From: Candidatus Schekmanbacteria bacterium
GTDB taxonomy: Bacteria > Schekmanbacteria > GWA2-38-11 > J061
Reading direction: 5' to 3'
Length of the DNA stretch: 64,000 bases
NCBI GenBank assembly: GCA_016219965.1
Contig: JACRJM010000003.1
Span: 194,299 to 258,298 of the forward strand
Shown here piece by piece: positions 1 through 64,000 of this stretch; position 1 is the stretch's first letter; every line of letters begins with the position of its first letter. Both the position numbers and the translations under genes were made by a program. Below the pieces are notes generated by a model. The model was not told the origin of the DNA. It searched no databases and worked only from the letters and a program-made list of their open reading frames with translations.

Positions 1-1
1 A

Positions 2-40
2 AATTATAAAGTGAAAGTATTTCCGGAAAACATGAAGTAA
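2..40 (+). CDS. C-terminal end of a gene entering from the left
   Basis: The first bases keep one plus-strand frame open through twelve codons (ending VFPENMK) to a TAA. The stop lies just ahead of a strong hairpin, as expected for the tail of a plus-strand gene that begins outside the window. Too little is visible to name a family, and a chance reading frame cannot be excluded. Confidence 0.35.
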   Translation, partial: NYKVKVFPENMK

Positions 41-51
41 GTTGCGAAGTC

Positions 52-79
52 AAAATCCCCCGGCAAGCCGGGGGATTTT
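52..79. terminator. bidirectional hairpin terminator
   Basis: A perfect 13-base inverted repeat, with arms AAAATCCCCCGGC and GCCGGGGGATTTT separated by only two bases. The A-run on one side and T-run on the other let it end transcription from both directions. It sits between a plus-strand gene tail and the minus-strand cytochrome gene, where a shared intrinsic terminator is expected. Confidence 0.85.
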
Positions 80-88
80 CAATGTCTA

Positions 89-379
89 TTATTTTTTGCT
101 TACGAACTTCCAGATCGATGTGATTTTTGATTTTGGAATATAATAAAAAGACTGCATTGCACCGGTACCTACCTTGAAAGCAGCTTTGAATTCCTTCAAA
201 GTTAATTTTTTTATGTTTGGACCGGCAAGAGTCCCCTGCCCCCTGCTCCCATGACATGACTTGCAGTGATCCTTGTAAATTACCTTCCATGGATTAGCCG
301 ACGCATTTCTTTCGGCAATCTGGCTAAAGACAATTGTAAAGCTGAATAATACTGCAATAATTACCACAATTCTTTTCAT
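89..379 (-). CDS. small periplasmic c-type cytochrome
   Basis: A 96-residue protein with an N-terminal hydrophobic signal segment (about residues 3-20) and one CKSCH heme motif at 39-43. A downstream methionine near residue 75 (GTGAMQ) is placed to be the distal heme ligand, and the GQGTLAGPNI stretch after the motif is typical of class I cytochrome c. It is probably exported and carries single electrons in the periplasm. It is shorter than most class I cytochromes but has the full fold signature. It stands alone, ending at the hairpin at 52-79, so its redox partner is unknown. Confidence 0.85.
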   Translation of the reverse strand: MKRIVVIIAVLFSFTIVFSQIAERNASANPWKVIYKDHCKSCHGSRGQGTLAGPNIKKLTLKEFKAAFKVGTGAMQSFYYIPKSKITSIWKFVSKK

Positions 380-447
380 CTTTTACCCCTTTCATAATCC
401 AAGTGATTTTGACCATCATTATACAGAAAAAATACAGAAACAAAATA

Positions 448-2610
448 TCAAGTTGTAATTCTTTCCTTTAACAGCGTATATCGTTCCTGCACACGATTGT
501 TGCTGATTGCCATGCCGATGGCTTTCTTGGTACCGACCATTATCACAAGCTGTTTTCCCCGTGTCACTGCCGTATAGATGAGATTTCTCTGGAGAAGGAA
601 ATAATGCTGGACAAGGATAGGTACTATCACCGCCTTATATTCCGAACCCTGCGATTTATGAATTGATATGGCATAGGCAAGGGCAAGCTCGTCAAGCTCG
701 GAAAAATCATAATGCACATATGATGAATCAAAATCAACGACTACAGTCTGCTCCTCAAAATCAATCGATGTTATCCTTCCCATATCGCCGTTGAAAACAT
801 CCTTCTCGTAGTTGTTCTTTATCTGCATCACCTTGTCGTTTACCCTGAAAATGCGGCTTCCCCTTACAAGCTCCTGCTTCTGGGGGTTAAGAATATTCTG
901 AAGCACGCTGTTTAAATTCATGGCTCCGACAGTTCCCTTGTGCATCGGGGTGAGCACCTGTATATCTGTAAACGGGTTAAACCCGAATTTATCAGGAATC
1001 TGTTTACAGTAAAGGTTTTCTATGATTTTTAAAACCTTATCCGGCTCCTCTTCCTGAAAGAAATAGAAATCCCCTCTCCTTGACTGCTCAAACTTAGGAA
1101 TAAATGGAAACTCTCCGCTGTTTATCCTGTGTGCATTGGTTATGATGTTGCTGTTTCCCTCCTGCCTGAAAATCTTTTCAAGCCTTACGACGGGAATCCT
1201 TTTCGATTCAATCAGGTCGCGAAGCAGATTGCCGGGTCCAACAGAAGGAAGCTGGTAGATGTCTCCCACCATAAGGAGCCTCATATTTTGAGGCAAAGCC
1301 TCTAAAAACTCGCTGAAAAGTGGGATGTCGATCATTGATGCCTCGTCTAAGATTATAATGTCTGCCTTCAACTGAGAACCGCCGTTCTTTTGAAATCCTC
1401 CGAGATTGGGATTGTACTCAAGCAAGCGGTGGATCGTCTTTGCCTCCATCCCTGTCACCTCAGAGAGCCTTTTTGCAGCCCTTCCGGTAGGCGCAGCAAG
1501 GAGCGCCTTCAACTGTCTTCTTTTGCAGAGCCTTGTAATGAATTTAAGGATAGTGGTCTTTCCTGTTCCGGGTCCGCCTGTGATTATCGCAAGACGGTTT
1601 TTAAGCGCGCAGTTTATTGCCTCCTTCTGCTCATGTGCGAGCCTTATCTTAAGGACCGTCTCCATCTCAGCAAGCTCAAGCTCGATTGACTCCGCAGGTA
1701 AAAGCGTGCCATCCAGGCAGACAGAAGAAATATAATCTGCGATCTTCTGCTCTGCTTCATACATACTTCTAAGATATATAAGAGAGCGGCGGTCAGGCGA
1801 TATATTTTCCTCGCGTATGGCGAGACCTTCAAGGATAAGCGACTGTAAAGCCCCGGAAATCACTTCTTTTTCCTCATGCTCAAGGAGCTTTACACATTCA
1901 TCTATAAGCAGATCTTCCGGATAGCACACATGGCCGTCTTCTAAAATGGCTCCAAGCTGATAGAGAAGCGCAGCCTTTGCACGCTCAGGAGAGCTCTTGT
2001 CAAACCCGCTTGCAAGGGCAATCTTATCCGCAGTCTTGAATCCGATTCCAATTATGTCGTATGCAAGGCGGTAGGGATTCTCCTTTAATATGGGAATACA
2101 TCCGCTCCCGTAAGTCTTGTATATCCTCGATGCATAGGCAGGACTTATCCCGAAGGATTGAAGGAAAATCATTACATCTCTTATCCCCTTCTGCTCAGAC
2201 CAGGATTTTGTAATGACAGCAAGTTTTTTCTCGCCTATGCCTTCGATATCTTTTAAAAGCTGGGGGGAATTGTCGAGGACATCTATCACCTTGTCACCGT
2301 AGGCATCAACAAGGCGTTTTGCAAGGACAGGCCCAACTCCTTTTATCAATCCTGAGGCAAGGTACTTCTCTATGCCGCTCCTTGTCTTGGGGAAGACCCA
2401 CTTGTATAAATCAACCCTGAACTGTTCGCCGAATTTCTTATGTGTTATCCATTCCCCTTCAAGACGGAGCGTCTCGCCGGCACTTATCCCCTGCATATTA
2501 CCAACAGCGGTCACGCCTGACTTGTCGTCAACGAGGATTTTGAGAACAGTGTAGCCGTTCTCCTCATTGTTGTAGATTATGCGGTCAATCATTCCCTGTA
2601 TTACAGCCAT
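448..2610 (-). CDS. recD2: RecD2-type DNA helicase
   Basis: A 720-residue superfamily 1B helicase, a normal length for RecD2 proteins that act without RecBC. The N-terminal region (to about residue 200) carries helix-hairpin-helix-like repeats (SGLIKGVGPVLAKRL, IEGIGEKKL). Walker A (GGPGTGKTT) is near residue 345, Walker B (ILDEASMID) near 420, and the C-terminal helicase motif (AYAISIHKSQGSEY) near 650. RecD2 is a 5'-3' helicase linked to repair and replication-fork processing. Homology to conjugative TraA helicases exists, but no relaxase domain is present. It is monocistronic and not associated with recB or recC here. Confidence 0.93.
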   Translation of the reverse strand: MAVIQGMIDRIIYNNEENGYTVLKILVDDKSGVTAVGNMQGISAGETLRLEGEWITHKKFGEQFRVDLYKWVFPKTRSGIEKYLASGLIKGVGPVLAKRLVDAYGDKVIDVLDNSPQLLKDIEGIGEKKLAVITKSWSEQKGIRDVMIFLQSFGISPAYASRIYKTYGSGCIPILKENPYRLAYDIIGIGFKTADKIALASGFDKSSPERAKAALLYQLGAILEDGHVCYPEDLLIDECVKLLEHEEKEVISGALQSLILEGLAIREENISPDRRSLIYLRSMYEAEQKIADYISSVCLDGTLLPAESIELELAEMETVLKIRLAHEQKEAINCALKNRLAIITGGPGTGKTTILKFITRLCKRRQLKALLAAPTGRAAKRLSEVTGMEAKTIHRLLEYNPNLGGFQKNGGSQLKADIIILDEASMIDIPLFSEFLEALPQNMRLLMVGDIYQLPSVGPGNLLRDLIESKRIPVVRLEKIFRQEGNSNIITNAHRINSGEFPFIPKFEQSRRGDFYFFQEEEPDKVLKIIENLYCKQIPDKFGFNPFTDIQVLTPMHKGTVGAMNLNSVLQNILNPQKQELVRGSRIFRVNDKVMQIKNNYEKDVFNGDMGRITSIDFEEQTVVVDFDSSYVHYDFSELDELALAYAISIHKSQGSEYKAVIVPILVQHYFLLQRNLIYTAVTRGKQLVIMVGTKKAIGMAISNNRVQERYTLLKERITT

Positions 2611-2802
2611 AGTGCTGCTAATGTATTTTATATGTTAGCTTGATGTCAAACAGTTTAGCTTTCAGATATCTGTTTATTCGTAGTTTTTTAATGGAAATAC
2701 CGGATGGTTTTTGTTAAAAAGATTATAATCTTAAAATTAGATTTAAGTTCAGTGCGTTGGTTTACATTTATTAAAAAATTGATTTTTTATAACAACAGAT
2801 AA

Positions 2803-3063
2803 ATGGCAAAAAATATATTAAATATAGTTCTGTCTGGACTTTGTGATAAGAATATTAGATTTGAAGAGTTAAAGAAGCTGATTTTGAGTTTTAGTTTTGA
2901 CTGTCGTGTTAGAGGAGACCATCATATATTCTCAAAGAGCGGCATTGCTGAAATTATTAATCTTCAGCCACTCCGTGATGGTAAAGCAAAACCATATCAG
3001 GTTAAACAGGTGAGAAATATTATCCTGAGATATAAACTCCATAAGGAGGATAAAAATGTATAA
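2803..3063 (+). CDS. hicA: HicA-like mRNA interferase toxin
   Basis: An 86-residue protein with the HicA double-stranded-RNA-binding-like fold: an N-terminal helix (FEELKKLILSFSF), the catalytic histidine context GDHHIFSKSG, and a C-terminal KPYQVKQVRNIIL stretch. HicA toxins cut mRNA and are neutralised by HicB. The stop overlaps the start of the next gene, the standard HicAB arrangement. The ribosome site ahead of the ATG is weak. HicA is longer here than the usual ~60 residues but within the long-form range. Confidence 0.85.
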   Translation: MAKNILNIVLSGLCDKNIRFEELKKLILSFSFDCRVRGDHHIFSKSGIAEIINLQPLRDGKAKPYQVKQVRNIILRYKLHKEDKNV

Positions 3064-3265
3064 ATATGAAGTGATTGTTTACTGGAGCAATGAAGATAAA
3101 GCATACATAGCTGAAGTGCCGGAACTGCCAGGATGCATGGCAGATGGTACAACCTATGAAGATGCCATCCGGAATGCGCAAGTAGTTATTTCCGAGTGGA
3201 TAGAAACTTCAAAAAGACTAAAAAGAGAAATACCTAAACCAAAAGGCAAGCTGGCATACGCGTAA
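3056..3265 (+). CDS. hicB: HicB-family antitoxin
   Basis: A 69-residue protein with the partial RNase H-like fold of HicB: YEVIVYWSNEDKAYIAEVPELPGC, followed by the TYEDAIRNAQ helix. It has no long C-terminal DNA-binding domain, so it is the short HicB form. The start overlaps hicA by 8 bases and is preceded by an AAGGAGG ribosome site 7 bases upstream, favouring translation over the toxin's weak site. Its expected role is binding and inhibiting the adjacent HicA. Confidence 0.9.
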   Translation: MYKYEVIVYWSNEDKAYIAEVPELPGCMADGTTYEDAIRNAQVVISEWIETSKRLKREIPKPKGKLAYA

Positions 3266-3319
3266 TCTAAAGGAAGGGACTGACTCCTGGTAAAAAATTG
3301 ATGAGCCGGAAAAAATATT

Positions 3320-4429
3320 ATGAAGATACTTGACCGATATGTTTTAAAGGAATTTTTGAGGTACCTTTTTCTGACACTTTGCATCTTTGTCGCCATCTAT
3401 CTTATTGCTGACCTATTTGAAAGGGTAGATGAGATCATAGAGCACAAGGTATCGCTGATGGTTGCTGTAAAATACTTTATCTACAAATCCCCGCTTATGT
3501 TCTTTAATGTCTTCCCCTTTGCCATGCTCTTTGCTTCGCTTCTTACGGTAAGACAGTTTGTCGGGAATAATGAGCTTATTGCAGTTTGCGCAAGCTCAGT
3601 TTCTCCCTACAGGTTCTTTTTTCCTGTTGTTATGTGCGGAGTGTTTTTTTCGGTCACTATATTCCTTGCCAACGAGGTAGTTCTTCCCTACACAAACGGG
3701 GTCGTCGAGAACCTTGAGTACGAGATAAAAGGTAAAGTCAACCCCATATACCGTCCCTCAAGCAACAAGGTTCAGGAGATATGGTACCGCGGGGCAGGAA
3801 ATACCTTCTACAATATGGACATGCTCATAAAATCTTCAGAAGAATTGAGGAAGGTCACAATCTATAAGATAGATAATGATTTTGCCCTGAAAGAAAGGGT
3901 TGATGCCGAGAAGGCAAAGTATCGAGATGGCAAGTGGACATTAATAAACGGCATGGAACTTAAATTTAAAAAAGATAACTGGGACATTAAGGAAACTTTT
4001 ACCAAACGACCCGGGGACATCAAAGAGAAATTTGAAGATTTCCTCAAGGTTGAGAAAAAATCCGAATCAATGTCATTCTTTGAGCTTCAAAGTTATCTGG
4101 CACGCATAAAGAACACAGGGATCGCTCCCCAGCAGTATGTAAAGTATCTTGTGGATCTTCACAGCAAGATTTCCGTTCCTGCGTCAGCAGTGGTAATGAC
4201 TATACTTGGAATACCCTTTGCACTAAGGAGCAGAAGGTTCAAGGGTGCAATGTCAGGAATAGCTTTAAGCATTGCCATCGGATTTTCTTACTGGATAATC
4301 TTCTATATGCTCATATCTATGGGGCATGGCGGGAAGATCCCTGCCATAATCGCAGCTTATGGCGCTGTAGCAATATTTGGCGCCGCGGGATTTTATCTGT
4401 TCTCAGATCTTAACAGGAAGATCATCTGA
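3320..4429 (+). CDS. LptF/LptG family lipopolysaccharide export permease
   Basis: A 369-residue YjgP/YjgQ-family membrane protein. It starts with the family signature MKILDRYVLKEFLRYL, has three N-terminal membrane segments (about 15-35, 60-80, 95-120), a large periplasmic beta-jellyroll domain (about 130-265) and three C-terminal membrane segments. LptF and LptG form the inner-membrane permease that, with LptB, lifts lipopolysaccharide toward the outer membrane, so this supports a Gram-negative envelope. Only one of the usual pair is here; F and G cannot be told apart from this sequence alone. Confidence 0.88.
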   Translation: MKILDRYVLKEFLRYLFLTLCIFVAIYLIADLFERVDEIIEHKVSLMVAVKYFIYKSPLMFFNVFPFAMLFASLLTVRQFVGNNELIAVCASSVSPYRFFFPVVMCGVFFSVTIFLANEVVLPYTNGVVENLEYEIKGKVNPIYRPSSNKVQEIWYRGAGNTFYNMDMLIKSSEELRKVTIYKIDNDFALKERVDAEKAKYRDGKWTLINGMELKFKKDNWDIKETFTKRPGDIKEKFEDFLKVEKKSESMSFFELQSYLARIKNTGIAPQQYVKYLVDLHSKISVPASAVVMTILGIPFALRSRRFKGAMSGIALSIAIGFSYWIIFYMLISMGHGGKIPAIIAAYGAVAIFGAAGFYLFSDLNRKII

Positions 4430-4460
4430 TACATCCCTACCCCTGCTTTTATATTTATTA

Positions 4461-4500
4461 CGCTGAGGCAGTTTAGCGCAGAGTGCGAATTGCTTCAGCG
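4461..4500. terminator. possible hairpin between convergent genes
   Basis: Inverted repeat CGCTGAGGCA and TGCTTCAGCG (nine pairs plus one G-T) with a 20-base loop, lying exactly between the convergent LptF/G and carbonic-anhydrase genes. There is no clear T-run on either side, so it is a weak terminator candidate. Confidence 0.35.
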
Positions 4501-5004
4501 TTAACGGTAAGCCCTGCAAAGCTCTATATAATTCACTGCCGACTGCAAAATCCCTTCAATCTCTTCTTGTGCAAGTTTCCTTTTTGGCTTTGCCGGTATT
4601 CCCATAGCAAGGGTTCCCGGCTCGATTACGGCATGTTCCGGAACAACAGCGCCTGCGCCTATTATACAGCCATCACCTATCTTAGCATCGTCTAATATTA
4701 CGGCACCCATCCCGATGAGACAGGAGTTTCCTATTTTACAGCCGTGCAATATTGCGCCATGCCCAACTGTGACATCATCTCCGATTATCAAAGGATATTT
4801 GTCGGTTGTCACATGAAGCATTGAGCCGTCCTGTATGTTGGTGCGCTTGCCAATCCTTATGAAATTGACATCTCCCCGAGCCACGGTCTTATACCAGAGG
4901 CTTGAAAGCTCATCGACTATGACATCTCCTATTATATCTGCCGACTCTGCTATGAATGCGTTCGGGGCGATTTGCGGTTCAATGTTTTTGTATTTTATTA
5001 TCAT
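4501..5004 (-). CDS. gamma-carbonic anhydrase-like hexapeptide protein
   Basis: A 167-residue left-handed beta-helix protein made of hexapeptide repeats (IGDDVT, IGNSCL, IGDGCI and so on). Three histidines at 64, 82 and 87 (MLHVT, VGHGAILHGC) match the zinc ligands of gamma-class carbonic anhydrases and YrdA/PaaY relatives. Many family members have no demonstrated anhydrase activity, so the reaction is uncertain. The start (MIIKYKN) overlaps the 3' end of the precorrin-2 dehydrogenase gene by 26 bases, making it the last gene of a three-gene heme/siroheme operon. Confidence 0.87.
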   Translation of the reverse strand: MIIKYKNIEPQIAPNAFIAESADIIGDVIVDELSSLWYKTVARGDVNFIRIGKRTNIQDGSMLHVTTDKYPLIIGDDVTVGHGAILHGCKIGNSCLIGMGAVILDDAKIGDGCIIGAGAVVPEHAVIEPGTLAMGIPAKPKRKLAQEEIEGILQSAVNYIELCRAYR

Positions 5005-5650
5005 TGTTAAAACCAGCTCCTATTTTATTAAGGAATTTATTTATTTCCTGTAAGCTTTCTTTCCTTCGAATCATTTCAAGCAAAACCCCGTCTGAGACTT
5101 TATTGAAGATTCTTTTCTTTGCAGATTGCGGGAGATTGTTTTTTATTGCCTCCTCTCTCACCTTTGAAAGAATCTTTGCGTAAAGTGTGTACTCCCTTCC
5201 AATTTCCTTTTCAATATACTTTCTCATTGCCTTTGCAAGGAACGGCGCGTTCCCATCTGTTGATATTGCAATGGATAATGTGCCACGCCTGACTATTGAT
5301 GGAAGGGTAAAATCGCAAAGTGAGGGCTTGTCCGCGACATTCACGATTATGCCGGCTTTACGGGCATCAGCGGCTACTTTTTTATTTATGCTTTCATCGT
5401 CTGTCGCAGCCATTACAACAAAAGCTCGTTTTAAATCAGTCCCTCTGTAATTTCTCGCAAGAACCTTTATTTCTCCTTTTTGAGCAAGCCTTAAAAGCGA
5501 GGGCAAAATTTCTCTTCCTATCAGTTTCACATTGGCGCCGCATCTTAAAAGCCCTCTTACTTTTCTTTCAGCAACCTTTCCCCCTCCTATGACCACACAT
5601 AGCTTGCCGCTTAGGTTGAGATTTGCCGGGTATAGAAATTTTTTTGTCAT
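4979..5650 (-). CDS. precorrin-2 dehydrogenase / sirohydrochlorin ferrochelatase (CysG N-terminal type)
   Basis: A 223-residue protein with an N-terminal Rossmann motif (VVIGGGKVAERKV, about residues 18-30), an NAD-binding core, and the VADKPSLCDFTLPSIVRRGTL signature that marks the Met8p/SirC family, followed by a helical C-terminal domain. It oxidises precorrin-2 to sirohydrochlorin with NAD and may insert iron, feeding siroheme or the alternative heme route. No uroporphyrinogen methyltransferase domain is fused. The start overlaps the hemL stop by 4 bases (ATGA), implying translational coupling. Confidence 0.9.
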   Translation of the reverse strand: MTKKFLYPANLNLSGKLCVVIGGGKVAERKVRGLLRCGANVKLIGREILPSLLRLAQKGEIKVLARNYRGTDLKRAFVVMAATDDESINKKVAADARKAGIIVNVADKPSLCDFTLPSIVRRGTLSIAISTDGNAPFLAKAMRKYIEKEIGREYTLYAKILSKVREEAIKNNLPQSAKKRIFNKVSDGVLLEMIRRKESLQEINKFLNKIGAGFNNDNKIQKH

Positions 5651-6942
5651 ATCCTTGAGAGTTTAGTAAATGACTTCTCCGCAGCATCTAAAGTTTTTCG
5701 AAGTTGCGCATCACTATGCGCAGAGGATATGAAATTCGCCTCAAACTGCGATGGCGGGATATAGACCCCTTCGCAAAGCATGAGGTTGAAGTAACGGGCA
5801 TAAAGAGAAGTATCAGAACTTTGCGCATCGGTGAAATTCTTAACCTCATCGCGATTAGTAAAAAAAACAGTGAACATGGAGCCAGCCCTGTTTATCACTA
5901 CATTTATTCTGTTTTTCGAAGCTATATTTTTAAGCTCTTTGCAGAGCTTCTCTGCTTTTGAATCAAGCCTTCTGTAAAATCCTTCCTTTAAAATTTCTTT
6001 TATGGTCGCAATGCCGCAGGCGCAGGAAACGGGATTTCCCGACAATGTCCCTGCCTGATATACATCCCCTACCGGAGAAACCTTATCCATTATCTTAGCT
6101 TTCCCTCCATAAGCTCCAACCGGCATCCCGCCTCCAATAATTTTTCCGAGGCATGTAAGGTCAGGCTTTATCCGGTAAAGCGCCTGTGCTCCTCCAGCTC
6201 CGAGCCTGAATCCTGTAATCACCTCATCGAATACAAGGAGTGAACCGTATTTTTCTGTGATACTGCGAAGAGAAGATAGAAAATCTTTTTCCGGCAGCAC
6301 TACTCCCATGTTTCCTGCCACAGGCTCAACAATTACACAGGCAATGTCTTGGCCGTATCTGGCAAATAGTTTTTTAACAGCTTCAATGTCATTGTATGGC
6401 GCAATAAGAGTATCTTTAATTATGTCGTGAGGAACGCCCGCAGAGGAACTCACAGAGAATGTGGCAAGCCCTGAGCCTGCACTTACAAGAAGAGGATCCC
6501 AGTGTCCATGATATGAGCCTTCAAATTTGATTATTTTATTTCTTCCTGTATATCCTCTTGCAAGACGGATTGCGCTCATCACAGCCTCGGTGCCGGAATT
6601 TACAAGCCTCACTTTTTCAATCGATGGGATCTGTTTTACGATAAGCTCGCAAAGCTTAAGCCCTGCCTCAGTGGGAGCGCCGAAGCTTGTTCCATTATGA
6701 AGCGCTTTTTCTGTTGCAGAGATTACCTTTGGATGAGCATGACCAACTATAAGCGGTCCCCATGAGCAGACATAATCAATGTAACTGTTCCCGTCAGCAT
6801 CAAAGACTGCCGCGCCTTCCCCTCTTTCTATGAAAATAGGCGTGCCGCCCACAGCTTTCCATGCACGCACCGGACTGTTGACGCCGCCGGGGATGATTTC
6901 TAGCGCATGTTTAAAAAGATTTTTTGAATAAGTTTTCTTCAT
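5647..6942 (-). CDS. hemL: glutamate-1-semialdehyde 2,1-aminomutase
   Basis: A 431-residue PLP enzyme of aminotransferase class III, full length for HemL. Visible signatures are PGGVNSPVRAW near the N-terminus, GSYHGHWD, the FDEVITGFR cofactor-binding stretch, and the PLP lysine in LGKIIGGGMPVGAYGG near residue 266. It converts glutamate-1-semialdehyde to 5-aminolevulinate in the C5 route to tetrapyrroles. It leads the operon with precorrin-2 dehydrogenase, which fits tetrapyrrole synthesis. The start is divergent from the MFS gene at 7029. Confidence 0.96.
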   Translation of the reverse strand: MKKTYSKNLFKHALEIIPGGVNSPVRAWKAVGGTPIFIERGEGAAVFDADGNSYIDYVCSWGPLIVGHAHPKVISATEKALHNGTSFGAPTEAGLKLCELIVKQIPSIEKVRLVNSGTEAVMSAIRLARGYTGRNKIIKFEGSYHGHWDPLLVSAGSGLATFSVSSSAGVPHDIIKDTLIAPYNDIEAVKKLFARYGQDIACVIVEPVAGNMGVVLPEKDFLSSLRSITEKYGSLLVFDEVITGFRLGAGGAQALYRIKPDLTCLGKIIGGGMPVGAYGGKAKIMDKVSPVGDVYQAGTLSGNPVSCACGIATIKEILKEGFYRRLDSKAEKLCKELKNIASKNRINVVINRAGSMFTVFFTNRDEVKNFTDAQSSDTSLYARYFNLMLCEGVYIPPSQFEANFISSAHSDAQLRKTLDAAEKSFTKLSRI

Positions 6943-7028
6943 TGTTGCCTATGTTAAAATATGTGTTATTACTTATTGGAAAACTTATAACTGTATCAAA
7001 GCCATTAATCAATATTGGTATTTGAAGC

Positions 7029-8177
7029 ATGGGTAATTCACGAAAAATCCTAATAGTTTTCGCTATAGCGTCATTTTTAAATGACCTTGGCTCGGACATG
7101 ATCCAGCCCCTCTGGCCTCTTTATGTAAGAGAGGTTATGGGAGCAAGCATGGTTGTGCTCGGTTTCATTGATGGACTTGGCAACGCCATTGTCTCAATCT
7201 CACAGGCGGTTTCAGGATATCTTTCAGATAAAATGAAGCGGAGGAAGATTTTCATCTGGGTTGGCTATCTGATGGGAGGAACTTCAAGGCTTGGCTATTC
7301 CATTGCCCCCACATGGCATTGGCTCATTCCCTTCAAATGTTTAGACAGGGCAGGAAAAATGAGAGGAGCACCCCGCGATGCCATGATTGCCGATGAATCA
7401 ACCAATGAGACAAGAGGAAAAAATTTCGGAATATTGAGAGCAATGGACAATGCAGGAGCTCTTTGCGGTGTGATATTGGGAATCCTGCTGATAGAGAGCA
7501 TAGGTTACAGGTCCCTTTTCATTCTTGCCGCCATTCCATCAATATTAGGAGCCATTCTTATAATTCTTTTTATAAAGGAACAGCGGAAGGGGACGGATGG
7601 GAAGGAGTTCTCATTAAAGAACATTAATAAAAATTTCAGGCTATTTCTTATTGCGAGCTCTATCTTCGGGCTTGGAAACTTCAGCTATTCTTTTCTTCTT
7701 ATTGCCGCAAGGGGCGCAGGTTTTAAGACTACATCCATTCCTGTTCTATATCTCATCTACACTTTCATTGCAGCTTTGATGTCCCTCCCCTTTGGAAAAC
7801 TTGCTGATAGTTTAGGGAGGAAAAAGACGCTTCTAATCTCATTCATATTCTTCATGCTCATGTGCCTTGGGTTTTCAGTGATAGATTCAAATCCTGTGCT
7901 TGTAATAACGCTTTTTGTCCTCTATGGTCTTCACCTTGCAGCAATAGAGCCTGCACAGAAGGCATTAGCTTCAGAGATTGTCCCGCAGGCAATGCGGGGG
8001 ACAGCGCTTGGCACACTCCAGATGGCAACAGGGATCCTGACCCTGCCGTCTTCGATAATCGCAGGATTCCTCTGGGAAAAATCAGGGAATATCTATCCAT
8101 TTATTTTCTCTTTCCTCCTCACCGCCGTGGCCTCGGTGTTACTCATGTTTGTGAAGGAGGAAAAGCAATCTTTATAA
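7029..8177 (+). CDS. MFS transporter
   Basis: A 382-residue integral membrane protein with about 12 predicted helices and two MFS-type loops (GYLSDKMKRRK after helix 2 and GKLADSLGRKKT after helix 8). The N-terminal stretch NDLGSDMIQPLWPLYV resembles a subfamily often annotated as tetracycline- or multidrug-like efflux, but the substrate cannot be read from the sequence. It is divergent from hemL and probably monocistronic. Confidence 0.85.
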   Translation: MGNSRKILIVFAIASFLNDLGSDMIQPLWPLYVREVMGASMVVLGFIDGLGNAIVSISQAVSGYLSDKMKRRKIFIWVGYLMGGTSRLGYSIAPTWHWLIPFKCLDRAGKMRGAPRDAMIADESTNETRGKNFGILRAMDNAGALCGVILGILLIESIGYRSLFILAAIPSILGAILIILFIKEQRKGTDGKEFSLKNINKNFRLFLIASSIFGLGNFSYSFLLIAARGAGFKTTSIPVLYLIYTFIAALMSLPFGKLADSLGRKKTLLISFIFFMLMCLGFSVIDSNPVLVITLFVLYGLHLAAIEPAQKALASEIVPQAMRGTALGTLQMATGILTLPSSIIAGFLWEKSGNIYPFIFSFLLTAVASVLLMFVKEEKQSL

Positions 8178-8258
8178 TCTATTTGACTGGAGCAATAAAA
8201 AAACATTGCTTCAACATAGCAAGGTTAATTATTATATAAAAAATAACTTATCTCCCAA

Positions 8259-9257
8259 ATGCCAGCTAAAAAATTCAGCCATCTGAAGAAAAAAGAAACA
8301 AAGAACTATATCTCCCAGAAGATTACGAGCATACTCAAGATACTGAGCATGATTGACATGGGGAAAAAGGTCACTGCCCGAAGCCTTGCCGAAGAATTCG
8401 AATGCTCTGAAAAAACAATCTACCGCTACATTAAAACAATAATCGAAGCGGATTTTCCCATATATTTTGACAAGGAAGCAGGTTCTTATGTTTTCCAGGA
8501 GGATTTTTCCCTTAAACAATTTGTGCTGAGCCCTGAAGACCTTTCTGATTTTATTGTTTTGAAGGATCTCGTTAACAGTCTGGGGCTTCCGGCAGATTCA
8601 GCCATAAAAAAGATATTTGATAAGATCACCGCCGCCGTAAAGGGTGCTCATGACGGAAAGAAGTCTTCCATAGTAATAGATCTTGGCGAAAAGCCGGCTT
8701 CTCCGGTTATAGACAAAGCACTCAGCATAATAAACGAGGCTATAAAGAAAAGGGTAAAAGTCCGGATGAAATATTTTACTTTGGGAAGAAAGAAACTGAC
8801 GGAAAGAGAAGTCTCTCCCTATGGGCTCATATTCCATGAGGGTTTCTGGTATCTTATTGGGAAATGTAGTTTGCATTATGAAATCCGCACCTTTGCATGC
8901 GACCAGATAAGGGAAATAGAACTAACTGACGAGCGTTTTGGATACCCTTCTGATTTTAGTCTTCAAAAATTCATGTCCCAAAGCTTCGGAATTATAACAG
9001 GCGAGGAGCCGATTGATGTTGCTATAAGATTCAGCTCTACAGTTGCCGCTCAGGTATTAAGAAAAAAATGGCATTCATCGCAGAAAGAAGAAAAACTTCC
9101 TGACGGAAATGTCATCCTCAGGTTTCAGGTTTCCGGTATAAAAGAGATAAAGAACTGGATAAATTCCTGGCTTCCTCATTGCGAAGTTTTAGAACCTACC
9201 GAGCTTCGCGAAGACATAAAAGAAGAATTAAAACAAGCAGCTAAGCTCTACAAATAA
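8259..9257 (+). CDS. WYL-domain transcriptional regulator
   Basis: A 332-residue protein with an N-terminal HTH_11-like winged helix (ILSMIDMGKKVTARSLAEEFECSEKTIYRYIKTI, about 28-62) and a WYL domain with the signature GLIFHEGFWYLIGKC (about 190-205). A C-terminal WCX-like extension (FSSTVAAQVLRKKWHSSQ) follows. WYL regulators sense nucleic-acid or nucleotide ligands and often control defence or repair genes. It sits directly upstream of the nuclease/ArdC-like gene set and may regulate it, though no operator was identified. Confidence 0.9.
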   Translation: MPAKKFSHLKKKETKNYISQKITSILKILSMIDMGKKVTARSLAEEFECSEKTIYRYIKTIIEADFPIYFDKEAGSYVFQEDFSLKQFVLSPEDLSDFIVLKDLVNSLGLPADSAIKKIFDKITAAVKGAHDGKKSSIVIDLGEKPASPVIDKALSIINEAIKKRVKVRMKYFTLGRKKLTEREVSPYGLIFHEGFWYLIGKCSLHYEIRTFACDQIREIELTDERFGYPSDFSLQKFMSQSFGIITGEEPIDVAIRFSSTVAAQVLRKKWHSSQKEEKLPDGNVILRFQVSGIKEIKNWINSWLPHCEVLEPTELREDIKEELKQAAKLYK

Positions 9258-9357
9258 AATATTTTCCACCCGGACACCCCCCTGTCTGTAATCCCTTTTA
9301 TATTGGATTCAGAAATGGAGATAAAAAGTAAATGAAAATTTTAAGGAGGCAATTTCC

Positions 9358-10569
9358 ATGACAACTACCTATTCTTATTCAAGACTCGGAACATACGAGA
9401 CATGTCCTCTCCAATATAAGTTTGCCTACATTGACAGGATAAAAAGCGACACCGAGGGGATAGAAGCTTTCATGGGTTCATGCTTCCATAAAGTAATGGA
9501 GCATCTTTACAAAGAGCTTCCCTTCAAAATTCTTCCCCTTGAAGACCTTCTTGTCAGCTATGACGAACTCTGGGAGAAAGGATGGCACCCGGATATTGTG
9601 GTGATAAGAAAAGACAGAACCACTGAAGACTACCGCGCCTGCGGTAGAGAGAGCATAGAAAAATATTACAGGCGCTACCATCCCTTCAACTCATCGAAAA
9701 CGCTCTTCGTGGAAAAGGAAGTGAAGCTTTCACTCGATAGCGAAGGAAAATATCTCATAAAAGGCTATGTTGATAGGATAGATGAGCAAGCAGACGGCTC
9801 ATACGAAATCCATGACTATAAAACAGGGGCGCTTCCTGACCGGAAAAGAATAGATGGAGACAAACAGCTCGCCATTTACCAGATAGGGCTTTCAGGGTTA
9901 TTTGATGATGTAAAGGATGTGAAACTCATCTGGCACTATGTGGCTTATGACAAGGAATTTATCTCGACAAGAACTTTGGAACAGCTTGAAGATGTAAAGG
10001 CTCAAACAATTGCGCTCATAGATGAGATAGAAGCTCAAACAGAATTTCTCCCGAGCGAAAGCTTCCTTTGTGAATGGTGCGGCTATCAGGAACTCTGTCC
10101 CAGGCGCAAACATCTTTTTAAAACAGAGAGCCTTCCAGTGAATGAATACCTTAACGATGACGGAGTGAAGCTTGTAAACAGATTCATGGAGCTTAAGGGA
10201 AAGGTCAGTGAACATAAGGCAGAGATTGGCAAATTGGAAGAAGAGCTTGAGAAGGTAAAAGAGGCGGCGGTTGTCTTCGGGAAAAAAGAAGGTGCTGAAA
10301 CAATTGCTGGAAGCGGCTTCAAGCTAAAGATAAGCAAAAAGACCGATGTTTCCTTCCCTGAAAAGAAAGACCCTCAACGCCTTGAGATTGAAAAAATCAT
10401 CAGGGATTCAGGCAAATGGAATGAAGTAGAGGGGCTTGATATTCCCGCTCTTAAAAAAATCTACCTCGAAAAGAAATGGGACGCTTCGCTGATTGAGAAG
10501 CTAACGCCCTTTGCAGAACTAAAGACCACAACGCAGGTCACATCTTCAAAGTTAAAGGAGAAGGAATAG
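9358..10569 (+). CDS. Fe-S PD-(D/E)XK nuclease, RecB/Cas4-like
   Basis: A 403-residue protein starting SYSRLGTYETCPLQYKFAY, the PDDEXK_1 opening with the first cluster cysteine. Nuclease residues follow: E in VEKEVKL, GYVDRID, HDYKTG (D-x-K) and QLAIYQ. It ends the domain with CEWCGYQELCP, giving the four cysteines of the Fe-S fold seen in AddB and Cas4. A coiled-coil tail (about 265-310) and a C-terminal region unlike Cas4 follow. No cas genes are nearby. The ribosome site AAGGAGG is strong. It probably acts on DNA ends in recombination, a mobile element or defence. Cluster and activity are inferred from motif conservation. Confidence 0.85.
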   Translation: MTTTYSYSRLGTYETCPLQYKFAYIDRIKSDTEGIEAFMGSCFHKVMEHLYKELPFKILPLEDLLVSYDELWEKGWHPDIVVIRKDRTTEDYRACGRESIEKYYRRYHPFNSSKTLFVEKEVKLSLDSEGKYLIKGYVDRIDEQADGSYEIHDYKTGALPDRKRIDGDKQLAIYQIGLSGLFDDVKDVKLIWHYVAYDKEFISTRTLEQLEDVKAQTIALIDEIEAQTEFLPSESFLCEWCGYQELCPRRKHLFKTESLPVNEYLNDDGVKLVNRFMELKGKVSEHKAEIGKLEEELEKVKEAAVVFGKKEGAETIAGSGFKLKISKKTDVSFPEKKDPQRLEIEKIIRDSGKWNEVEGLDIPALKKIYLEKKWDASLIEKLTPFAELKTTTQVTSSKLKEKE

Positions 10570-10580
10570 GAGGTTTATAT

Positions 10581-11531
10581 ATGAATAAAAACCCATCAAA
10601 AACTGATACCTTTGACAAAATCACTCAAAGGATAATTGAACTCCTTGAAAGGGGATATATCCCGTGGAAACGACCGTGGAATATAAAGAACGGTCCTCCC
10701 GCTAATCTTTTTACCAGAAAACCTTACAAAGGAGTCAACGTTTTTCTCCTCTCCTGTACACGTTTTTCAAGCCCCTACTTTTTAACGGAAAATCAGGCGC
10801 AGAGGATGGGAGGGAACGTAAAGAAAGGAGCCGAGGAGTTTTTAATATTTTTCTGGAAATTTCCCGGGACAGCTGAAAAAAAGAAAAAAGATGGCAAGGG
10901 AAGCAGGGTTTATCTGAGCGGGCCTCTTCTTTTTGGATATTCCGTTTACAACGTGGAAGAGTGCGAAGGTATCCCTGTCCCCGGAATTGAAACTAAGGAA
11001 TTCGATCCAATCAAAGAGGCTGAAGATATCGTTTCCAAATTTCCGGACCTGCCAGAAATAGAGACTGGCGGCGATCGTGCCTCCTACTCGTCAATCGATG
11101 ATCTGATCAGGATGCCGGCAAAGGAAAGTTTCTTCTCCCCTGAAGAATATTACGGCACGCTTTTTCATGAAATAGTCCACTCCACAGGACATATCCGCAG
11201 GCTTAACCGTCCCGGATTTAAAGAGCATCCTGCTTTTGTATCGGAAGAATACAGCAAGGAAGAGCTTATAGCCGAGCTTGGAAGCGCCTTTCTTTGCGGC
11301 AACGCAGGCATAGAGCAGAAGACTATCAGGAATAGCGCCGCTTATATCAAAGGGTGGATAAATTCCCTCAATAACGACAAGAGACTGCTATTTTTTGCGT
11401 CAGCATCTGCCCAGCGCGCAGTCAACTATATAACCGGCGAGGCGCAAAAGCCAAAGACGGTCAACAAGAATATTAAAACTAAAGCAAGGTTAGCACAAAA
11501 TTTAACAGAGAAAAGATATGCTTACAGATGA
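10581..11531 (+). CDS. ArdC-like antirestriction protein with zincin domain
   Basis: A 316-residue protein with an N-terminal ArdC/DUF1738 single-stranded-DNA-binding domain (ITQRIIELLERGYIPWKRPW, AQRMGGNVKKGAEE) and a C-terminal metallopeptidase-like domain with the motif FHEIVHSTGH near residue 200 (HExxH). Related ArdC proteins from plasmids protect incoming DNA from restriction. The gene follows the nuclease by 11 bases behind an AGGAGG site and overlaps the next start by 14 bases, so the set is one operon. An antirestriction gene 1 kb upstream of a restriction locus suggests a past mobile-element origin. Confidence 0.88.
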   Translation: MNKNPSKTDTFDKITQRIIELLERGYIPWKRPWNIKNGPPANLFTRKPYKGVNVFLLSCTRFSSPYFLTENQAQRMGGNVKKGAEEFLIFFWKFPGTAEKKKKDGKGSRVYLSGPLLFGYSVYNVEECEGIPVPGIETKEFDPIKEAEDIVSKFPDLPEIETGGDRASYSSIDDLIRMPAKESFFSPEEYYGTLFHEIVHSTGHIRRLNRPGFKEHPAFVSEEYSKEELIAELGSAFLCGNAGIEQKTIRNSAAYIKGWINSLNNDKRLLFFASASAQRAVNYITGEAQKPKTVNKNIKTKARLAQNLTEKRYAYR

Positions 11532-11982
11532 AACAGATTCCAATAATTTTAACGATGCATTAACAGTAAATTATATAGACAAGTATCCGGCGCTCGGAAT
11601 GCCCGGCTGGATTTACCTTTACTGGCAGCCCAGGGGAAAGGGAGACCCCATCACCAGCGCGCACTATCAGAATATGACTGCTGAAAGCCACTTTGAAAAA
11701 GCAGGTGAGCTGAAGAAGCTTGCAAGAATGGAAAAGAAGAATGCCGACATCTTCAAAAGGCTCAAGGATAAAAAACGACGGGAGAGAAGTCTTAAAAAAT
11801 CCGCCGCCTACGAGGAAGCGGCAAGGCACCACGAGCTCAAGGCGAATGGGACAATCGAAGAAGAATTTTATGTAGATGAAGAGGAAGCCCTAATAGATAA
11901 CCTCAAGGGGATCCTGAAGATTTCAGAGGAAAGCACGGACCTCATTTCAGATCTGATTGAAGAGATAAAGAAGATGGGCTGA
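11518..11982 (+). CDS. hypothetical protein, charged helical, in the ArdC operon
   Basis: A 154-residue protein that I do not recognise. The N-terminal 50 residues carry aromatic residues and prolines (YPALGMPGWIYLYWQPRGKG); residues 60-125 are strongly charged and predicted helical, with a Lys/Arg-rich basic core (KRLKDKKRRERSLKK) that may bind nucleic acid; the C-terminus is acidic. The start overlaps the ArdC-like gene by 14 bases, so it is co-translated and likely belongs to the same accessory module. Confidence 0.65.
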   Translation: MLTDETDSNNFNDALTVNYIDKYPALGMPGWIYLYWQPRGKGDPITSAHYQNMTAESHFEKAGELKKLARMEKKNADIFKRLKDKKRRERSLKKSAAYEEAARHHELKANGTIEEEFYVDEEEALIDNLKGILKISEESTDLISDLIEEIKKMG

Positions 11983-11989
11983 AAATTCT

Positions 11990-12193
11990 ATGAATAAAAA
12001 AATAACTGTAAGCCTTACATCTAAACAGGTTAAAGAGCTGACTAAGATTATGGAAAAAGACTTGGATGAATGCGGCAGGAAAATCTCCATGGAGTATCTA
12101 ATCAGGAAAGCGGTAGATGATTACATTATCATGCAGAAAAAACTAAACAGAATGGCGAAGCTTTCAGCAGCAGATAGAGCAGCGGAAATGTGA
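11990..12193 (+). CDS. small hypothetical protein, ribbon-helix-helix-like
   Basis: A 67-residue protein with a short beta-like start (KKITVSLTSKQVKEL) and two helices (ISMEYLIRKAVDDYII), a layout like ribbon-helix-helix (CopG/Arc-type) DNA-binding antitoxins. It begins 7 bases after the preceding gene and continues the operon. It could be an operon autoregulator or the antitoxin of the interrupted gene that follows; both are guesses. Confidence 0.55.
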   Translation: MNKKITVSLTSKQVKELTKIMEKDLDECGRKISMEYLIRKAVDDYIIMQKKLNRMAKLSAADRAAEM

Positions 12194-12426
12194 AAGGAGC
12201 ATATTTCGCTGACATTCCCCCTGATGACCAATAGAAAAAGGCTATGGCATTTGATGATGATGAGCAGGCTGAAAGGCTTGAAGAAACATTCACTAATCTT
12301 GGCAACGTGCAAAGATGCACAGCAAAAGGGCTGATGCTTTCAGACGGGCGGCGGTGCATCATCGCCTTGCAGCACGCAATAAGTCAGGAAAGGCCGCGCA
12401 AAAAGATTAAGCACGAATATCATTAG
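12190..12426 (+). pseudogene. small gene interrupted by an in-frame amber codon
   Basis: A GTG overlapping the previous stop (ATGTGA) opens a frame reading KGAYFADIPPDDQ, then TAG at 12232-12234, then continues in the same frame (KKAMAFDDDEQAERLEETF and on) to 12426. The downstream part could start separately at ATG 12244 (60 codons), though its ribosome site is poor. The uninterrupted frame on both sides suggests one 78-residue protein broken by a nonsense change, or two tiny proteins. No family was recognised. The overlap with the upstream stop is typical of a toxin-antitoxin-like or operon arrangement. Confidence 0.4.
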
Positions 12427-12451
12427 GAACACAAATAAAAAAAGAGAGTTT

Positions 12452-12526
12452 ATGCAGGGATACATTGATAGCATAGAAAGTTTGATGGTTACATTCGAAA
12501 AGGTTAAAAAGAGAATAGCAATCTGA
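12452..12526 (+). CDS. possible 24-residue peptide
   Basis: ATG to TGA frame encoding MQGYIDSIESLMVTFEKVKK and four more residues, behind AAAGAGAG. It lies at the end of the accessory operon. Length and context give little support; it is recorded because nothing else occupies the stretch. Confidence 0.2.
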   Translation: MQGYIDSIESLMVTFEKVKKRIAI

Positions 12527-12662
12527 AATCCATTTCTGATAATATAATACTTAGTTTGAATTAATTAACTTTTCTCAGAAATCATAGAAAACAAACAGTA
12601 GTAGAATAATATATTATGCGTCATAGACGTAAGGGATGTTCAACGATTAAAAGGAGTACCGA
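12527..12662 (+). promoter_or_regulatory. leader of the restriction-modification operon with inverted repeats
   Basis: AT-rich non-coding stretch ahead of the restriction-modification genes. It contains an inverted repeat ATTTCTGA / TCAGAAAT (12532-12539 and 12575-12582), a perfect 12-base palindrome ATAATATATTAT (12606-12617) and a CGTC-ATA-GACG mini-hairpin just after it, then an AAGGAG ribosome site. These could be operator sites, but no controller gene is adjacent, so their use is inferred. Confidence 0.35.
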
Positions 12663-14534
12663 ATGACATATCTCGAACAATCCATAGAGAAAGGCTACGC
12701 CACTATCGCCGGTGAAGGGACAAAACAACGAATCACCTATGTTGCTGTTAATCATTCCGAGCGTTTCTCTGACCCAGAGGAGCAAGTCCGCGCCGAATAC
12801 TGGGCTGAGCTTATCTTCCGATACGGCTACGAACCCGCCCGCATCGGCGTTGAAATCACTGTCCCAGATCGCACACCTAAGGACGCTGCAGATCTTGTCG
12901 TCTTCATCGATGATGCCCGCACTCGCCCCTTTGCGGTTATCGAGTGCAAGCGTGATGGTGTCACCGACGCTGAATTCGCACAAGCAGTTGAACAGGCCTG
13001 TGGTAACGGAACATGGGCTAAATTCCGCGCCCCATATGTCGGCGTTGTCGCTGGCCAGACCCGCCGATTCCTGGACTTTTCAGAAAAATATGGCGTGCTC
13101 GAACGCGAGGCCAACATCATCGCCGACCTGCCCCGCCAGTATGGCAAACCCGAGGAATGGCGCTTCCGCAAAGGCACGAAGGACGATATTCAATCCGTTA
13201 ACAAGGAAACTCTGATTGCCACAATCAAGAAATGCCATCAAACCCTATGGGGCGGTGGACGCCTTTCGCCTCCAATGGCATTCGGCGAACTCTGTAAGCT
13301 CCTCTTCGTAAAAATTCAAGACGAAAAGACCCCGCGCAAGAACGGGCAACCCTACGAATTTCAGATCAAGACGCACGAGCCAAGTCGTAAACTTGCAGAA
13401 CGTATCAAGCTAATCTATGAGCAAGCCAAGGTGAAAGACCCGCAAGTATTCACCGACACCATCCGCATCGACGATGCCACACTTCGCACCCTAGTATCAC
13501 ATATGGAAGGTGTCAGCTTCAGTAAGACTGACCTCGACACCAAGGGTGTCGCATTTGAGCAGTTCATGGACGGTTTTTTTAAGGGCGACTTCGGTCAGTA
13601 TTTCACGCCTCGTGAAATAATCGCCTTTGCCGTTGAGGTAATGCTCGACGAGCGCGACCATCGAGGGCGCAAACTCCCACAAAACGAAAAATTTATTCTT
13701 GATCCTGCCTGTGGCTCCGGCGGCTTCCTGCTCCATGCACTGGACCATCTTCGCAGAGAGGCCGATGAATACTATTCAGATCAGAAGGGTGATCCACAGC
13801 GCGGAATTGACGAAGGAAAAGATCACTACAAACACTGGCACGACTTTGCTGAAAAACGGCTCTACGGAATTGAGATCAACGACGAAATCGCTAGAGTCGC
13901 GAAGATGAACATGATCTTGCACGATGACGGACACAGCAACGTCATCGGTGTTGATGCCCTGGATCGGTTCGGCGGCATCCTCCAGCGCACAGGAAACAAA
14001 GGATTCACAGAAGGTGTCTTTGACCTGATCCTGACCAATCCCCCCTTCGGCGCACAAATCAACCTCACCGAGCGCCCCTACTTGCCAGATTTTGATCTCG
14101 GCAACCAGGAAGACTCCAAAGGGAAGAGGAGGCCTCGCAAGAATCAAAAAACAGAAATCCTCTTCATTGAGCGCGTGTGGCAATTCCTTAAACCAGGCAT
14201 AGGCCGCGCAGCCATCGTACTACCTGACGGCATTTTGACCAACTCTTCGTTGCAATACGTTCGTGACTTTCTCATTGAACGCTTCCAAGTTCTCGCGGTT
14301 GTTAGCCTTCCGCAGACAGCCTTCGCCCACTTTGGAGCTGGTGTCAAAGCCAGTCTTGTGTTCCTGCGCCGCCGCGCTGAAGGAGAGAAACCTAGGGATG
14401 ATGAAGCCATCTTCATGGCTGCGCCCGAAAAAATCGGCTACGATGCTACTGGACGAAAGTGCGAGAACCAACTGCCAGAGGTGGCGCAACAATACCAAGC
14501 GTTCTGCAAGAATCCAGAACCTTTTTTCGTCTAA
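12663..14534 (+). CDS. BcgI-like restriction nuclease-methyltransferase fusion (RM subunit)
   Basis: A 623-residue protein. The N-terminal domain has a PD-(D/E)XK core (D77, then E94-C-K96 in AVIECKRDG), like the HsdR N-terminal nuclease fold. The rest is an HsdM-like N6-adenine methylase, with a helical HsdM N-domain, motif I DPACGSGGF near 345 and motif IV NPPFG near 458. There is no helicase domain. One chain with nuclease plus methylase beside a separate specificity gene matches type IIB enzymes such as BcgI (A subunit of similar size) rather than classical type I. The gene is richer in G+C than its neighbours, suggesting transfer. An AAGGAG site precedes the ATG. Confidence 0.85.
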   Translation: MTYLEQSIEKGYATIAGEGTKQRITYVAVNHSERFSDPEEQVRAEYWAELIFRYGYEPARIGVEITVPDRTPKDAADLVVFIDDARTRPFAVIECKRDGVTDAEFAQAVEQACGNGTWAKFRAPYVGVVAGQTRRFLDFSEKYGVLEREANIIADLPRQYGKPEEWRFRKGTKDDIQSVNKETLIATIKKCHQTLWGGGRLSPPMAFGELCKLLFVKIQDEKTPRKNGQPYEFQIKTHEPSRKLAERIKLIYEQAKVKDPQVFTDTIRIDDATLRTLVSHMEGVSFSKTDLDTKGVAFEQFMDGFFKGDFGQYFTPREIIAFAVEVMLDERDHRGRKLPQNEKFILDPACGSGGFLLHALDHLRREADEYYSDQKGDPQRGIDEGKDHYKHWHDFAEKRLYGIEINDEIARVAKMNMILHDDGHSNVIGVDALDRFGGILQRTGNKGFTEGVFDLILTNPPFGAQINLTERPYLPDFDLGNQEDSKGKRRPRKNQKTEILFIERVWQFLKPGIGRAAIVLPDGILTNSSLQYVRDFLIERFQVLAVVSLPQTAFAHFGAGVKASLVFLRRRAEGEKPRDDEAIFMAAPEKIGYDATGRKCENQLPEVAQQYQAFCKNPEPFFV

Positions 14535-15148
14535 GCCCTGCTGAGTCAGGCAAAGCCCTGTGCTTTGCCGTCAAGCGGGGCGAAATAGCAAGACTGGATG
14601 TAAACTTCTTTCAACATCGACCAAGCATACGTTCTTTCTGCTTCCCATGTTTGAGCATGAAAGACGCTTGCGATAAGGTATTTCAAGGTGTTGGACGTGC
14701 TCTTATCGAAGAATCCGATACTATTCTTTTAAAGGTTAAGAACATTAAAGGATTTGACGGTATCGATTTTGAAGATATTGAGTTTCATGAAAATCCGATT
14801 GCAGCAAAACTTCTGCAAAAGGGAGACATCGTAACTGCCTTTATTGGCGAAGCAATGAAACTCCATTCCTTCTCATTGTTCGTGGGGGCAGAATATAAAT
14901 GTACAGTTGACAATAACTGTGGTGTTTTTCGTCCAAATGTAGACCGGGTGATCCCACATTTTCTATATTATGCCCTTCAAACAATATGGGTTCGCGAGCA
15001 GTTTGTTCAGCTTATCGGTGGTGGCGGAGTTCCTTTTCTTGGGTCAGCAAATGCAGAAAAGTTATGGACGGTAATTCCTGAAGATAAGCGTGTTCAGCGG
15101 GATATGGTGATGGAGATGGAGCGGGCACGGAAGATGCCGGCAGCGTAA
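14459..15148 (+). pseudogene. specificity subunit, N-terminal half (frameshifted)
   Basis: Encodes the first target-recognition domain of a type I/IIB specificity protein: CFAVKRGEIARLDVNFF, then LLQKGDIVTAFIGE, NCGVFRPN and PHFLYYALQ, ending in the conserved helix (RVQRDMVMEMERAR). The frame then hits TAA after KMPAA. Deleting one C at 15137-15138 would continue the helix as RQRKLTKAYALLAELD in the frame of the second half, so one gene appears split by a +1 frameshift. The real start is unclear: the frame runs back into the methylase gene without a good ATG, and recognisable homology begins near 14560. Confidence 0.8.
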
Positions 15149-15227
15149 ACTGACAAAGGCCTATGCACTTCTCGCAGAGCTCGACTCCTTCCTTCTTGAC
15201 AAACTTGGCCTCAGCCAAACGAAAACC

Positions 15228-15944
15228 TTGTTTCCTCGATACTACTCTGCAAGACTCAAAGAATCATGGGCTCGTTGCGATCCAGATTACCACTCTCCAA
15301 AATTCAAAGAACTACGCCTAGGCATTGAGAACTCACACTATCCGGTTTATGACCTTGGAATCCTTGCTCCGAATCCCAGAACTGGATTCGCCGCAGGTCG
15401 AGAAGTTCAATCTTTCAACGAAGATGAAGGCATCCCACATGTTCGCCCATTGAACATTACGCAGCATGGAGAAATCACATTTGAAGGCACAAAACTTGTT
15501 CCGCACAACACAGTGCGCTCGAATGACAAACTCCAACCAGGCGAAGTTTTGCTTAATAACACTAACTCTACGGAATGGGTCGGCAAAACAACCGTCTTCG
15601 AGGGGCAGCGAGAATGCTGTTGCTCGAATCACATAACGCGCTTGACACCAGATCTTTCGCTAGTTCTACCGTGGTTTTTAGCAGCGCTTCTCAACGCCAT
15701 GCGTTCAACAGGTTTTCTGGGCCTATTGGCAACAAACTTTGTTAATCAAGCCGGAATCAACACGGAAACTCTGTGTTCGCTTCGTCTCCCGATTCCCTTG
15801 CTACCTCAACAGAAAGAAATAGTTGCCGAGTTGACACGCCGTCGTCTGGAAGCCAGACGTTTGCGTGAGGCGTCGGAGCAAGAATGGGAAGAGGCCAAGG
15901 CACGGTTCGAGGCACGGTTGCTGGGATGTGAAGGAGCGCAATGA
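15228..15944 (+). pseudogene. specificity subunit, C-terminal half (frameshifted)
   Basis: The same protein continues in the +1 frame from about 15139 (KLTKAYALLAELD, then FLLDKLGLSQTK). It carries the second target-recognition domain (RLKESWARCDPDYHSPKF, FNEDEGIPHVRPLNIT, GEVLLNNTNS, ATNFVNQAGINTETL) and the final conserved helix (PLLPQQKEIVAELTRRR). The span listed starts at the first plausible start codon, TTG; on its own it would lack the first recognition domain. Whether the split is a sequencing error, phase variation or true loss decides whether the system is active. It overlaps the next gene by 4 bases. Confidence 0.8.
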
Positions 15945-16618
15945 ATCTGTCACTTACTTATCTGGTGGATGAAATCTGCGCCGGAGTGGAAATCTACTAT
16001 ACAGGGCGCACTGGTGGCCAATACATGAAAACCTCCTTCATTCTCTGCGATGATTATTCGGAATTGGTTTCTAAACTATTCCTACTAACGGATAACCAGA
16101 ATTGGACGGACAAAAAGCCCAATGGCAATTTCAAGAATTACCACGATGTCTTGCAAAACGTTAAAGCCGTTGTTGCTACAAAAATGGTGGTCCATTTGCA
16201 AAAGGTAAATGATCTACAAGATGCGATGAAGAACAGACGCAACCGGCGCAATGACTTCTTCCATTCAGCGAGTTTGCTTGATCTGAATGTTACTTCGCGC
16301 AACTGTGTGGAGGCATTCTGTGACGTTCTTCAATATGGGGAAATTCTTTTCGGTACGGATTGGCGAATGGCTTTAGAAGCATGCCGTAACCTTGCAACCC
16401 TCGAAGTCATGCTTCAACTGGAAAAACTTGCTTTCTCAGATCCGTCTGTAACTCCCAAGGTAAACAAAATCCTTCAAGACTGGCCCCGCAACATTCAGAA
16501 CAACAAGAAGAAGGGATCTCATATAGCGGAATATCCCGAAGACCTACATTTTCGACTGTGCATAACCTTCGGGGGAAAACCTTTGAGGGACAAACTTAAA
16601 GCGCTGATTACACCTTAG
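15941..16618 (+). CDS. uncharacterised protein with HEPN-like RX4H motif in the RM operon
   Basis: A 225-residue, mostly helical protein, not a known restriction subunit. Residues 98-108 contain KNRRNRRNDFFH; R103-NDFF-H108 matches the RX4-6H ribonuclease motif of HEPN toxins, with asparagine after the arginine as is common there. The start overlaps the specificity gene by 4 bases (ATGA), so it is co-translated. HEPN proteins are frequent partners of restriction systems and act as RNases or tRNases that abort infection. The assignment rests on this motif and context only, and the flanking helices do not let me name a subfamily. Confidence 0.55.
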   Translation: MNLSLTYLVDEICAGVEIYYTGRTGGQYMKTSFILCDDYSELVSKLFLLTDNQNWTDKKPNGNFKNYHDVLQNVKAVVATKMVVHLQKVNDLQDAMKNRRNRRNDFFHSASLLDLNVTSRNCVEAFCDVLQYGEILFGTDWRMALEACRNLATLEVMLQLEKLAFSDPSVTPKVNKILQDWPRNIQNNKKKGSHIAEYPEDLHFRLCITFGGKPLRDKLKALITP

Positions 16619-16628
16619 TGAAAAGAAC

Positions 16629-16745
16629 ATGAACGAAAGGACTTTTAACAATCACGTTTCATCCCTGCTAACGTACAAGCTAAATAGAAAAAAAAATGAA
16701 TCAACACAGGCGACTTTGAAAGCAGCTAAAAAATACTTCTCCTAA
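16629..16745 (+). CDS. possible 38-residue basic peptide
   Basis: ATG to TAA frame encoding a short basic peptide (MNERTFNNHVSSLL and on). It begins 10 bases after the HEPN-like gene and overlaps the end of the opposite-strand HicB-like gene by 4 bases. It may be the tail of the RM operon or a remnant. No ribosome site is clear. Confidence 0.2.
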   Translation: MNERTFNNHVSSLLTYKLNRKKNESTQATLKAAKKYFS

Positions 16746-16918
16746 ACTTCAAGGCAAAGCTGAATTGCTTCTTTAGTTCTTTTCATAAGTGTATCAAGGG
16801 ACTTTGCCTGAGTGTGACATCCCTTAAGCACTGGAACTTCTGCAATAAAGTATGCCCCCTCATCCTGCTCAATTATTACAATGAACTCTCTTTTCATTTG
16901 AAAGCCACTTTTTCTCAT
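16742..16918 (-). CDS. orphan mini-HicB-like protein, copy 1
   Basis: A 58-residue protein (or 51 from the internal ATG at 16897) containing FIVIIEQDEGAYFIAEVPVLKGC and the helix KSLDTLMKRTKEAIQLCLEV, the HicB partial RNase H fold without a DNA-binding tail. No HicA gene is beside it, unlike the complete pair at 2803-3265. An almost identical copy lies at 19999-20157 in the same orientation; by my count they differ at about 15 of 150 bases. It could be a solitary antitoxin or anti-addiction gene, or a remnant of a HicAB pair. Confidence 0.75.
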   Translation of the reverse strand: MRKSGFQMKREFIVIIEQDEGAYFIAEVPVLKGCHTQAKSLDTLMKRTKEAIQLCLEV

Positions 16919-16986
16919 GCAGCTTTACGTCTATCCCGGTTGTTCTATCTCGTATATCAGAGAAATTAAGATTGTGAAAAACCCAA

Positions 16987-17025
16987 TTGACAAATCGTGC
17001 CTGGTGTTGTAATTTTTATACAACA
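16987..17025 (+). promoter_or_regulatory. promoter with overlapping palindromic operator
   Basis: TTGACA at 16987-16992 and TAATTT at 17010-17015 form a sigma70-type promoter with a 17-base spacer. A perfect palindrome TGTTGTA-N7-TACAACA (17005-17025) covers the -10 element, a classic place for repression. It lies just ahead of the XRE gene, so autorepression by that protein is the likely meaning. The binding itself is inferred. Confidence 0.65.
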
Positions 17026-17038
17026 TGAGGGAGGAATT

Positions 17039-17410
17039 ATGAAGGCAATCAGCTTTGGAGAGTTTTTTAAGGAGCAACGGATAAAGAAAAGAATTACATT
17101 GAGGCAGTTTTGCATAGAAAACGGTCTCGATGCAGGCAATATCAGCAAACTTGAAAGAAATCTTTTACCACCGCCTCACTCAAAGGACAAGTTGACTCAG
17201 TATGCGTTAGCACTCGGGATAAAAAAGGGGAGCAGTCAATGGTATGAATTTTTTGATTTGGCTGCAGCGCATAGAGGAAAAATCCCTGATGAAATTATGA
17301 AAGATGAAGAATTAGTTGGAAAACTTCCGGTACTGTTCAGGACATTAAGAGGCGAAAAAGTATCTGATGAAAAACTGAATGAACTAATCGAGAGAATCCG
17401 GAAGAGTTGA
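17039..17410 (+). CDS. XRE-family transcriptional regulator
   Basis: A 123-residue protein with an N-terminal helix-turn-helix (FFKEQRIKKRITLRQFCIENGLDAGNISKLERN, about 7-40), then a helical C-terminal region. An upstream GTG at 16997 is in frame, but ATG 17039 follows a GGGAGG site and lies outside the operator palindrome, so it is preferred. It forms a two-gene unit with the ImmA-like gene 3 bases downstream. Such pairs act as a repressor and the protease that removes it, or as an Xre/COG2856 toxin-antitoxin. Confidence 0.85.
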   Translation: MKAISFGEFFKEQRIKKRITLRQFCIENGLDAGNISKLERNLLPPPHSKDKLTQYALALGIKKGSSQWYEFFDLAAAHRGKIPDEIMKDEELVGKLPVLFRTLRGEKVSDEKLNELIERIRKS

Positions 17411-17413
17411 GAG

Positions 17414-18028
17414 ATGACTTACACTGAAGTCCCGCATTATACTTATAATGATATAAAGAAAAGAGCATATGAATTTTTAGCCACATACCACCCGTCTTTA
17501 GAAATTCCTGTCCCCATCGAAGAAATATTGGAATTCCAGTTTAACATCAACATTATCCCATTACCGGGTCTTCACGAAGGCTATGACATAGATGGATTCA
17601 TATCAAGTGATTTAACTACTATAAATATTGATGAATTTGTCTATCAATCTCGTCTAAGGAGATACAGGTTTACTTTAGCTCATGAAGCAGGTCATATCAT
17701 TCTCCATAAGAAGTTTTTTAAAGAAAATGTTTTTTCTTCAGTCAGAGAATGGAAAAAATTCACTCAGTCGATTGAGGACCGCGACTATTCTTTCTTGGAA
17801 TGGCATGCAAATACATTTGCCGGTTTAGTATTGGTATTTCCTTCAATATTATCAAAGCTGTTTTACGAATCAGTGGAGACAGCGAAAAATGCCGGGTTTT
17901 CCTTTAAGAATTCTTTGGATATAATCCAAGATTACATTGCGAGCGATCTGGCGAAAAAATTTTCTGTTTCATCAGAAGTCATAAGAAGACGCTTAGAGAA
18001 AGATAATTTGCTGGTAAAGTTAAAATAG
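17414..18028 (+). CDS. ImmA/IrrE-family metallopeptidase
   Basis: A 204-residue protein with the zinc motif AHEAGHIILH (H90-E91-x2-H94) and an N-terminal ImmA-type lead (PVPIEEILEFQFNINIIPLPG). Family members cleave or sequester cognate XRE repressors after DNA damage, or act in COG2856 toxin-antitoxin units. The third ligand would be in EWHANTFAG (E130s region), as in the family. It is 3 bases from the XRE gene, so the pair is one operon under the palindromic promoter. Confidence 0.9.
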   Translation: MTYTEVPHYTYNDIKKRAYEFLATYHPSLEIPVPIEEILEFQFNINIIPLPGLHEGYDIDGFISSDLTTINIDEFVYQSRLRRYRFTLAHEAGHIILHKKFFKENVFSSVREWKKFTQSIEDRDYSFLEWHANTFAGLVLVFPSILSKLFYESVETAKNAGFSFKNSLDIIQDYIASDLAKKFSVSSEVIRRRLEKDNLLVKLK

Positions 18029-18092
18029 TAAGTAATAACGACTGGCTTTTGCAGCCTTTGACAATTATAAAATTGAACTTTATAATTTCCAT

Positions 18093-18326
18093 CTGTATAT
18101 TCCAACACTTCTTTCTGCAACTCTTAAGAAATCTTTAAAACAGTTTCCTGCCGTCTTCGTCGGGGGGCTGCGGCAGGCTGGTAAAACGACTTTCCTCCTT
18201 TATGAGCTTCACGGCAAGGCTCATTATGTCAGCTTCGACACTCCGCCACCATGCAGAGCGGAGAAAAACAGGGATACTTGTATGTATTATTTGCAAAAAG
18301 TTGCGAAAAGTGTTAGTTTTTGCTAA
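18093..18326 (+). pseudogene. truncated DUF4143-type ATPase (N-terminal remnant)
   Basis: A frame from CTG reads YIPTLLSATLKKSLKQFPAV, then FVGGLRQAGKTTFLLYELHG and KAHYVSFDTP: the N-terminus and Walker A of AAA+ ATPases with a C-terminal DUF4143 domain. After about 55 residues homology ends and an unrelated tail runs to a stop at 18324. The usual ATG is CTG here and all later ATPase motifs are missing. It is an inactivated fragment caught between the ImmA and AbiEi genes, marking a recombination junction. Confidence 0.75.
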
Positions 18327-18349
18327 CAATCCATACAAATGGAGCAATT

Positions 18350-19129
18350 ATGCTTGCCGATTTCATTCTTAAACTATCAGCAAATGGGCGCTCTTCTTTT
18401 AGTTTCGATGATGTTAAGAAGCTGAAAAGCTCAACCCCAATGGCAATCAAAGCTGGGCTCCACCGTTTACAGAAAAAGGGGGAGATTGCAATGCCCTACC
18501 GGGGGTTTTATGTCATTGTTTCCCCGGAATACCGTTCGGCAGGCTGCATACCTCCCGAACAGTTCATACCTGATCTGATGGAGTATCTGGGTGAGGTTTA
18601 TTACACCGGTCTTCTGAGCGCTGGTGAGTATCATGGGGCTGCACATCACCGTCCCCAGGTTTTCCAGGTTATGGTTGCAAAACGTCGAAGGCCAATAAAA
18701 TGCGGCAAGATGCGGGTGGAATTCATCTTCCGGAAGAATGCAGCAAAGATCCCAACTCAGCAAAGAAATACTCGTGCAGGAATATTGAAAATAGCAACTC
18801 CTGAAGCAACTGCTCTTGATTTAATCGGCTATGTCAGGCATTGTGCCGGACTTGATAATGTGGCAACTGTTCTAACTGAACTTGCGGAAAAGATAGATGC
18901 TGATCACTTATTGAAAGTTGCTAAACTTTCACCAATTGCCTGGGTACAAAGGCTTGGTTATCTGCTTGATCTTATTGGAGAACAGAAAAAAGCTGAAGTG
19001 CTTGCACGCTACATCAAAACTAAACAACCAGTTCGTTCCCCTTTGATGCCAAACCTTAGTATAAAAGGGGCAAAATTGGATAGTAGGTGGAAGATATTTG
19101 TAAATGCTCAAGTGGAGTCTGAAGTTTGA
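18350..19129 (+). CDS. abiEi: AbiEi-type antitoxin
   Basis: A 259-residue protein with an N-terminal winged helix (FSFDDVKKLKSSTPMAIKAGLHRLQKKGEI) and the AbiEi_4-type C-terminal domain (GEVYYTGLLSAGEYHGAAH, TPEATALDLIGY). AbiEi represses and counters the AbiEii nucleotidyltransferase in type IV toxin-antitoxin/abortive infection systems. An upstream in-frame TTG (18320) is possible, but ATG 18350 has a GGAG site and gives a standard N-terminus. It overlaps abiEii by 4 bases. Confidence 0.88.
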   Translation: MLADFILKLSANGRSSFSFDDVKKLKSSTPMAIKAGLHRLQKKGEIAMPYRGFYVIVSPEYRSAGCIPPEQFIPDLMEYLGEVYYTGLLSAGEYHGAAHHRPQVFQVMVAKRRRPIKCGKMRVEFIFRKNAAKIPTQQRNTRAGILKIATPEATALDLIGYVRHCAGLDNVATVLTELAEKIDADHLLKVAKLSPIAWVQRLGYLLDLIGEQKKAEVLARYIKTKQPVRSPLMPNLSIKGAKLDSRWKIFVNAQVESEV

Positions 19130-19959
19130 TTTCTCTTGCCTATATTAAAGAATGGAAGGCGTACGCCCCGTGGCCGCAGAGCTATCAGGTTGAACAGGAC
19201 CTGATAATCAGCAGGGCGCTGGTGGAGATATTCAGCCATCCGATAGTGGCAAAAAACCTTGCCTTTCGGGGAGGAACAGCTCTTTATAAGTTGTATTTAA
19301 AACCTGCCAGATATTCTGAAGACATTGATCTAGTACAGGTCAATCGCGGCGCTATCGGGGGAGTCATTGATGCCTTGCAGGAAAATCTCAACCATTGGCT
19401 TGGCGTGCCAAAACGCAATTTCTCTGAAGGCAGAGTAACACTGATATATAAAGTGCAATCTGAAGAAGGACCACTGCTAAAGCTTAAGGTTGAAATCAAT
19501 TCACGGGAGCATTTTACGGTTCTGGGTTTTGAAAAACGAAAATTTGCTGTCAATTCAAAATGGTTTACAGGGAGCGCTGATATCCTGACCTATCAGCTTG
19601 AAGAACTTTTAGGTACAAAGCTTCGCGGTCTTTATCAACGTAAAAAAGGGCGCGACCTTTTTGACCTTTGGACAGCTCTAACAAATACAAATGCAAAACC
19701 GGAAAAAGTGATTGAATGTTTTCTGAACTACATGGAGCATGAAGGTAACAAGGTGACACGTGCGGAATTTGAAAAGAATCTTTACGAGAAGCTCTATGAC
19801 GCTCGCTTCATCGAAGATATAAGTCCGTTGCTTTACGCTGAAGGTGAATGGGATTTACATAAAGCAGGCGAGGTTGTTATGAATCAGTTGGTCACTCTTA
19901 TTCCCGGAGAGCCGTGGAAGCGGGAAAAAACAAGAAAAGAACAAAGAATTAAAAAATAA
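19126..19959 (+). CDS. abiEii: AbiEii-type nucleotidyltransferase toxin
   Basis: A 277-residue protein with the minimal nucleotidyltransferase signature FRGGTALYKLYL followed by YSEDIDLV (residues 48-70), and a helical C-terminal half (GTKLRGLYQRKKGRDLFDLW). AbiEii/MenT toxins transfer nucleotides to RNA targets such as tRNA 3' ends and stop growth during phage infection. The start is TTG in a TTGA overlap with abiEi, giving tight coupling to its antitoxin. Confidence 0.9.
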   Translation: MISLAYIKEWKAYAPWPQSYQVEQDLIISRALVEIFSHPIVAKNLAFRGGTALYKLYLKPARYSEDIDLVQVNRGAIGGVIDALQENLNHWLGVPKRNFSEGRVTLIYKVQSEEGPLLKLKVEINSREHFTVLGFEKRKFAVNSKWFTGSADILTYQLEELLGTKLRGLYQRKKGRDLFDLWTALTNTNAKPEKVIECFLNYMEHEGNKVTRAEFEKNLYEKLYDARFIEDISPLLYAEGEWDLHKAGEVVMNQLVTLIPGEPWKREKTRKEQRIKK

Positions 19960-19998
19960 TAAATATGTATTATTTTCCTTAAGTCTTCTTTTGAAATT

Positions 19999-20157
19999 TC
20001 AACAAACCTCAAGGCAAAGCTGAATTGCTTCTTTGGTTCTTTTCATAAGGGTATCAAGTGACTTTGCCTGAGTGTGACAGCCCTTAAGCTCGGGGACTTC
20101 TGCAATAAAGTATCCCCCTTCATCCTGCTCAATTATTACGGTAAACTTTTTATCCAT
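19999..20157 (-). CDS. orphan mini-HicB-like protein, copy 2
   Basis: A 52-residue protein carrying FTVIIEQDEGGYFIAEVPEL, then KGCHTQAKSLDTLMKRTKEA. It is nearly the same as copy 1 at 16742-16918, with the same orientation and spacing relative to the defence genes between them. It again lacks a HicA partner and a DNA-binding domain. Strong conservation of the coding frame between copies (many changes fall in third positions) suggests it is or was expressed. Confidence 0.75.
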   Translation of the reverse strand: MDKKFTVIIEQDEGGYFIAEVPELKGCHTQAKSLDTLMKRTKEAIQLCLEVC

Positions 20158-20188
20158 TTTGAAATTTAGACAAAACCGTCAAAGATTT

Positions 20189-20563
20189 TTATCTTTCTAT
20201 ATTCCAGATTACATTTAGACTTATTTCATCAAGAGCTTTGATTAAATTCATTTTCGGAGAATTCAGGACTTCCTTGTTTGTATGAAGATGGTAGGGAAAA
20301 GATTTAATTTCCGGATGATGAGGCGCTGAATCCCATCTGCAAATCAGTTTCATATTTTTATCCATATAATGGAACCGGTAATCTATTTCTTTGATACCCA
20401 TTATTTCTCTAAAATCAAAAACTGAACCATCTATAAAAGTGATTTTCCCCTTAATTATCCCCATTTCCTCAGATATCATGTCATAGTTGATATCTTTAGA
20501 TTTAATCAGCCATTCACATAACTTAATTTTTCTTTCGAGTTTCTTGAAATATACTCTGATCAG
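20189..20563 (-). CDS. TumE-family (DUF6516) toxin, CTG start
   Basis: Contains the TumE/DUF6516 core: GKITFIDGSVFDFRE, a central beta region (DYRFHYMDKN), SAPHHPEIKSFPYHLH and a C-terminal helix. The first ATG (20479) would remove a conserved-looking N-terminus (VYFKKLERKIKLCEWLI). The frame stays open back to CTG 20563-20561, which overlaps the antitoxin stop (CTGA) and lies 8 bases after a perfect AAGGAG at 20572-20577. A non-ATG start giving 124 residues is therefore preferred. TumE-like proteins are toxins with TumA-type antitoxins; the mechanism in this branch is not established. Confidence 0.8.
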   Translation of the reverse strand: MIRVYFKKLERKIKLCEWLIKSKDINYDMISEEMGIIKGKITFIDGSVFDFREIMGIKEIDYRFHYMDKNMKLICRWDSAPHHPEIKSFPYHLHTNKEVLNSPKMNLIKALDEISLNVIWNIER

Positions 20564-20832
20564 AAAGCAATCTCCTTGATATTGGAAATCTTCTGTTTGG
20601 AATGATTGACAGCTTTATAGGCGAAAAGCCAGTCAAACCATTCTTCATCATCTCCAAGTTTTCCTTCTTTAAACTTTTTAATGAATTCTTCTGAAGATAG
20701 TTTGTGTTTCTTTTCAAATGCCCTGAGCTGGCTTTGATATTTTTGAACACTCAATTTTAATATATTCTTTTCAATTTCTAAGCCTGCTTTTACTAAGTCG
20801 AGAGATTCTTTTTTTAAAGCTAATTTTCCCAT
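20560..20832 (-). CDS. TumA-like antitoxin partner
   Basis: A 90-residue helical protein (LKLSVQKYQSQLRAFEKKHK, then SSEEFIKKFKEGKLGDDEEWFDWLFAY). The FxxKFxxGxLGDDEEWFDW pattern is characteristic of small proteins found upstream of DUF6516 toxins. Its stop codon overlaps the proposed CTG start of the toxin. Antitoxin-first order and overlap support a type II pair. The DNA-binding part, if any, is not obvious. Confidence 0.75.
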   Translation of the reverse strand: MGKLALKKESLDLVKAGLEIEKNILKLSVQKYQSQLRAFEKKHKLSSEEFIKKFKEGKLGDDEEWFDWLFAYKAVNHSKQKISNIKEIAF

Positions 20833-20944
20833 AATATTAATTCCTTTTTTCTAATGCATAGATTTGTTTTTATTTTCCTATACTAAGCAGAATTGTCAAT
20901 TTAAGAATAACAAATAAGGAAGTAAGCTTGCAAGTAATAATGCG

Positions 20945-21005
20945 GTTGTCCCTTCACGCCGGTGACATAGCCGAGTTTGCGGAATTTGCCGCTGAGCTGC
21001 TGTTG
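20945..21005 (-). pseudogene. remnant of a methyltransferase 3' end
   Basis: About 60 bases match the last codons of the O-methyltransferase gene at 29875-30918. The minus strand reads QLSGKFRKLGYVTGVKGQP, against LSGKFRNLGYVTGVK-stop in the intact gene; the stop codon is changed to GGA. Most base differences are synonymous, so it derives from a paralogous methyltransferase whose body has been lost. It marks a recombination boundary next to the TumE/TumA genes. Confidence 0.65.
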
Positions 21006-21114
21006 TTATAAGAGTTATGCAGCTTTAAGCTATCTAATCTGGATTGACATCGTTAATAGTTACTGTATTCTATCTTTAAGAGACACCTTAATCTATTGGG
21101 ATGATTATAACATT

Positions 21115-21684
21115 ATGAAAGGCATGCAATTTAAGATTACGCTTCTGGACATTGAGCCGCCTATTTGGAGGAGGATAATAGTACCTGAAAATTATTCATT
21201 CTGGGATTTGCATGTTGCGATTCAGGACGCATTTGGTTGGTTTGATTCCCACCTTCACTCTTTTGAAATTAACGAAAACGACGACTTTTATATTGGCATT
21301 CCCGACCCGGAAGAAATGGATTATAAAGAAGTGAAAGCCGGCTGGGAGACTAAGCTCAAAGAATATATCAAAGAGATTGGTCAAAAGGTTCTTTACACTT
21401 ATGATTTCGGTGACGGATGGGAGCATGAAATTGAATTTGAAGAAATCATTGATAGAGAAACAAAAAAACCCAAATGTACTGATGGTGCGCGAGCATGTCC
21501 TCCTGAAGATTGCGGCGGCACTCCGGGATACGAAGAGTTCTGCGAGATTATGAAAAGAAAAAAGGGTAAAGAATATAAGGAAATGAAGACATGGTACGGT
21601 AAAGATTATGACCCTGATGAATTCGATGCTTCCAAAGTTAAATTTGATAATCCTAAAACAAGACTTAAGATGGTGTACTATTGA
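21115..21684 (+). CDS. plasmid pRiA4b ORF-3 family protein
   Basis: A 189-residue protein with the family signature QFKITLLDIEPPIWRRIIVP, then FWDLHVAIQDAFGWFDSHLH, YDFGDGWEHEIEFE and CPPEDCGGTPGYEEF. The function of the family is unknown; it is frequent on plasmids and mobile regions. Possible cysteine ligands appear in the GARACPPEDCGG stretch. ATG 21115 matches the conserved N-terminus, so longer in-frame starts upstream are rejected. Confidence 0.88.
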   Translation: MKGMQFKITLLDIEPPIWRRIIVPENYSFWDLHVAIQDAFGWFDSHLHSFEINENDDFYIGIPDPEEMDYKEVKAGWETKLKEYIKEIGQKVLYTYDFGDGWEHEIEFEEIIDRETKKPKCTDGARACPPEDCGGTPGYEEFCEIMKRKKGKEYKEMKTWYGKDYDPDEFDASKVKFDNPKTRLKMVYY

Positions 21685-21808
21685 CCTGAATAAATTATAA
21701 AACGCATGCTGATAGTAATATTTTATTAACATATTGCGTTAAAAAAATCCGAGCCATGAAAAAGAAATTGGTAGTTTGCAATAATAATATTTTTCAAGGA
21801 GGTGTTAA

Positions 21809-22093
21809 ATGACCAAAAAACGACAACTAACAATGTTAAATCATATATCAATTGATTCCAAAGTTTGCCATGGTCAAGCATGTATTAAAGGAACGCGTAT
21901 CCCCGTACATCAAATTCTGCACATGCTGGCAAATGGATACACTGTTGATGAGCTTCTTGAGGAATACCCAACAATTACACGTAAAGACATTTTTGCTTGT
22001 ATTGAGTATGCTGCAGAACTGACTGAAGAGCAGATTATCCCCGATGAAATAGTGGCACGAGGATATTTGCAGATGAAAATATCCCTGCGTTAA
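21809..22093 (+). CDS. DUF433 antitoxin-like protein
   Basis: A 94-residue protein with the DUF433 core: ISIDSKVCHGQACIKGTRIPV, then ILHMLANGYTVDELLEEYP and DIFACIEYAAEL. These VapB-like winged-helix proteins pair with DUF5615 PIN-like toxins. An AAGGAGGTG ribosome site precedes the ATG. A short upstream frame (ATG 21758, 18 codons, beginning MKKKLVV) ends by overlapping this start and may be a leader peptide. The C-terminus reads past the usual end into the damaged toxin gene. Confidence 0.85.
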   Translation: MTKKRQLTMLNHISIDSKVCHGQACIKGTRIPVHQILHMLANGYTVDELLEEYPTITRKDIFACIEYAAELTEEQIIPDEIVARGYLQMKISLR

Positions 22094-22215
22094 CTGTAAA
22101 AGAGCTGCGCAGTGCCAGTCATGATGTTATGGATATTCGCGGCACAGAAAATCAAGGAATGACAGATGACGAGATATGGAAAATTCTACAAAAAGAAAAA
22201 ATAATGACGTCTTAA
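22057..22215 (+). pseudogene. truncated DUF5615 PIN-like toxin
   Basis: In the frame +1 to DUF433, the sequence reads RIFADENIPALTVKELRSAS, then HDVMDIRGTENQGMTDDEIW, the N-terminal half of DUF5615 toxins including the first acidic residue (ADEN). The codon where ATG is expected is ACG, and the protein stops after 52 residues, before the TxDxDF catalytic part. Seven bases later comes another methyltransferase-end remnant. The toxin appears dead and the DUF433 gene orphaned. Confidence 0.75.
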
Positions 22216-22221
22216 GCTGTG

Positions 22222-22242
22222 TCACTTCACGCCTGTAACGTA
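22222..22242 (-). pseudogene. second methyltransferase 3'-end remnant
   Basis: The minus strand reads YVTGVK followed by TGA, as in the last codons of the methyltransferase gene ending at 29875. The match TGTCACTTCAC-CC-GT-AC-TA covers about 23 bases with few differences, then fades. With the copies at 20945 and 29871 it lies in the same orientation, and it borders cluster A. Chance similarity is possible at this length. Confidence 0.4.
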
Positions 22243-22327
22243 TTTATCCCTCCCGTTTCCTCTAAATAATTTTTTGCATGTTTTTTGCATTGACAAGGAT
22301 ATTGTTTTATTTGTATCAAAAATCCCC

Positions 22328-22356
22328 TTGTCATATTTTTTTTGTATTAGTAATAG
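22328..22356 (+). promoter_or_regulatory. candidate promoter of cluster A
   Basis: TTGTCA (22328-22333) and TAATAG (22351-22356) with a 17-base spacer, 46 bases ahead of the GTG start at 22403. Another TTGACA lies at about 22290 but lacks a good -10. It is the only visible promoter before seven kilobases of tightly overlapping plus-strand genes. Confidence 0.45.
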
Positions 22357-22402
22357 TTATGGTAATCAGGGATGTACGGTTAACAGTAAAACAGGGAATT
22401 AC

Positions 22403-22753
22403 GTGAAACAAATAATTTTATACAGATGCCAGAATTGCGGCGGTGTGGAAAAAAAGATAGATCTTCCTTATGTACGCGAATTCGTGTTGAGCTGCTCGGG
22501 TCAGCTTGAAGCGATTCATATATTGCGGGCTTTTGAAGATGGAGAGCAGGGCGTTTGTATTGGTATCTGCGATACTACCCGATGCAAAACCCTCGAAGGA
22601 AGCGCGCGGGCATTGCGGAGAATAAAGCTTGCCGAGCATTTGCTTATGGAAGCTGGTATCGATAAAAAAAGGCTTATGACAATCCGGTATGAACCGGGCA
22701 GAGATATTAAAAAGGAATTATCTGATTTCCATGCACTTTTACAGGGAGCATGA
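22403..22753 (+). CDS. MvhD/FrhD-like hydrogenase iron-sulphur subunit
   Basis: A 116-residue protein that starts at GTG (AGGGA site upstream) and opens with QIILYRCQNCGG. The conserved cysteine cluster is GVCIGICDTTRCKTLEGSA (about 65-80), as in MvhD, which carries a [2Fe-2S] cluster and hands electrons between hydrogenase and HdrA in methanogens. Here it precedes MetV/MetF, the layout seen in some acetogens (MvhD-MetVF with Hdr). No hydrogenase or HdrA gene lies next to it, so its electron partner may be one of the ferredoxin/FMN proteins downstream. This is inference. Confidence 0.8.
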   Translation: MKQIILYRCQNCGGVEKKIDLPYVREFVLSCSGQLEAIHILRAFEDGEQGVCIGICDTTRCKTLEGSARALRRIKLAEHLLMEAGIDKKRLMTIRYEPGRDIKKELSDFHALLQGA

Positions 22754-22796
22754 TCAGGTAACCGGTCATATTAACTTATAAAAAGGAAACTCTAAC

Positions 22797-23462
22797 ATGA
22801 TAGTCGCACAAAGAAAGCCATTACAGGAAATCATCGAAAAACTGGAAAAACACAAAAAAGTCCTGATTGCCGGCTGTGCCACCTGCGTTGCTGAATGCCG
22901 TTCCGGCGGGCAAAAAGAAGTTGAACTGCTGGCAAGCCAGTTGCGGATCGCATTTGCTGATAAAAAGATTTCCATCAAAATTTCAGAATGCTGCATAGAA
23001 AGGCAATGCGAGCCGGAAATGATCGAAGAACACGCTCAAAAAGTATTGGAGCAGGATGTGGTGCTTTCTATAGCATGCGGTGTGGGAGTGCAGGAAATGT
23101 CCCTGCGGTTTGCGGACATCACCATACTTCCCGGATTGAACACCACATTTATGGGCACGCATGCCAAGCAAAACTCCTGGGAAGAGCGCTGCGGCGGTTG
23201 TGGTAACTGCATCCTCGATTTAACCATGGGTATTTGCCCGATAGCCCGCTGCAGCAAAAGCCTTCTCAATGGACCCTGCGGCGGCACCCATGACGGAAAA
23301 TGCGAAATATCAGAAGATACACCCTGTGCGTGGGCATTGATTGTAGAACGGCACAAGGAAAAGGGAAAACTGGAGCAGATGGAAAGCATAATCCCACCTA
23401 AAGACTGGTCAACGTCCAGAGACGGAGGACCAAGGGTGCTTGCGAGGGAGGAATTAGAATAA
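22797..23462 (+). CDS. metV: MetV-type methylene-THF reductase partner (zinc/Fe-S protein)
   Basis: A 221-residue protein. The N-terminal half has GCATCVAECRSGGQKE, ACGVGVQ and a cysteine-rich arrangement; the C-terminal half carries the methylene-tetrahydrofolate reductase C-terminal signature (SWEERCGGCGNCILDLT, CPIARCSKSLLNGPCGG, C..SEDTPCAW). In acetogens MetV binds MetF and supplies electrons to its flavin. It is 43 bases after the MvhD-like gene and its stop overlaps the metF start by one base (TAATG). Confidence 0.88.
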   Translation: MIVAQRKPLQEIIEKLEKHKKVLIAGCATCVAECRSGGQKEVELLASQLRIAFADKKISIKISECCIERQCEPEMIEEHAQKVLEQDVVLSIACGVGVQEMSLRFADITILPGLNTTFMGTHAKQNSWEERCGGCGNCILDLTMGICPIARCSKSLLNGPCGGTHDGKCEISEDTPCAWALIVERHKEKGKLEQMESIIPPKDWSTSRDGGPRVLAREELE

Positions 23463-24400
23463 TGAAATCAGGCAGCAGGCTGGAGAAAATACTGGAGCAG
23501 GGCAATTTTGCAGTCACCGCAGAATTGGGGCCGCCCATGAGCGCAGATGCAGAGGTTATTGCAAAAAAAGCGGCAATCCTCAATGGAACGGCAGATGCTT
23601 TTAATGTAACAGACAACCAGACAGCGGTTGTACGCATGTCATCGATAGCAGCCTCGGCAATCTGCGTAAAAGAGGGTATTGAACCTATCATGCAGATGGT
23701 TTGCAGGGACAGGAACCGGATTGCCATGCAGAGCGACATACTCGGGGCCGTGGCACTTGGAATCCGTAATTGCCTTTGTCTTTCGGGCGACCACCAGTCT
23801 TTTGGAAGAGCCGGAAAGCTTCTTGGACATCCCGGAGCTAAAAACGTGTACGATGTTGATTCCATCAACCTGATAAGCATCCTGCGTACCATGCGGGACG
23901 AACATAAACAGCAGGGAGGCGACCCGATTAAAAGCGATGTGCCGCTCTTTATAGGAGCAGCGTGGACACCTCTGGGAGATCCTGTTGATTTTAGGGTAAT
24001 CCGTCTTGGAAAGAAGATACAGGCAGGCGCAGATTTTGTGCAGACGCAGGGAATTTATGATGTTGAACGCTTTAGCGATGCAATGAAAAAAGCCAGGGAA
24101 AAAGGGTTTCATGAAAAGACCGCTATCCTTGCTGGTATCATAGTTCCTAAAAGCGCGGGTATGTTGAATTACATGAACACAAGTGTCGCCGGTGTTTCGG
24201 TGCCGGAAAAGATGATCCAGCGTATGAGCCAGGCTGAAAACCCAAAAGAGGAAGGCATAAAAATCACCATTGAATTGATAAATGAAATCCGCAAAATTGA
24301 GGGTGTGCGGGGCGTGCACATTCAGCCGATCGAATGGGAAACGGCCATGCAGGAAATTTCCGGCAAGGCGAACCTGCTTCCCCGCCCGGAGACAGCCTGA
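23462..24400 (+). CDS. metF: methylenetetrahydrofolate reductase
   Basis: A 312-residue TIM-barrel flavoprotein. It begins FAVTAELGPPMSADAEVIAKKA, has the catalytic-region stretch CRDRNRIAMQSD, the CLSGDHQ motif, and ends with RGVHIQPIEWE. It reduces 5,10-methylene-THF to 5-methyl-THF. Partnered with MetV and an MvhD-like protein, it is likely the acetogen-type, ferredoxin- or complex-linked enzyme rather than the NADH-dependent E. coli type. The stop overlaps the next ATG by one base. Confidence 0.92.
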   Translation: MKSGSRLEKILEQGNFAVTAELGPPMSADAEVIAKKAAILNGTADAFNVTDNQTAVVRMSSIAASAICVKEGIEPIMQMVCRDRNRIAMQSDILGAVALGIRNCLCLSGDHQSFGRAGKLLGHPGAKNVYDVDSINLISILRTMRDEHKQQGGDPIKSDVPLFIGAAWTPLGDPVDFRVIRLGKKIQAGADFVQTQGIYDVERFSDAMKKAREKGFHEKTAILAGIIVPKSAGMLNYMNTSVAGVSVPEKMIQRMSQAENPKEEGIKITIELINEIRKIEGVRGVHIQPIEWETAMQEISGKANLLPRPETA

Positions 24401-25779
24401 TGCCGGAAAAATATCATATCCATGCGGAACCTGCTGAACCGCGATATCAACCTGTATTCAAACTAAGTTCAACCGAAAGAGACCAGTGCTTAGGCTGTAA
24501 TGATTGCGCCAAGCGAAACTGCATTTACGACGTTTATAAAAAAAGGGAGTTTTTGTCATCTGAACTTGTGGATTCGTCCGGCAGTTTTTGCAAATCGTGC
24601 ATGCGCTGCGTTCAGGAATGCAAAAACAACATCCTGTCAAAATTATTGAATCCTGAGTATACCCAAATTGGAAACAGTTACTGGACCCCGGCCATACTTA
24701 CTTCTCTCTGGCAGCAGGCGCATGCAGGTAAAATTCCCGTTTCAGGAGCAGGATACGACGGCCCTTTTTCCGGCACAGGATTCGACGATATGTGGACTGA
24801 TATGTCCGAAATCGTCAGGCCCACCCGCGATGGCATACATGGCCGTGAATACATCAGCACATCCATTGATATTGGCACAAAATTAGACCGGTTGCATTTT
24901 AATGGTCAGGAACTGGCAGACGACCTTCCTCCTATGTTCTCTTTACCACTGCCGATTATTTTCGATGTGCCCAGGCAGGCTGGTACATGGCGCGGGGTGA
25001 AGCAGGCTGTGCAGCAGGCAGCCCGGAAACTTCAAACCCTCGCATTTTGCGACGACAGGGAGAGCACCGGTTCTCACATTATTCCACGCTACAGTATTAA
25101 CGAGAAAATAGAGCCTGATAATTCCAGCAAAATGATAGAAATATTTCTTGAATCCTGTGAAGGACAGTTAATTGATAAAGCGGAAAAGCTTGCCGGAGAG
25201 ATTTCTAAAAGCAAACCGGGGCTTGTAATATGCATTGGCCTTCCTATTTCAAAGAATACAGCTCAAACTGTTGTAAAGCTTGCAAAGAATAAAATAGGAA
25301 CTTTTCATCTTTATGCAAATCACAGCGGCAGAGGAACAGGCTCCGATTCAGATTATTTCATAAAGGAAATAGTCAGAGAAACGCACCGGGGGCTCCTTGC
25401 CGAATCGATAAGGGATTGCGTTACCATTCTGGCGGGAGGAGGAATTGCCATGGCCGAGCATGTGGCAAAACTGATCGCTTGCGGTGCAGATGGAGTTGTC
25501 GTTGACAATGCGCTGCTTGTAGCCCTGGAATGCAGGATGTGCCTTGAATGCCTGGAAGAAGAACCCTGCCACGTGCATATCGATGCGATAGATCCTCAAT
25601 GGGGAACCAAAAGAATCGTAAACCTTCTTGCATCGTGGCATTCACAACTGATTGAGGTTATGGGCGCTATGGGCCTTCGCGAAGTGCGAAGGTTAAGAGG
25701 GGAAACCGGCCGGGTAATGTTTTTCAGGGACCTGGAAGAAGAATGTTATGCACCGATATTCGGAAAGAGAGTATGGTAA
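24400..25779 (+). CDS. degenerate ferredoxin/glutamate-synthase-like protein
   Basis: A 459-residue protein with two N-terminal 4Fe-4S motifs (C30-C33-C36-C41 and C64-C67-C70-C74), a linker, and a C-terminal stretch homologous to the end of the glutamate synthase FMN barrel (ILAGGGIAMAEHVAKLIACGADGVV, then CRMCLECLEEEPC, a 3Fe-4S-like motif). It lacks the GGMSFGSIS and QGAKPG FMN/substrate motifs that its paralogue 25773-27254 keeps. It is probably an electron-carrying partner rather than an active synthase. The start overlaps metF by one base and the stop overlaps the next start. Confidence 0.75.
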   Translation: MPEKYHIHAEPAEPRYQPVFKLSSTERDQCLGCNDCAKRNCIYDVYKKREFLSSELVDSSGSFCKSCMRCVQECKNNILSKLLNPEYTQIGNSYWTPAILTSLWQQAHAGKIPVSGAGYDGPFSGTGFDDMWTDMSEIVRPTRDGIHGREYISTSIDIGTKLDRLHFNGQELADDLPPMFSLPLPIIFDVPRQAGTWRGVKQAVQQAARKLQTLAFCDDRESTGSHIIPRYSINEKIEPDNSSKMIEIFLESCEGQLIDKAEKLAGEISKSKPGLVICIGLPISKNTAQTVVKLAKNKIGTFHLYANHSGRGTGSDSDYFIKEIVRETHRGLLAESIRDCVTILAGGGIAMAEHVAKLIACGADGVVVDNALLVALECRMCLECLEEEPCHVHIDAIDPQWGTKRIVNLLASWHSQLIEVMGAMGLREVRRLRGETGRVMFFRDLEEECYAPIFGKRVW

Positions 25780-27254
25780 ACATCATAAAAACCCCATCCC
25801 GTTTTAAAAACCGCATCGGCAAATTCGCCGTTCACCGGTCCGAGCGCTGCACAAGCTGCGGGAAATGTGTAACAGTATGTCCTTACAGCGTATTTGTAAA
25901 AGCAGGGGATAAAATGCTGCGCCCTAAATCCTACTTGTGCTCAGGTTTAAAGTGCGCGGAGTCGGAAAAAGGCTGTGTAAAAAACTGCCCTGCAGGCGCC
26001 CTTTCAGTTGCAGTCAATCCAAATTATAAAGTATTGGGTGATTACCGTTGGACGCCAGACCTTATTGTCTCCACCTGGTACCAGGCTGAAACAGGCGAAT
26101 TACCCTATATGGAAATTGAGTCCGACAGCGGGAATTCCGGCGGCGGATTGGATAGGATAAGGATAAAAGCGCGGCCGAAGGAATCAATAGATCCTAAAAA
26201 AGTCGATATGCGGATCAACCTTAATAAAAGAAACGACGGCCGGCCAAGCCTCATTATAGATATGCCCATTTACGGGGGCGGAATGTCATTCGGTTCCATA
26301 AGCGAAAGCACCATGATCGGCCGCGCCAAAAACGCAGCCGCATGGAACACCCTTACCTGCACAGGCGAAGGAGGGTATCCCGAGGCCCTTCACCCGTACG
26401 ATAATCATGTTATTACACAGGTTGCAACCGGGCTTTTTGGGGTAAGAGAAGAAACCATCCAGCGGGTACGCATGGTGGAATTCAAATATGCGCAGGGTGC
26501 AAAACCGGGTCTCGGCGGACACCTCCTTGGAGACAAAGTCACCGAAGCGGTCGCAAGAATGCGCGAGTCCGTCAAAGGAAACCCGCTTTTTTCTCCTTTT
26601 CCTTTTCATTCGGTCTATTCAATTGAAGACCACAAGAAACATGTGGACTGGATCAAGCACATAAACCCAAAAACTCTGGTTTCCACCAAAGTATCAACGC
26701 CTACAGATGTAGAAATGGTAGCCGTGGGCAGTTATTATGCCGGAGCGCATGTCATTCATATAGACGGAAGCTATGGCGGCACCGGTGCAGCACCGGAAAT
26801 TGCTAAAAAAAATATCGCCATGCCTATAGATTATGCCATAAATAAAACTCACCGTTTTCTGACGCAGGAAGGCATAAGAGATAAAATAACGCTTATCGCC
26901 TCAGGAGGATTAAGAACCGCACATGATATTTTCAAGGCAATCGCCCTGGGTGCAGACGGTGTTGTAATAGGCACTTCAGAAATGGTCGCACTGGAATGCC
27001 TGCGCTGTAAAAACTGTGAGAGCGGACGCGGATGTGCGCGCGGGATTGCAACCACAGACCCATTATTAGGCGTTATGTTCAGCGTTGATTGGGCTTTTCA
27101 GCGGATGTATAATTTATATGCTTCCTTCGATAAGCAGTTGAGGAAACTTGTCGCTGCGGCAGGCTGCAGCTCAGTTACAGAGGTTGTCGGGCGGACAGAG
27201 CTGCTGCTGCACCTTGACTATGAAAACAATGAAAACAAGGATAAAGATGGATAA
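25773..27254 (+). CDS. FMN-binding glutamate synthase core with ferredoxin domain
   Basis: A 493-residue protein. N-terminal cysteine motifs (CTSCGKCVTVCPY, CSGLKCAESEKGCVKNC) form ferredoxin-like clusters. The barrel shows IYGGGMSFGSISE, CTGEGGYPE, QGAKPGLGGH, GSYGGTGAAP and the 3Fe-4S motif CLRCKNCESGRGC. It matches archaeal-type GltB/GlxD, which condenses ammonia with 2-oxoglutarate to glutamate, or methylamine in N-methylglutamate synthase. ATG 25773 overlaps the preceding stop; an earlier in-frame start (25743) is possible. It pairs with the fused 27247-29850 protein. Confidence 0.88.
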   Translation: MVNIIKTPSRFKNRIGKFAVHRSERCTSCGKCVTVCPYSVFVKAGDKMLRPKSYLCSGLKCAESEKGCVKNCPAGALSVAVNPNYKVLGDYRWTPDLIVSTWYQAETGELPYMEIESDSGNSGGGLDRIRIKARPKESIDPKKVDMRINLNKRNDGRPSLIIDMPIYGGGMSFGSISESTMIGRAKNAAAWNTLTCTGEGGYPEALHPYDNHVITQVATGLFGVREETIQRVRMVEFKYAQGAKPGLGGHLLGDKVTEAVARMRESVKGNPLFSPFPFHSVYSIEDHKKHVDWIKHINPKTLVSTKVSTPTDVEMVAVGSYYAGAHVIHIDGSYGGTGAAPEIAKKNIAMPIDYAINKTHRFLTQEGIRDKITLIASGGLRTAHDIFKAIALGADGVVIGTSEMVALECLRCKNCESGRGCARGIATTDPLLGVMFSVDWAFQRMYNLYASFDKQLRKLVAAAGCSSVTEVVGRTELLLHLDYENNENKDKDG

Positions 27255-29850
27255 TTTTTCTGATACCATACAAAGGTCCCGTGCCCTGCTTCCAGCCCAT
27301 GCACATAATAATGCGGAAGAAAAACCGGCGCAGGAAGGCGGGTGCGGAGTCGTAGGCTTTGCCGCAAACGTTAAAATAAGCGGTCGTCATATCTTTGAGC
27401 CTTCCTGCCAGATGCATAACAGAGGCAATGGCAAAGGCGGGGGTATTGCCGCCGCCGGACTTGATGCCCGGTATTTTGGAATTTCACAAGAGATGCTGGA
27501 TTCGTGTTATCTGCTTAATGTTGCCTACATGGATAGCGGCATTGTAAAGGAGCTTGAAAGCAGTTTTATTAACCCCCATTTTGATATTCATCACATTCAT
27601 CAAATGCCAACAGTGAAAGATTTTAACGCCCTGGGTCTGGAGACAAAACCCCCGGATGTAAAACAATATTTCGTCCGTGTAAAAAAAGACGTTTTAAGCA
27701 AGTTCTCAAAACCCTTTGCAAAGGCAGCTCATCGCGACATTGAAGATGAATTCGTTTGGCAGAATTCATTTAAAATAAACCAGAAATACTACGCTTCGCT
27801 TGGAGATAAAAAGGCGTTCGTTCTTTCGCATGCCAGGAATTTAATGATCATGAAAATAGTGGGCTATGCAGAAAACGTGGTAAAGTATTACCAGCTCGAA
27901 GATATGCAGGCACATATATGGATCGCACACCAGCGCTACCCGACCAAGGGGCGGGTCTGGCATCCAGGAGGAGCGCATCCTTTTATTGGAATGAACGAGG
28001 CACTTGTACATAACGGTGATTTTGCAAACTATCATTCCGTGTCCGAATACCTTAAAGAACGTAACATGATACCCCAGTTTTTAACGGATACCGAGGTTTC
28101 GGTCATGATATTTGACCTGTGGAACCGCGTTTATAAATATCCAATGGAATACATTATTGAAGCGCTTGCTCCCACCACTGAGCTTGATTTTGACCGGCTT
28201 CCAAAAGAAAAACAAAAAATTTACGCAGCCATTCAGGCCATGCACATTCACGCCTCCCCGGATGGTCCGTGGTTTTTTATAATAGCCAGAAGCCAGCCCG
28301 ATGCAAACGAATACCAGCTTTTGGGAATAACAGATACATCCATGCTGAGGCCCCAGGTGTTCGCCCTTTCCGAAGGAAAGGTGCAAATAGGTTTATGCGC
28401 TTCCGAAAAAAAGGCTATTGACGCGGCTTTGGGAAGTATTTCAAAAGAAGACAGCAGATTCAGACCCATTGCCGACAAATATTGGAACGCCCGGGGCGGC
28501 AGTCACGCAGACGGCGGAGCGTTTGTTTTTAAAGTAAAACCAAACGGCGCAGAAGGTGAATTGCGCTGTTTTAATAAATTCGGGCATGAGGTAAAAGCTG
28601 ATCCCGAAAAAATTGCGTGTAATTTTTCTGAAAATTTTGCCAGCGCCGGCACCATTGCCGAAGGCGATGAAATAAAACGGCTTTTAGAAAATGGCAGCGC
28701 GCCGGAGCTTTTTACATTAATTTCCGGCAAAATATCTGAATGCGATTATATGAAGCTGCGCTGGTATATAGACCATATCGTTTCTCACGGAAGCGGCAGA
28801 AACACTGCTTCTGCCATTGAGACGCTCACCCTGCTCAATGATATGAAATATGATAATGGACATAAAAAGAGAAGCTCTGTTTTGCAGATAATCCGTTCCG
28901 GCATCGATTCTTTACTGCACAATACACCTTCTATTGCTGAAAAAAAATCCGGCAATTCTGAATATTGCAGAATCACCTATGCAACCAAAGATCTGTTAAG
29001 GCCTCCTGCAGCAGGCGAGAAAATCCTTGTTGTAGATGCCGCCGAGTTTGAGCCTGAAGGGGAAAACTGCGATTCCACACTTGCGGTAAAATCATATACC
29101 TTAGGGTGGAAGCATTTTGTGGTGTTTAACCTTAAAGGGCAAAGGTTTCATGGCTGCGGATTCGGTCCCGGCTCCCATGAAATCCGCATGGATCTCTACG
29201 GCAGTTCAGGGGACTACGCGGGCAGCGGCATGGACGGATGCCAATTATATATCCATGGCGATGCCCAGGACCAGCTTGGGCAGATACTTAAAGACGGAAA
29301 TTTGGTCGTCTACGGAAGCGTGGGACAAACATTCATGTACGGGGCAAAAGGCGGAAAGGTTTTTATTATGGGAAATGCTGCAGGCCGCCCATTGATTAAT
29401 GCCGTAGGACGTCCCAGGGTTGTGATTAACGGAACCTGTCTTGATTTTCTCGCGGAATCATTTATGGCGGGCGATGCCCTAAACGGCGGGGGTTTTGCTA
29501 TTGTCAATGGAATTGAGTTTGACCAAAAAGGCGCTTTACGTGAATTATCGTTGCCCTATCCCGGTTCAAACCTTTTTTCTCTGGCTTCCGGCGGGGCGCT
29601 TTATATCCGTGATCCGAAAAATACAATTGTTGAGCAGCAGTTAAACGGCGGAACAATCGTTAAATTGAAAAAAGCCGATTGGGACGTTATTGCGCCATAT
29701 CTGGATGAGAATGAAGAATTATTCAAAATAAAAGTTTCGGATTTACTTACCGTAGATGGCAAAAGGCTGCCTCCGGAAGACGTTTACAGGAAAATAATGC
29801 CCATCCAGGCCGAGGTCCTTGCCAGTGAAATGGCTGATGAAGAAGAATAG
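27247..29850 (+). CDS. fused class II glutaminase - GXGXG protein (GlxB-GlxC fusion)
   Basis: An 867-residue fusion. The N-terminal half is a class II glutamine amidotransferase: C33 in GGCGVVGF, RYPTKG, VHNGDFANY and LTDTEVSV match the catalytic layout of glutamate synthase glutaminases, with a 32-residue propeptide. The C-terminal part (about 635-760) is the GXGXG beta-helix (YGSSGDYAGSGMDG, GDAQDQLGQ, YGAKGGKVFIMG). In cluster B these two domains are separate genes. It supplies ammonia to the FMN core. A middle region (about 430-620) between the domains is not assigned. An AAGGA site precedes ATG 27247, 8 bases inside the previous gene. Confidence 0.88.
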   Translation: MDNFSDTIQRSRALLPAHAHNNAEEKPAQEGGCGVVGFAANVKISGRHIFEPSCQMHNRGNGKGGGIAAAGLDARYFGISQEMLDSCYLLNVAYMDSGIVKELESSFINPHFDIHHIHQMPTVKDFNALGLETKPPDVKQYFVRVKKDVLSKFSKPFAKAAHRDIEDEFVWQNSFKINQKYYASLGDKKAFVLSHARNLMIMKIVGYAENVVKYYQLEDMQAHIWIAHQRYPTKGRVWHPGGAHPFIGMNEALVHNGDFANYHSVSEYLKERNMIPQFLTDTEVSVMIFDLWNRVYKYPMEYIIEALAPTTELDFDRLPKEKQKIYAAIQAMHIHASPDGPWFFIIARSQPDANEYQLLGITDTSMLRPQVFALSEGKVQIGLCASEKKAIDAALGSISKEDSRFRPIADKYWNARGGSHADGGAFVFKVKPNGAEGELRCFNKFGHEVKADPEKIACNFSENFASAGTIAEGDEIKRLLENGSAPELFTLISGKISECDYMKLRWYIDHIVSHGSGRNTASAIETLTLLNDMKYDNGHKKRSSVLQIIRSGIDSLLHNTPSIAEKKSGNSEYCRITYATKDLLRPPAAGEKILVVDAAEFEPEGENCDSTLAVKSYTLGWKHFVVFNLKGQRFHGCGFGPGSHEIRMDLYGSSGDYAGSGMDGCQLYIHGDAQDQLGQILKDGNLVVYGSVGQTFMYGAKGGKVFIMGNAAGRPLINAVGRPRVVINGTCLDFLAESFMAGDALNGGGFAIVNGIEFDQKGALRELSLPYPGSNLFSLASGGALYIRDPKNTIVEQQLNGGTIVKLKKADWDVIAPYLDENEELFKIKVSDLLTVDGKRLPPEDVYRKIMPIQAEVLASEMADEEE

Positions 29851-29874
29851 GTCTCTACTTTAATAATTACGTTG

Positions 29875-30918
29875 TCACTTCACCCCGGTTACATAACCGA
29901 GGTTGCGGAACTTGCCGGACAGCTTTGTCATTGTCTTGAAGCTGATATTCTTGAAGCCTGCATCTTTTAACCACTTAGTCATCTCGCCGCGGGAGCGCGA
30001 GTCGCCCCCTTCAGTTTCAATCATGAGGGCAATCGAGAAAAGCACTGGGAAGAGAGGTCCTGTGCGGTCATCTTTTACTATAGATTCTTTTAATATTATA
30101 GCACCGCCTTTGGGGAGATAATCATAAGCCTTGTTTACCATCTTGCGGCAATTCTCCTCGTTGTAGCCGTCGAGGATGCCGGAGATTAAAATAAGATCTG
30201 CACCCTGCGGGAATGGGTCTTTAAGTATATTGCCGGGATGGGTTTTCACCCGGCTATTCATCTTGTAATTTGCTATTGTCCCTTCTGCAACCTTGCATAC
30301 AGGAGGAAAATCAAAGATAGTTGCCTTGAGCTTTGGGTGTTTCTTTGCAGCCATTACAGAGATGATCCCTGAGCCTCCGCCCAAATCAAGGAGGTGTTTG
30401 TATTTTGAGAAGTTAAATGAACTCGCAAGCTCTTCTGCAGGCTTAACGCTGTAGGCATGCTGTGCCGCCATTGCAGCTTTTGCTATTTCAGGATCAATTG
30501 ATATATTTCCTATGGTGTCTCCTTTTTCTCCGAAAACACGCCCATAGGAATCTTTTTTTATCGCCTCTCCAAGCTCGCCCCATCTGTCATAGAGAATCTT
30601 GTCATAGGCGCGCATCAGACCGCCAAGATAATCAGGTTTTCCTTTTACAAGATATGCAAGCGATACAGGTGTGTTGAAATACTTTCCGTTTTTATATTTG
30701 AGAAGATTTATGGCAGTCAAACCATTAAGCAACCTTGTGGCAGACCGTACAGGGAGATAGCATTTCCCGGCAACTTCGGCAGGCGTGAGCTTTCCCTTGC
30801 CAATTAAGCTGAACACATCAAATTCCACACCCACAAAAAGTATTTTTGAAAGATGAAAGGCGGTCGCTATCTCAATTATCTTGTCAGAATTAAGCCCGCC
30901 AACTTTCCTGGGTGGCAT
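29875..30918 (-). CDS. O-methyltransferase (dimerisation plus SAM-binding)
   Basis: A 347-residue protein with an N-terminal winged-helix/dimerisation domain (GVEFDVFSLIGKGKLTPAEVA) and a C-terminal class I SAM domain with motif I (LLDLGGGSGIISV, about 170-182). It resembles caffeate/hydroxyneurosporene-type O-methyltransferases (Methyltransf_2). The acceptor cannot be predicted. It is 10 bases after the GXGXG gene of cluster B and likely in that operon, and it meets cluster A tail to tail. Remnants of its paralogues' last codons lie at 20945 and 22222. Confidence 0.85.
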   Translation of the reverse strand: MPPRKVGGLNSDKIIEIATAFHLSKILFVGVEFDVFSLIGKGKLTPAEVAGKCYLPVRSATRLLNGLTAINLLKYKNGKYFNTPVSLAYLVKGKPDYLGGLMRAYDKILYDRWGELGEAIKKDSYGRVFGEKGDTIGNISIDPEIAKAAMAAQHAYSVKPAEELASSFNFSKYKHLLDLGGGSGIISVMAAKKHPKLKATIFDFPPVCKVAEGTIANYKMNSRVKTHPGNILKDPFPQGADLILISGILDGYNEENCRKMVNKAYDYLPKGGAIILKESIVKDDRTGPLFPVLFSIALMIETEGGDSRSRGEMTKWLKDAGFKNISFKTMTKLSGKFRNLGYVTGVK

Positions 30919-30928
30919 CTGTTTCCTT

Positions 30929-31744
30929 TTAATAGGCGTAGAGCCTTCCGTAAGGGCGATGGCTTACTGGTATAATTTTAAGAAAAGGTTTGGACATGAT
31001 ATTCTCATAATCAAGATCCAGATCTGCGGCATACTCTTTCAGTAGTTTCTCAAGTTCTTTCATGTCAGCATCTGTCATGTCAACAATGCCGACCTCTTTT
31101 CCAAGTTTCTTCTTATTTACTTCGCCGCGAACATAGATGATCCCGCCATGCATTCCTGTCCCGAGATAATCTCCAACTATTGGTCTTTCATCTTCTTCTT
31201 CAAGACCAAGAAGTACCAGTATTCCTCCTGCCATATATTCGCCGAAGAAATCCCCTGCATTGCCGCCAGCCACTATATATGACATTCTCTCCTTGTATGC
31301 TTTCATGTGGATTCCTACCCTGTAGCCCACATCACCCTTGATGAATATCTTGCCGCCCCTCATTCCGTAGCCGATTACATCGCTCGCCTGACCATGCACA
31401 ACTATCTTGCCAAGACTCATCGTGTTGCCCACTGCATCCTGCACATTGTCATTTACTATTATGGTTGGACCGCTCATGAAAGCGCCAAGGTCGTTTCCGG
31501 GGACACCATTTATTATTATGGTAGCTTCCTTTTCTATGGCATCGCCGATATAGCGCTGTCCGTTTACATTATCAAGCTCAACAATATTATAATCCTTATT
31601 TAAAATGGCATCACGCACCATCTCATTAAGTTCTTTGTAATAAATATCATGGGCGTCAATTACTAATTTTTTTTCGTCCATTTTAGCGGGATTTCCCCTC
31701 ACGGTTAGTTTCTTGTTAAGCCGAGTAGTTAAGTTTCCTTCCAT
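30929..31744 (-). CDS. GXGXG subunit of archaeal-type glutamate synthase (GlxC-like)
   Basis: A 271-residue right-handed beta-helix protein with repeated glycine motifs (GAFMSGPTIIVNDNVQD, YGMRGGKIFIKGDVGYRVG, EYMAGGILVLLG, GTGMHGGIIYVRG). In the archaeal-type synthases (and MgsB of N-methylglutamate synthase) this is a separate subunit, as here. It follows the FMN gene by 25 bases. The ATG at 31744 gives a normal N-terminus. Confidence 0.9.
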   Translation of the reverse strand: MEGNLTTRLNKKLTVRGNPAKMDEKKLVIDAHDIYYKELNEMVRDAILNKDYNIVELDNVNGQRYIGDAIEKEATIIINGVPGNDLGAFMSGPTIIVNDNVQDAVGNTMSLGKIVVHGQASDVIGYGMRGGKIFIKGDVGYRVGIHMKAYKERMSYIVAGGNAGDFFGEYMAGGILVLLGLEEEDERPIVGDYLGTGMHGGIIYVRGEVNKKKLGKEVGIVDMTDADMKELEKLLKEYAADLDLDYENIMSKPFLKIIPVSHRPYGRLYAY

Positions 31745-31769
31745 TTTACACTATACTCCTATTTACTTA

Positions 31770-33275
31770 TTATTTCCCTGCCGCTTTTACGGCAAGTATA
31801 TCAAGGGTCTGCGAATCAAGCCCTATGCCCCTCAACCTTTCCCTGCTTCCACGCAGAGATTCAATTGCGTTAAGCCCCAGGCTTCCAAGCACTTCTTTTA
31901 TCTCAAGACTCCATGCCCTCAAAAGATTTATCAGTCTCTCTGCAGCTATTTCAGGGTCAAGCCTTCTGGTAAGCTCTGGTCTCTGCGTTGCAATACCCCA
32001 TGCGCATCTTCCCATATGGCATGTCTGGCAGACGCGGCATCCAATGGCTATGAGCGCCCCTGTTCCTATGGCCACAGCATCAGCGCCGAGGGCAATTGCT
32101 TTAATCGCATCGGCAGCCGAGCGTATGCTTCCTGCCGCGATAAGCGAAGCATGGTTTCTTATACCTTCCTGTCTAAGCCTGTCGTCAACTGAAGCCAGGG
32201 CAAGCTCAAGGGGTATTCCAACATGGTCCCTTACTATCCTTGGCGCAGCACCGGTGCCGCCCCTGAAACCGTCAAGATAGACGATATCTGCTCCTGCCCT
32301 TACTACGCCACTTGCGATGGCAGCAATATTATGGACTGTCGCTATCTTTACAGAAACCGGCTTGTAGCCTGTTGCTTCCTTGATTGCGAATATAAGCTGT
32401 CTTAAATCCTCTATGGAATATATGTCGTGGTGCGGGGCAGGCGAAAGCGCATCGGTCCCCATCGGAATCATACGGGTCTTTGAGATATCTAGACCTACCT
32501 TTTCACCCGGCAGATGGCCGCCTATTCCGGGCTTTGCACCCTGACCGATTTTTATGTCAACCGCAATACCCCTTTTGAGGTAATCGGCATGGACGCCAAA
32601 CCTTCCGGATGCGCACTGCGTTATTGTATATTGTCCGTAGTCATAAAGTTCTTCATGGAGCCCGCCTTCACCGGTATGCATGACTGTCCCCATTTCTTTT
32701 GCAGCCATTGCCATTGCCTTATGGGAGTTAAGACTTATAGCTCCATAGGACATAGGCGCAAAGACGATTGGGATTTCAAGTTTTAAATTCTTTGGCGGTT
32801 TCTCTTTGAGCTTAAGTTTTCCGTCAGGTGTTTCAACAAACTCAAGTGAGTCAGGTTTTTTCCCAAGATAGGTCCTGAGTTCCATGGGCTCCCTTAACGG
32901 GTCGATTGACGGGTTAGTGACCTGGCAGGCATCGAGAACAAGATGGTCAAATATGATCTCATAGGGGAGATCGTTGCCCATCCCTGTTAAAAGTATGGAG
33001 CCTGTTTCAGCCTGCTTCCATATATCGAGGCGGTGCCTGTCTGTCCAGTTGGCACTTCCCTTGAAATCAGTCGGGTTTTTCCTTACGGTTATTACCTGTT
33101 CCGGGCAGTATACGACACACCTGTGGCAGGCAACGCACTTGAAATTATCAGGCACGACTTTGTTTTCAAAGCTTAATGCTTCATAACTGCAGTTCATAAC
33201 GCAGCGTTTGCATCTGCGGCAGTTTGTATGCTCTATGTCAACTACGAATTCCGGTATGAGGTAGCTTCTTCTCAT
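31770..33275 (-). CDS. FMN-binding glutamate synthase core (GlxD-like)
   Basis: A 501-residue protein with two N-terminal 4Fe-4S motifs (CRRCKRCVMNC, CVACHRCVVYC), then the synthase barrel with FAPMSYGAISLNSHKA, HTGEGGLHEE, GQGAKPGIGGH, DGFRGGTGAAP and the 3Fe-4S motif CRVCQTCHMGRC. All catalytic motifs appear intact. It fits the glutamate synthase or N-methylglutamate synthase catalytic subunit. Its paralogue in cluster A (25773-27254) diverges mostly outside these motifs, indicating ancient duplication or separate acquisition. Confidence 0.92.
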   Translation of the reverse strand: MRRSYLIPEFVVDIEHTNCRRCKRCVMNCSYEALSFENKVVPDNFKCVACHRCVVYCPEQVITVRKNPTDFKGSANWTDRHRLDIWKQAETGSILLTGMGNDLPYEIIFDHLVLDACQVTNPSIDPLREPMELRTYLGKKPDSLEFVETPDGKLKLKEKPPKNLKLEIPIVFAPMSYGAISLNSHKAMAMAAKEMGTVMHTGEGGLHEELYDYGQYTITQCASGRFGVHADYLKRGIAVDIKIGQGAKPGIGGHLPGEKVGLDISKTRMIPMGTDALSPAPHHDIYSIEDLRQLIFAIKEATGYKPVSVKIATVHNIAAIASGVVRAGADIVYLDGFRGGTGAAPRIVRDHVGIPLELALASVDDRLRQEGIRNHASLIAAGSIRSAADAIKAIALGADAVAIGTGALIAIGCRVCQTCHMGRCAWGIATQRPELTRRLDPEIAAERLINLLRAWSLEIKEVLGSLGLNAIESLRGSRERLRGIGLDSQTLDILAVKAAGK

Positions 33276-33294
33276 TATTAATCTTCTCTTTCAG

Positions 33295-34389
33295 CTAAAT
33301 GTTCTTATTGTCAAGGTTCACGATCACAGGCTCACCTGCCCTTGGATACCAGACTTTTGCAGGTTTCGCACATATCTCCCTTATCGAGGATTCCTCAGAC
33401 GCCATGTAAACCCTGTCGTCCTTTTCAGCTACCACGAGGGGGCGAAGCTTTATCCTGTCGCTCAGCCCTATTAGACCATTGCTGTGTCCAAAAAGTATGG
33501 AGAAAGGCCCGTTAAGAAGGGCGCTTCCGTAAACCATTCTTATCGATGTGAGGGCTTCCTTTTCATCTTCAGGCATATCATCTATATCCTTCCAGAATGG
33601 AGCGGCAACAGCTTTGCAGGCTGTCTTAAAGGGCATCCCATGCCTTCTTATCATTAGGTCAAAAATATAGGCTATAACTTCGGTGTCAGTTAAGAGTGTG
33701 CATCTGTAGCCAAACATCTCGAGGTATCTCTTGTTTATCCCGTAGGATGAAATCTCGCCATTATGGACTATTGACCAGTCAAGAAGAGTGAATGGATGAG
33801 CGCCTCCCCACCATCCCGGAGTATTTGTCGGGAACCTGTTGTGAGCTGTCCATATATATCCCTTGTAATCCTCTATCATGTAGAATTCCGCTATTTCATC
33901 AGGAAATCCTACACCCTTGAATGCGCCCATGTTCTTTCCGCTTGAGAAAACATATGCTCCTTCAATCTCAGAGTTTACCTTCATTACAGTTCTTACTACA
34001 AAATCATCACCCTCAACATCTGCAAATTCCTTGTCCGGGCGTCCGCTCTTGGGTTTCACAAAGTAGCGGTAGAGCATTGGATGATAAACTATGTACTTTG
34101 TTTTCTGATGAGGGATACGTTCATGCTTTGCAACTTCATAGTTTGATTCAAGGAATTCCTCGGTGAGTTCCCTTGCAGTTCCATGGTCAAACATTATATG
34201 CAGAGCATAGTAATCTTTGTAGTCAGGATATATCCCGTAGGCGGCAAACCCTGCTCCAAGACCGTTCCCCCTGTCCCTCATGGGGCAGATTGATTTTATT
34301 ATCACGCTTCCCGGAACAAGCTCTCCAGACTTGCTTATCAGTCCTGTAAGTCCGCATCCTGAGATGTCTTTCTGGTAATTATGGTTCAT
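33295..34389 (-). CDS. class II glutamine amidotransferase subunit (GlxB-like)
   Basis: A 364-residue protein. The catalytic cysteine is probably C12 (DISGCGLTGLI) after an 11-residue propeptide; AHNRFPTNTPG, SIVHNGEIS and LLTDTEVIAY match the class II fold. It produces ammonia for the FMN core 19 bases downstream. Its start overlaps the stop of the HdrBC-like gene by 4 bases, so all four proteins are translated from one mRNA. Confidence 0.9.
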   Translation of the reverse strand: MNHNYQKDISGCGLTGLISKSGELVPGSVIIKSICPMRDRGNGLGAGFAAYGIYPDYKDYYALHIMFDHGTARELTEEFLESNYEVAKHERIPHQKTKYIVYHPMLYRYFVKPKSGRPDKEFADVEGDDFVVRTVMKVNSEIEGAYVFSSGKNMGAFKGVGFPDEIAEFYMIEDYKGYIWTAHNRFPTNTPGWWGGAHPFTLLDWSIVHNGEISSYGINKRYLEMFGYRCTLLTDTEVIAYIFDLMIRRHGMPFKTACKAVAAPFWKDIDDMPEDEKEALTSIRMVYGSALLNGPFSILFGHSNGLIGLSDRIKLRPLVVAEKDDRVYMASEESSIREICAKPAKVWYPRAGEPVIVNLDNKNI

Positions 34390-35750
34390 AAAACACCTTC
34401 CTGTTTTTCATCTTTTGTCTTCTTTATTGAATCTATCATCTCTTTCCACTGGGTAAACCCGCTCTCAGGCGGATTAGGGAGATTAAGTTTCTTTCTCTGA
34501 GCCATGGACGGCTCTCCGATGCGGCTTGTTTTTGTGAACATCTCAAGCCCCTTCTCTACAGAAGCAGGCCTTATACCCTGTTCTCCCGCCATTTTCTTTA
34601 GTGTCGTGAAGACCTTTTCCATTCCGAATCCCTGCGGACAGAGTTCGGTGCAAGTGTGGCATTCAAGGCATTGCCATATCCTGTGATCATTAACTGCATC
34701 ATCAAGCTTACCTGCAATTACTTTTTCCATAACCGCTTTTGGGTCATAATCTTCCAGAATCCTTGCAGACGGGCAGTCATCAAGACATGCGCCGCATTCA
34801 TAGCACGCCTTCAATGCATCAAGGTCAAAATGCTGCGCTGATTTTCCTGTGCTCTCATCAACCTCGTTCCATCTCTCGAAGAATCTTTCAGTCTTCACCC
34901 TGTGTGATTCTATTCCAAGGTCCTTTGGCTCTATGCCAAGGGTAAGCCCTATGAGCTCGGAGATATAGAAAATCGGTATGCTGAAATCCTCTCCATCCCT
35001 TTGCATCATGAACTGCTGGTTGTCGAGCTGTTTAAAGCAATTGGGACAGGCAACAGCCATGGCATCTACCTCAAGGCTGCGCGTTTCAATAAGTTTCTGC
35101 CTTGTCACGTCAGTTCCTTTTTCTATGTCACCTATATTTGTAAGCTCTCCGCCGCAGCAGAGCATCTTGGCATGATAGTCTATATTTGTACCTCCAAGGG
35201 CTCTTATCAATGAATCAAATTTCTTTGGCACGATCGGGTCATCAAAATCTATGGCGCTGCTCGGTCTTGTCATGTGACAGCCGGGGTGGACTGCGATCTT
35301 AAGTCCGTTCAAACTTCTTTTAATCTGAGATTTGATAACGTCTGCGCCAATTACGTCATGGAACATTTCAACTATATGTTTAACCTCTACTCCGCCCCTG
35401 TATGATAAGTTGACTGAGTTTAATCCATCATTTACTTTTGAAAGAAGAGCCGGGTCGTGGTCGAGATTTTCCTGCACGGTTTTCAATGTGCTGAAACATC
35501 CGTTGCATGCCTGTATAAGCGTAAGGTTTTCCCCTGCGCCTTCTCTTGCCACTGCAAGGTTGCGGGCTGCCGTAAGTGTCCAGACATCTTTGCTCATGTT
35601 GCCCACAAGGGCTTTTTCAGGACAGCAGGTAAAGCCGTTTACATCGCGTATCCTGAAATCAAGCGCATCAAAAACCTTGCGCAAAGATTTTTCTATAAAG
35701 GGAAATCTCGCAGGTATCTGACACCCCCAGAACATTACATTAACAGACAT
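34386..35750 (-). CDS. HdrB-HdrC-like fusion (heterodisulfide reductase-type)
   Basis: A 454-residue fusion with HdrB first. Two CCG-domain cysteine sets (MFWGCQIP..TCCPEK..QACNGCF and HPGCHM..LCCGGE..CPNCF) would hold noncubane [4Fe-4S] clusters. A C-terminal HdrC-like domain follows with two ferredoxin motifs (CYECGACLDDCPS, CLECHTCTELCPQ). In methanogens HdrB reduces a heterodisulfide with electrons passed by HdrC. Here the fusion heads a glutamate synthase operon, with no HdrA, so it probably passes electrons to or from that complex. This is inference. Confidence 0.85.
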   Translation of the reverse strand: MSVNVMFWGCQIPARFPFIEKSLRKVFDALDFRIRDVNGFTCCPEKALVGNMSKDVWTLTAARNLAVAREGAGENLTLIQACNGCFSTLKTVQENLDHDPALLSKVNDGLNSVNLSYRGGVEVKHIVEMFHDVIGADVIKSQIKRSLNGLKIAVHPGCHMTRPSSAIDFDDPIVPKKFDSLIRALGGTNIDYHAKMLCCGGELTNIGDIEKGTDVTRQKLIETRSLEVDAMAVACPNCFKQLDNQQFMMQRDGEDFSIPIFYISELIGLTLGIEPKDLGIESHRVKTERFFERWNEVDESTGKSAQHFDLDALKACYECGACLDDCPSARILEDYDPKAVMEKVIAGKLDDAVNDHRIWQCLECHTCTELCPQGFGMEKVFTTLKKMAGEQGIRPASVEKGLEMFTKTSRIGEPSMAQRKKLNLPNPPESGFTQWKEMIDSIKKTKDEKQEGVL

Positions 35751-36121
35751 ACTATTCCTTTCATGAAGCTACCACTCATAAATACAGTCTGCAATCTCTA
35801 TGCCACTTTATTGTATTTGGCATTATTTTGTAATTAGCGTTAAAATCAACAGGTTAGAATTAATTTAAATTCTTCTGTCTAAAATCAGATGCCCAGAGAT
35901 TGCTCACATCAATGTTTAGATGGTAATATTTTGAGCATTGCTGCTTATATAAATCATCTTTCTCTTCAATGCGTTTACCATTTGAAGATATTACGCAAAT
36001 TACGACAAAGTATGCTTTAAATAAAAAAATATAAATTGTCAATAATTGGTAAAAACCTGTGGATTTTCTTGATTGTCTTTTAATAGCTGCAATCTGAATT
36101 GAAAAATGGAATAATATAGAT
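35751..36121. promoter_or_regulatory. intergenic region with inverted repeat upstream of cluster B
   Basis: A 371-base AT-rich space between the divergent HdrBC-like and methyltransferase genes. ATGCCA-N12-TGGCAT (35800-35823) is a perfect six-base inverted repeat 50 bases ahead of the HdrBC start and could be an operator. A GAAAGGA ribosome site precedes that start. I found no convincing -35/-10 pair and no gene; a 60-codon frame on the minus strand looks random. Confidence 0.3.
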
Positions 36122-36742
36122 ATGAACCGTCAACAACACTGGAATAAAGTTTACGAATCCAAGGGCACGCAGGATGTGAGTTGGTATCAGAACCGACCCG
36201 ACCTTTCGCTGGAGCTTATTGACACATCCGGGCTGAACAAGAACGGAGGAATAATTGATATTGGCGGCGGAGCATCCACGCTCGTTGATTATCTCCTGGA
36301 TGCTGGTTACACGAAGCTCGGCGTGCTAGACCTGTCCGGGGTTGCACTTAGCTGCAGCCGCGCACGCCTCGGTACAAGAGCCAATGCAGTAGATTGGTTC
36401 GAGGCAGACGTAACCTCATTTACACCACCACATCATTTTGGACTTTGGCATGACAGGGCTGTATTTCACTTTCTTACAGATGCCGGTGATCGTCGTGGAT
36501 ATATTGATACGCTACGGCGCACTTTGGAACCTGGCGGCACAGTCATCATAGCCACTTTTGCACTGGACGGACCTGAACAGTGCAGCGGGCTTGATGTCGT
36601 ACGCTACGACGAGCAGTCTATTCTTACCGAGTTAGGCGCAGAGTTCACTCTTTGCGAGTCCCGCCGCGAGACACACATCACACCCTGGGAGTCCGAGCAG
36701 CGTTTCATTTACTTTCGCCTTAAGTGGCAGCATGGCAAATGA
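36122..36742 (+). CDS. class I SAM-dependent methyltransferase
   Basis: A 206-residue protein with motif I DIGGGASTLVDYLL (about 46-59), acidic motif GVLDLSGVAL, and LWHDRAVFHFL, typical of the Methyltransf_11/12 group. It starts HWNKVYESKGTQDVSWYQ, a signature of a widespread small family of unknown acceptor. It is richer in G+C than the genes around it and stands alone, which suggests a recent arrival. Confidence 0.85.
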   Translation: MNRQQHWNKVYESKGTQDVSWYQNRPDLSLELIDTSGLNKNGGIIDIGGGASTLVDYLLDAGYTKLGVLDLSGVALSCSRARLGTRANAVDWFEADVTSFTPPHHFGLWHDRAVFHFLTDAGDRRGYIDTLRRTLEPGGTVIIATFALDGPEQCSGLDVVRYDEQSILTELGAEFTLCESRRETHITPWESEQRFIYFRLKWQHGK

Positions 36743-36783
36743 ATGGTGAGACACAGGACATATTTTTCCGGTTGATACATCCC

Positions 36784-36813
36784 TTGACACCCTGTTTTAG
36801 CAGGTGCTAATAT
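36784..36813 (+). promoter_or_regulatory. sigma70-type promoter of the polysaccharide locus
   Basis: TTGACA (36784-36789), 18-base spacer, TAATAT (36808-36813), 45 bases ahead of the epimerase start. The spacer holds CACC-TG..CA-GGTG-like symmetry (36788-36806) that may bind a regulator. It is the clearest promoter in the window. Confidence 0.7.
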
Positions 36814-36858
36814 TCAAAGCATTACTCATTATAAATAACAAACAAATTAAGGTGAACT

Positions 36859-37977
36859 ATGGCAAAAAAAGTCCTCGTAACCGGCGGAGCAGGATTCATT
36901 GGCTCATTCATAACAGACCGGCTTGTAGAAAAAGGGTACAATGTCAGGATATTCGACTGTCTTGATCCGCAGGTTCATCCCGGAGGAAAGAAGCCTTCTC
37001 ATTTAAACAAAGAGGCTGAGTTCATTCAGGGAGATGTGAGAAACAGTGATGAACTTGCCAAGGCTTTAAAAGGCGTAGAGATCGTATCCCATCATGCAGC
37101 CGCAGTCGGTGTTGGGCAATCACAGTATAAGATAAACTACTATGCGGGCACAAATGTCGGAGGCACAGCAACGCTATTGGAACTCATAGTAAACGGCAAA
37201 TACAATGTCGAGAAGATTACCGTTGCCGCTTCCATGAGCAGTTACGGCGAGGGAAGATACAAATGCAAAGCATGCGGATCTGTGAATCCTCCTTTAAGAA
37301 TAGAAGAAAAAATGGACGGAAAATCATGGGAACTTTTCTGTCCTAAATGCGGTTTGCCAATTTCCCCAATACCCACTGATGAAAACAAAGAGCAGCACTG
37401 CAACTCCATCTATGCATTCACAAAGAAGATGCAGGAGGACATGGTTTTAAACATAGGCAAGACTTATAATATCCCGGTAGTTGCGCTTAGATACTTTAAT
37501 GTTTACGGACCACGCCAGTCCCTTTCAAATCCATATACCGGAGTCACAGCCATATTCATGAGCAGACTGAAGAACAACCAGCCTCCTGTGATTTATGAAG
37601 ACGGTCTTCAGACCAGAGATTTCATTTCTGTCCGCGATATTGCTGAAGCTAATCTCACGGCAATTGAAAGCGACAAGGCAAATTATGATTTCTTTAATGT
37701 TGGTTCCGGAAACCCCATTACAATAAAGGGAGTAGCGGAGAAACTTGCAGCCATCTACGGAAAGGATATAAAACCGACTATCCTGAACAAGTTCCGCAAA
37801 GGGGATGTAAGACACTGCTACAGCGATACGTCAAAAATCAAAAACACTATTTCCTTCACACCAAAGGTTTCTTTTGAAGAGGGGATGAAAGAGCTTATAA
37901 ACTGGGCTGAAACCGCATACTTTGAAGACAGATTTGAAGAGGCTGCAAAGGAGTTAAAAGAAAAGGGGTTGGTTTGA
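36859..37977 (+). CDS. NAD-dependent sugar epimerase with zinc-ribbon insertion
   Basis: A 372-residue extended SDR protein with GGAGFIGSF at the NAD site, catalytic SMSSYG and YAFTKK (Y-x3-K), and RYFNVYGPRQ, as in UDP-glucose 4-epimerase/dehydratase relatives. Residues about 136-163 contain CKACGS and CPKCGL, two CxxC knuckles that likely bind zinc; ordinary epimerases lack this insert. It heads the surface-polysaccharide operon and provides a nucleotide sugar. The substrate is not predictable. Confidence 0.88.
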   Translation: MAKKVLVTGGAGFIGSFITDRLVEKGYNVRIFDCLDPQVHPGGKKPSHLNKEAEFIQGDVRNSDELAKALKGVEIVSHHAAAVGVGQSQYKINYYAGTNVGGTATLLELIVNGKYNVEKITVAASMSSYGEGRYKCKACGSVNPPLRIEEKMDGKSWELFCPKCGLPISPIPTDENKEQHCNSIYAFTKKMQEDMVLNIGKTYNIPVVALRYFNVYGPRQSLSNPYTGVTAIFMSRLKNNQPPVIYEDGLQTRDFISVRDIAEANLTAIESDKANYDFFNVGSGNPITIKGVAEKLAAIYGKDIKPTILNKFRKGDVRHCYSDTSKIKNTISFTPKVSFEEGMKELINWAETAYFEDRFEEAAKELKEKGLV

Positions 37978-37996
37978 CAGAAAAGCATCTTCGAAC

Positions 37997-38779
37997 ATGT
38001 TAAGCAATCTTGCAAAGCTATATTCTTATAAAGAACTCCTCTATAATCTCGCCTTAAGAGAGATTAAATCAAAATACAAGCAGACCATGATAGGAATCGG
38101 CTGGGTAGTCTTTCAACCTCTTGTGATGATGTTTGTATTCACTGCCGTTTTTTCATATTTTGCAAAAGTAAGAACCGGTGATGTCCCTTATCCGCTCTTT
38201 TCTTATTGCGGTCTTGTTGTGTGGGCTTTTTTCTCAAATTCTGTTTTAAAAGGGATGAGCAGCATAATATCCAATATCAACCTTGTGACGAAAACATATT
38301 TTCCAAGAGAGATACTTCCCCTTTCTGCCATAATTTCAAGTTTCGTTGATTTTCTTGTAGCGTGCCTTCTCTTTCTTTTGCTGGTCATATTTTATGGGAT
38401 TCCATTTACCGGCTATATATTAATGGTCCCTCTTATTCTTATCATCCAGATTATTCTCGTAACCGGTTTTTCCCTTTTCCTTTCTGCCTTCAATGTATTT
38501 AAAAGGGATGCTGGTTATGTGGTCCCCATAGCCCTTCAGGTATGGATGTTCTTAAGTCCCATAGTATATCCGGTAAATCTTGTTCCGGAAAACTACAGAG
38601 CGCTTTATATGTTAAATCCCGTTGCCTGTATCGTTGAAGGATACAGAAGCAGCATATTATATGGACAAATGCCTTCTTTAAGGGAATTGGGGTGGGCTGC
38701 TGTTGTTTCACTTGTAATACTTGTGGCTGCATATATTTATTTTAAAAAAGCTGAAATGAAGTTTGCTGATATTATCTGA
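37997..38779 (+). CDS. wzm: O-antigen/polysaccharide ABC exporter permease (Wzm)
   Basis: A 260-residue ABC-2 membrane protein with six predicted helices and the Wzm/TagG-type opening (YKELLYNLALREIKSKYKQT). It forms the channel that moves undecaprenyl-linked glycans across the inner membrane with the ATPase directly downstream (8 bases). It starts 19 bases after the epimerase. Confidence 0.92.
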   Translation: MLSNLAKLYSYKELLYNLALREIKSKYKQTMIGIGWVVFQPLVMMFVFTAVFSYFAKVRTGDVPYPLFSYCGLVVWAFFSNSVLKGMSSIISNINLVTKTYFPREILPLSAIISSFVDFLVACLLFLLLVIFYGIPFTGYILMVPLILIIQIILVTGFSLFLSAFNVFKRDAGYVVPIALQVWMFLSPIVYPVNLVPENYRALYMLNPVACIVEGYRSSILYGQMPSLRELGWAAVVSLVILVAAYIYFKKAEMKFADII

Positions 38780-38787
38780 GAGTTCAT

Positions 38788-40029
38788 ATGTCTGATATAG
38801 CCATAAGATTTAACAGTGTTTCAAAGAAATATGAAAAACATGCATCTTCCATGAGGGAGTCTTTTGTAAATCTTTTCAGGAAGGCCGAATCCCGGAATGG
38901 CTCTAACTCCTTCTGGGCATTAAAGGATGTGAGCTTTGATGTAAGGAGAGGGGAAACTATTGGAATAATAGGTCCTAACGGGGCAGGGAAAAGCACAATA
39001 CTTAAACTTCTCGCAGGCATTACATCCCCTACATCCGGAACTGTTTCCATTAATGGAAGAATCGGAGCCCTCCTTGAGCTTGGGGCGGGATTCCATCCGG
39101 AATTTACCGGACGCGAGAACATCTATCTAAACGGCGCCATACTCGGGATGAAGAGAAGCGAGATCGATGAGAAATTTAACTCAATAGTCGATTTTGCAGA
39201 GATCCGAGAATTTATTGATTCGCCTGTCAAACATTACAGCTCAGGTATGTACGTAAGACTTGGCTTTGCCATAGCAGCCCACAGTAACCCGGATATATTG
39301 CTGGTAGATGAAGTGCTTGCAGTGGGCGATGCAAGATTTGTTCAGAAATGCATCAGGAAGTTTGAAGAGTTTCAAAAGTATGGGACTACCATTGTTTTTG
39401 TATCCCATGACATGAATTCAATCAAAAGAAACTGCCATAAGGTTATGCTCCTTGACCATGGAGAGATTAAAGAAATTGGAGACCCCAAGGAGATAGTTGA
39501 TGCCTATAATGCCATTATTTTTAAATCGCCTTCAGCCGGTAAAAGTCAGGAAGAGCAAAGAGCAGGCAGAAGTCAGCAATATGGCTCAGGACAGGCTGAG
39601 ATTACAAATGTAGCTCTTCTTAATAATGATAGAACAATGTGCAATGTAATAAAATCAATGGAAAACACTGAAATAAAAATCGAGGCGCTTTTTCATGAAG
39701 ATATTGCAGAAGTACTGGTAGGAATGACTATCCGCAACAGGATAGGCGTTGATGTATATATGACAAACACTGAATGGAAAGGGTTTGATATCCCCAAGGT
39801 TTTAAAAAATACCTCCCTTGAAGTCTCCTTTGCGCAGAAGATGCATCTTGCCCCGGGAGAATATACGGTAAATGTTGCTGTAAGTCAGAAGACAACAGAG
39901 GGTATCAAACGGCTTGACTGGATTTCAGATTATCTTACCTTTGAAGTCGTGGCTTCTGAAAAAATGGGAGGAATCTGTAATTTCGATTCCTCAGTAAGCA
40001 TAAAGCAAAAAACATGCAAGTCCTTTTGA
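38788..40029 (+). CDS. wzt: polysaccharide ABC exporter ATPase with carbohydrate-binding tail (Wzt)
   Basis: A 413-residue protein. The N-terminal ATPase has Walker A GPNGAGKST (about 66-74), signature HYSSGMYVRLGFA and Walker B ILLVDEVLAVGD. Residues about 265-405 form a Wzt C-terminal beta-sandwich that recognises the glycan end, so chain export may depend on a terminal modification. The stop overlaps the next start by 16 bases. Confidence 0.93.
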   Translation: MSDIAIRFNSVSKKYEKHASSMRESFVNLFRKAESRNGSNSFWALKDVSFDVRRGETIGIIGPNGAGKSTILKLLAGITSPTSGTVSINGRIGALLELGAGFHPEFTGRENIYLNGAILGMKRSEIDEKFNSIVDFAEIREFIDSPVKHYSSGMYVRLGFAIAAHSNPDILLVDEVLAVGDARFVQKCIRKFEEFQKYGTTIVFVSHDMNSIKRNCHKVMLLDHGEIKEIGDPKEIVDAYNAIIFKSPSAGKSQEEQRAGRSQQYGSGQAEITNVALLNNDRTMCNVIKSMENTEIKIEALFHEDIAEVLVGMTIRNRIGVDVYMTNTEWKGFDIPKVLKNTSLEVSFAQKMHLAPGEYTVNVAVSQKTTEGIKRLDWISDYLTFEVVASEKMGGICNFDSSVSIKQKTCKSF

Positions 40030-41393
40030 TAAATCCTCCGCTTAATACTTCTCTTCCTGCCGCGGGTGTATATCCGATGGGGCTCGGATATATAGGAGCC
40101 ATGCTCAGGAAAGCTGACTGCGAAATAGATGTCCTGGACATAAGGCTTAATAAATATGAGAGCTCTGCAGTAAGCGATTTCCTAAAAAAAAATCAGGGGA
40201 AATACTCTCTTGTTGGTATTGGAGCTATGGTTACTGCATATAATTACTGTAAATGGCTCTCCGGTGAAATCAGAAAATACAACCCGTCATCAGTCATAAT
40301 AGCCGGAGGCTCTATATGCACAGAAGGAGGACTGTTATTAAATAAATCTGATATAGATGCTGTCTGCATTGGGGAGGGAGAAAAAGTTGTTACTGCTTTG
40401 GCCAATGCAATCCGTTCTGGGAAAGATTTTTCTACAGTACCCAATATTATGGTAAAAAATAATGGAAAAATTATTACTACTCCCATTGAACCTCCTATGG
40501 ATATTGATTCAATACCTTCCCCTGCATGGGACCTTTTTGATATGGAGAATTATACCAGAACCCCTTATTTTGTGAACACCGGAAAACCAAGCATCACTAT
40601 GATAACTGAGAGGGGTTGTCCCTTTGAATGTACTTTCTGTTACCGTAACTTCGGCAGGAGAACGCGTTACCGCAGCTCGGATAAAGTGATAGAGGAGATA
40701 AAGACTGTAGTTGACCGCTTTGCTGTGGGGCATATCGATTTCCTCGACGAAATATTCAATATAGATGCAAAGTATGTCAGGGAACTTTGCAGCAAGATAA
40801 TCAGAGAAAAAATAAATATCACTTGGAGATGCATAGGAAGGACTGACCTCGCCGACAGCGAGACTCTTGAGATTATGTATGAAGCGGGATGCAGATGGAT
40901 TGGATACGGCATAGAGTCAGGAAGCCAGGAAATGCTGGACAGGATGCAAAAGCGCCAGAAAGTGGAAAACATAGAAAAATCTATTAAGCTCAGCCGCGAT
41001 GCAGGTATAATAGTGACAGGTACTTTCATTATTGGAATGCCCGGGGAAACAGAGCAAACAGTCAATGAAACAAAAGATTTTTGCAGGAGAAACAGGATAT
41101 TCAATATTCCTTTTTTCCCTGTCCCCTATCCTGGCACTCTTTTATATGATGAATGCAAAGAGAAAGGCTTGATTGGAGATGAGGAAGAGTACGTGGCAGG
41201 GCTCGAAAAGGATGTAACGGAGCTTATCATTAATCTTACAGAGATTCCTGATGAAAGATTGATAAAGATTAAAGATGATATGATAAGTGAATTTAAGGAA
41301 TTAATCCCTTCCATGGAGCTTGATGAAAAGAAGAAAAAAGGCATTTTAGACCATGCATGGGACAGTATTGCGAAGAACTTCAGAAATACATAA
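40014..41393 (+). CDS. B12-binding radical SAM enzyme
   Basis: A 459-residue protein. The N-terminal cobalamin-binding domain carries PAAGVYPMGLGYIGAML, and the radical SAM cluster motif is CPFECTFC (CxxxCxxC) near residue 203. The later EAGCRWIGYGIESGSQE is typical of class B methylases. Such enzymes methylate unactivated carbon or modify sugars and lipids. In an exporter operon it may act on the polysaccharide or its lipid carrier, a role that is inferred from location. Confidence 0.9.
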   Translation: MQVLLINPPLNTSLPAAGVYPMGLGYIGAMLRKADCEIDVLDIRLNKYESSAVSDFLKKNQGKYSLVGIGAMVTAYNYCKWLSGEIRKYNPSSVIIAGGSICTEGGLLLNKSDIDAVCIGEGEKVVTALANAIRSGKDFSTVPNIMVKNNGKIITTPIEPPMDIDSIPSPAWDLFDMENYTRTPYFVNTGKPSITMITERGCPFECTFCYRNFGRRTRYRSSDKVIEEIKTVVDRFAVGHIDFLDEIFNIDAKYVRELCSKIIREKINITWRCIGRTDLADSETLEIMYEAGCRWIGYGIESGSQEMLDRMQKRQKVENIEKSIKLSRDAGIIVTGTFIIGMPGETEQTVNETKDFCRRNRIFNIPFFPVPYPGTLLYDECKEKGLIGDEEEYVAGLEKDVTELIINLTEIPDERLIKIKDDMISEFKELIPSMELDEKKKKGILDHAWDSIAKNFRNT

Positions 41394-41427
41394 GCAAAAT
41401 AATTTTAAGGGGTAAGGTTAATAAACA

Positions 41428-42468
41428 TTGGGAATTTATACAGTTTTAACCAACAAAGAAGTTGATGACCATGTTAATAAGGACCTGCAACATATAGTAG
41501 AGAGGATAAGGCAGGTTTCTTCTGCGCGCGAGATAATATTAGGAGGAGGATTCGGACGCGGAGAAGGAAGTGTAATCATAGAGCAGAATGAAATCAAACC
41601 TGTTAATGACTACGATCTTTTTGTAATTGTCCCTGACGATGACAATAATGATTTTCGTTCCCTGGGGAAAATTATTGCCCCTGAGATAAAGATCAGGCTT
41701 CTTGATATCATACCTGTAAAAGATTCTACCTTATCAACTCTGCCTCCCACGCAGTTTTACTATGACATGAAATACGGGGGAAGACATCTCTGGGGAGAAA
41801 ACCTCCTTGAAATGGTCCCCATGTACAAGGAAGGCCATATTGACCATGATGCAGGGAGGACGATCCTGATCAACAGGCTTATTTGCGCCATAGAGGCCTT
41901 TTCAGAGGACTTTGAGTCACGATCAATTTTGGAGGAGGAGGAGTTTTTCCTCATTAATCAGACCGGGAAAGTTGTATCATCATGCATCGAGGCGCAACTT
42001 ATATTTAAGAACAGATATCATCACAGCATAAGGGAAAGGCAGAAAATTTTTGAATCACTCTTCCCCGGAAACGAAAGGCTTATAAAACTTAACAGAAGAG
42101 CGACTGAATTTAAACTCAGGCCTTCGAGGTCTCCCGGATTTGACGGAGTCGTATACTGGAAAGAAGCCGTCTCCGAATATATAAAAGTAATTTCAGACTC
42201 CCTTGCACCCGGATTTATGTCTCCTGTAAGAAGGCTATGGAGAAAGCTAAAGAAAAAAAACTGGGAAAATAAAATCACCAATACAGATGTTGAAAGGGTA
42301 GAGCTTATGCTTCTGCTTTACAGGGAAGCTCCTTCACTCATAAAGAAAGATATATTGATTAAGGCAAAAAATGAACTCGAGAAGGTATCAAAGACCTCAA
42401 TAGAAAATGACGGGTGGGAAAATCTTAGAAAAACTACAACCGATTTGTGGCACAGTTTTTATCATTAA
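41428..42468 (+). CDS. nucleotidyltransferase-like protein
   Basis: A 346-residue protein starting at TTG behind AAGGGG. Residues 35-70 carry GGGFGRGEGSV and NDYDLFVIV, the polymerase-beta-like nucleotidyltransferase pattern (G-G/S...DxD). The rest is helical and I do not recognise it. It follows the radical SAM gene by 34 bases and is in the polysaccharide operon, so it may activate or modify a sugar or lipid head group. Substrate unknown. Confidence 0.65.
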   Translation: MGIYTVLTNKEVDDHVNKDLQHIVERIRQVSSAREIILGGGFGRGEGSVIIEQNEIKPVNDYDLFVIVPDDDNNDFRSLGKIIAPEIKIRLLDIIPVKDSTLSTLPPTQFYYDMKYGGRHLWGENLLEMVPMYKEGHIDHDAGRTILINRLICAIEAFSEDFESRSILEEEEFFLINQTGKVVSSCIEAQLIFKNRYHHSIRERQKIFESLFPGNERLIKLNRRATEFKLRPSRSPGFDGVVYWKEAVSEYIKVISDSLAPGFMSPVRRLWRKLKKKNWENKITNTDVERVELMLLLYREAPSLIKKDILIKAKNELEKVSKTSIENDGWENLRKTTTDLWHSFYH

Positions 42469-42474
42469 AGGGAT

Positions 42475-44844
42475 ATGAATAAAAAACTCGTACTTCTAAT
42501 ATTAGTTGATGGATTCAGACATGATTACATCAACCCTGTTGACTCCCCTTTCCTTTATTCGCTTGGAGAATTAAATATTGAAGGGAGAGTGCGCGAAACA
42601 TTTGCCTTTGAGCTCAGGCCTGCTTTCTTCGCCGGACTTCAGCCGGATGAGTGCCAAGTTGCAAATATGTTTTACTATGACCCGGAAGGTTCACCGTTTC
42701 GCTCAATAGATACAAGCGATGGAGACAGGGGGAGGATTTCCAGCGAACTCAGGAAAGAAGCTGAAAGGCTCGGGTATTCGCTGGTTAAACATAATGGCGG
42801 ATGCGCTGAGATACCGTTACAGCTTCTAAAGTATTTTAATTTTTCTGAGAAATACCATACAGCCGAGTCTTCAGCGCTTCCCGGACATAATACATTATTC
42901 GATTACTTAAAAAATGACGGGAAAAAATGGATATGGATAGGCTATCCTGATGGCCCTGGGACTACTAAAGAAGTGATGGAAATTTTCAGAAAAAGAGCAT
43001 CTGAAGATGCAGATTTTATTTACCTCCATTTTTCAGAACTTGACTGGGCAGGACATGAATGCGGACCGCATTCGCAAAAACAAAAAGATGTATTAAAGGA
43101 AATAGATGAAGCCATAGGAGAAGTTTACCGCATACTTAACCAGAAAATTATTTCGCTTAGAGGAATTATCTTTGGCGACCATGGTCAGGTTGAAATCAGA
43201 AAGCATATTGATATTGAGAAAATGCTTACAGAAACCGGGCTCATTCTTGAAAAAGATTACATATATTTTCTTGATTCTACCCAGGCACGTTTCTGGTTTT
43301 TCAATGATAAGGCAAGAGAAATGGTTTCAGAGATGCTGAGCAAAATTCCTGAAGGGAGAATACTGACAGAGTCTGATTATAAGCAGCTTCACTTTTCTTT
43401 TCCTGATAACAGGTTCGGAGAGCTGATATTTGTCATGAATGAAGGGATCGGGATATTCCCCAACTTTTTCCAAAGCACAAACCGATGCAAAGGACTTCAT
43501 GGATATCTGCCTGAGGTTGAGGGGAACTGGGCAAAGATCATAGTGACAGGATGCACAGTTAAAAAACGAATAGAAAAAATAATCGAGATGGTGGATATTT
43601 TTCCAACACTGCTTTATCTGCTGGGTTATAATATACTGGCAGATGTCAAGAGCCAGTCAGTTTTAAAAATATCGGGCGAATCACCTTTGCCTGAAAGATA
43701 CCGGGTTTCAATAGTAATGCCGACCTATAACAGGGCTGAGATATTAAAGCAAAGTATCACGGCAATTGAGAGCCAGACATATCCGGCAGGTGATTTTGAG
43801 CTCATTATCGTTGATGACGGTTCTAATGACGGAACCAATGATTTTCTTTTAGACTATAAAAAAAGGACAAACCTTAATTTTAACCACATAAGGCAGGAAA
43901 ACTCCGGACCTGCAGCTGCGCGAAACAGGGGGATAACGAGCTCTGAAGGTAACATAGTCATCCTTGTAGGGGATGATACGATATCAAAGCCTGATTTTAT
44001 TGAAAACCATATGAAGTTCCATAATGATTGGCCGCAACTGAGCCATGCATGCCTTGGAATGGTTGAATGGCCAAAGGATTTTGATGTAGATCCGCTAATG
44101 GATTTTATAACCGGCGAAGGAGGACAGCAGTTCGGTTATGAAAAAGCTTTTAGCCGCGATCCTGATAATTTAGGTTTTGAATTTTTCTGGAGCAGCAATA
44201 TATCGTTTAAAAGAGATTTTGTTTTAACGCACGGTCTTTTTAACAGCCATGTTTTCAAGCATGCCATGTGGGAAGACATAGAGCTTGGATTCCGTCTTCA
44301 CAGTGCAGGGCTTATAATACATCTTCGCAAAGAATGTATGGAATTTCATAATCATAAAGTGAGTTTCAGGGAATTTTCTGAAAGGCAGAGAATGGTAGGC
44401 TGGTATAGCCATGAGGTAAACAAGCTCGGACTTCCACTTGGATATTCATGCGATACCTATGAAAAAGCTAAATGGTATTCAAGAGAAGCGCTGAGAGATA
44501 TTGAAAATTCAATTGAAGAATACAATAAGAATGCTGACGCCAAAAAGCTTCCTGAACTTAAAATGATTTATAACACAGCTCTCTATTATGCCGCCATGGT
44601 TGGCTATAATGAGCGGTGCAATAATGTGCAGAAAAAAACAGGAGGAATAGTTGCACTGTTGTATAACCTTTCTCTTGCAGAAAAAAAGCTCGCAGAAAAT
44701 GCGGAGAAATTAGAACAAAAAGATATGCAGCTTGAAGCAAAAAAGCGTGAGCTTAATGCTGTTTTAAACTCATACAGGTGGAAAATAACTTCTCCGATGG
44801 GATGGCTGCTGGATAATCTGGAAAAGTGGAAAATTATAAAATAA
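42475..44844 (+). CDS. fusion of AlkP-type phosphodiesterase and GT2 glycosyltransferase
   Basis: A 789-residue protein. The N-terminal half (to about 395) is alkaline-phosphatase/nucleotide-pyrophosphatase-like, with LVDGFRHDY, HFSELDWAGHECG and FGDHGQ holding metal-ligand residues and a later LHGYLP histidine. The usual Ser/Thr nucleophile position is not evident. From about 415 a GT2 domain follows: VSIVMPTYNRAEIL, VDDGSNDGT, GDDT and a C-terminal coiled coil with a membrane-proximal end. The fusion joins phosphate-ester chemistry to glycosyl transfer within the exporter operon. Its start is 6 bases after the previous stop. Confidence 0.85.
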   Translation: MNKKLVLLILVDGFRHDYINPVDSPFLYSLGELNIEGRVRETFAFELRPAFFAGLQPDECQVANMFYYDPEGSPFRSIDTSDGDRGRISSELRKEAERLGYSLVKHNGGCAEIPLQLLKYFNFSEKYHTAESSALPGHNTLFDYLKNDGKKWIWIGYPDGPGTTKEVMEIFRKRASEDADFIYLHFSELDWAGHECGPHSQKQKDVLKEIDEAIGEVYRILNQKIISLRGIIFGDHGQVEIRKHIDIEKMLTETGLILEKDYIYFLDSTQARFWFFNDKAREMVSEMLSKIPEGRILTESDYKQLHFSFPDNRFGELIFVMNEGIGIFPNFFQSTNRCKGLHGYLPEVEGNWAKIIVTGCTVKKRIEKIIEMVDIFPTLLYLLGYNILADVKSQSVLKISGESPLPERYRVSIVMPTYNRAEILKQSITAIESQTYPAGDFELIIVDDGSNDGTNDFLLDYKKRTNLNFNHIRQENSGPAAARNRGITSSEGNIVILVGDDTISKPDFIENHMKFHNDWPQLSHACLGMVEWPKDFDVDPLMDFITGEGGQQFGYEKAFSRDPDNLGFEFFWSSNISFKRDFVLTHGLFNSHVFKHAMWEDIELGFRLHSAGLIIHLRKECMEFHNHKVSFREFSERQRMVGWYSHEVNKLGLPLGYSCDTYEKAKWYSREALRDIENSIEEYNKNADAKKLPELKMIYNTALYYAAMVGYNERCNNVQKKTGGIVALLYNLSLAEKKLAENAEKLEQKDMQLEAKKRELNAVLNSYRWKITSPMGWLLDNLEKWKIIK

Positions 44845-44865
44845 AATTTTTATCATGGTTCAAAG

Positions 44866-45069
44866 GTGTTTGATACTATCAGGGAAAAAATAAAGGATGC
44901 TGGGATAGATGACAGTAGTAATATCTACAAGTTTCTTCGCCTGTTAGCCAGAGCATTACGTTACTCCTATAAAATCTTCATATGGTTGATCAGGGGATTT
45001 ATCTTCATGATAATGCTGATATTTGTTGGAGTTTTCTGGCTGGTTTTCCTGGCACTAATGTTTTTGTAG
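44866..45069 (+). CDS. small membrane protein, unknown
   Basis: A 67-residue protein with a charged N-terminus (DTIREKIKDAGIDDSS) and one long hydrophobic stretch (about 39-67, FIWLIRGFIFMIMLIFVGVF). It starts at GTG, 21 bases after the fusion gene. No family is recognised; it may be an accessory of the glycosyltransferases beside it. Confidence 0.5.
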   Translation: MFDTIREKIKDAGIDDSSNIYKFLRLLARALRYSYKIFIWLIRGFIFMIMLIFVGVFWLVFLALMFL

Positions 45070-45090
45070 GGAAAGTTATAGGGGAATTAA

Positions 45091-46065
45091 ATGAGCGGGA
45101 ACAGAAGTGACGTTTCTCTAACGATTGTCAACTGGAACAGCATGAAATATATAGACCAGTGCCTTAGCTCGATTGAGCGGCAGACTCATAGGCCTTTGGA
45201 GATAATCATAGTAGATAACTGTTCAACTGACGGTTCCCGGGAACATATAAAAAAAGTTTATCCCCATATACGTTTAATAGAAAATAAAGATAACTCAGGG
45301 TTCAGCAGGGCCCATAACCAGGCTTTCAGGATAGCACGTGGTGATTTTATAATCCCGCTTAATTACGACATTGTTCTCGAACCCACATTCATAGAAGAGA
45401 TGGTGAATGCTGCAAATGGGAGTGATGATATAGGCATGGTCTCTGGAAAGCTTTTCAAGAAAATTGAAGAAGACAAGACTTCAATACTGGATTCTACAGG
45501 AATAACCATGAACAATATGTTCTCCGCAGACCGGGGAGAAAACGAAAACGACAATGGGCGCTTTAACAAATGCGAATTCTTATTTGGCGCTTCAGGGGCG
45601 GCTCCATTATTAAAAAAAGAAATGCTTGAAGACATAAGAATAGGGGATGAATATTTTGACGAGGATATGTTCATATATGTAGAGGATGTTGACCTTTGCT
45701 GGCGAGCACAGCTCTCTGGATGGAAATGCATATTTACCCCTTATGCGGTAGCATACCATGAAAGAGGCGCCACGAGAAAAGACAGCGAAAAGATAAAGAG
45801 GGAGTATCTTACCATTGGCTACAGGAACAGATATCTTGCTATCTTTAAGAACAGTTTTGCGGGGACAATTATCAGGTATTTTCCCAGAATCCTTTTTCGT
45901 GAGACATATTTTTTTACAGCGCATTTATTGAATGGAAACTTTTTTATATTCAATGTTCCTTTTTCTACTCTTGCAATGATTCCAAAAATGGTAAAAAAGA
46001 GAAGGGAAATCAGGAAGAAAAGAAAAGTCACGGCAGACTATATGGAAAAGTTCTTTTTTCAGTAA
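45091..46065 (+). CDS. GT2-family glycosyltransferase
   Basis: A 324-residue protein with VSLTIVNWNSMKYIDQCL, VDNCSTDGSRE (DxD-like at NYDIV), and YVEDVDLCWRAQLSG, matching rhamnosyltransferase-like GT2 enzymes. A basic C-terminus with hydrophobic patches suggests membrane attachment. It has a GGGGA ribosome site. It builds the exported glycan, with donor unknown. Confidence 0.92.
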   Translation: MSGNRSDVSLTIVNWNSMKYIDQCLSSIERQTHRPLEIIIVDNCSTDGSREHIKKVYPHIRLIENKDNSGFSRAHNQAFRIARGDFIIPLNYDIVLEPTFIEEMVNAANGSDDIGMVSGKLFKKIEEDKTSILDSTGITMNNMFSADRGENENDNGRFNKCEFLFGASGAAPLLKKEMLEDIRIGDEYFDEDMFIYVEDVDLCWRAQLSGWKCIFTPYAVAYHERGATRKDSEKIKREYLTIGYRNRYLAIFKNSFAGTIIRYFPRILFRETYFFTAHLLNGNFFIFNVPFSTLAMIPKMVKKRREIRKKRKVTADYMEKFFFQ

Positions 46066-46092
46066 TACCAGCAATAAAGGAGAGCCATAAAC

Positions 46093-47460
46093 TTGAAAGT
46101 CACTTTTGTATTCCCGGCAATTTCCGGAGTCGGTTTTGACAGCTACGGAAAAGGGATGGAGGAGTCCTGGATAAGCCATGGATTGTGCCTGATAAGCGCT
46201 TGCGTAAAGAAGGCCGGCTTCGATGTAAGCTTCATAGATTTAAGAAGACTCAAAGGATGGGATAATTTCGAAGACGAAATTAAAAAGAGCAAACCCGATG
46301 TTGTTGGCATAACAATGATGAGCGTTGATTATAACCCTGCCTTGAAGTGCATTGATATTATCAAGAAGATAAATCCGGCTGTCAAAATAATAGTCGGAGG
46401 CGCACACCCCTCGATTGCACCTGATGAAATGTCTGCAATTGATAAGATAGATCACGTGATCAAAGGAGAAGGAGAAATCAGCTTTGTAAAACTTCTTCAG
46501 AAGATTGAAAAAAATGAAACCCAGGAACGGCTGATAGAAGGTGAAAAGCCTGACATTGACGAGATGCCTTTTGCAGACAGGGAGCTCTTCGGGAATCTTG
46601 AATATCCTCTGCCGGTTGAAGGATTCTCTCCTCCCTTTGTAACTATAATAGCCGGGAGAGGATGTCTTTACAATTGCAGTTTCTGTCAGCCTGCTGAAAG
46701 GGCGATTTTCGGGAAAAAAGTCAGGAGGCGCAGTGTTGACAATGTGATAAAGGAGCTTATTGAGCTTAGAGAAAAATATAACTTTAAAAGCATGATGATA
46801 CACGATGACTGCATTACCGAGGACAGGGACTGGGTTTACGATTTTTGCAAAAAATACCGCGCAGAGTTCAATATCCCCTTTGCATGTCAGAGCCGGGCAG
46901 ACATAGTGTGCAGGAATGAAGATATGATAAAGGAGATGGTGCAGTCAGGATTAAAGCTCTTCTTCATAGGGTTTGAAAGCGGCAATCAGAGGATACTTAA
47001 TTTCCTTAGAAAAGGGACAAAGGTTGAGCATAACTATAAAGCAGCTGAGATGTGCAGGAAATACGGGATACAGATATGGGCAAATTATATGATGGGTGTG
47101 CCGACTGAAACAAAGGAAGAGGTAATGGATACTGTCCGCATGATACAGAAGATAAAACCAGACCATTACAGCCCTGCATTTTTTACCCCTCATCCCGGAA
47201 GCGATCTTTTCACTTATTGCGAGGAACACGGGCTTTCCCTCATTAAAAATCACGACAGCTTCAGGAGAAACGCGACAGAGTGCAAGATAAAAGGAATAGA
47301 TTACGAGTTTCTGTTCAATGCATTGAACGAATCTATGGGAATACATGTACCGTTAATCAAAGCCAGCACTGTGAGCAAGATAAAGGCGAAGGTAAGGCCA
47401 TTTTTTAATGAACATCCCAAGCTTAAAAGCATTATAAAAACTATGTTAGGTCAGGGCTAA
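46093..47460 (+). CDS. B12-binding radical SAM enzyme (second copy)
   Basis: A 455-residue protein, starting at TTG after AAGGAG. It has a cobalamin-binding domain with HGLCLISACVKKAGFDV and VVGITMMSVDYNPALK, radical SAM motif CLYNCSFC near residue 195, and FESGNQRILNFLRKG. It is a paralogue, not a duplicate, of 40014-41393. Two such enzymes in one polysaccharide operon suggest two methylation or rearrangement steps. Confidence 0.9.
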   Translation: MKVTFVFPAISGVGFDSYGKGMEESWISHGLCLISACVKKAGFDVSFIDLRRLKGWDNFEDEIKKSKPDVVGITMMSVDYNPALKCIDIIKKINPAVKIIVGGAHPSIAPDEMSAIDKIDHVIKGEGEISFVKLLQKIEKNETQERLIEGEKPDIDEMPFADRELFGNLEYPLPVEGFSPPFVTIIAGRGCLYNCSFCQPAERAIFGKKVRRRSVDNVIKELIELREKYNFKSMMIHDDCITEDRDWVYDFCKKYRAEFNIPFACQSRADIVCRNEDMIKEMVQSGLKLFFIGFESGNQRILNFLRKGTKVEHNYKAAEMCRKYGIQIWANYMMGVPTETKEEVMDTVRMIQKIKPDHYSPAFFTPHPGSDLFTYCEEHGLSLIKNHDSFRRNATECKIKGIDYEFLFNALNESMGIHVPLIKASTVSKIKAKVRPFFNEHPKLKSIIKTMLGQG

Positions 47461-47472
47461 ACGCACCTGATC

Positions 47473-48552
47473 ATGCCAATGGCTCAAATCATTTACTTTT
47501 CCAAAACAGATGCAACAGGCCCCAGCAGCCGTTACCGCATCTATCAGTTCCTGCCCTTACTTGAAAAAAAAGGGATAAGCGTAAAGGTAAGCCCTCTGTT
47601 CGGAGAGACATACTTTAAAATACTGGCCGTAAAAAACAGCGCATTAAGGTTCTTTCTTAAATCTTTATATACCGGCTTCAGATTCTTTTTAAGGCTTATT
47701 GAGCTTTTTAATATCAGCAATTACGGGGGCGTCATAGTTGAGCACCAGATATTCCCTTATCTCCCAGCTTTTATGGAGTCTTTCTTTCTAAAAGGGAAAA
47801 AAAATATTTATCTTGAGTTTGATGATGCCATATATCTTACACCCTTTCATGGCAGGAAGATGATGAAACTTCTGCCGCTTTACAGTGGTATCATTACGGG
47901 AAACAGTAATCTGGCAGAATATGCAAATCAATACAACAAGCGTGTCCTTGTGCATCCCACATTAATTGATCTGTCGAAATACAGACTGAAGGAAGATTAC
48001 AGCGCTAAAGATAAAATAGTCATCGGATGGATCGGGCTTGATTGGAATCTCAAATATCTAAAATCCATAGAACCTGCATTGAGGAATATTGCATTAAAAC
48101 ATAATGTCTTGTTGCGGATTATTGCGGCTAAGAGAATCAAAATAGAGGGAGTAGAAATTGATTTTAAAACATGGGATTTAGAGAATGAGACAGATGACAT
48201 AAGGGCGTTTGATATAGGAATAATGCCTCTTAATGATGATGAGTGGTGCAGGGGAAAGTGCGGGCTAAAACTTCTCCAGTACATGGCTGCAGGAGTACCA
48301 TCTGTCTGCTCACCCGTTGGTGTAAACACTGAAATAGTGATTGATGGCGAAAACGGTTATCTTGCCCACGGCAATTCTGAATGGGAAGATAAAATTTCGG
48401 CTTTGATAGTTTCTGAGGTACTAAGAGAAAAGATCGGGAGAAATGGACGCAAAACTGTTGAAGCGGATTATTCATTGGATAAACGCGGCACAGAGGTTTT
48501 GTCTTTCTATGATTCAGTCTCTTCCGGTAAAGTCATCTTCCCTTCTATTTGA
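47473..48552 (+). CDS. GT4-like glycosyltransferase
   Basis: A 359-residue GT-B protein. The first domain begins IIYFSKTDATGPSSRYRIYQ and the second has VIGWIGLDWNLKYL and the donor-site stretch GKCGLKLLQYMAAGVPSVCSPVG followed by NTEIVIDGENGYL. It transfers a sugar from a nucleotide donor. It is the last gene of the plus-strand polysaccharide operon, and its 3' end overlaps the convergent ABC-2 gene by 8 bases. Confidence 0.9.
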   Translation: MPMAQIIYFSKTDATGPSSRYRIYQFLPLLEKKGISVKVSPLFGETYFKILAVKNSALRFFLKSLYTGFRFFLRLIELFNISNYGGVIVEHQIFPYLPAFMESFFLKGKKNIYLEFDDAIYLTPFHGRKMMKLLPLYSGIITGNSNLAEYANQYNKRVLVHPTLIDLSKYRLKEDYSAKDKIVIGWIGLDWNLKYLKSIEPALRNIALKHNVLLRIIAAKRIKIEGVEIDFKTWDLENETDDIRAFDIGIMPLNDDEWCRGKCGLKLLQYMAAGVPSVCSPVGVNTEIVIDGENGYLAHGNSEWEDKISALIVSEVLREKIGRNGRKTVEADYSLDKRGTEVLSFYDSVSSGKVIFPSI

Positions 48553-49306
48553 AATCCCTTTTCCCAAATATAAGAAGTGTCAATGTCGTTATAACCGCTG
48601 AGTAGAGTATGGAATAAACAGTCACCCACCATATATATGAAGGTTCTATGGGTTTTGAGTAAACAACCTGAAGCTTTATATCAAAATTGTCCAGATTAGG
48701 GAGGATGTAATAAAGTAAATCCGTTAACAGCTTTGCAGCAGGAGATGCTTTCAGACCGAGGTTCCTTATGTCAGTTGTTGCCGTACCTATGATAAATATG
48801 GCAAGGCTGAATAGCGTACTCAAGAAAGGGGTTGAAAAGCTTGAAAACAATATAGCTATGGAAGTAATAATTACCATTTCAAGGAATATCAGGAATGAAG
48901 CCATTAACAGCCCCAGATGAATATCTCCGGAGATTATCCACGACATTAAAAGAAGTACTATGCTCATAATCGCGATGTTTGTAAAAACTATCAGAATAAG
49001 TCCTGTAAGTTTTCCAAGGATAAACTCATGCCGCGAAACAGGCTTTGAAATTATCGTATAAATGGTTTTTTTGTCTATTTCCTTGTGTACCAGAGATATT
49101 CCGACAAAAATCGAGATAAGGACTCCGAAAAGTTCAATGGCGCTTAACCCCATATCTTCCACTATCTTAAGATGTTCCCCTATTGAGAGTTTCCCGAGGA
49201 GTACGGTACTGCAAATTATTATTACTGCAAATATGAGGATGTTATAAAGTATCCTGTCCCTTATAATTTCCCTGAAAGTATTTGATGCTATAACAGTTAT
49301 CTTCAT
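48545..49306 (-). CDS. ABC-2 type transporter permease
   Basis: A 253-residue membrane protein with six predicted helices, opening KITVIASNTFREIIRDRILYN, a NosY/GldF-like signature. It adjoins its ATPase with a one-base overlap. Substrate unknown; family members move proteins, drugs or copper-related factors, and none is indicated here. Confidence 0.88.
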   Translation of the reverse strand: MKITVIASNTFREIIRDRILYNILIFAVIIICSTVLLGKLSIGEHLKIVEDMGLSAIELFGVLISIFVGISLVHKEIDKKTIYTIISKPVSRHEFILGKLTGLILIVFTNIAIMSIVLLLMSWIISGDIHLGLLMASFLIFLEMVIITSIAILFSSFSTPFLSTLFSLAIFIIGTATTDIRNLGLKASPAAKLLTDLLYYILPNLDNFDIKLQVVYSKPIEPSYIWWVTVYSILYSAVITTLTLLIFGKRDFK

Positions 49307-50229
49307 CAGGAGTCATTACCTATTTTGCTGAAAAATATCTGTTCAAGCGATTTCCTTACAGGAGTTATTGATATGATCTTCCCTCCCTTTGTCACAATGT
49401 TCCTGATTATTTCATCTCTATCTTTCTCGCCTGCGGAAAAGTAAACACAGTTACCTCTTATTGAGATTGTTTCTGAGATATTTCTTATTGCGTTTAATGT
49501 TTCGCTTGATGGAGATTCTACACATATGTCATATTTTGGATCTTCTGTTCCGGTAAGCGAGCTTATATCTCCAGTTTCTATGAGCTTTCCCCTGTTTATT
49601 ATGGCAACCCTGTCACAGATCATTTCCAGGTCTGTCAATATATGAGTGCTGAAGAATATTGTTTTCCCCTTTTTTTTGAGCCCAGTGATTATCTCTCTTA
49701 TTTCCCTCCTTCCTATAGGGTCTATGCCGGACATCGGCTCATCAAGGATTACAAAATCAGGATCATTTATGAGAGCCTGTGCAATGCCTATTCTCTGAAG
49801 CATTCCTTTTGAGTATTTCCTTAATTGGGTGTTCCCGGCTCTTTCCAGTCCAACTTCTTCAAGAAGAGAATTTACATTCTTTTTCAAATTTCCTCTTTCA
49901 ATACCAAAGAGCTTCCCATAAAAATTAAGAAACTCAATTCCTGTAAGGTAGTCATAGAAATAAGGCTGCTCAGGAAGAAACCCTATCTTAGCTTTCGCTC
50001 TGATATCTTGAGGTGAGTTCCCGTAGATAGTGATATTGCCTGACGTGGGGGTAATAATGCCGAGGATTGCTTTTATTGTAGTTGTTTTCCCGGCGCCATT
50101 AGGCCCCAGGAATCCCAGTATCTCATTTTCCTCAATGCTGAGATTAAGGCCGTTTACTGCAACAGTTTTTTTGAGCAGAAACCCTACCCTGTACTCTTTT
50201 GTGAAATTTTTTATTTCGACGAGGCTCAT
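49306..50229 (-). CDS. ABC transporter ATPase (GldA/NosF-like)
   Basis: A 307-residue ATPase with Walker A GPNGAGKTT, signature YSKGMLQRIGIAQ, Walker B FVILDEPMSGID and switch histidine FFSTHIL. A C-terminal DUF4162-like tail follows, common in ATPases of ABC-2 exporters. It pairs with the permease downstream. Confidence 0.92.
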   Translation of the reverse strand: MSLVEIKNFTKEYRVGFLLKKTVAVNGLNLSIEENEILGFLGPNGAGKTTTIKAILGIITPTSGNITIYGNSPQDIRAKAKIGFLPEQPYFYDYLTGIEFLNFYGKLFGIERGNLKKNVNSLLEEVGLERAGNTQLRKYSKGMLQRIGIAQALINDPDFVILDEPMSGIDPIGRREIREIITGLKKKGKTIFFSTHILTDLEMICDRVAIINRGKLIETGDISSLTGTEDPKYDICVESPSSETLNAIRNISETISIRGNCVYFSAGEKDRDEIIRNIVTKGGKIISITPVRKSLEQIFFSKIGNDS

Positions 50230-50326
50230 TTTCTATAAAAAAAATAATGAATTTAATAATTATATTATATTGGGTTCAATCTTATAATGGAAGACAGATT
50301 GTGGCTGGGAATAAGCTTATTAATAA

Positions 50327-51532
50327 TCAAGCAGCTTTTTTGCCGAATTCTTTAAGATTGTTTATGTAATAATCTATATCAATATTGTGATCTGAAGGCT
50401 CAAGAACCTTTTCCACCATACACTCTTCTTCTTTGCGGAAAATCTCCGAGGGTTTATCTACTTCGCTTTCTTCAAATATCTCTTCTATTGTCCATTCATT
50501 GGATTCAATTCTTTGAGGAGGATTAATATTAGCAATGCCGGGTTCCGGAAGCATATTATTTTTGTCGTCTGCTATGATCAATACCCGCGGATAAAGCAAA
50601 TTCCTTCTGTTAACAGAAATAACTATTCCCATCTGTTGGTTTTTCAGGCGCACAATACTGCCTATCGGGAAAAGACCCATTGCAAGTATGAAGTGCTCAA
50701 CTATATTTGGATGAAAATGTTGCCCTCTTCCTATATATATCATTTTCAACCCTTTAAATGGTGTTAATGCTTTTTTATAAACCCTTTCACTTGTCAGAGC
50801 GTCATAAACATCTGCAATAGTTGTCATCATTCCAAATGTACTTATTCTATTTCCAGGAAGTCCCGTAGGGTATCCACCTCCAGAATATTTTTCATGGTGC
50901 TGTAAGACCATAAGTATGGATTTACGATCCAACGTTCCATATGGCTCAAGCATTTCCGCACCATACGAAGGATGATTTTTCATTATTTCAAATTCATCTT
51001 CAGTGAGTCTTCCCTCTTTATTAAGTATTTTATTTGGAATTTTCATTTTTCCGCAGTCGTGAAGGATTCCACCGGTACCAAGAACATGAAGTTCCTTTTT
51101 AGGGTAATTTAAATATTTCCCTAACGCTATTGTAAGAATCGCAACATTTATAGAATGTTTGAATGTATATTCGTCGAACTTTTTTACCCTAGCCAGAGTT
51201 ATCATGGTGTCAGTATGGGTTAAAACATTTTCAACAAGTGAATTTGAAAGATCCTGCACTTTATCAATATTAATTGCCTTACCATTTCTTACATCATTTA
51301 AAACATCAGTTACTATTGATACTTTTTCTTCATAAACAACTCTTGTTTTTTCGGTTCCTTCAATGAATGATTTTTTTTCATGGGTATCATTATAATTATT
51401 TACAGAAGATGGGGTTTTAGCTTCCGGTTCAGCTGTTATAGAGCTATTGGAAATTTCTGAAGAAGTACTTTCATCTATTTCATTTATTGCTTCATTAGAT
51501 TTGATATCTTCAGTTTTTATTACTTTTTTCAT
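50327..51532 (-). CDS. HD-GYP domain phosphodiesterase
   Basis: A 401-residue protein with an HD-GYP domain at about 120-300: LHDCGKMKIP holds the HD pair, then KNHPSYGAEML and HHEKYSGGGYP, the GYP motif. Such domains hydrolyse cyclic di-GMP. The acidic N-terminal 60 residues (Ser/Glu rich) replace the usual receiver or DUF3391 domain, so the input is unclear. It may control surface or pilus functions in response to the second messenger. Confidence 0.92.
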   Translation of the reverse strand: MKKVIKTEDIKSNEAINEIDESTSSEISNSSITAEPEAKTPSSVNNYNDTHEKKSFIEGTEKTRVVYEEKVSIVTDVLNDVRNGKAINIDKVQDLSNSLVENVLTHTDTMITLARVKKFDEYTFKHSINVAILTIALGKYLNYPKKELHVLGTGGILHDCGKMKIPNKILNKEGRLTEDEFEIMKNHPSYGAEMLEPYGTLDRKSILMVLQHHEKYSGGGYPTGLPGNRISTFGMMTTIADVYDALTSERVYKKALTPFKGLKMIYIGRGQHFHPNIVEHFILAMGLFPIGSIVRLKNQQMGIVISVNRRNLLYPRVLIIADDKNNMLPEPGIANINPPQRIESNEWTIEEIFEESEVDKPSEIFRKEEECMVEKVLEPSDHNIDIDYYINNLKEFGKKAA

Positions 51533-51769
51533 ATTAAATTAAAGAGGTTATTGAAGTAGTATTATTGTCGTAATGAAAGTAGAAATAATTAATATATAAA
51601 TAACATTTAGTGCTAATTACTTATAATAGATGTTTAAAATTATTTAAGATAGCAAATTGGATATTTGAAAATCTTATTGATAAATAAAATAAATTAAACG
51701 TGAAATGCGGACTATGAGGGTATTAGTTATTTTTGCTTAGATATCTTTATTTAATTTCGTGACTGGATT

Positions 51770-51850
51770 TTATTGTATATGACATTGTTTGCAAAGATCT
51801 CGTATGCTTGATCCATCCCCACTTTCTGTTGGCGAAGACGAGCCAGTCAT
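51770..51850 (-). CDS. 26-residue frame with a CKQCH heme motif
   Basis: In the 323-base gap after the HD-GYP gene (51533-51855), a minus-strand ATG-to-TAA frame encodes MTGSSSPTESGDGSSIRDLC, then KQCHIQ. The CxxCH pattern and the preceding Gly/Ser-rich stretch look like the C-terminus of a multiheme cytochrome, suggesting a gene remnant. The rest of the gap is AT-rich and shows nothing I can name. A chance match is possible. Confidence 0.3.
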   Translation of the reverse strand: MTGSSSPTESGDGSSIRDLCKQCHIQ

Positions 51851-51855
51851 ATAAA

Positions 51856-53388
51856 TTAGTGGTGGTCTAATATAATATTTGCCACAACATTTCCGCTATG
51901 CATTGCTGTTGCATAACCTCCAATGATAAGCTGTGAGAATGCCTGGTATCCGGCCATATATAGATTGGGAACCGGTGTTCTGATCAAGCTTTTAAAAGCA
52001 GTACCCATTTCATCGCTTCTGTCCCATGACCAACCTGCGCAAGCGCCCTCGCTTCCTCCTCCCCAGGTCTGATAAGTAAGAGGAGTTGATGCATCCATGA
52101 CCTCTACTGCGGAAGAAAGGCCAGGTAGAAGATTTTCTGCTGCCTGGATAAAATACTTTGAAACCCTGTTCTTGTACTCATAATAACCTTTTGTTCTTCC
52201 TCCGTCCGGAGCTCTCCATTTTTCAAAAAAATTATATGGAGCATTAGCTCTGAGCAGTAAAGCGTCTTTCTCATGCGGCGCATTATGAATATCTTTTCCG
52301 GACCACAAACAGATTTCATATTCCCTGTCAGAAAAGAAATATTTCGAAGAGATATTTTCATGCCAGGGTTGTGCTTCACCCATTGAATCACGATAAAAAA
52401 TATGATCAGCTTTAAACGCCTTTAAATTGACATTTGAAGTATTGATTCCAAGGTATACGCAGAAAATAGAGCCGCTGTCCTGGAGGCTCTTTACCCATTT
52501 AGCAAAATCATTGGGGACAAACTCTTCTCCAATCATATTGAAAAATGTCAGTTTATGGTCAACAGTTGACACAATCGTATCTGCAGCAATATGCTCTCCG
52601 GATTTAAGAATTATTCCGTTGGCAAGTCCATTACTCATTCTGATTTTAGAAACAGGAGAAGAAAAGCGCAATTCTCCGCCTGCATCAATGATAGTTTTCA
52701 CAAGCAGATTATTAATCCCGTCAAAACCAATGTCCGGATACCAAATTCCAGTTTTCGCGATCATATCCCACATCCTTGCTGCAAGCAGTGCAGACATATT
52801 ACTTTCCTCGAAACTCTGGCTTGACAGGAGCACTCTCAGAAGATCATTTTTTATAAGCTTCTCTGCCAGTTCTTTTGCAGAAATTGTCCGGTATTTTTTT
52901 AAAATCCTGCTTCTTTCTTCTTTTGTAAAATCTGTATTTAAACTTTCTTGGCTTTGAATTTTTTGAAATTCCCTGCTTTCTGCAAGTATTTCCATTTGTG
53001 CTTTTGAGAGATCCAGCATTATTTCAAAAAAAGCGCTTATACCAGATTCATCCTCAGGGAAAAATTGACCAAGTTCTTTTGTTAGTTCCTTGAACGGAAG
53101 GGATATAATTACATCTATGTTTTTTGATTTAAACTGAAAATGAGATCTTTTGAAATTAATTTTTTCCTTGATACCCAATTCTTTCAATGTATTTCCAACA
53201 TATGACGGGAAACTAAAGGAAAGTGGACCAGTCGGGAATTTATACCCATTCCGGTGAAAAACTGAAGCTGTGCCGCCTGCATGGCTGAATTTTTCGCATA
53301 GAAGAACCTTTATCCCTTTTCTTGCAAGACCGGCAGCACATGTTAATCCTCCTATGCCAGCGCCAATTATAATACAGTCATATTTCAT
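51856..53388 (-). CDS. FAD-dependent phytoene desaturase/isomerase-like oxidoreductase
   Basis: A 510-residue protein with dinucleotide motif IIIGAGIGGLTCAAGL at residues 6-21 and the C-terminal FAD signature NLYMAGYQAFSQLIIGGY. It belongs to the CrtI/CrtISO/RetSat group, which desaturates, isomerises or saturates polyenes. No carotenoid genes are adjacent, so the substrate is open. ATG 53388 puts the FAD motif right at the N-terminus; a longer in-frame start at 53481 adds only a poor leader. Confidence 0.85.
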   Translation of the reverse strand: MKYDCIIIGAGIGGLTCAAGLARKGIKVLLCEKFSHAGGTASVFHRNGYKFPTGPLSFSFPSYVGNTLKELGIKEKINFKRSHFQFKSKNIDVIISLPFKELTKELGQFFPEDESGISAFFEIMLDLSKAQMEILAESREFQKIQSQESLNTDFTKEERSRILKKYRTISAKELAEKLIKNDLLRVLLSSQSFEESNMSALLAARMWDMIAKTGIWYPDIGFDGINNLLVKTIIDAGGELRFSSPVSKIRMSNGLANGIILKSGEHIAADTIVSTVDHKLTFFNMIGEEFVPNDFAKWVKSLQDSGSIFCVYLGINTSNVNLKAFKADHIFYRDSMGEAQPWHENISSKYFFSDREYEICLWSGKDIHNAPHEKDALLLRANAPYNFFEKWRAPDGGRTKGYYEYKNRVSKYFIQAAENLLPGLSSAVEVMDASTPLTYQTWGGGSEGACAGWSWDRSDEMGTAFKSLIRTPVPNLYMAGYQAFSQLIIGGYATAMHSGNVVANIILDHH

Positions 53389-53466
53389 TCTGTTAATCTT
53401 AATAAAGTTGTACAATATTGGTAATTGATATTGACATTCTGAGTCAAGATAATAGAGAAAGAAGAC

Positions 53467-54081
53467 ATGCTTGTAAAACAAAAGAATGGATTTACCTTTT
53501 TAGAGATAATGGTCGTCGTTGCGATTGTGGGAATAGTCGCCGGATTGGGGATATACAATCTCTTGAGTATGCTCCCTCAGATCAGGGCTAACAGCGCGGC
53601 AAGACAGGTGTCATCTGACATGCAGTGGGCACGGTTAAAGTCTGTGTCTGAAAACAATGATGTTATAATAACTTTTTATTCGCCTGATGGTACCGGAGCT
53701 TACCGGTATGAAATCCATGATGATGATAATAACAACGGGGCAAGAGATTCAGGCGAAGCATTATTTGCCGGAGATAAATATACTTTACCTGCAACCATAA
53801 GATTTGGTCGTGCTACTTCAGGGATAGAAAGGACTACCTGCGGAGGAGAAATCGGTTCAACTGGAATCCATTTCACAGGAAATAAAATAACATTTCAGCC
53901 TTCAGGAAGACCTAATAAGAATGGTTCAGTATATATCATCCCAATTAAAGAGGATGAGAATAATGAGAAAAAAACGATTAACTGGAGAGCTATAAGCGTT
54001 ACAACTAACGGACGTATAAAAACCTGGATTTATGATGCTTCGGTTGAAAATTGCGCAAGCGGCCTCGGCCCATGGCGGTAA
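53467..54081 (+). CDS. type II secretion/type IV pilin-like GspH pseudopilin
   Basis: A 204-residue prepilin. The leader ends at G8 and is cut before F9 (KNG-FTFLEIMVVVAIVGIVAGLG), with glutamate at mature position 5. The soluble part resembles GspH/FimT (ISVTTNGRIKTWIYD). It is assembled into a pseudopilus or pilus tip. Single pseudopilin genes away from the main secretion operon are common. Its 3' end overlaps the ogt start by 50 bases. Confidence 0.9.
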   Translation: MLVKQKNGFTFLEIMVVVAIVGIVAGLGIYNLLSMLPQIRANSAARQVSSDMQWARLKSVSENNDVIITFYSPDGTGAYRYEIHDDDNNNGARDSGEALFAGDKYTLPATIRFGRATSGIERTTCGGEIGSTGIHFTGNKITFQPSGRPNKNGSVYIIPIKEDENNEKKTINWRAISVTTNGRIKTWIYDASVENCASGLGPWR

Positions 54082-54598
54082 TATTTATTATTCACATTTA
54101 GATTCTCCCATAGGAATTATCCACTTAGCTGTTTATGACAAGTGCCTATGCAAGGTCTCGTTAGGTTTTTCGGCTGCTTCAGATTTTAAAAATTATTTTT
54201 CATTCCTCCATTCTTTTAAGCTTATTGATTCGCACCCTGGTACCAAACCATTTAAAGAAATGATCCTCAGTTATCTCGAAAAGGGGGTTCCTTTGAATGA
54301 CGCTGAAGTGGCAATATTGAGAGGAACAGAGTTCCAGAAATCTGTCTGGCGGGCTGCGCTTAATATTCCATACGGGAAAACCCGTTCCTATGGCTGGATA
54401 GCAGAGAAAATAAAAATTCCGGATGCAAGCCGTGCAGTTGGCAATGCTCTTGGAGAGAATCCTGTACCTCTTTTTATTCCCTGTCACAGGGTTGTACGTT
54501 CTGACGGATCAATGGGAGGGTTTACCGGAGGTTGCAATATAAAAGAGAGGCTTCTTTCAATTGAAGCTCGCGGTATATATTCAGACAATGGCATTTGA
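54032..54598 (+). CDS. ogt: methylated-DNA-protein cysteine methyltransferase
   Basis: A 188-residue Ogt/Ada-C family protein with the active-site motif VPLFIPCHRVV (cysteine acceptor) and GTEFQKSVWRAALNIPYGKT for DNA binding. It repairs O6-methylguanine by self-methylation. The start in gspH could be either of two adjacent ATGs. It overlaps the MFS gene by 4 bases. Confidence 0.93.
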   Translation: MMLRLKIAQAASAHGGNIYYSHLDSPIGIIHLAVYDKCLCKVSLGFSAASDFKNYFSFLHSFKLIDSHPGTKPFKEMILSYLEKGVPLNDAEVAILRGTEFQKSVWRAALNIPYGKTRSYGWIAEKIKIPDASRAVGNALGENPVPLFIPCHRVVRSDGSMGGFTGGCNIKERLLSIEARGIYSDNGI

Positions 54599-55752
54599 AG
54601 AGATCAACTTTGTCGCAGCCATTTATACTATCAATCATACAGTTTGGCGTTGCCTTTGCTCTTAGCTCGGTAATTGTCTCGCTCCCATTCTATGTCAGCA
54701 CCATCAGCACCTACAGCCCGGAAAAAACATTGCTCTGGATAGGTTTAATAGTTGCTTCCTCTAATATCGGAGCTGCCATATTCTCCCCTCTTTGGGGAAA
54801 GCTTTCCTCTAAATTCAGCCATAAGATGCTTTACCAGAGAGGGATACTTTCTCATGCAGTACTTCTTTTTGCCATGGGGTTCACCCATAATTTGCCGTTA
54901 TTGCTGCTCCTTAGGACTCTTCAGGGAGTATTCGGCGGGATATCAACAATAGGTCTTATAATGCTCAAACAAATACTGCCCGAGGAAATGCTTTCATCGG
55001 GAATTGGAAAGTTCCAATCATCCATAACTATCGGTCAGTTATGCGGACCGGCAGTAGGTGCTTATGTGGCATCAGTTTATGGTTTCAGGATATTTTTTAT
55101 TTTTGCATCAACTGTTATTTTTCTTATCTTCATTGTTACTGTTTTTTTCCTTGAGAACACAAAAGCTGAACTCAGTCCTGAAACTTCAGTTCAAAGAAGT
55201 AATAAACGTTTTTTCGTCCTTTGGTTTCTTTCTATGTCGGCTACTGTTCAGGCAGTGTTTTTCCCTGCCATACTTCCCGATATCCTGAGATACTTTAGCG
55301 TTGAATCGAATGCTGCTGTAATGACGGCAGGATGGATTGTTTTTGGTTATGGTATTTCCTCCGCACTTGGCGCTTATTTCCTGCCTCCATTTTTGTCACG
55401 GTTAAACAGCTACTCTGCTATTATGTTCCTTGGTCTGCTATCAGCTTTTTTTCAGCTTATGCATATAGAGGCAGGGTCAATACCATTACTTGTCCTGTTC
55501 AGAATCCTACAGACATTTTTCGCTGCTGCTATCATGCCGTTATGCATCAGCGTTGTTGCTTCAAGGGGTTCCGGAACATCCATAGGAATAATAAACACTG
55601 CACGGTTTACAGGCAATGCATGCGGTCCTTTGATAGCTACCGGGATTCTTTCGTTAGCAAATGAACAGACTGTTTATTTAACTGTAACCTTGCTTTCAAT
55701 TATCCCTCTTTTCTTCCTGAAAGACAGGGCACGTCACGAGAAGTCTGTTTGA
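54595..55752 (+). CDS. MFS transporter
   Basis: A 385-residue membrane protein with 12 predicted helices and the loop GKLSSKFSHKML after helix 2. It starts TTG in a TTGA overlap with ogt. It resembles multidrug-efflux MFS proteins (TetA-like). Substrate unknown. Co-translation with a DNA repair gene is suggestive but not explanatory. Confidence 0.85.
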   Translation: MKRSTLSQPFILSIIQFGVAFALSSVIVSLPFYVSTISTYSPEKTLLWIGLIVASSNIGAAIFSPLWGKLSSKFSHKMLYQRGILSHAVLLFAMGFTHNLPLLLLLRTLQGVFGGISTIGLIMLKQILPEEMLSSGIGKFQSSITIGQLCGPAVGAYVASVYGFRIFFIFASTVIFLIFIVTVFFLENTKAELSPETSVQRSNKRFFVLWFLSMSATVQAVFFPAILPDILRYFSVESNAAVMTAGWIVFGYGISSALGAYFLPPFLSRLNSYSAIMFLGLLSAFFQLMHIEAGSIPLLVLFRILQTFFAAAIMPLCISVVASRGSGTSIGIINTARFTGNACGPLIATGILSLANEQTVYLTVTLLSIIPLFFLKDRARHEKSV

Positions 55753-55806
55753 AGTTTCTTCCGGCAGGAGCCAGAAGATTATCCATATGTAATGTTATTA
55801 TGATTA

Positions 55807-56823
55807 TTATATCGTGCGTTCCATGGCAGCTACAAAAGGTTTGAGCTCTTCCATAAGCTCCACAAACTGAGATGGCTTTAGCGACTGCTGTCCGTCAGAA
55901 TATGCCTCTTCAGGTTTTGGATGCACTTCAATTATAAGCCCATCTGCACCTGCGGCGATTGAAGCTTTCGCCATGGGATTCACGTAATCCCTGAACCCCA
56001 CTCCATGGCTTGGATCAACCAAAATCGGAAGATGGGATTTCTTCTTTATTACCGGGACACAGCTCAAATCAAGTGTGTTGCGGGTTTCTGTTTCAAATGT
56101 TCGTATACCTCTTTCACATAAAACAACATTTTTATTCCCTTCAGAGAGAATGTACTCAGCAGACATGAGAAACTCAGTGATAGTTGTCATCATTCCTCTT
56201 TTTAGAAGAATTGGTTTGTTGATTTTACCGAGCTTTTTAAGAAGCGCAAAGTTCTGGACATTCCTTGCGCCTACCTGCAGCATGTCGGAATAGTCTGCCA
56301 CCATATCAACTTCGGTCGTGTCCATTATCTCTGTCACAAAGGGAAGCCCTGTTTTATCTCTGACGTTTGCAAGTATTTTCAGCCCTTCCTCTTCAAGCCC
56401 CTGAAAGCTGTACGGAGAAGTGCGGGGTTTAAAAGCACCGCCACGCAGAATCTTTGCACCTGCATTTTTCACTGCAAATGCAGATTCAAGCATCTGTTCC
56501 ATTGATTCAACGGAGCATGGGCCTGCTATTATGGCTATTTCTTCCCCCCCGATAATTACTCCTCCAACATTAACCTGAGTGTTCACCGGGTTGAATTCCC
56601 GGCTTGCGAGTTTATAGGGTTTGAGAATAGGCATTATTTTCTCAACCCCTGCCATAGATTCAAGGGACTGAAGTCTTGCCTTTCCTCTTTCGTCTCCAAC
56701 TGCCCCTATTACAGTCCTCTCAACTCCCTCGATTACATTAGGTTTATAGCCAAGATCTTTTATTTTATTGATGACATCTTCTATGTCTTTTTTTGCAGCT
56801 TTTGTTTGCATTACAATAATCAT
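55807..56823 (-). CDS. aroF: DAHP synthase, class I beta type
   Basis: A 338-residue enzyme with an N-terminal ferredoxin-like regulatory domain (about 1-70, [13 protein letters not shown]) and the DAHP barrel: [27 protein letters not shown] and [15 protein letters not shown]. It condenses phosphoenolpyruvate and erythrose-4-phosphate in the first shikimate step. The regulatory domain matches the Thermotoga type inhibited by aromatic amino acids. It is monocistronic. Confidence 0.95.
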
Positions 56824-56998
56824 TATCTTTTCCCTCTATGATAAGAGACTGATAGTGCCGGACTAATAGAACTTGAGGGTAGATTTGTCAAGCCATGAAA
56901 ATAAATTAAGCATTACGAGTATTTTATATTGATTTTCAATGTACATATTTTTAGTATGCCTGTGCTGAAATAAATTATCATAATCGAAGGGAGCAATT

Positions 56999-57949
56999 GT
57001 GAAGGCATTAGTTACAGGGACAGCAGGATTTGTCGGTTCTCATTTGGCTGAAAAACTCATTGCAGAAAAACATACAGTAATAGGTGTAGACTCATTTCTT
57101 GACTATTATCCTAGAACCCAAAAGGAAAATAATATCAAAAAACTCCGTTCCAATCCTTCATTTACTCTTATTGAGAATTGCCTTACGAAGCTTGATTTAA
57201 ATCCCATTTTAAAAGATGTAGACGTGATTTTTCACCTTGCTGCTCAGGCTGGCGTAAGAAGCAGCTGGGGCGAGCAGTTCGTCATATATACCACAAACAA
57301 CATCAACGCTACGCAACGTCTTCTTGAGGCTGCAAAGGATTCGAAAATAAAAAGATTTGTCTATGCCTCTTCATCATCTGTTTACGGTGATACTGACAAG
57401 CTACCCATGCAGGAGACAGATATTCCCTGTCCTGTTTCTCCATATGGTGTTTCAAAGCTTGCGGGAGAACACCTTTGCAACCTTTATTACAAGAATTACG
57501 GTGTCCCGACCGTTTCTTTGAGATACTTTACTGTCTATGGACCAAGACAAAGACCAGATATGGCGTTCCACAAGTTTTTCAGGAATGCTATTAACGGGAA
57601 GACCCTTGAAATATACGGAAATGGAGAACAGACAAGAGACTTTACCTTTATTTCTGACATCGTTGCTGCAACTTTTAATGCTGCCTCAGCTCAAAACGCC
57701 GTAGGAAAAATTTTTAACCTTGGAGGAGGGAGCAGAACAAGTCTTAAGGCCGTACTTGATACAATCAATGAATTGACTCACGGAACCCTTAAAATAGAAT
57801 ACAAGGAAACACAGAAGGGAGATGTAAGGCATACCTACGCTGATACAGAGCTTGCAAAAAATATCCTGAAATTCAATCCGCAGGTAGGAGTGAAAGAAGG
57901 GTTGTCTCGGGAATACCAGTGGATAAAAGATTTTTATAAACAAAGTTAA
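56999..57949 (+). CDS. NAD-dependent nucleotide-sugar epimerase
   Basis: A 316-residue extended SDR with GTAGFVGSHL, catalytic SSSSVYG and YGVSKLAGE, and RYFTVYGPRQRPDMAF, typical of UDP-glucuronate 4-epimerases or UDP-sugar epimerases. It starts at GTG after GGGAG. It is distinct from the zinc-ribbon epimerase at 36859. It stands alone, divergent from the DAHP synthase gene. Confidence 0.9.
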   Translation: MKALVTGTAGFVGSHLAEKLIAEKHTVIGVDSFLDYYPRTQKENNIKKLRSNPSFTLIENCLTKLDLNPILKDVDVIFHLAAQAGVRSSWGEQFVIYTTNNINATQRLLEAAKDSKIKRFVYASSSSVYGDTDKLPMQETDIPCPVSPYGVSKLAGEHLCNLYYKNYGVPTVSLRYFTVYGPRQRPDMAFHKFFRNAINGKTLEIYGNGEQTRDFTFISDIVAATFNAASAQNAVGKIFNLGGGSRTSLKAVLDTINELTHGTLKIEYKETQKGDVRHTYADTELAKNILKFNPQVGVKEGLSREYQWIKDFYKQS

Positions 57950-58093
57950 AACAACTTATACTTTCTCAAGTGCAAGATTTGTGTAATAGACGAGGAACCC
58001 GTCAGTGAAAAAAGCGGAGCATACTTTTCCTGTATGTGAGCATTTTTAAGATGGTGGTTGACAAAGTATAGTACCAAATATTGTACTTGAGGC

Positions 58094-58786
58094 TCAGTCG
58101 AATAAGGTATAGCGGATAATACACCAGATGGCCACAAATCCATCTTTCCACGTAATTTTTTTTCCTTCAGTATAATCGCGGCCATAATAAGATATAGGAA
58201 CTTCATAAATCCTGTATCTTCTCTTTGCTACCTTTGCTGTAAATTCCGGTTCAAACCCGAACCTGTCAGATTTCAGGTTCAAGCCATGAAGCACTTTTGC
58301 CCTGAATACTTTATAACAGGTTTCCATGTCGCTTAAATTGAGGTTGGTCATAATGTTGGAGAAAGTAGTTAAACCCTTATTCCCCACATAATGCCAGAAG
58401 AGAAGGACCCTATGAGGCCCTGAAAGAAACCTTGATCCGTAAACCACATCAGCTTTGTCGTCAATTATAGGTGCTATAAGTTTGTCGTATTCTCCGGGAT
58501 CGTATTCAAGGTCTGCATCCTGTATGATTACGATATCCCCTGTTACATGCTCAAATCCTGTCCTCAAGGCAGCACCCTTACCCATGTTCTTCTCATGGTA
58601 AAATATTCTGTATTTTTTAGTGTCCAGCTCTTTTAATATTTCCCTTGTGCCATCAGTGGAAAAATCATCAACCAGGATTATTTCCTTGTCGTGTTTCACG
58701 GCATTCTCGACCTTTTGTAACAGTTTCAGGACAAGGTCGCACTCATTGTAAACAGGTATTACTATTGAGAGTTTCACGTCTTTCAC
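58094..58786 (-). CDS. DPM-like GT2 polyprenyl-phosphate glycosyltransferase
   Basis: A 230-residue protein with [27 protein letters not shown], the DADLEYDP (DxD) motif and GSRF, matching dolichol-/undecaprenyl-phosphate mannosyltransferase family members without C-terminal membrane helices. It follows the UbiA-like gene by 15 bases, so the pair may load a sugar on a lipid carrier. Confidence 0.9.
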
Positions 58787-58801
58787 GGTATTCTTCTCAC
58801 T

Positions 58802-59665
58802 TTATTTTAAAAAATATATTATATACACACATGCTGATCCCCACAGCAAAATATTTATGATAAGAGGAACATCCGTGAGAAGTATCATCTCAGGGCTTCC
58901 TCCTTTTCCCTTCTGGTGAACGAGATAAAGATATCTGAATATTCCGTACATTACAAATGGAACGGTATATTCAAGATTGCGGCTTATGGCATCCTGGGAT
59001 AGCGTGTAGATAGTATACGCAATCATCGTCGAAGGGGTTACAACTGATATCATCTGGTCCAGAAAATAAGGGCTGTACTCCTCAAGTATACGCCGATGCG
59101 CAGTAGCATTCTCATTAAGAAGCAATAATTCATGCCTTCTTTTTGCAAGTGCAAGAAAGAGAGAAAGAAGAAATGTACAGATAATGAACCATGGAGAATA
59201 CCTTACATCTATTACTACTGCCCCTGCTATTGCTCTCATAACAAAACCACATGAGATAACGAGAACATCAAGTATAACTATGTGTTTTAGAAACAGGGAG
59301 TAGAGTATGAATGTAATAAAATAAATCAGGCATATGTTGAAAAAAGTCTTATGAAGCATATATGACAAAACCAGAACAGAGACAGCGATGCAGACTCCAA
59401 ATATAGCGGCATTTGTTACAGATATGAGCCCTGCAGGGAGAGGTCTTTCCTTTTTAAGCGGATGATTGCGGTCGTTCTCAAGATCAAGAAGATCATTGAA
59501 TATATATATGCTTGAAGAGAGAAAACAGAATAATATAAAAGCTAAAATGCTTTTTTCAATAAGCAGAGGGTTAAAGAGATTTTCAGAAAAAACAAGACCT
59601 GAAAATATAATAAGGTTTTTTGTCCACTGCTTGACTCTAAGTAATTGAATGTAGTGAGATATCAT
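58802..59665 (-). CDS. UbiA-family decaprenyl-phosphate phosphoribosyltransferase-like protein
   Basis: A 287-residue membrane protein with nine predicted helices. It opens SHYIQLLRVKQWTKNLIIFSG and has the first aspartate motif NDLLDLENDRNHP, as in Rv3806c-type 5-phosphoribosyl-1-diphosphate transferases. It would make polyprenyl-phosphoribose for arabinose or ribose addition to glycans. The second acidic site is near DVRYSPW. No DprE1/E2 is visible nearby. Confidence 0.85.
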   Translation of the reverse strand: MISHYIQLLRVKQWTKNLIIFSGLVFSENLFNPLLIEKSILAFILFCFLSSSIYIFNDLLDLENDRNHPLKKERPLPAGLISVTNAAIFGVCIAVSVLVLSYMLHKTFFNICLIYFITFILYSLFLKHIVILDVLVISCGFVMRAIAGAVVIDVRYSPWFIICTFLLSLFLALAKRRHELLLLNENATAHRRILEEYSPYFLDQMISVVTPSTMIAYTIYTLSQDAISRNLEYTVPFVMYGIFRYLYLVHQKGKGGSPEMILLTDVPLIINILLWGSACVYIIYFLK

Positions 59666-59741
59666 AAAAAGAGGGATTAGACTCTATCCTTTCATATTGC
59701 TATTATTAGGTCGTCACAATCGTCAAGCTCCTGCCAACTCT

Positions 59742-60983
59742 TTAAAATTGAGAATAAATCATTTTCCCGTTTACCATGGAAAAATTCACTTCCTGTGATT
59801 CCATTAGAACATACTCACAGGCATCTTTCAATTTTATAGTGCTATTTACCGGTACGCTTATCATGTCCGCAAGGTAGCCAGGTGCAACCCTGCCAAGTTT
59901 TCCGCTTAAGCCAAAACATTGAGCGCCATTCAACGTGGCAATCTTTATTGCCTCATCAGCGCTAATAGAAGGCAATAATTTACGAAGCATCTTAAGTTCA
60001 TTGAACATATTAATTCCTGAATTGCTCGCACAACTGTCTGTGCCTAAAGCAATATTAACTCCTGCCTCGAGGGCATCTGCAAGCGGACTTTTATCTCTTC
60101 CAAACCAATTATTGTTGGAACAGGGGCATATGACGACAGATGACCCTCCTCTTGCCAGGAACTCTATATCAGATGAAGAATAATTGTTTAAATGCACAAA
60201 AGAAACATTTTGTCTCAACAGTCCGAGTTTCTTCATATACTCAACAGGACCAACCTCAGGAGGGGACCACTCTTCAGGGATCTGACCGAAAAAAGATAGG
60301 AGAGAAAAAAAAGGACCTCTTCCGCTTTTTAAAAATTCAGTTTCATTTTCTGACTCAGCCAGATGAATTTGCATGGAAAGCTTTTTATCGATAGCTGTAG
60401 AGTTACAATTTTTAAAAAGAATTTCTGAAACAGAATATGGAGAATGAGGGCTTATTCCCGCCGCTACATTTTCAGAGTTAAATTTTTTATGCTCATCAAG
60501 CATTTCTTCTATTCTTCGGCAGACGCTGTCGGTGTTTTTGTCGCCAAATCCTATAGCTTCATAAAAAATAACACCTCTTGCCCCTGACTGTATGAAAGGA
60601 TTAAGACTCTCAAAGGAATTAGATATGTCTGCAAAGAAAGTGCATCCGCCTTTAATCCCTTCCCGCAATCCTTCGCTTACAGAAGTTCTATAGCTTTCTC
60701 TGGAGGTCGCTGCTTTTAAGGATACAATATCCTCTATCCATCTTGGGAAACTACTGCGCTGCCTTATTTTTCCCCTGTATCCTGTAAGTTCAAGATGAGT
60801 GTGCGCGTTGATTAAGCCGGGAATAAGGATGGAATTACCTATGTCGATATCAGCAGTTGAACTGGTTCCCTTCATTCGTTCAACACTGGCAATGATATTG
60901 CCTTCTATAAGAAGAAGGAAATCTTCTATTAATTCTGTCTCAGGGGAATAAAGGTATTTCCCCTTAATCCGGGTTTGCTTCAA
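59742..60983 (-). CDS. amidohydrolase, chlorohydrolase/aminofutalosine-deaminase-like
   Basis: A 413-residue metal-dependent hydrolase with GLINAHTHLEL (H61, H63), QIHLAES, HLNNYS and GTDSCASN, typical of the AtzA/SsnA/MqnX clade that deaminates adenosine-type substrates. Menaquinone biosynthesis by the futalosine route uses such a deaminase, but no mqn genes are adjacent, so the substrate is unproven. It is next to the DUF1573 gene on the same strand. Confidence 0.8.
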   Translation of the reverse strand: MKQTRIKGKYLYSPETELIEDFLLLIEGNIIASVERMKGTSSTADIDIGNSILIPGLINAHTHLELTGYRGKIRQRSSFPRWIEDIVSLKAATSRESYRTSVSEGLREGIKGGCTFFADISNSFESLNPFIQSGARGVIFYEAIGFGDKNTDSVCRRIEEMLDEHKKFNSENVAAGISPHSPYSVSEILFKNCNSTAIDKKLSMQIHLAESENETEFLKSGRGPFFSLLSFFGQIPEEWSPPEVGPVEYMKKLGLLRQNVSFVHLNNYSSSDIEFLARGGSSVVICPCSNNNWFGRDKSPLADALEAGVNIALGTDSCASNSGINMFNELKMLRKLLPSISADEAIKIATLNGAQCFGLSGKLGRVAPGYLADMISVPVNSTIKLKDACEYVLMESQEVNFSMVNGKMIYSQF

Positions 60984-61002
60984 ATCAGAACAACTCTTCT
61001 GA

Positions 61003-62196
61003 TTATTTTTCCGGTTGCTGTTGTTGTTGACCCTGCGGTTCTATATTTTTCAATACTCCTAAGACTTGGGCAGAGACAGCAGAATATTTGGGATTGTCCG
61101 TCTGAAATTCTATTTGTCCTTTGAATTTTCCTTCAGCAACTTTAGACGAGAGAGTTACCGATATTTTTACAGAATCTCCCGGTTTGATTGATAAAGGAAA
61201 TTTGGCGTCTGTTTCAATGAGATTACTGTCGTATTTGGCTCCCAGTATTTTAAGATCTTTTTCTCCCCTGTTCTCAATAGTGATTATTTTAGCCGGAGTT
61301 TCTCCTTTTTTTACCACATTAAAACTCAGATTCTTTGGTTTAAGCTGTACTTCACCAACAATCTGTAAGCTGAATGGGATCAAGACCTTTTCGTTGCTCC
61401 CTTTAATCTGTATCGTTATGCTTCCTGCAACTCCCGGCCTTTCAGGTTTGAGAGAAGAAGTGTATGTAACGGGTACTGTAACTTCTAAACCGGGATTAAG
61501 GTCTTTATCGTACTTCCCAATAGTAATTTCTTTATTCTCGCAAGTTATGCTATCTAATGTCATAACTTCATTAGTCATATTTTTCAGTTTCACATCCATT
61601 GTCTGAGATTTTGATTCTGTTATCCTCCCAAAATTCAGGTAAGCCGGGTTAACCTCAAGAAGCGCCTTAACTAAGGCTTTAATCTTTATCACTGAGGTTT
61701 CATTTGCCGGATCATTTGTAACAAGGCTAATCTGCCTTGTTACTTCCCCCTGAAACCTTTTGGAAGAAAAAATCACATTGAGGTCGCCTGTTTCGCCGGG
61801 ACGGATTATGTTCTTAGAAGCCATTGCCGCAGTGCAGCCGCAGGAGGTTTTAATGTCTTTTATTTCAAGGTCTGCATCACCTGTATTTTTTATCTTGAAA
61901 ATATGAGTGGATTTGGTCTCCTGATGCATCTCTCCAAAATTAAAAAGTGTTTCTTCTAAAACAATCTTTGGTGCTTTACCCTTTTGTTCAGTCCCTTGGG
62001 AAGGAGCGGGAGCAGCTTCCCCGGTTTTTTGAGGTGGTTGCGGCGTTACAGGAACTTCTAATGCTTTTTGAGGTTGCGGTGAAGTAGCAGCAGGTTTTGC
62101 TTCTTCAGCACAGGTTTTAAGGGTTGATACAGTTAGTAATGAAAATACAGTAATCAGCAGGATCAATGCGATCAGAGAAAAACGAGGTCTTAACAT
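61003..62196 (-). CDS. secreted DUF1573 (ASH/Ig-like) protein
   Basis: A 397-residue protein with an N-terminal signal peptide (IALILLITVFSLLTV), a Pro/Gln-rich linker and DUF1573 repeats (IKDIKTSCGCTAA, then IIRPGETGDLNVIFSSKRFQGE), with a second beta-sandwich unit further on. Such proteins are periplasmic or surface-exposed, with unknown function. Longer starts exist, but ATG 62196 has GGAGG 8 bases before it and puts the signal first. A Gln-run ends the protein. Confidence 0.85.
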   Translation of the reverse strand: MLRPRFSLIALILLITVFSLLTVSTLKTCAEEAKPAATSPQPQKALEVPVTPQPPQKTGEAAPAPSQGTEQKGKAPKIVLEETLFNFGEMHQETKSTHIFKIKNTGDADLEIKDIKTSCGCTAAMASKNIIRPGETGDLNVIFSSKRFQGEVTRQISLVTNDPANETSVIKIKALVKALLEVNPAYLNFGRITESKSQTMDVKLKNMTNEVMTLDSITCENKEITIGKYDKDLNPGLEVTVPVTYTSSLKPERPGVAGSITIQIKGSNEKVLIPFSLQIVGEVQLKPKNLSFNVVKKGETPAKIITIENRGEKDLKILGAKYDSNLIETDAKFPLSIKPGDSVKISVTLSSKVAEGKFKGQIEFQTDNPKYSAVSAQVLGVLKNIEPQGQQQQQPEK

Positions 62197-62319
62197 TTTT
62201 ATTTCCTCCATTTTATTTTTATTTGCCCGGTGATAGAATATATACAAGTTTTTTAACTATTCAAATGTTATTTTTTCTGTTAATATTTTATATATATAAA
62301 CATTTTACAGGTCACATCA

Positions 62320-62823
62320 ATGGGAAAAATTGCAGTTGAAATAGTAATGGGAAGCGAATCCGACTTGCAGACAATGCAGGAATGCGGAAATATTCTCGAA
62401 CAATTCGGTCTTTCATATCGTTATAATATCATATCAGCCCACAGGACCCCTGATGAGGCAGCTCTATTCAGCAAATCTGCGGCAGGAAGAGGAGTAAAAA
62501 TCATAATAGCAGGGGCAGGGTGTGCAGCACATCTTGCAGGTGTTATCGCATCGCACACAACTCTTCCCGTAATAGGAATTCCTATAAGCAGTCCCCCTTT
62601 AAATGGTCTTGATTCACTTTTTTCAACTGTGCAGATGCCAGGAGGCATTCCTGTTGCAACTATGGCAATAGGAAGTGCAGGGGCGAAAAATGCCGCGCTT
62701 TTCGCCATAAGGATGCTATCCGTTGATGACGGAAAACTTAGAAAAAAGCTTGAAGGCTACATCAGCAACATGAAGGAAAATGTAAAAAAACAGAATGAAA
62801 AGGTTTCTGCCAAGCACGCCTGA
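62320..62823 (+). CDS. purE: N5-carboxyaminoimidazole ribonucleotide mutase
   Basis: A 167-residue class I PurE with VMGSESDLQTM, ISAHRTPDE and GAGCAAHLAG (catalytic histidine and substrate-binding loops). It rearranges N5-CAIR to CAIR in purine synthesis. The partner purK is not adjacent. Length and motifs are complete. Confidence 0.96.
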   Translation: MGKIAVEIVMGSESDLQTMQECGNILEQFGLSYRYNIISAHRTPDEAALFSKSAAGRGVKIIIAGAGCAAHLAGVIASHTTLPVIGIPISSPPLNGLDSLFSTVQMPGGIPVATMAIGSAGAKNAALFAIRMLSVDDGKLRKKLEGYISNMKENVKKQNEKVSAKHA

Positions 62824-62850
62824 GTTTTTTATTCTCTCATCTGTCACTGA

Positions 62851-63672
62851 TTAGTCTTTCCTATACGGGTCCAGTACATCCCTTAGTCCCTCACCAATTA
62901 AGTTAAAGGCAGTTATGCTTATGAATATCACCGCCGCAGGAAAAAGTATGAGATGGGGATAAAACCTCAATGATGCCCAGCCTTCATTGGCAAGCGTTCC
63001 CCAGCTTGAAAATGGCGGCGGCACTCCAAGCCCCAGAAAACTTAGTGAAGATTCTGCAAGTATTACCTGCGGTATCCTGAATGTAGCGGTTATTATGAGA
63101 GATGTTAAGGCACAAGGAAAGATGTGAAGGAATATTATTCGTGTCTTACCTGCGCCTATTGTCTTTGCAGCTTCTACGAAGTCCTGCACTTTAATCCTGA
63201 TGACCTCGCCGCGCATAACCCTTGCCACAGTTACCCAGCTAACAAGGGAAAGACTCAGTGTGATCCCTGTTATACCCCTGCCAATCATTATTGATATCAG
63301 GATTATGATAAGAAGGTCAGGGATACAATATACTACATCAACAAAGCGCATCATGGCACTCTCCGTCTTCCCGGCTATGAATCCTGCGCATGCCCCATAA
63401 ACTGCGCCGAACAGAACTGCAATGGCCGAAGAAATTATAGCTACAGTAAGCGATATCCTCGCACCATAGATTATGCGGCTTAAGATATCTCTGCCAAGCC
63501 TGTCTGTCCCAAAGTAATGTGACGCGGAAGGAGCTTGAAGCAAAGCTTTGGTATCCTGATATTCATAGGGAAAAGGCGCGATAAAATCAGCAAAAAGCGC
63601 TGTGAACGAAAGAATGGCTATGAAAAAAACTGCAACAGCCGCGAGCTTATTTTTTTTAAGCATTTTTAACAT
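62851..63672 (-). CDS. dppC: oligopeptide/dipeptide ABC permease (DppC/OppC)
   Basis: A 273-residue membrane protein with six predicted helices, an N-terminal ADFIAPFPYEYQD stretch typical of OppC/DppC, and the EAA loop (EAAKTIGAGKTRIIFLHIFP, about 165-185) that contacts the ATPase. It imports peptides or related ligands. Its start overlaps dppB by 17 bases. Confidence 0.92.
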   Translation of the reverse strand: MLKMLKKNKLAAVAVFFIAILSFTALFADFIAPFPYEYQDTKALLQAPSASHYFGTDRLGRDILSRIIYGARISLTVAIISSAIAVLFGAVYGACAGFIAGKTESAMMRFVDVVYCIPDLLIIILISIMIGRGITGITLSLSLVSWVTVARVMRGEVIRIKVQDFVEAAKTIGAGKTRIIFLHIFPCALTSLIITATFRIPQVILAESSLSFLGLGVPPPFSSWGTLANEGWASLRFYPHLILFPAAVIFISITAFNLIGEGLRDVLDPYRKD

Positions 63673-64000
63673 TCCTTATGCGCGGGTCAAGAAAGGCGTA
63701 TGAAATATCAACGGCAAAATTCGCAAGTACAAGTATTACAGAGTAAACTATGGTAATTCCCATGATCATCGGATAATCCCTGTCCGTGACCGCCAGGACA
63801 AAAAACTTCCCCATACCGGGAATAGAGAATATATGTTCCACGACAAAAGAGCCTGTCACAAGTGCGGCAAAGAGCGGTCCCAAAACAGTTACAACCGGTA
63901 TAAGGGAGTTAAAAAGAACATGTTTTATGAAGATTCTCTGTCTGCTTAAACCCTTGGCTTGTGCGGAAGAAACGAAGTTAGCATTGAAAGTGTCGAGTAT
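63656..64000 (-). CDS. dppB: oligopeptide/dipeptide ABC permease (DppB/OppB), partial
   Basis: C-terminal part of a DppB/OppB permease cut by the window edge. It shows the EAA loop FVSSAQAKGLSRQRIFIKHV, then FNSLIPVVTVLGPL, helix FVVEHIFSIPGMG and a C-terminal PRIRNVKNA-like end. The frame remains open to base 64000. It is the inner-membrane partner of DppC. Confidence 0.93.
   Translation of the reverse strand: MLDTFNANFVSSAQAKGLSRQRIFIKHVLFNSLIPVVTVLGPLFAALVTGSFVVEHIFSIPGMGKFFVLAVTDRDYPMIMGITIVYSVILVLANFAVDISYAFLDPRIRNVKNA

Follow-up and report, generated by a model that had tools for sequence, protein, structure and literature searches.

We propose that six genes of a Candidatus Schekmanbacteria bacterium encode one complex, in which a methylene-tetrahydrofolate (methylene-THF) reductase of the MetVF type and an MvhD-like iron-sulfur protein would be wired to an unusually built glutamate synthase (GOGAT), a reading that we hold with somewhat better than even confidence. 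Because the pairing is found again in numerous unrelated anaerobic bacteria, we think it probable that a single electron-transfer complex joins nitrogen assimilation to one-carbon metabolism. That all six products form a single assembly, that electrons pass between MetF and the synthase subunit, and what that subunit acts on, we infer from sequence.

Glutamate synthase is a main point of nitrogen entry into cell material, and the known enzymes use NADH, NADPH or ferredoxin, with F420-dependent forms proposed (PMC3448663). A GOGAT joined to MetVF would represent a new class of electron donor for this enzyme, widespread in anaerobes. It would also be a fifth arrangement of methylene-THF reductase, four having been described so far (PMC8760232), and a direct link between one-carbon and nitrogen metabolism. 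The component parts are already known; the combined assembly we could not find described in the literature searched, which lay mostly outside the subscription journals.

The operon and its products

The window, by which we mean the whole stretch of 64,000 nucleotides analysed (contig JACRJM010000003.1, positions 194,299 to 258,298), contains the tightly overlapping operon at 22403-29850 on the plus strand, in the order MvhD-MetV-MetF-P4-P5-P6, as established by domain searches and by start refinement, in which gene starts were picked from start codons and upstream sequence. Specifically, an MvhD-like [2Fe-2S] subunit of the FlpD family (22403-22753, GTG start; PF02662, 57.5 bits against a cut-off of 22.3) is followed by MetV, the iron-sulfur subunit of a MetVF-type methylene-THF reductase (22797-23462; PF12225, the MetV C-terminal domain, 121 bits), and by MetF, its flavin subunit (23462-24400; PF02219, MTHFR, 122 bits), which keeps the folate and flavin residues. 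These precede P4, a Fe-S-bearing degenerate paralogue of the FMN barrel of GltS (24400-25779, ATG start; PF01645, 44 bits, C-terminal part only); P5, an FMN synthase subunit that is GltB2/GlxD-like and has an N-terminal ferredoxin domain (25773-27254, ATG; PF01645, 305 bits); and P6, a class-II glutaminase domain (GATase_6) fused to a GXGXG beta-helix (27247-29850, ATG; PF01493, 51 bits). From MetV onward to P6 the successive junctions overlap by 1, 1, 7 and 8 bases. A sequence-only reading of this DNA had named the same six genes and domains, and both they and its fused glutaminase-GXGXG protein, the catalytic cysteine of which is intact, are borne out. No NCBIfam model reaches its cut-off on P4, P5 or P6, and if the GOGAT reading is true these genes, which lack a named NCBIfam family at cut-off, would gain a function.

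In the proposed mechanism P6 would hydrolyse glutamine and the ammonia would pass to P5, where FMN would reduce the imine formed with 2-oxoglutarate to give glutamate. P4, an iron-sulfur protein lacking FMN and lying beside P5, would relay electrons, MvhD and MetV would link the MetF flavin to P4, and the MetVF methylene-THF reductase would serve as the electron-exchange module of the GOGAT.

The sequences of the trio are consistent with these roles. In P6 the catalytic Cys34, which follows an EGG motif, and the HQRYPT, HNGD and TDTEV motifs are conserved in 9/9 P6 proteins, and hhalign gives 88.7% for the glutaminase and 83.7% for the GXGXG domain. Between these two domains lies a linker (window 28540-29040, residues about 430-600) that resembled none of the GltS domains when profiles were compared, and locus L032 lacks it. 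P5 keeps the FMN loops (hhalign to the GltS FMN domain, E 2e-34), and in a PDB alignment its C409, C415 and C421 fall on the cysteines of GltS, Cys412 being extra. Loop 4 of the P5 family reads SPFPFHSVYSIEDH against SPxPHHDIYSIEDL in GltS, that is, FHSVYS[IV]EDH where GltS and GlxD have HHDIYSIEDL, with the ED portion retained. The altered loop may mean that the substrate or the tunnel differs, the difference being one of sequence motif and no proof of other chemistry.

Family alignment shows that P4 has a pair of four-Cys ferredoxin motifs, in most cases the barrel cysteines too, and a near-invariant WTDMSEIVRPTRDGIHGREYIST block, and that it has lost the FMN motifs and the loop 4 (ammonia-loop) motif. 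We considered whether P4 is a plain GltS central domain and think this less likely, as profile comparison favours the FMN barrel (hhalign 96.9%, E 1.5e-10) and matches the central domain weakly (25.8%). P4 and P5 form a single fused gene in 17 loci, and this natural fusion is good evidence that the two work together. For a predicted model of one fused protein (pLDDT 80, pTM 0.83), the seven top PDB matches are all GltS, aligned across 920-983 columns with an rmsd of 13-14 A, so the two halves appear to be arranged unlike GltS, or their placement is unsure. The truncated central barrel of GltS perhaps arose by duplication of its FMN barrel (PMC8097209), and P4 may have come about independently in a similar way.

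GltS/GltB, in its bacterial NADPH-dependent and plant-type ferredoxin-dependent forms, shares with P4-P5-P6 the PurF-type glutaminase, the FMN barrel and the GXGXG helix, and it has a second, truncated barrel, possibly FMN-barrel-derived (PMC8097209), to which P4 may be comparable. Unlike GltS, the trio is split and permuted, with the glutaminase fused to GXGXG and each barrel encoded by a gene of its own; ferredoxin clusters are present in P4, the loop 4 motif differs, and the operon has no GltD and a MetVF/MvhD electron module. The archaeal-type split GltB1-B2-B3 (GlxBCD) comes closer in P5, which is GlxD-like (32-35% identity) and has the N-terminal ferredoxin domain in common. However, the GlxBCD operon that the window also carries has no counterpart of P4, whereas P6 fuses glutaminase and GXGXG, and the donor of P4-P5-P6 systems is MvhD/MetVF, HdrABC or GlcD/F-like. 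A donor subunit that is swapped between lineages is likewise known for GlxBCD, for example in the putative F420-dependent FGltS of methanogens (PMC3448663). The type IV methylene-THF reductase of Moorella, HdrABC-MvhD-MetVF (PMC8760232), holds MvhD, MetV and MetF together as the window does, but the window operon has the GOGAT trio in place of HdrABC. HdrA, HdrB and HdrC were not found between 22403 and 29850, a nearby HdrB-HdrC fusion belonging to the convergent Glx operon. The nearest precedents are the F420-dependent glutamate synthases with swapped donors (PMC3448663) and the HdrABC-MvhD-MetVF reductase.

Recurrence, gene order and history

P4 orthologues occur in 9 others of 290 sampled genomes (almost all of different genera, spread over the domain) at 38-50% identity, surrounded by the same gene set or portions of it. 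A profile scan of genome contigs with the P6 alignment gave at least 562 confirmed P6 relatives. By their record titles, the best 80 of these come from Thermodesulfobacteriota, Chloroflexota, Planctomycetota, Myxococcota, Acidobacteriota, Armatimonadota, Poribacteria, Latescibacterota, Spirochaetales and ANME-1 archaea; they are the relatives closest to the window P6, so that their mix of contexts is biased toward the window's kind. Genomes assigned to Desulfobacula and Desulfosarcina are among the hits. In the recurring clusters P5 and P6 are each kept at 53-68% identity, and MetV shares 42-55% identity with that of the window. The operon order is far beyond chance because it recurs in unrelated genomes, and a chance or assembly-specific cluster is ruled out by recurrence across genomes and phyla. 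Neither of the outcomes that the earlier reading would have taken as refutation, confinement to one assembly or break-up in relatives, was seen.

The order P4-P5-P6 is constant at every locus where it can be read, and it is the electron-input module that varies: MvhD alone, MvhD-MetVF, HdrABC, a GlcD/GlcF-like dehydrogenase or NfnAB. MetV/MetF is present in 42/58 loci with readable context, standing upstream of the trio as MvhD-MetV-MetF in 29 (MetV only in one), directly downstream of it as MetV-MetF in 3, and in an Hdr-linked form, MvhD-MetF-P4-P5-P6-HdrC-HdrB-HdrA-MvhD-MetV or part thereof, in 10. The earlier reading took glutamate synthases to be ordinarily separate from the enzymes of folate metabolism, but in this family MetVF is the commonest sampled neighbour. 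The remaining 16 of the 58 have no MetVF, and in 7 of those 16 a GlcD-like FAD protein that ends in a GlcF-like Fe-S part is encoded immediately ahead of P4, the family names resting on three of those seven loci. Such genes were seen in ANME-1 and Dehalococcoidia (L072:5105-6946, L104:2509-4353, L066, L086, L103, L109), and some of the sets sit inside glnK-glnA operons. In genome G225 (L032:5437-16737) the trio has neither ferredoxin domains nor MetVF; after it come NfnAB-like genes and the alpha subunit of a 2-oxoacid:ferredoxin oxidoreductase, and a malate dehydrogenase lies upstream.

The Hdr-linked group (among others L029, L049, L057, L059, L062, L067, L080, L082 and L096) belongs to Myxococcota, Planctomycetota, Acidobacteriota and Armatimonadota, and has HdrC, HdrB and HdrA between P6 and MvhD-MetV, the HdrA being very large and in part NfnB-like (L082:13697-18637). 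These subunits would suit a flavin-based electron-bifurcating assembly, a kind of complex that the earlier reading had named; in it the exergonic GOGAT step would drive ferredoxin reduction with MetF as second acceptor. We regard this as quite improbable: HdrA is confined to the Hdr-linked group, the window-type operon encodes neither HdrA nor an Nfn, Etf, NuoF-type or other known bifurcating flavin subunit, and most Hdr-linked MetFs have lost the folate Asp.

That loss stands against the conservation seen elsewhere. The window MetF keeps E21, D110 and Q196, which correspond to the folate residues E28, D120 and Q183 of E. coli, together with the flavin motif RDRNR. None of the 28 upstream-type or 3 downstream-type MetFs has lost any of these three folate residues, whereas the Hdr-linked MetFs have lost the Asp in 7/9 and retain RDRNR. 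Folate chemistry is therefore not the common denominator; electron exchange is the likely role common to all linked MetFs, and in the window type folate chemistry is probably active as well. The Hdr-linked sequences would fit MetF being a mere flavin relay, or an NAD(P)H-reading GOGAT subunit, with no folate chemistry, but this is improbable given the intact residues of the 31/31 upstream- and downstream-type proteins and the absence of a conserved NADH site from MetVF-type MetF (PMC8760232).

A MetF tree with 56 rows places the linked MetFs in several clades rather than one. The Hdr-linked proteins form a single clade (97/97), the downstream-type proteins their own clade (100/99) within a different MetF family, and the upstream-type proteins require at least two changes, two origins being forced by starred branches; MetF presence mapped on the P5 tree needs six changes. 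The trees thus point to recruitment of MetF to the trio at least three separate times. Within the upstream (main) group the MetF and P5 distances correlate (r = 0.78, with 0/2000 permutations as high). Shared descent adds to this correlation, and since the trees mix phyla they suggest joint transfer of MetF and P5. The window P5 adjoins the downstream group yet its MetF belongs to the upstream group, which suggests that modules were exchanged. The earlier proposal that MetF is coupled to a glutamate-synthase-like complex thus gains support, at the level of sequence, from the cross-phylum order, the repeated recruitment, the correlated distances and the P4-P5 fusion.

P4 orthologues were absent from the three same-phylum genomes searched, so the window copy looks acquired. 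Base composition (operon 47%, window 42%) is weak evidence of this, because a native-looking Glx operon likewise stands at 46%. A plasmid search for nearer annotated relatives gave just 31-34% GltB homologues among the matches listed. Upstream, window 9300-20000 resembles a defence or mobile region on the basis of translations alone, with genes that look like type I restriction-modification, IrrE and AbiE genes.

Predicted glutamate synthase activity

Our preferred reading of the trio is that of a glutamate synthase, a predicted activity that is suggested by its nitrogen context and by a MetVF-linked genome in which no further GOGAT or glutamate dehydrogenase was found. Its neighbours include AmtB (12 loci), glutamine synthetase (12), P-II (11), CarA (11), CarB (8) and HisF/HisA (7), with the order glnK-glnA-GlcD/F-like-P4-P5-P6 in ANME-1 and Dehalococcoidia and glnA-MvhD-P4-P5-P6 at other loci. 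In genome G043, which is 95% complete, MetVF lies upstream of a fused P4-P5 and then P6, with glnA, amtB and glnK upstream in the same stretch, and a search of this genome found neither a second GOGAT candidate nor any GDH-family protein. In at least 14/25 genomes, no Glu_synthase protein apart from P5 scores above 150 bits. For the upstream-MetVF group the GOGAT inference leans mainly on this sole-GOGAT argument and on homology, because nitrogen genes are close in just 3/29 of its loci (L025, L089 and L097).

The same contexts bear on a different possibility, that the operon performs new chemistry joining ammonia and a one-carbon unit, for example as an N-methylglutamate-synthase-type enzyme (a type that the earlier reading had named) using methylene- or methyl-THF. 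A glutaminase, a synthase barrel and MetF do share one operon, and the P5 loop 4 is unlike that of all GltS. The N-methylglutamate synthase MgsABC consists of the same three domain kinds, from which the trio departs by different fusions and by the additional P4. However, the trio also occurs in glnA/amtB/glnK operons without MetVF, and neither mgd (N-methylglutamate dehydrogenase) nor other methylamine-pathway genes are found among the annotated recurrent neighbours (GlnA, AmtB, GlnK, CarAB, HisF, Hdr), so that we consider new chemistry very improbable indeed.

The window genome also encodes a GlxBCD set and three proteins of the GDH family, so the predicted GOGAT is not its only glutamate route. 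The convergent operon at window 29875-35750, on the minus strand, encodes an O-methyltransferase, a GXGXG protein, a GlxD-type GltB2, a GlxB-type glutaminase and an HdrB-HdrC fusion, and this second split GOGAT, without the methyltransferase, is conserved in genomes of the same taxonomic order (L033, L034).

Proposed electron exchange between MetVF and the synthase

If the six proteins are one complex, the direction of electron flow can be considered, and here we incline, tentatively and at somewhat short of even confidence, to flow from MetF into GOGAT. This direction is favoured by the alternative occupants of the slot, which are dehydrogenases (GlcD/GlcF-like, NfnAB), and by the potentials. 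The 2-oxoglutarate/glutamate couple lies at about -120 mV. As the methyl-THF/methylene-THF couple stands at -200 mV (PMC8760232), methyl-THF could drive the amination of 2-oxoglutarate and could not reduce NAD+. Each searched genome with a linked MetF has at least one further MetF, which leaves the linked copy available for a special function.

Alternatively, one low-potential donor could supply MetVF and GOGAT alike, which we judge only slightly less probable than flow from MetF. Its more explicit form is the main rival to flow from MetF: GOGAT would be reduced by ferredoxin, or by HdrABC through MvhD, while MetVF shares the donor, the point of electron entry or just expression, and no electrons flow between folate and glutamate. 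Acetogen MetVF enzymes (type II) have no NADH site and use reduced ferredoxin in vitro (PMC8760232), both P4 and P5 have ferredoxin domains, MvhD-P4-P5-P6 is also found without MetVF, and searches found neither acetyl-CoA synthase nor FTHFS in the window genome, all of which would fit a ferredoxin donor. Against it, the co-variation of MetF with P5 and the several recruitments are not expected from simple co-expression, and a second MetF is kept elsewhere in the genomes. On this evidence we judge the ferredoxin account rather unlikely.

Within the preferred reading, in which electrons pass from MetF into GOGAT, the most specific version has methyl-THF (about -200 mV) as the direct donor through MetF, returning methylene-THF and spending electrons too weak for NAD+ reduction on ammonia assimilation, with other lineages using other mid-potential donors, such as 2-hydroxy acids, in the same slot. 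We offer this as a speculation that is unlikely in its full form, and it is weaker for the window genome because of the two missing enzymes. Acetyl-CoA synthase is also absent from six others of the 25 genomes searched, and on that ground we rejected a tie to the Wood-Ljungdahl pathway as the explanation for MetVF. The GlcD/GlcF-like loci possibly represent a 2-hydroxy-acid-driven GOGAT, and if 2-hydroxyglutarate were the donor such an enzyme would also gain its 2-oxoglutarate.

A further family of about 530 amino acids, with a weak match to the Glu_synthase barrel, was seen at L024:5016-6599 and in G043:C33, G288:C77 and G293:C104, and in genome G027 such a protein lies just upstream of MvhD.

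Follow-up and report, generated by a model that had tools for sequence, protein, structure and literature searches.

A glutamate synthase paralogue, probably non-catalytic and of iron-sulfur type, accompanies the active form in many anaerobic bacteria

We identified a divergent paralogue of the FMN barrel of glutamate synthase (GltS) that has lost the catalytic and flavin motifs. The gene lies in a 64,000-nucleotide stretch of DNA from a Candidatus Schekmanbacteria bacterium (the whole of which is here called the window). Its product, dGlt, is probably an iron-sulfur-type, non-catalytic twin of a glutamate-making enzyme. Many anaerobic bacteria carry dGlt beside the active twin, often fused to it, and usually near genes for folate one-carbon reduction. 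We propose that dGlt is a separate protein corresponding to the GltS central domain, in position and fold and not as a sequence ortholog, and that the surrounding cluster specifies an unusually composed glutamate synthase, wired as described below (probability roughly 0.6). The evidence comprises the loss of motifs, the conservation of dGlt under purifying selection, its adjacency and fusion to P2, a structural model superposable on GltS, and intact motifs in the partner proteins.

Gene cluster and motif content

The module has the order FlpD, MetV-MetF (where present), dGlt, P2 and an amidotransferase/GXGXG protein. Its features in the window are:

22403..22753, + strand, FlpD/MvhD-like adaptor (Pfam FlpD 2.2e-15 on 22367-22753)
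22797..23462, + strand, MetV (MTHFR C-terminal type, DUF5981; Pfam DUF5981 1.6e-35)
23462..24400, + strand, MetF, methylene-tetrahydrofolate reductase (Pfam MTHFR 4.7e-35)
24400..25779, + strand, dGlt, 459 aa, GltS-barrel paralogue without catalytic motifs, with three 4-Cys sets
24487..24522, + strand, Cys set 1 of dGlt (C30, C33, C36, C41), present in 84/84 dGlt rows
24589..24621, + strand, Cys set 2 of dGlt (C64, C67, C70, C74), present in 84/84 dGlt rows
24727..24861, + strand, near-invariant block (dGlt residues 110-154), which aligns with the segment around Met479 in the GltS central domain
25531..25569, + strand, Cys set 3 of dGlt (C378, C381, C384, C390), present in 99% of 84 dGlt rows
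25773..27254, + strand, P2, barrel subunit for FMN and 2-oxoglutarate, GltS motifs intact, three Cys sets (Pfam Glu_synthase 9.2e-91)
27247..29850, + strand, class II glutamine amidotransferase fused to a GXGXG beta-helix (presumed start 27247)

The dGlt start (ATG 24400) overlaps the MetF stop (TGATG), and the dGlt stop at 25779 shares 7 bases with the P2 start (ATG 25773). An earlier note on this DNA had pointed to these overlaps, to the three cysteine sets and to the loss of GGMSFGSIS and QGAKPG relative to the intact neighbour. All of these observations hold, and the cysteine sets and the motif loss recur across relatives. Neither QGAKPG nor GMS[FY]G occurs in any of the 84 dGlt rows, whereas P2 has QGAKPG in 77/77 rows and GGMS[FY]G in 76/77, window included. 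The two proteins are 24% identical (E 3e-31), and in the window dGlt the Pfam Glu_synthase match is confined to residues 325-426. Lacking GMSxG, GEGG and QGAKPG, dGlt does not qualify as a catalytic GltS FMN domain. In 99-100% of dGlt rows the alignment shows a gap where QGAKPG would be, and the region that follows it is also lost.

dGlt presumably binds no FMN. It is conceivable that its barrel has been remodelled for a second reaction, with a flavin or another cofactor retained, as 86-100% of rows keep GG (347-348) and GAD (362-364) in the phosphate-site region and the barrel is predicted confidently. We consider this very doubtful given that, besides the lost motifs, the Gly of the flavin-phosphate GT step is Asp in 93% of rows and Ala replaces the SGGxR Arg in 80%, and that conservation peaks in block 110-154 and the C-terminal part.

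P2 closely resembles the large chains of GltS in the PDB (E 2e-53) and the canonical FMN domain (hhalign 5.6e-59). GMS, the last G of GMSxG, GEGG, QGAKPG, K244 and R264 are present in 100% of 77 rows; we take the Lys and Arg to bind 2-oxoglutarate. Like the motifs, K244 and R264 are missing from dGlt. In the protein encoded at 27247-29850, the GXGXG domain is recognized by Pfam at 1.4e-13 and 51.2 bits (cut-off 32.5), and GATase_6 at 5.4e-6 and 26.9 bits, 0.1 bit under the curated cut-off of 27. Its C33, R230, N256, G257 and D281 occur in 55/55 rows, window included, and presumably constitute the class II catalytic set, with C33 as nucleophile plus the Arg, Asn-Gly and Asp. A leader precedes C33. 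Thus FMN-barrel motifs, class II amidotransferase residues and a GXGXG domain, the sequence features by which we recognize a glutamate synthase, are all encoded in the module.

Conservation, relatives and selection

The relatives comprise 84 loci. Of these, 80 are the best among 503 from a single scan and were found with two seed peptides; the other 4 were added to them. In these loci, which span many phyla, dGlt copies are 42-51% identical. A single open frame encodes dGlt in 85/85 copies (84 loci plus the window), and 84/85 cover at least 85% of the window dGlt without ambiguous residues, the exception being L036. The alignment has 84 rows, one from the window and 83 from the loci, with L036 omitted for its ambiguous bases; L038 and L109, with identical dGlt, are both among them. 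P2 follows dGlt in all 83 loci with at least 1.5 kb from the dGlt start, and in 31/84 loci the two form one open frame.

In a tree, dGlt forms one clade with support 100/100 (16 sampled rows, several phyla), well apart from P2 and archaeal-type GltB. The "canon" set of the tree included four P2-type rows (L030, L031, L062_+167, L117_+1147), and dGlt is one clade regardless. Motif-conservation and segment comparisons exclude these four as well as three further GltB-like rows from L062, L078 and L117.

Nei-Gojobori dN/dS for dGlt was defined for 17 of 18 pairs, where it was 0.05-0.44, and it exceeded that of P2 in 13/13 comparable pairs; these were close pairs picked by hand from the tree, several of which share a row. 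dGlt is kept under purifying selection, looser than that on P2. A decaying duplicate, suggested by the motif loss and the higher dN/dS, is scarcely credible, as dN/dS is low, all 84 rows retain at least 85% of full length and the copies form one strongly supported clade. Length, clade and dN/dS likewise rule out a pseudogene. The earlier note's view that the gene is under selection beside its intact paralogue is upheld by constant adjacency, frequent fusion, dN/dS below 1 and the single clade, and the contrary signs that it had named, a frameshift or relaxed selection in relatives, were not seen beyond the looser constraint.

The module partners are also widespread. An FlpD-like frame was found at most 2.8 kb upstream of dGlt in 54/54 loci having at least 2.5 kb upstream, with a profile built from 52 proteins out of these same loci; the single window sequence as query found it in 41/54. 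The four FlpD Cys are conserved in 51-52 of 52 rows. The GTG start at 22403 is a presumed one, and the part of the frame upstream of it does not align with most relatives. MetV lies at most 2.6 kb upstream of dGlt in 44/54 loci, and MetF at most 1.4 kb upstream in 42/54 (absent there in 12/54). The amidotransferase/GXGXG protein was identified in 60 of the 62 loci with at least 4.5 kb from the dGlt start, and is missing from L083 and L093. Genes for GlnA, PII, Amt or GlnD are present in 21/83 loci, about a quarter; these are raw counts without a background rate, made with five Pfam-checked reference genes, and they depend on flank length, which differs among loci. Genes of these types also occur in L036, which is outside the 83.

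These neighbourhoods could be read differently. The module may in vivo supply electrons to MetVF, possibly by bifurcation, with the GltS-derived subunits as flavin and Fe-S carriers that replace HdrABC. The closeness of MetF is consistent with this, as are the presence of SPFPFHSVYS in P2 where classic GltS has SPPPHHDIYS and the finding of nitrogen genes in only 9/58 MetF loci. The combination of FlpD with MetV-MetF resembles the acetogen type IV MetVF-HdrCBA-MvhD as presented in excerpts of PMC8760232. We regard this reading as unlikely. An electron carrier would have no need of glutaminase residues, which are intact in every amidotransferase row, and FlpD-dGlt-P2-amidotransferase persists in most MetF-less loci; in 7 of 12 such loci GlnA, PII, Amt or GlnD lies within the flank covered.

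Structural comparison

We obtained a model of dGlt alone and an AlphaFold2 model of a natural dGlt-P2 fusion from locus L041 (974 aa, pLDDT 84.3, pTM 0.87). Residues 91-972 of the fusion superpose on 448-1184 of 1EA0 over 623 residues at 3.5 A (Z 30.4), with dGlt on the non-catalytic central domain of GltS alpha and P2 on the FMN domain. No more than 397 of the aligned residues can lie in 788-1184, which leaves a minimum of 226 on the central domain if chain order is kept. The seven best structural entries for the fusion are all GltS (Z 26.6-30.4), in a ranking by Z-score comparison only. For dGlt alone, Foldseek placed generic FMN barrels on top and the best GltS chain at rank 39; the second, Z-score comparison placed GltS chains first in its six best rows (Z 22.6-24.2), with generic FMN barrels next at Z 22.1, a small margin that is at or near a tie. 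AlphaFold2 may be biased by having learned GltS. The central-domain position of dGlt is thus indicated by its place before P2 in all 83 loci and by one fusion model on 1EA0, and the order within fusions is the central-FMN order.

Sequence profiles give another picture. In hhalign comparisons the barrel of dGlt scores far better against the FMN domain (7.4e-22) than against the central domain (3.2e-7), and against the latter P2 does about as well as dGlt (1.2e-7). PF04898, the Pfam central-domain model, matches 19/53 dGlt rows at E up to 0.01 and leaves the window protein unmatched; nine dGlt rows listed singly also gave no match. No invariant Cys was found among four canonical GltS central domains. 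Sequence orthology of dGlt with the central domain is thus unsupported, and our claim is limited to position and fold.

In the near-invariant block, 28 of 45 positions are identical across 84/84 rows; the search seed WTDMSEI corresponds to residues 132-138, where invariance is partly ascertainment, and the other 21 fully invariant positions are non-seed. In PDB sequence and segment-profile comparisons the block aligns weakly with GltS from residue 472 on, including Met479, which we take to sit between an Fe-S cluster and FMN. Its direct match with the central segment reaches a probability of just 56%, and matches to the P2 segment (5.1e-16) and to archaeal-type GltB (3.8e-13) are stronger; the canonical FMN domain gave no such match in the segment profile comparison. 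The dGlt residue at the Met479 position is mostly Ala (78/84). Residues ~134-149 have pLDDT below 50 in both models, so the whole block is not placeable, but for residues 111-130 pLDDT rises from 53 and 58 in the model of dGlt alone to 63 and 74 in the fusion. Of the 43 other structural-match rows for the fusion model, 29 start within dGlt, at residue 114-117, and run on to an end in P2. Both features hint at a contact between the block and P2.

A further possibility is that dGlt is an independent Fe-S adaptor that docks on P2 to deliver electrons and has no central-domain role, and that the superposition reflects a common mode of barrel pairing. The likeness of the barrel sequence to the FMN domain would fit, as would the conservation of the Cys sets while the mid-barrel drifts (0.30-0.47 over residues 221-250). 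We find this improbable because a single alignment covers both GltS domains, the fusions follow the order of those domains, and the block has a match in archaeal-type GltB and a weak one in the central domain but none in the canonical FMN domain.

Proposed function

Given the intact glutaminase and FMN motifs and the nitrogen genes in about a quarter of loci, the module is most likely a glutamate synthase, an activity predicted from sequence. The protein at 27247-29850 would hydrolyse glutamine and supply the beta-helix, and P2 would bind FMN and 2-oxoglutarate and form glutamate. dGlt would serve as a pseudo-barrel without FMN that substitutes for the GltS central domain and keeps P2 and the amidotransferase together. 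Its putative Fe-S clusters and near-invariant block would hand electrons to the clusters and FMN of P2. FlpD, a [2Fe-2S]-type adaptor judged by family, may be the point of entry for electrons, and MetV-MetF, where present, may dock on the FlpD/dGlt side and share or exchange electrons there.

The earlier note had suggested a non-catalytic electron-transfer subunit. Motif loss and retention favour the non-catalytic partner; electron carriage by dGlt is suggested by the conserved Cys sets and the weak alignment of the block near Met479. Two points go beyond that note, namely that dGlt belongs to a probable glutamate synthase module linked to FlpD and usually also to MetV-MetF, and that it apparently occupies the central-domain place in the modelled fusion.

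More speculatively, a MetVF-FlpD-glutamate synthase supercomplex might couple the methylene-/methyl-tetrahydrofolate pair to glutamate synthesis via a shared Fe-S wire, and dGlt-P2 might preserve a step from a symmetric Fe-S/FMN barrel dimer to the central and FMN domains of modern glutamate synthase; we offer this only tentatively. If the proposed function is true, a widespread gene with the look of a defective glutamate synthase gains a role, and an FlpD-linked form of the enzyme can be named for anaerobes. The origin of the non-catalytic GltS central domain would become testable by structure. Excerpts of PMC8760232 describe the physiological donor of MetVF-type methylene-THF reductases as unsettled, and the module would also be a candidate electron partner for these enzymes.

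Comparison with known systems

As in the type IV MTHFR (MetVF-HdrCBA-MvhD) of Moorella, MvhD/FlpD, MetV and MetF are encoded together, but GltS subunits follow here instead of HdrABC. HdrA, HdrB and HdrC are not among the six genes at 22403-29850 of the window, so the cluster is not of type IV; an HdrB-HdrC fusion belongs to a separate cluster:

34386-35750, opposite strand, HdrB-HdrC fusion

Neither PF01268 (FTHFS) nor PF03598 (CdhC) was found in the one host genome (98.24% complete), and a Wood-Ljungdahl role in the host was rejected for want of formyl-THF synthetase and acetyl-CoA synthase.

No description of GltS-like genes adjoining MetF, or of a GltS pseudo-barrel subunit, was found in the portions available of PMC9012536, PMC7325909, PMC5736913, PMC2702500, PMC6085437, PMC8097209, PMC8760232, PMC7117923 and PMC5113046, a selection in which subscription journals are thinly covered. 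The putative F420-dependent GltS of ANME, linked to an FrhB paralogue (excerpts of PMC9012536), also combines GltS parts with an alternative electron inlet. The inlet here is FlpD, not FrhB, and those excerpts do not describe a pseudo-barrel.

The module shares FMN motifs, a class II amidotransferase and GXGXG with bacterial NADPH GltS alpha (GltB; 1EA0, 6S6S) and ferredoxin GltS (1OFD), and these classic enzymes also have a non-catalytic domain preceding the FMN domain. The parts are split here over two or three polypeptides, and the one in the central position carries its own Cys sets. The cluster in the window has no GltD gene, and the GltS parts are accompanied by a gene for FlpD and usually by those for MetVF.

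The window also encodes a split glutamate synthase of what we take to be the archaeal type:

31770-33275, ferredoxin-domain GltB, with 33295-34389 and 30929-31744

This enzyme likewise has N-terminal and C-terminal Cys sets and an amidotransferase and GXGXG outside the barrel gene. Its one barrel gene has all motifs, whereas the dGlt module pairs a pseudo-barrel with an active barrel and has the amidotransferase and GXGXG fused.

Gene cluster and conserved motifs

An earlier note had reported a degenerate synthase paralogue with overlapping starts and stops. We call this glutamate synthase (GltS) FMN-barrel paralogue dGlt (459 amino acids). We identified the open reading frame at exactly 24400-25779, with its ATG on the MetF stop and its own stop on the start of the gene for P2, the intact paralogue.

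Genes around dGlt, and the second glutamate synthase system in the window
about 22403-22753, + strand: FlpD/MvhD, an adaptor ([2Fe-2S] type by family)
22797-23462, + strand: MetV (with MetF, methylene-THF reductase, MetVF)
23462-24400, + strand: MetF
24400-25779, + strand: dGlt
25773-27254, + strand: P2, intact GltS-like FMN protein
27247-29850, + strand: amidotransferase-GXGXG fusion
30929-35750, - strand: archaeal-type glutamate synthase (GXGXG, Fe-S/FMN GltB and amidotransferase genes) with an HdrB-HdrC fusion at its head

dGlt and P2 share 24% identity over 474 columns (E = 3e-31). Motifs were compared on one alignment of 84 dGlt, 77 P2 and 15 archaeal-type GltB rows (the last being barrels of the ferredoxin-domain split glutamate synthase). 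All twelve dGlt cysteines are kept (sets 1 and 2 in 84/84 rows, set 3 in 99%), and GMSFG and GEGG are missing. Relative to P2, dGlt is gapped at QGAKPG and the subsequent Lys/Arg/His stretch; the Arg of SGGxR is Ala in 80% of dGlt rows, and Gly of the GT flavin-phosphate step is Asp in 93%. P2 retains the motifs that dGlt lost (96-100%, with F or Y for the F of GMSFG). The pattern first read from the window, with three cysteine sets kept in dGlt and GMSFG and QGAKPG present only in P2, is confirmed.

Conservation is strongest at dGlt residues 110-154, where 28 of the 45 positions are identical in 84/84 rows; seven of the 28 (132-138) served as a search seed and are not independent evidence. 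Mean conservation is 0.80-1.00 in the ten-residue blocks of 111-150 and 0.30-0.47 in the mid-barrel (residues 221-250). Separately, P2 residues 272-286 (26586-26630) carry SPFPFHSVYS, as opposed to SPPPHHDIYS in classic glutamate synthase. Every position of the P2 version is kept in at least 97% of the 77 rows, and it is possibly a change near the synthase site.

Distribution, fusion and selection

At least 586 stretches with a seed pattern were recovered in a scan of genome contigs, and 503 of these encode relatives. The best 80 of the 503 (42-50% identity in the best segment) were kept as loci and, with 4 further loci (47-51% identity), give 84, two of which (L038 and L109) have identical dGlt. 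P2 lies downstream on the same strand in 83/83 loci with at least 1.5 kb from the dGlt start, and the amidotransferase protein is also present in 60/62 loci with at least 4.5 kb. A single open frame encodes dGlt and P2 in 31/84 loci (three of them cut by the contig end), and on a tree built from the window and 83 loci (84 rows) the fusion requires three changes. The unfused window dGlt falls within a set of 30 rows, 29 of them fused, although this placement is unsure because of a long branch shared with L056. A second tree of 54 rows includes a sample of 16 dGlt rows, which group together as a single clade (support 100/100). One fused frame (L093:1809-5015) has an unusually long middle and two P2-like matches.

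Among 18 close pairs, the Nei-Gojobori dN/dS of dGlt is defined for 17, where it is 0.05-0.44, and it exceeds that of P2 in 13/13 pairs with values for both proteins. Thus, dGlt is under purifying selection, as had been proposed, but looser than that on P2. The family is old and kept. Given the lost motifs, this selection and the constant presence of P2, the proposal that dGlt is a maintained, non-catalytic partner stands; its proposed role in electron transfer is plausible.

Structure models and the GltS central domain

The AlphaFold2 model of the window dGlt (53 rows) is a barrel (pLDDT 84.3, pTM 0.87). Foldseek ranked generic FMN barrels first; with a second aligner the six best rows are GltS alpha chains, on their FMN domain (Z 22.6-24.2), and other FMN barrels score Z 22.1 and below. 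A natural fusion (L041, 974 amino acids) was modelled with an alignment of 58 natural rows, including 25 fused ones. Its seven best entries are all GltS, the match to GltS alpha spans both domains, and residues 91-972 align with 1EA0 448-1184 (623 aligned, 3.5 Å, Z 30.4). Published domain borders (glutaminase 1-422, central 423-780, synthase 781-1202, beta-helix 1203-1472; PMC8097209) therefore place the dGlt half on the non-catalytic central domain, while P2 covers the synthase domain. Another 43 structural matches include 29 whose aligned part starts within dGlt, at model residue 114-117, and stops within P2. When prediction with P2 (the L041 fusion) is compared with that of the window dGlt alone, as the earlier note had suggested, confidence at residues 111-130 is higher in the fusion. 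Both observations merely hint that the beginning of the 110-154 block may lie against the P2 barrel.

Met479 of the central domain, thought to lie between Fe-S cluster and FMN, is within GSMGDDSP (counted on the PDB GltS sequence), which aligns to dGlt GAGYxGP on visual inspection as well as in the profile comparison. Profiles of this N-terminal segment match for dGlt and P2 (5.1e-16), dGlt and archaeal-type GltB (3.8e-13), central domain and archaeal-type GltB (1.4e-13), P2 and archaeal-type GltB (7.9e-5), dGlt and central domain (1.1e-4, probability 56%), and P2 and central domain (0.005); the canonical FMN domain segment matched none of the others in this comparison (E of 0.05 or more). Thus, the archaeal-type segment is linked to dGlt and also to the central domain, more weakly to P2, and shows no link to the canonical FMN domain. 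Other results speak against common descent of dGlt and the central domain: by sequence, the dGlt barrel resembles the FMN domain (7.4e-22) more closely than the central domain (3.2e-7), sequence profiles of P2 match the central domain as well as those of dGlt do, and the Pfam central-domain model matches 19/53 dGlt rows. We therefore describe dGlt and the central domain as having the same place and fold, and do not claim common descent.

Neighbouring genes and function of the complex

In loci with at least 2.5 kb of upstream sequence, MetF occurs within 1.4 kb upstream of dGlt in 42/54 and MetV within 2.6 kb in 44/54. FlpD was found in 41/54 with the window sequence as query and in 54/54 with a profile built from these loci themselves; four of its cysteines are conserved. 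Among the 75 tree rows whose MetF state is known, nine changes are required, so the link of MetF with dGlt has been gained and lost. These counts leave FlpD-dGlt-P2-amidotransferase/GXGXG as the constant core, with MetVF a frequent, exchangeable partner. In L039, L098 and L112, MetV is upstream of dGlt and MetF is absent, which would fit MetV acting by itself as an electron connector.

The amidotransferase protein has C33, R230, N256, G257 and D281 in 55/55 rows. Nitrogen genes (Pfam-checked references; all raw counts) occur in 21/83 loci, and also in L036, outside the 83. They accompany 9/58 loci with MetF versus 7/12 without it (at least 2.5 kb upstream); across all 84 loci there are 16 with GlnA, 8 with PII, 7 with Amt and 4 with GlnD. 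The reading that suits the core best is a glutamate synthase that would receive its electrons through FlpD.

In the host genome (3.58 Mb, completeness 98.24%), GlnA gave a single match, located about 80 kb from the cluster. Neither FTHFS nor CdhC was matched in it, and thus a Wood-Ljungdahl role for MetVF is unlikely; supply of methyl-THF for methionine would be a simpler use. Another contig carries a further MetV-MetF pair (L123:8794-10359, - strand), which has no adjoining GltS genes. There are five matches each to FlpD (including the copy in the dGlt cluster) and to Fer4_20, a domain of GltD and relatives. Reading translations by eye, we also noted genes resembling type I restriction-modification methylase and specificity subunits at 12663-15944.

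Comparison with known glutamate synthases

Apart from P2 itself, the archaeal-type barrel gene alone in the host genome gave a near-full GltB match when compared with P2, and its three-gene cluster is headed by an HdrB-HdrC (heterodisulfide-reductase) fusion. With FlpD/MvhD in the dGlt cluster, both glutamate synthases are therefore tied to Hdr/Mvh-type electron proteins. A literature search found no description of the dGlt arrangement. What this analysis adds is a probable identity for the complex, the existence of natural dGlt-P2 fusions and the match of dGlt to the GltS central domain.
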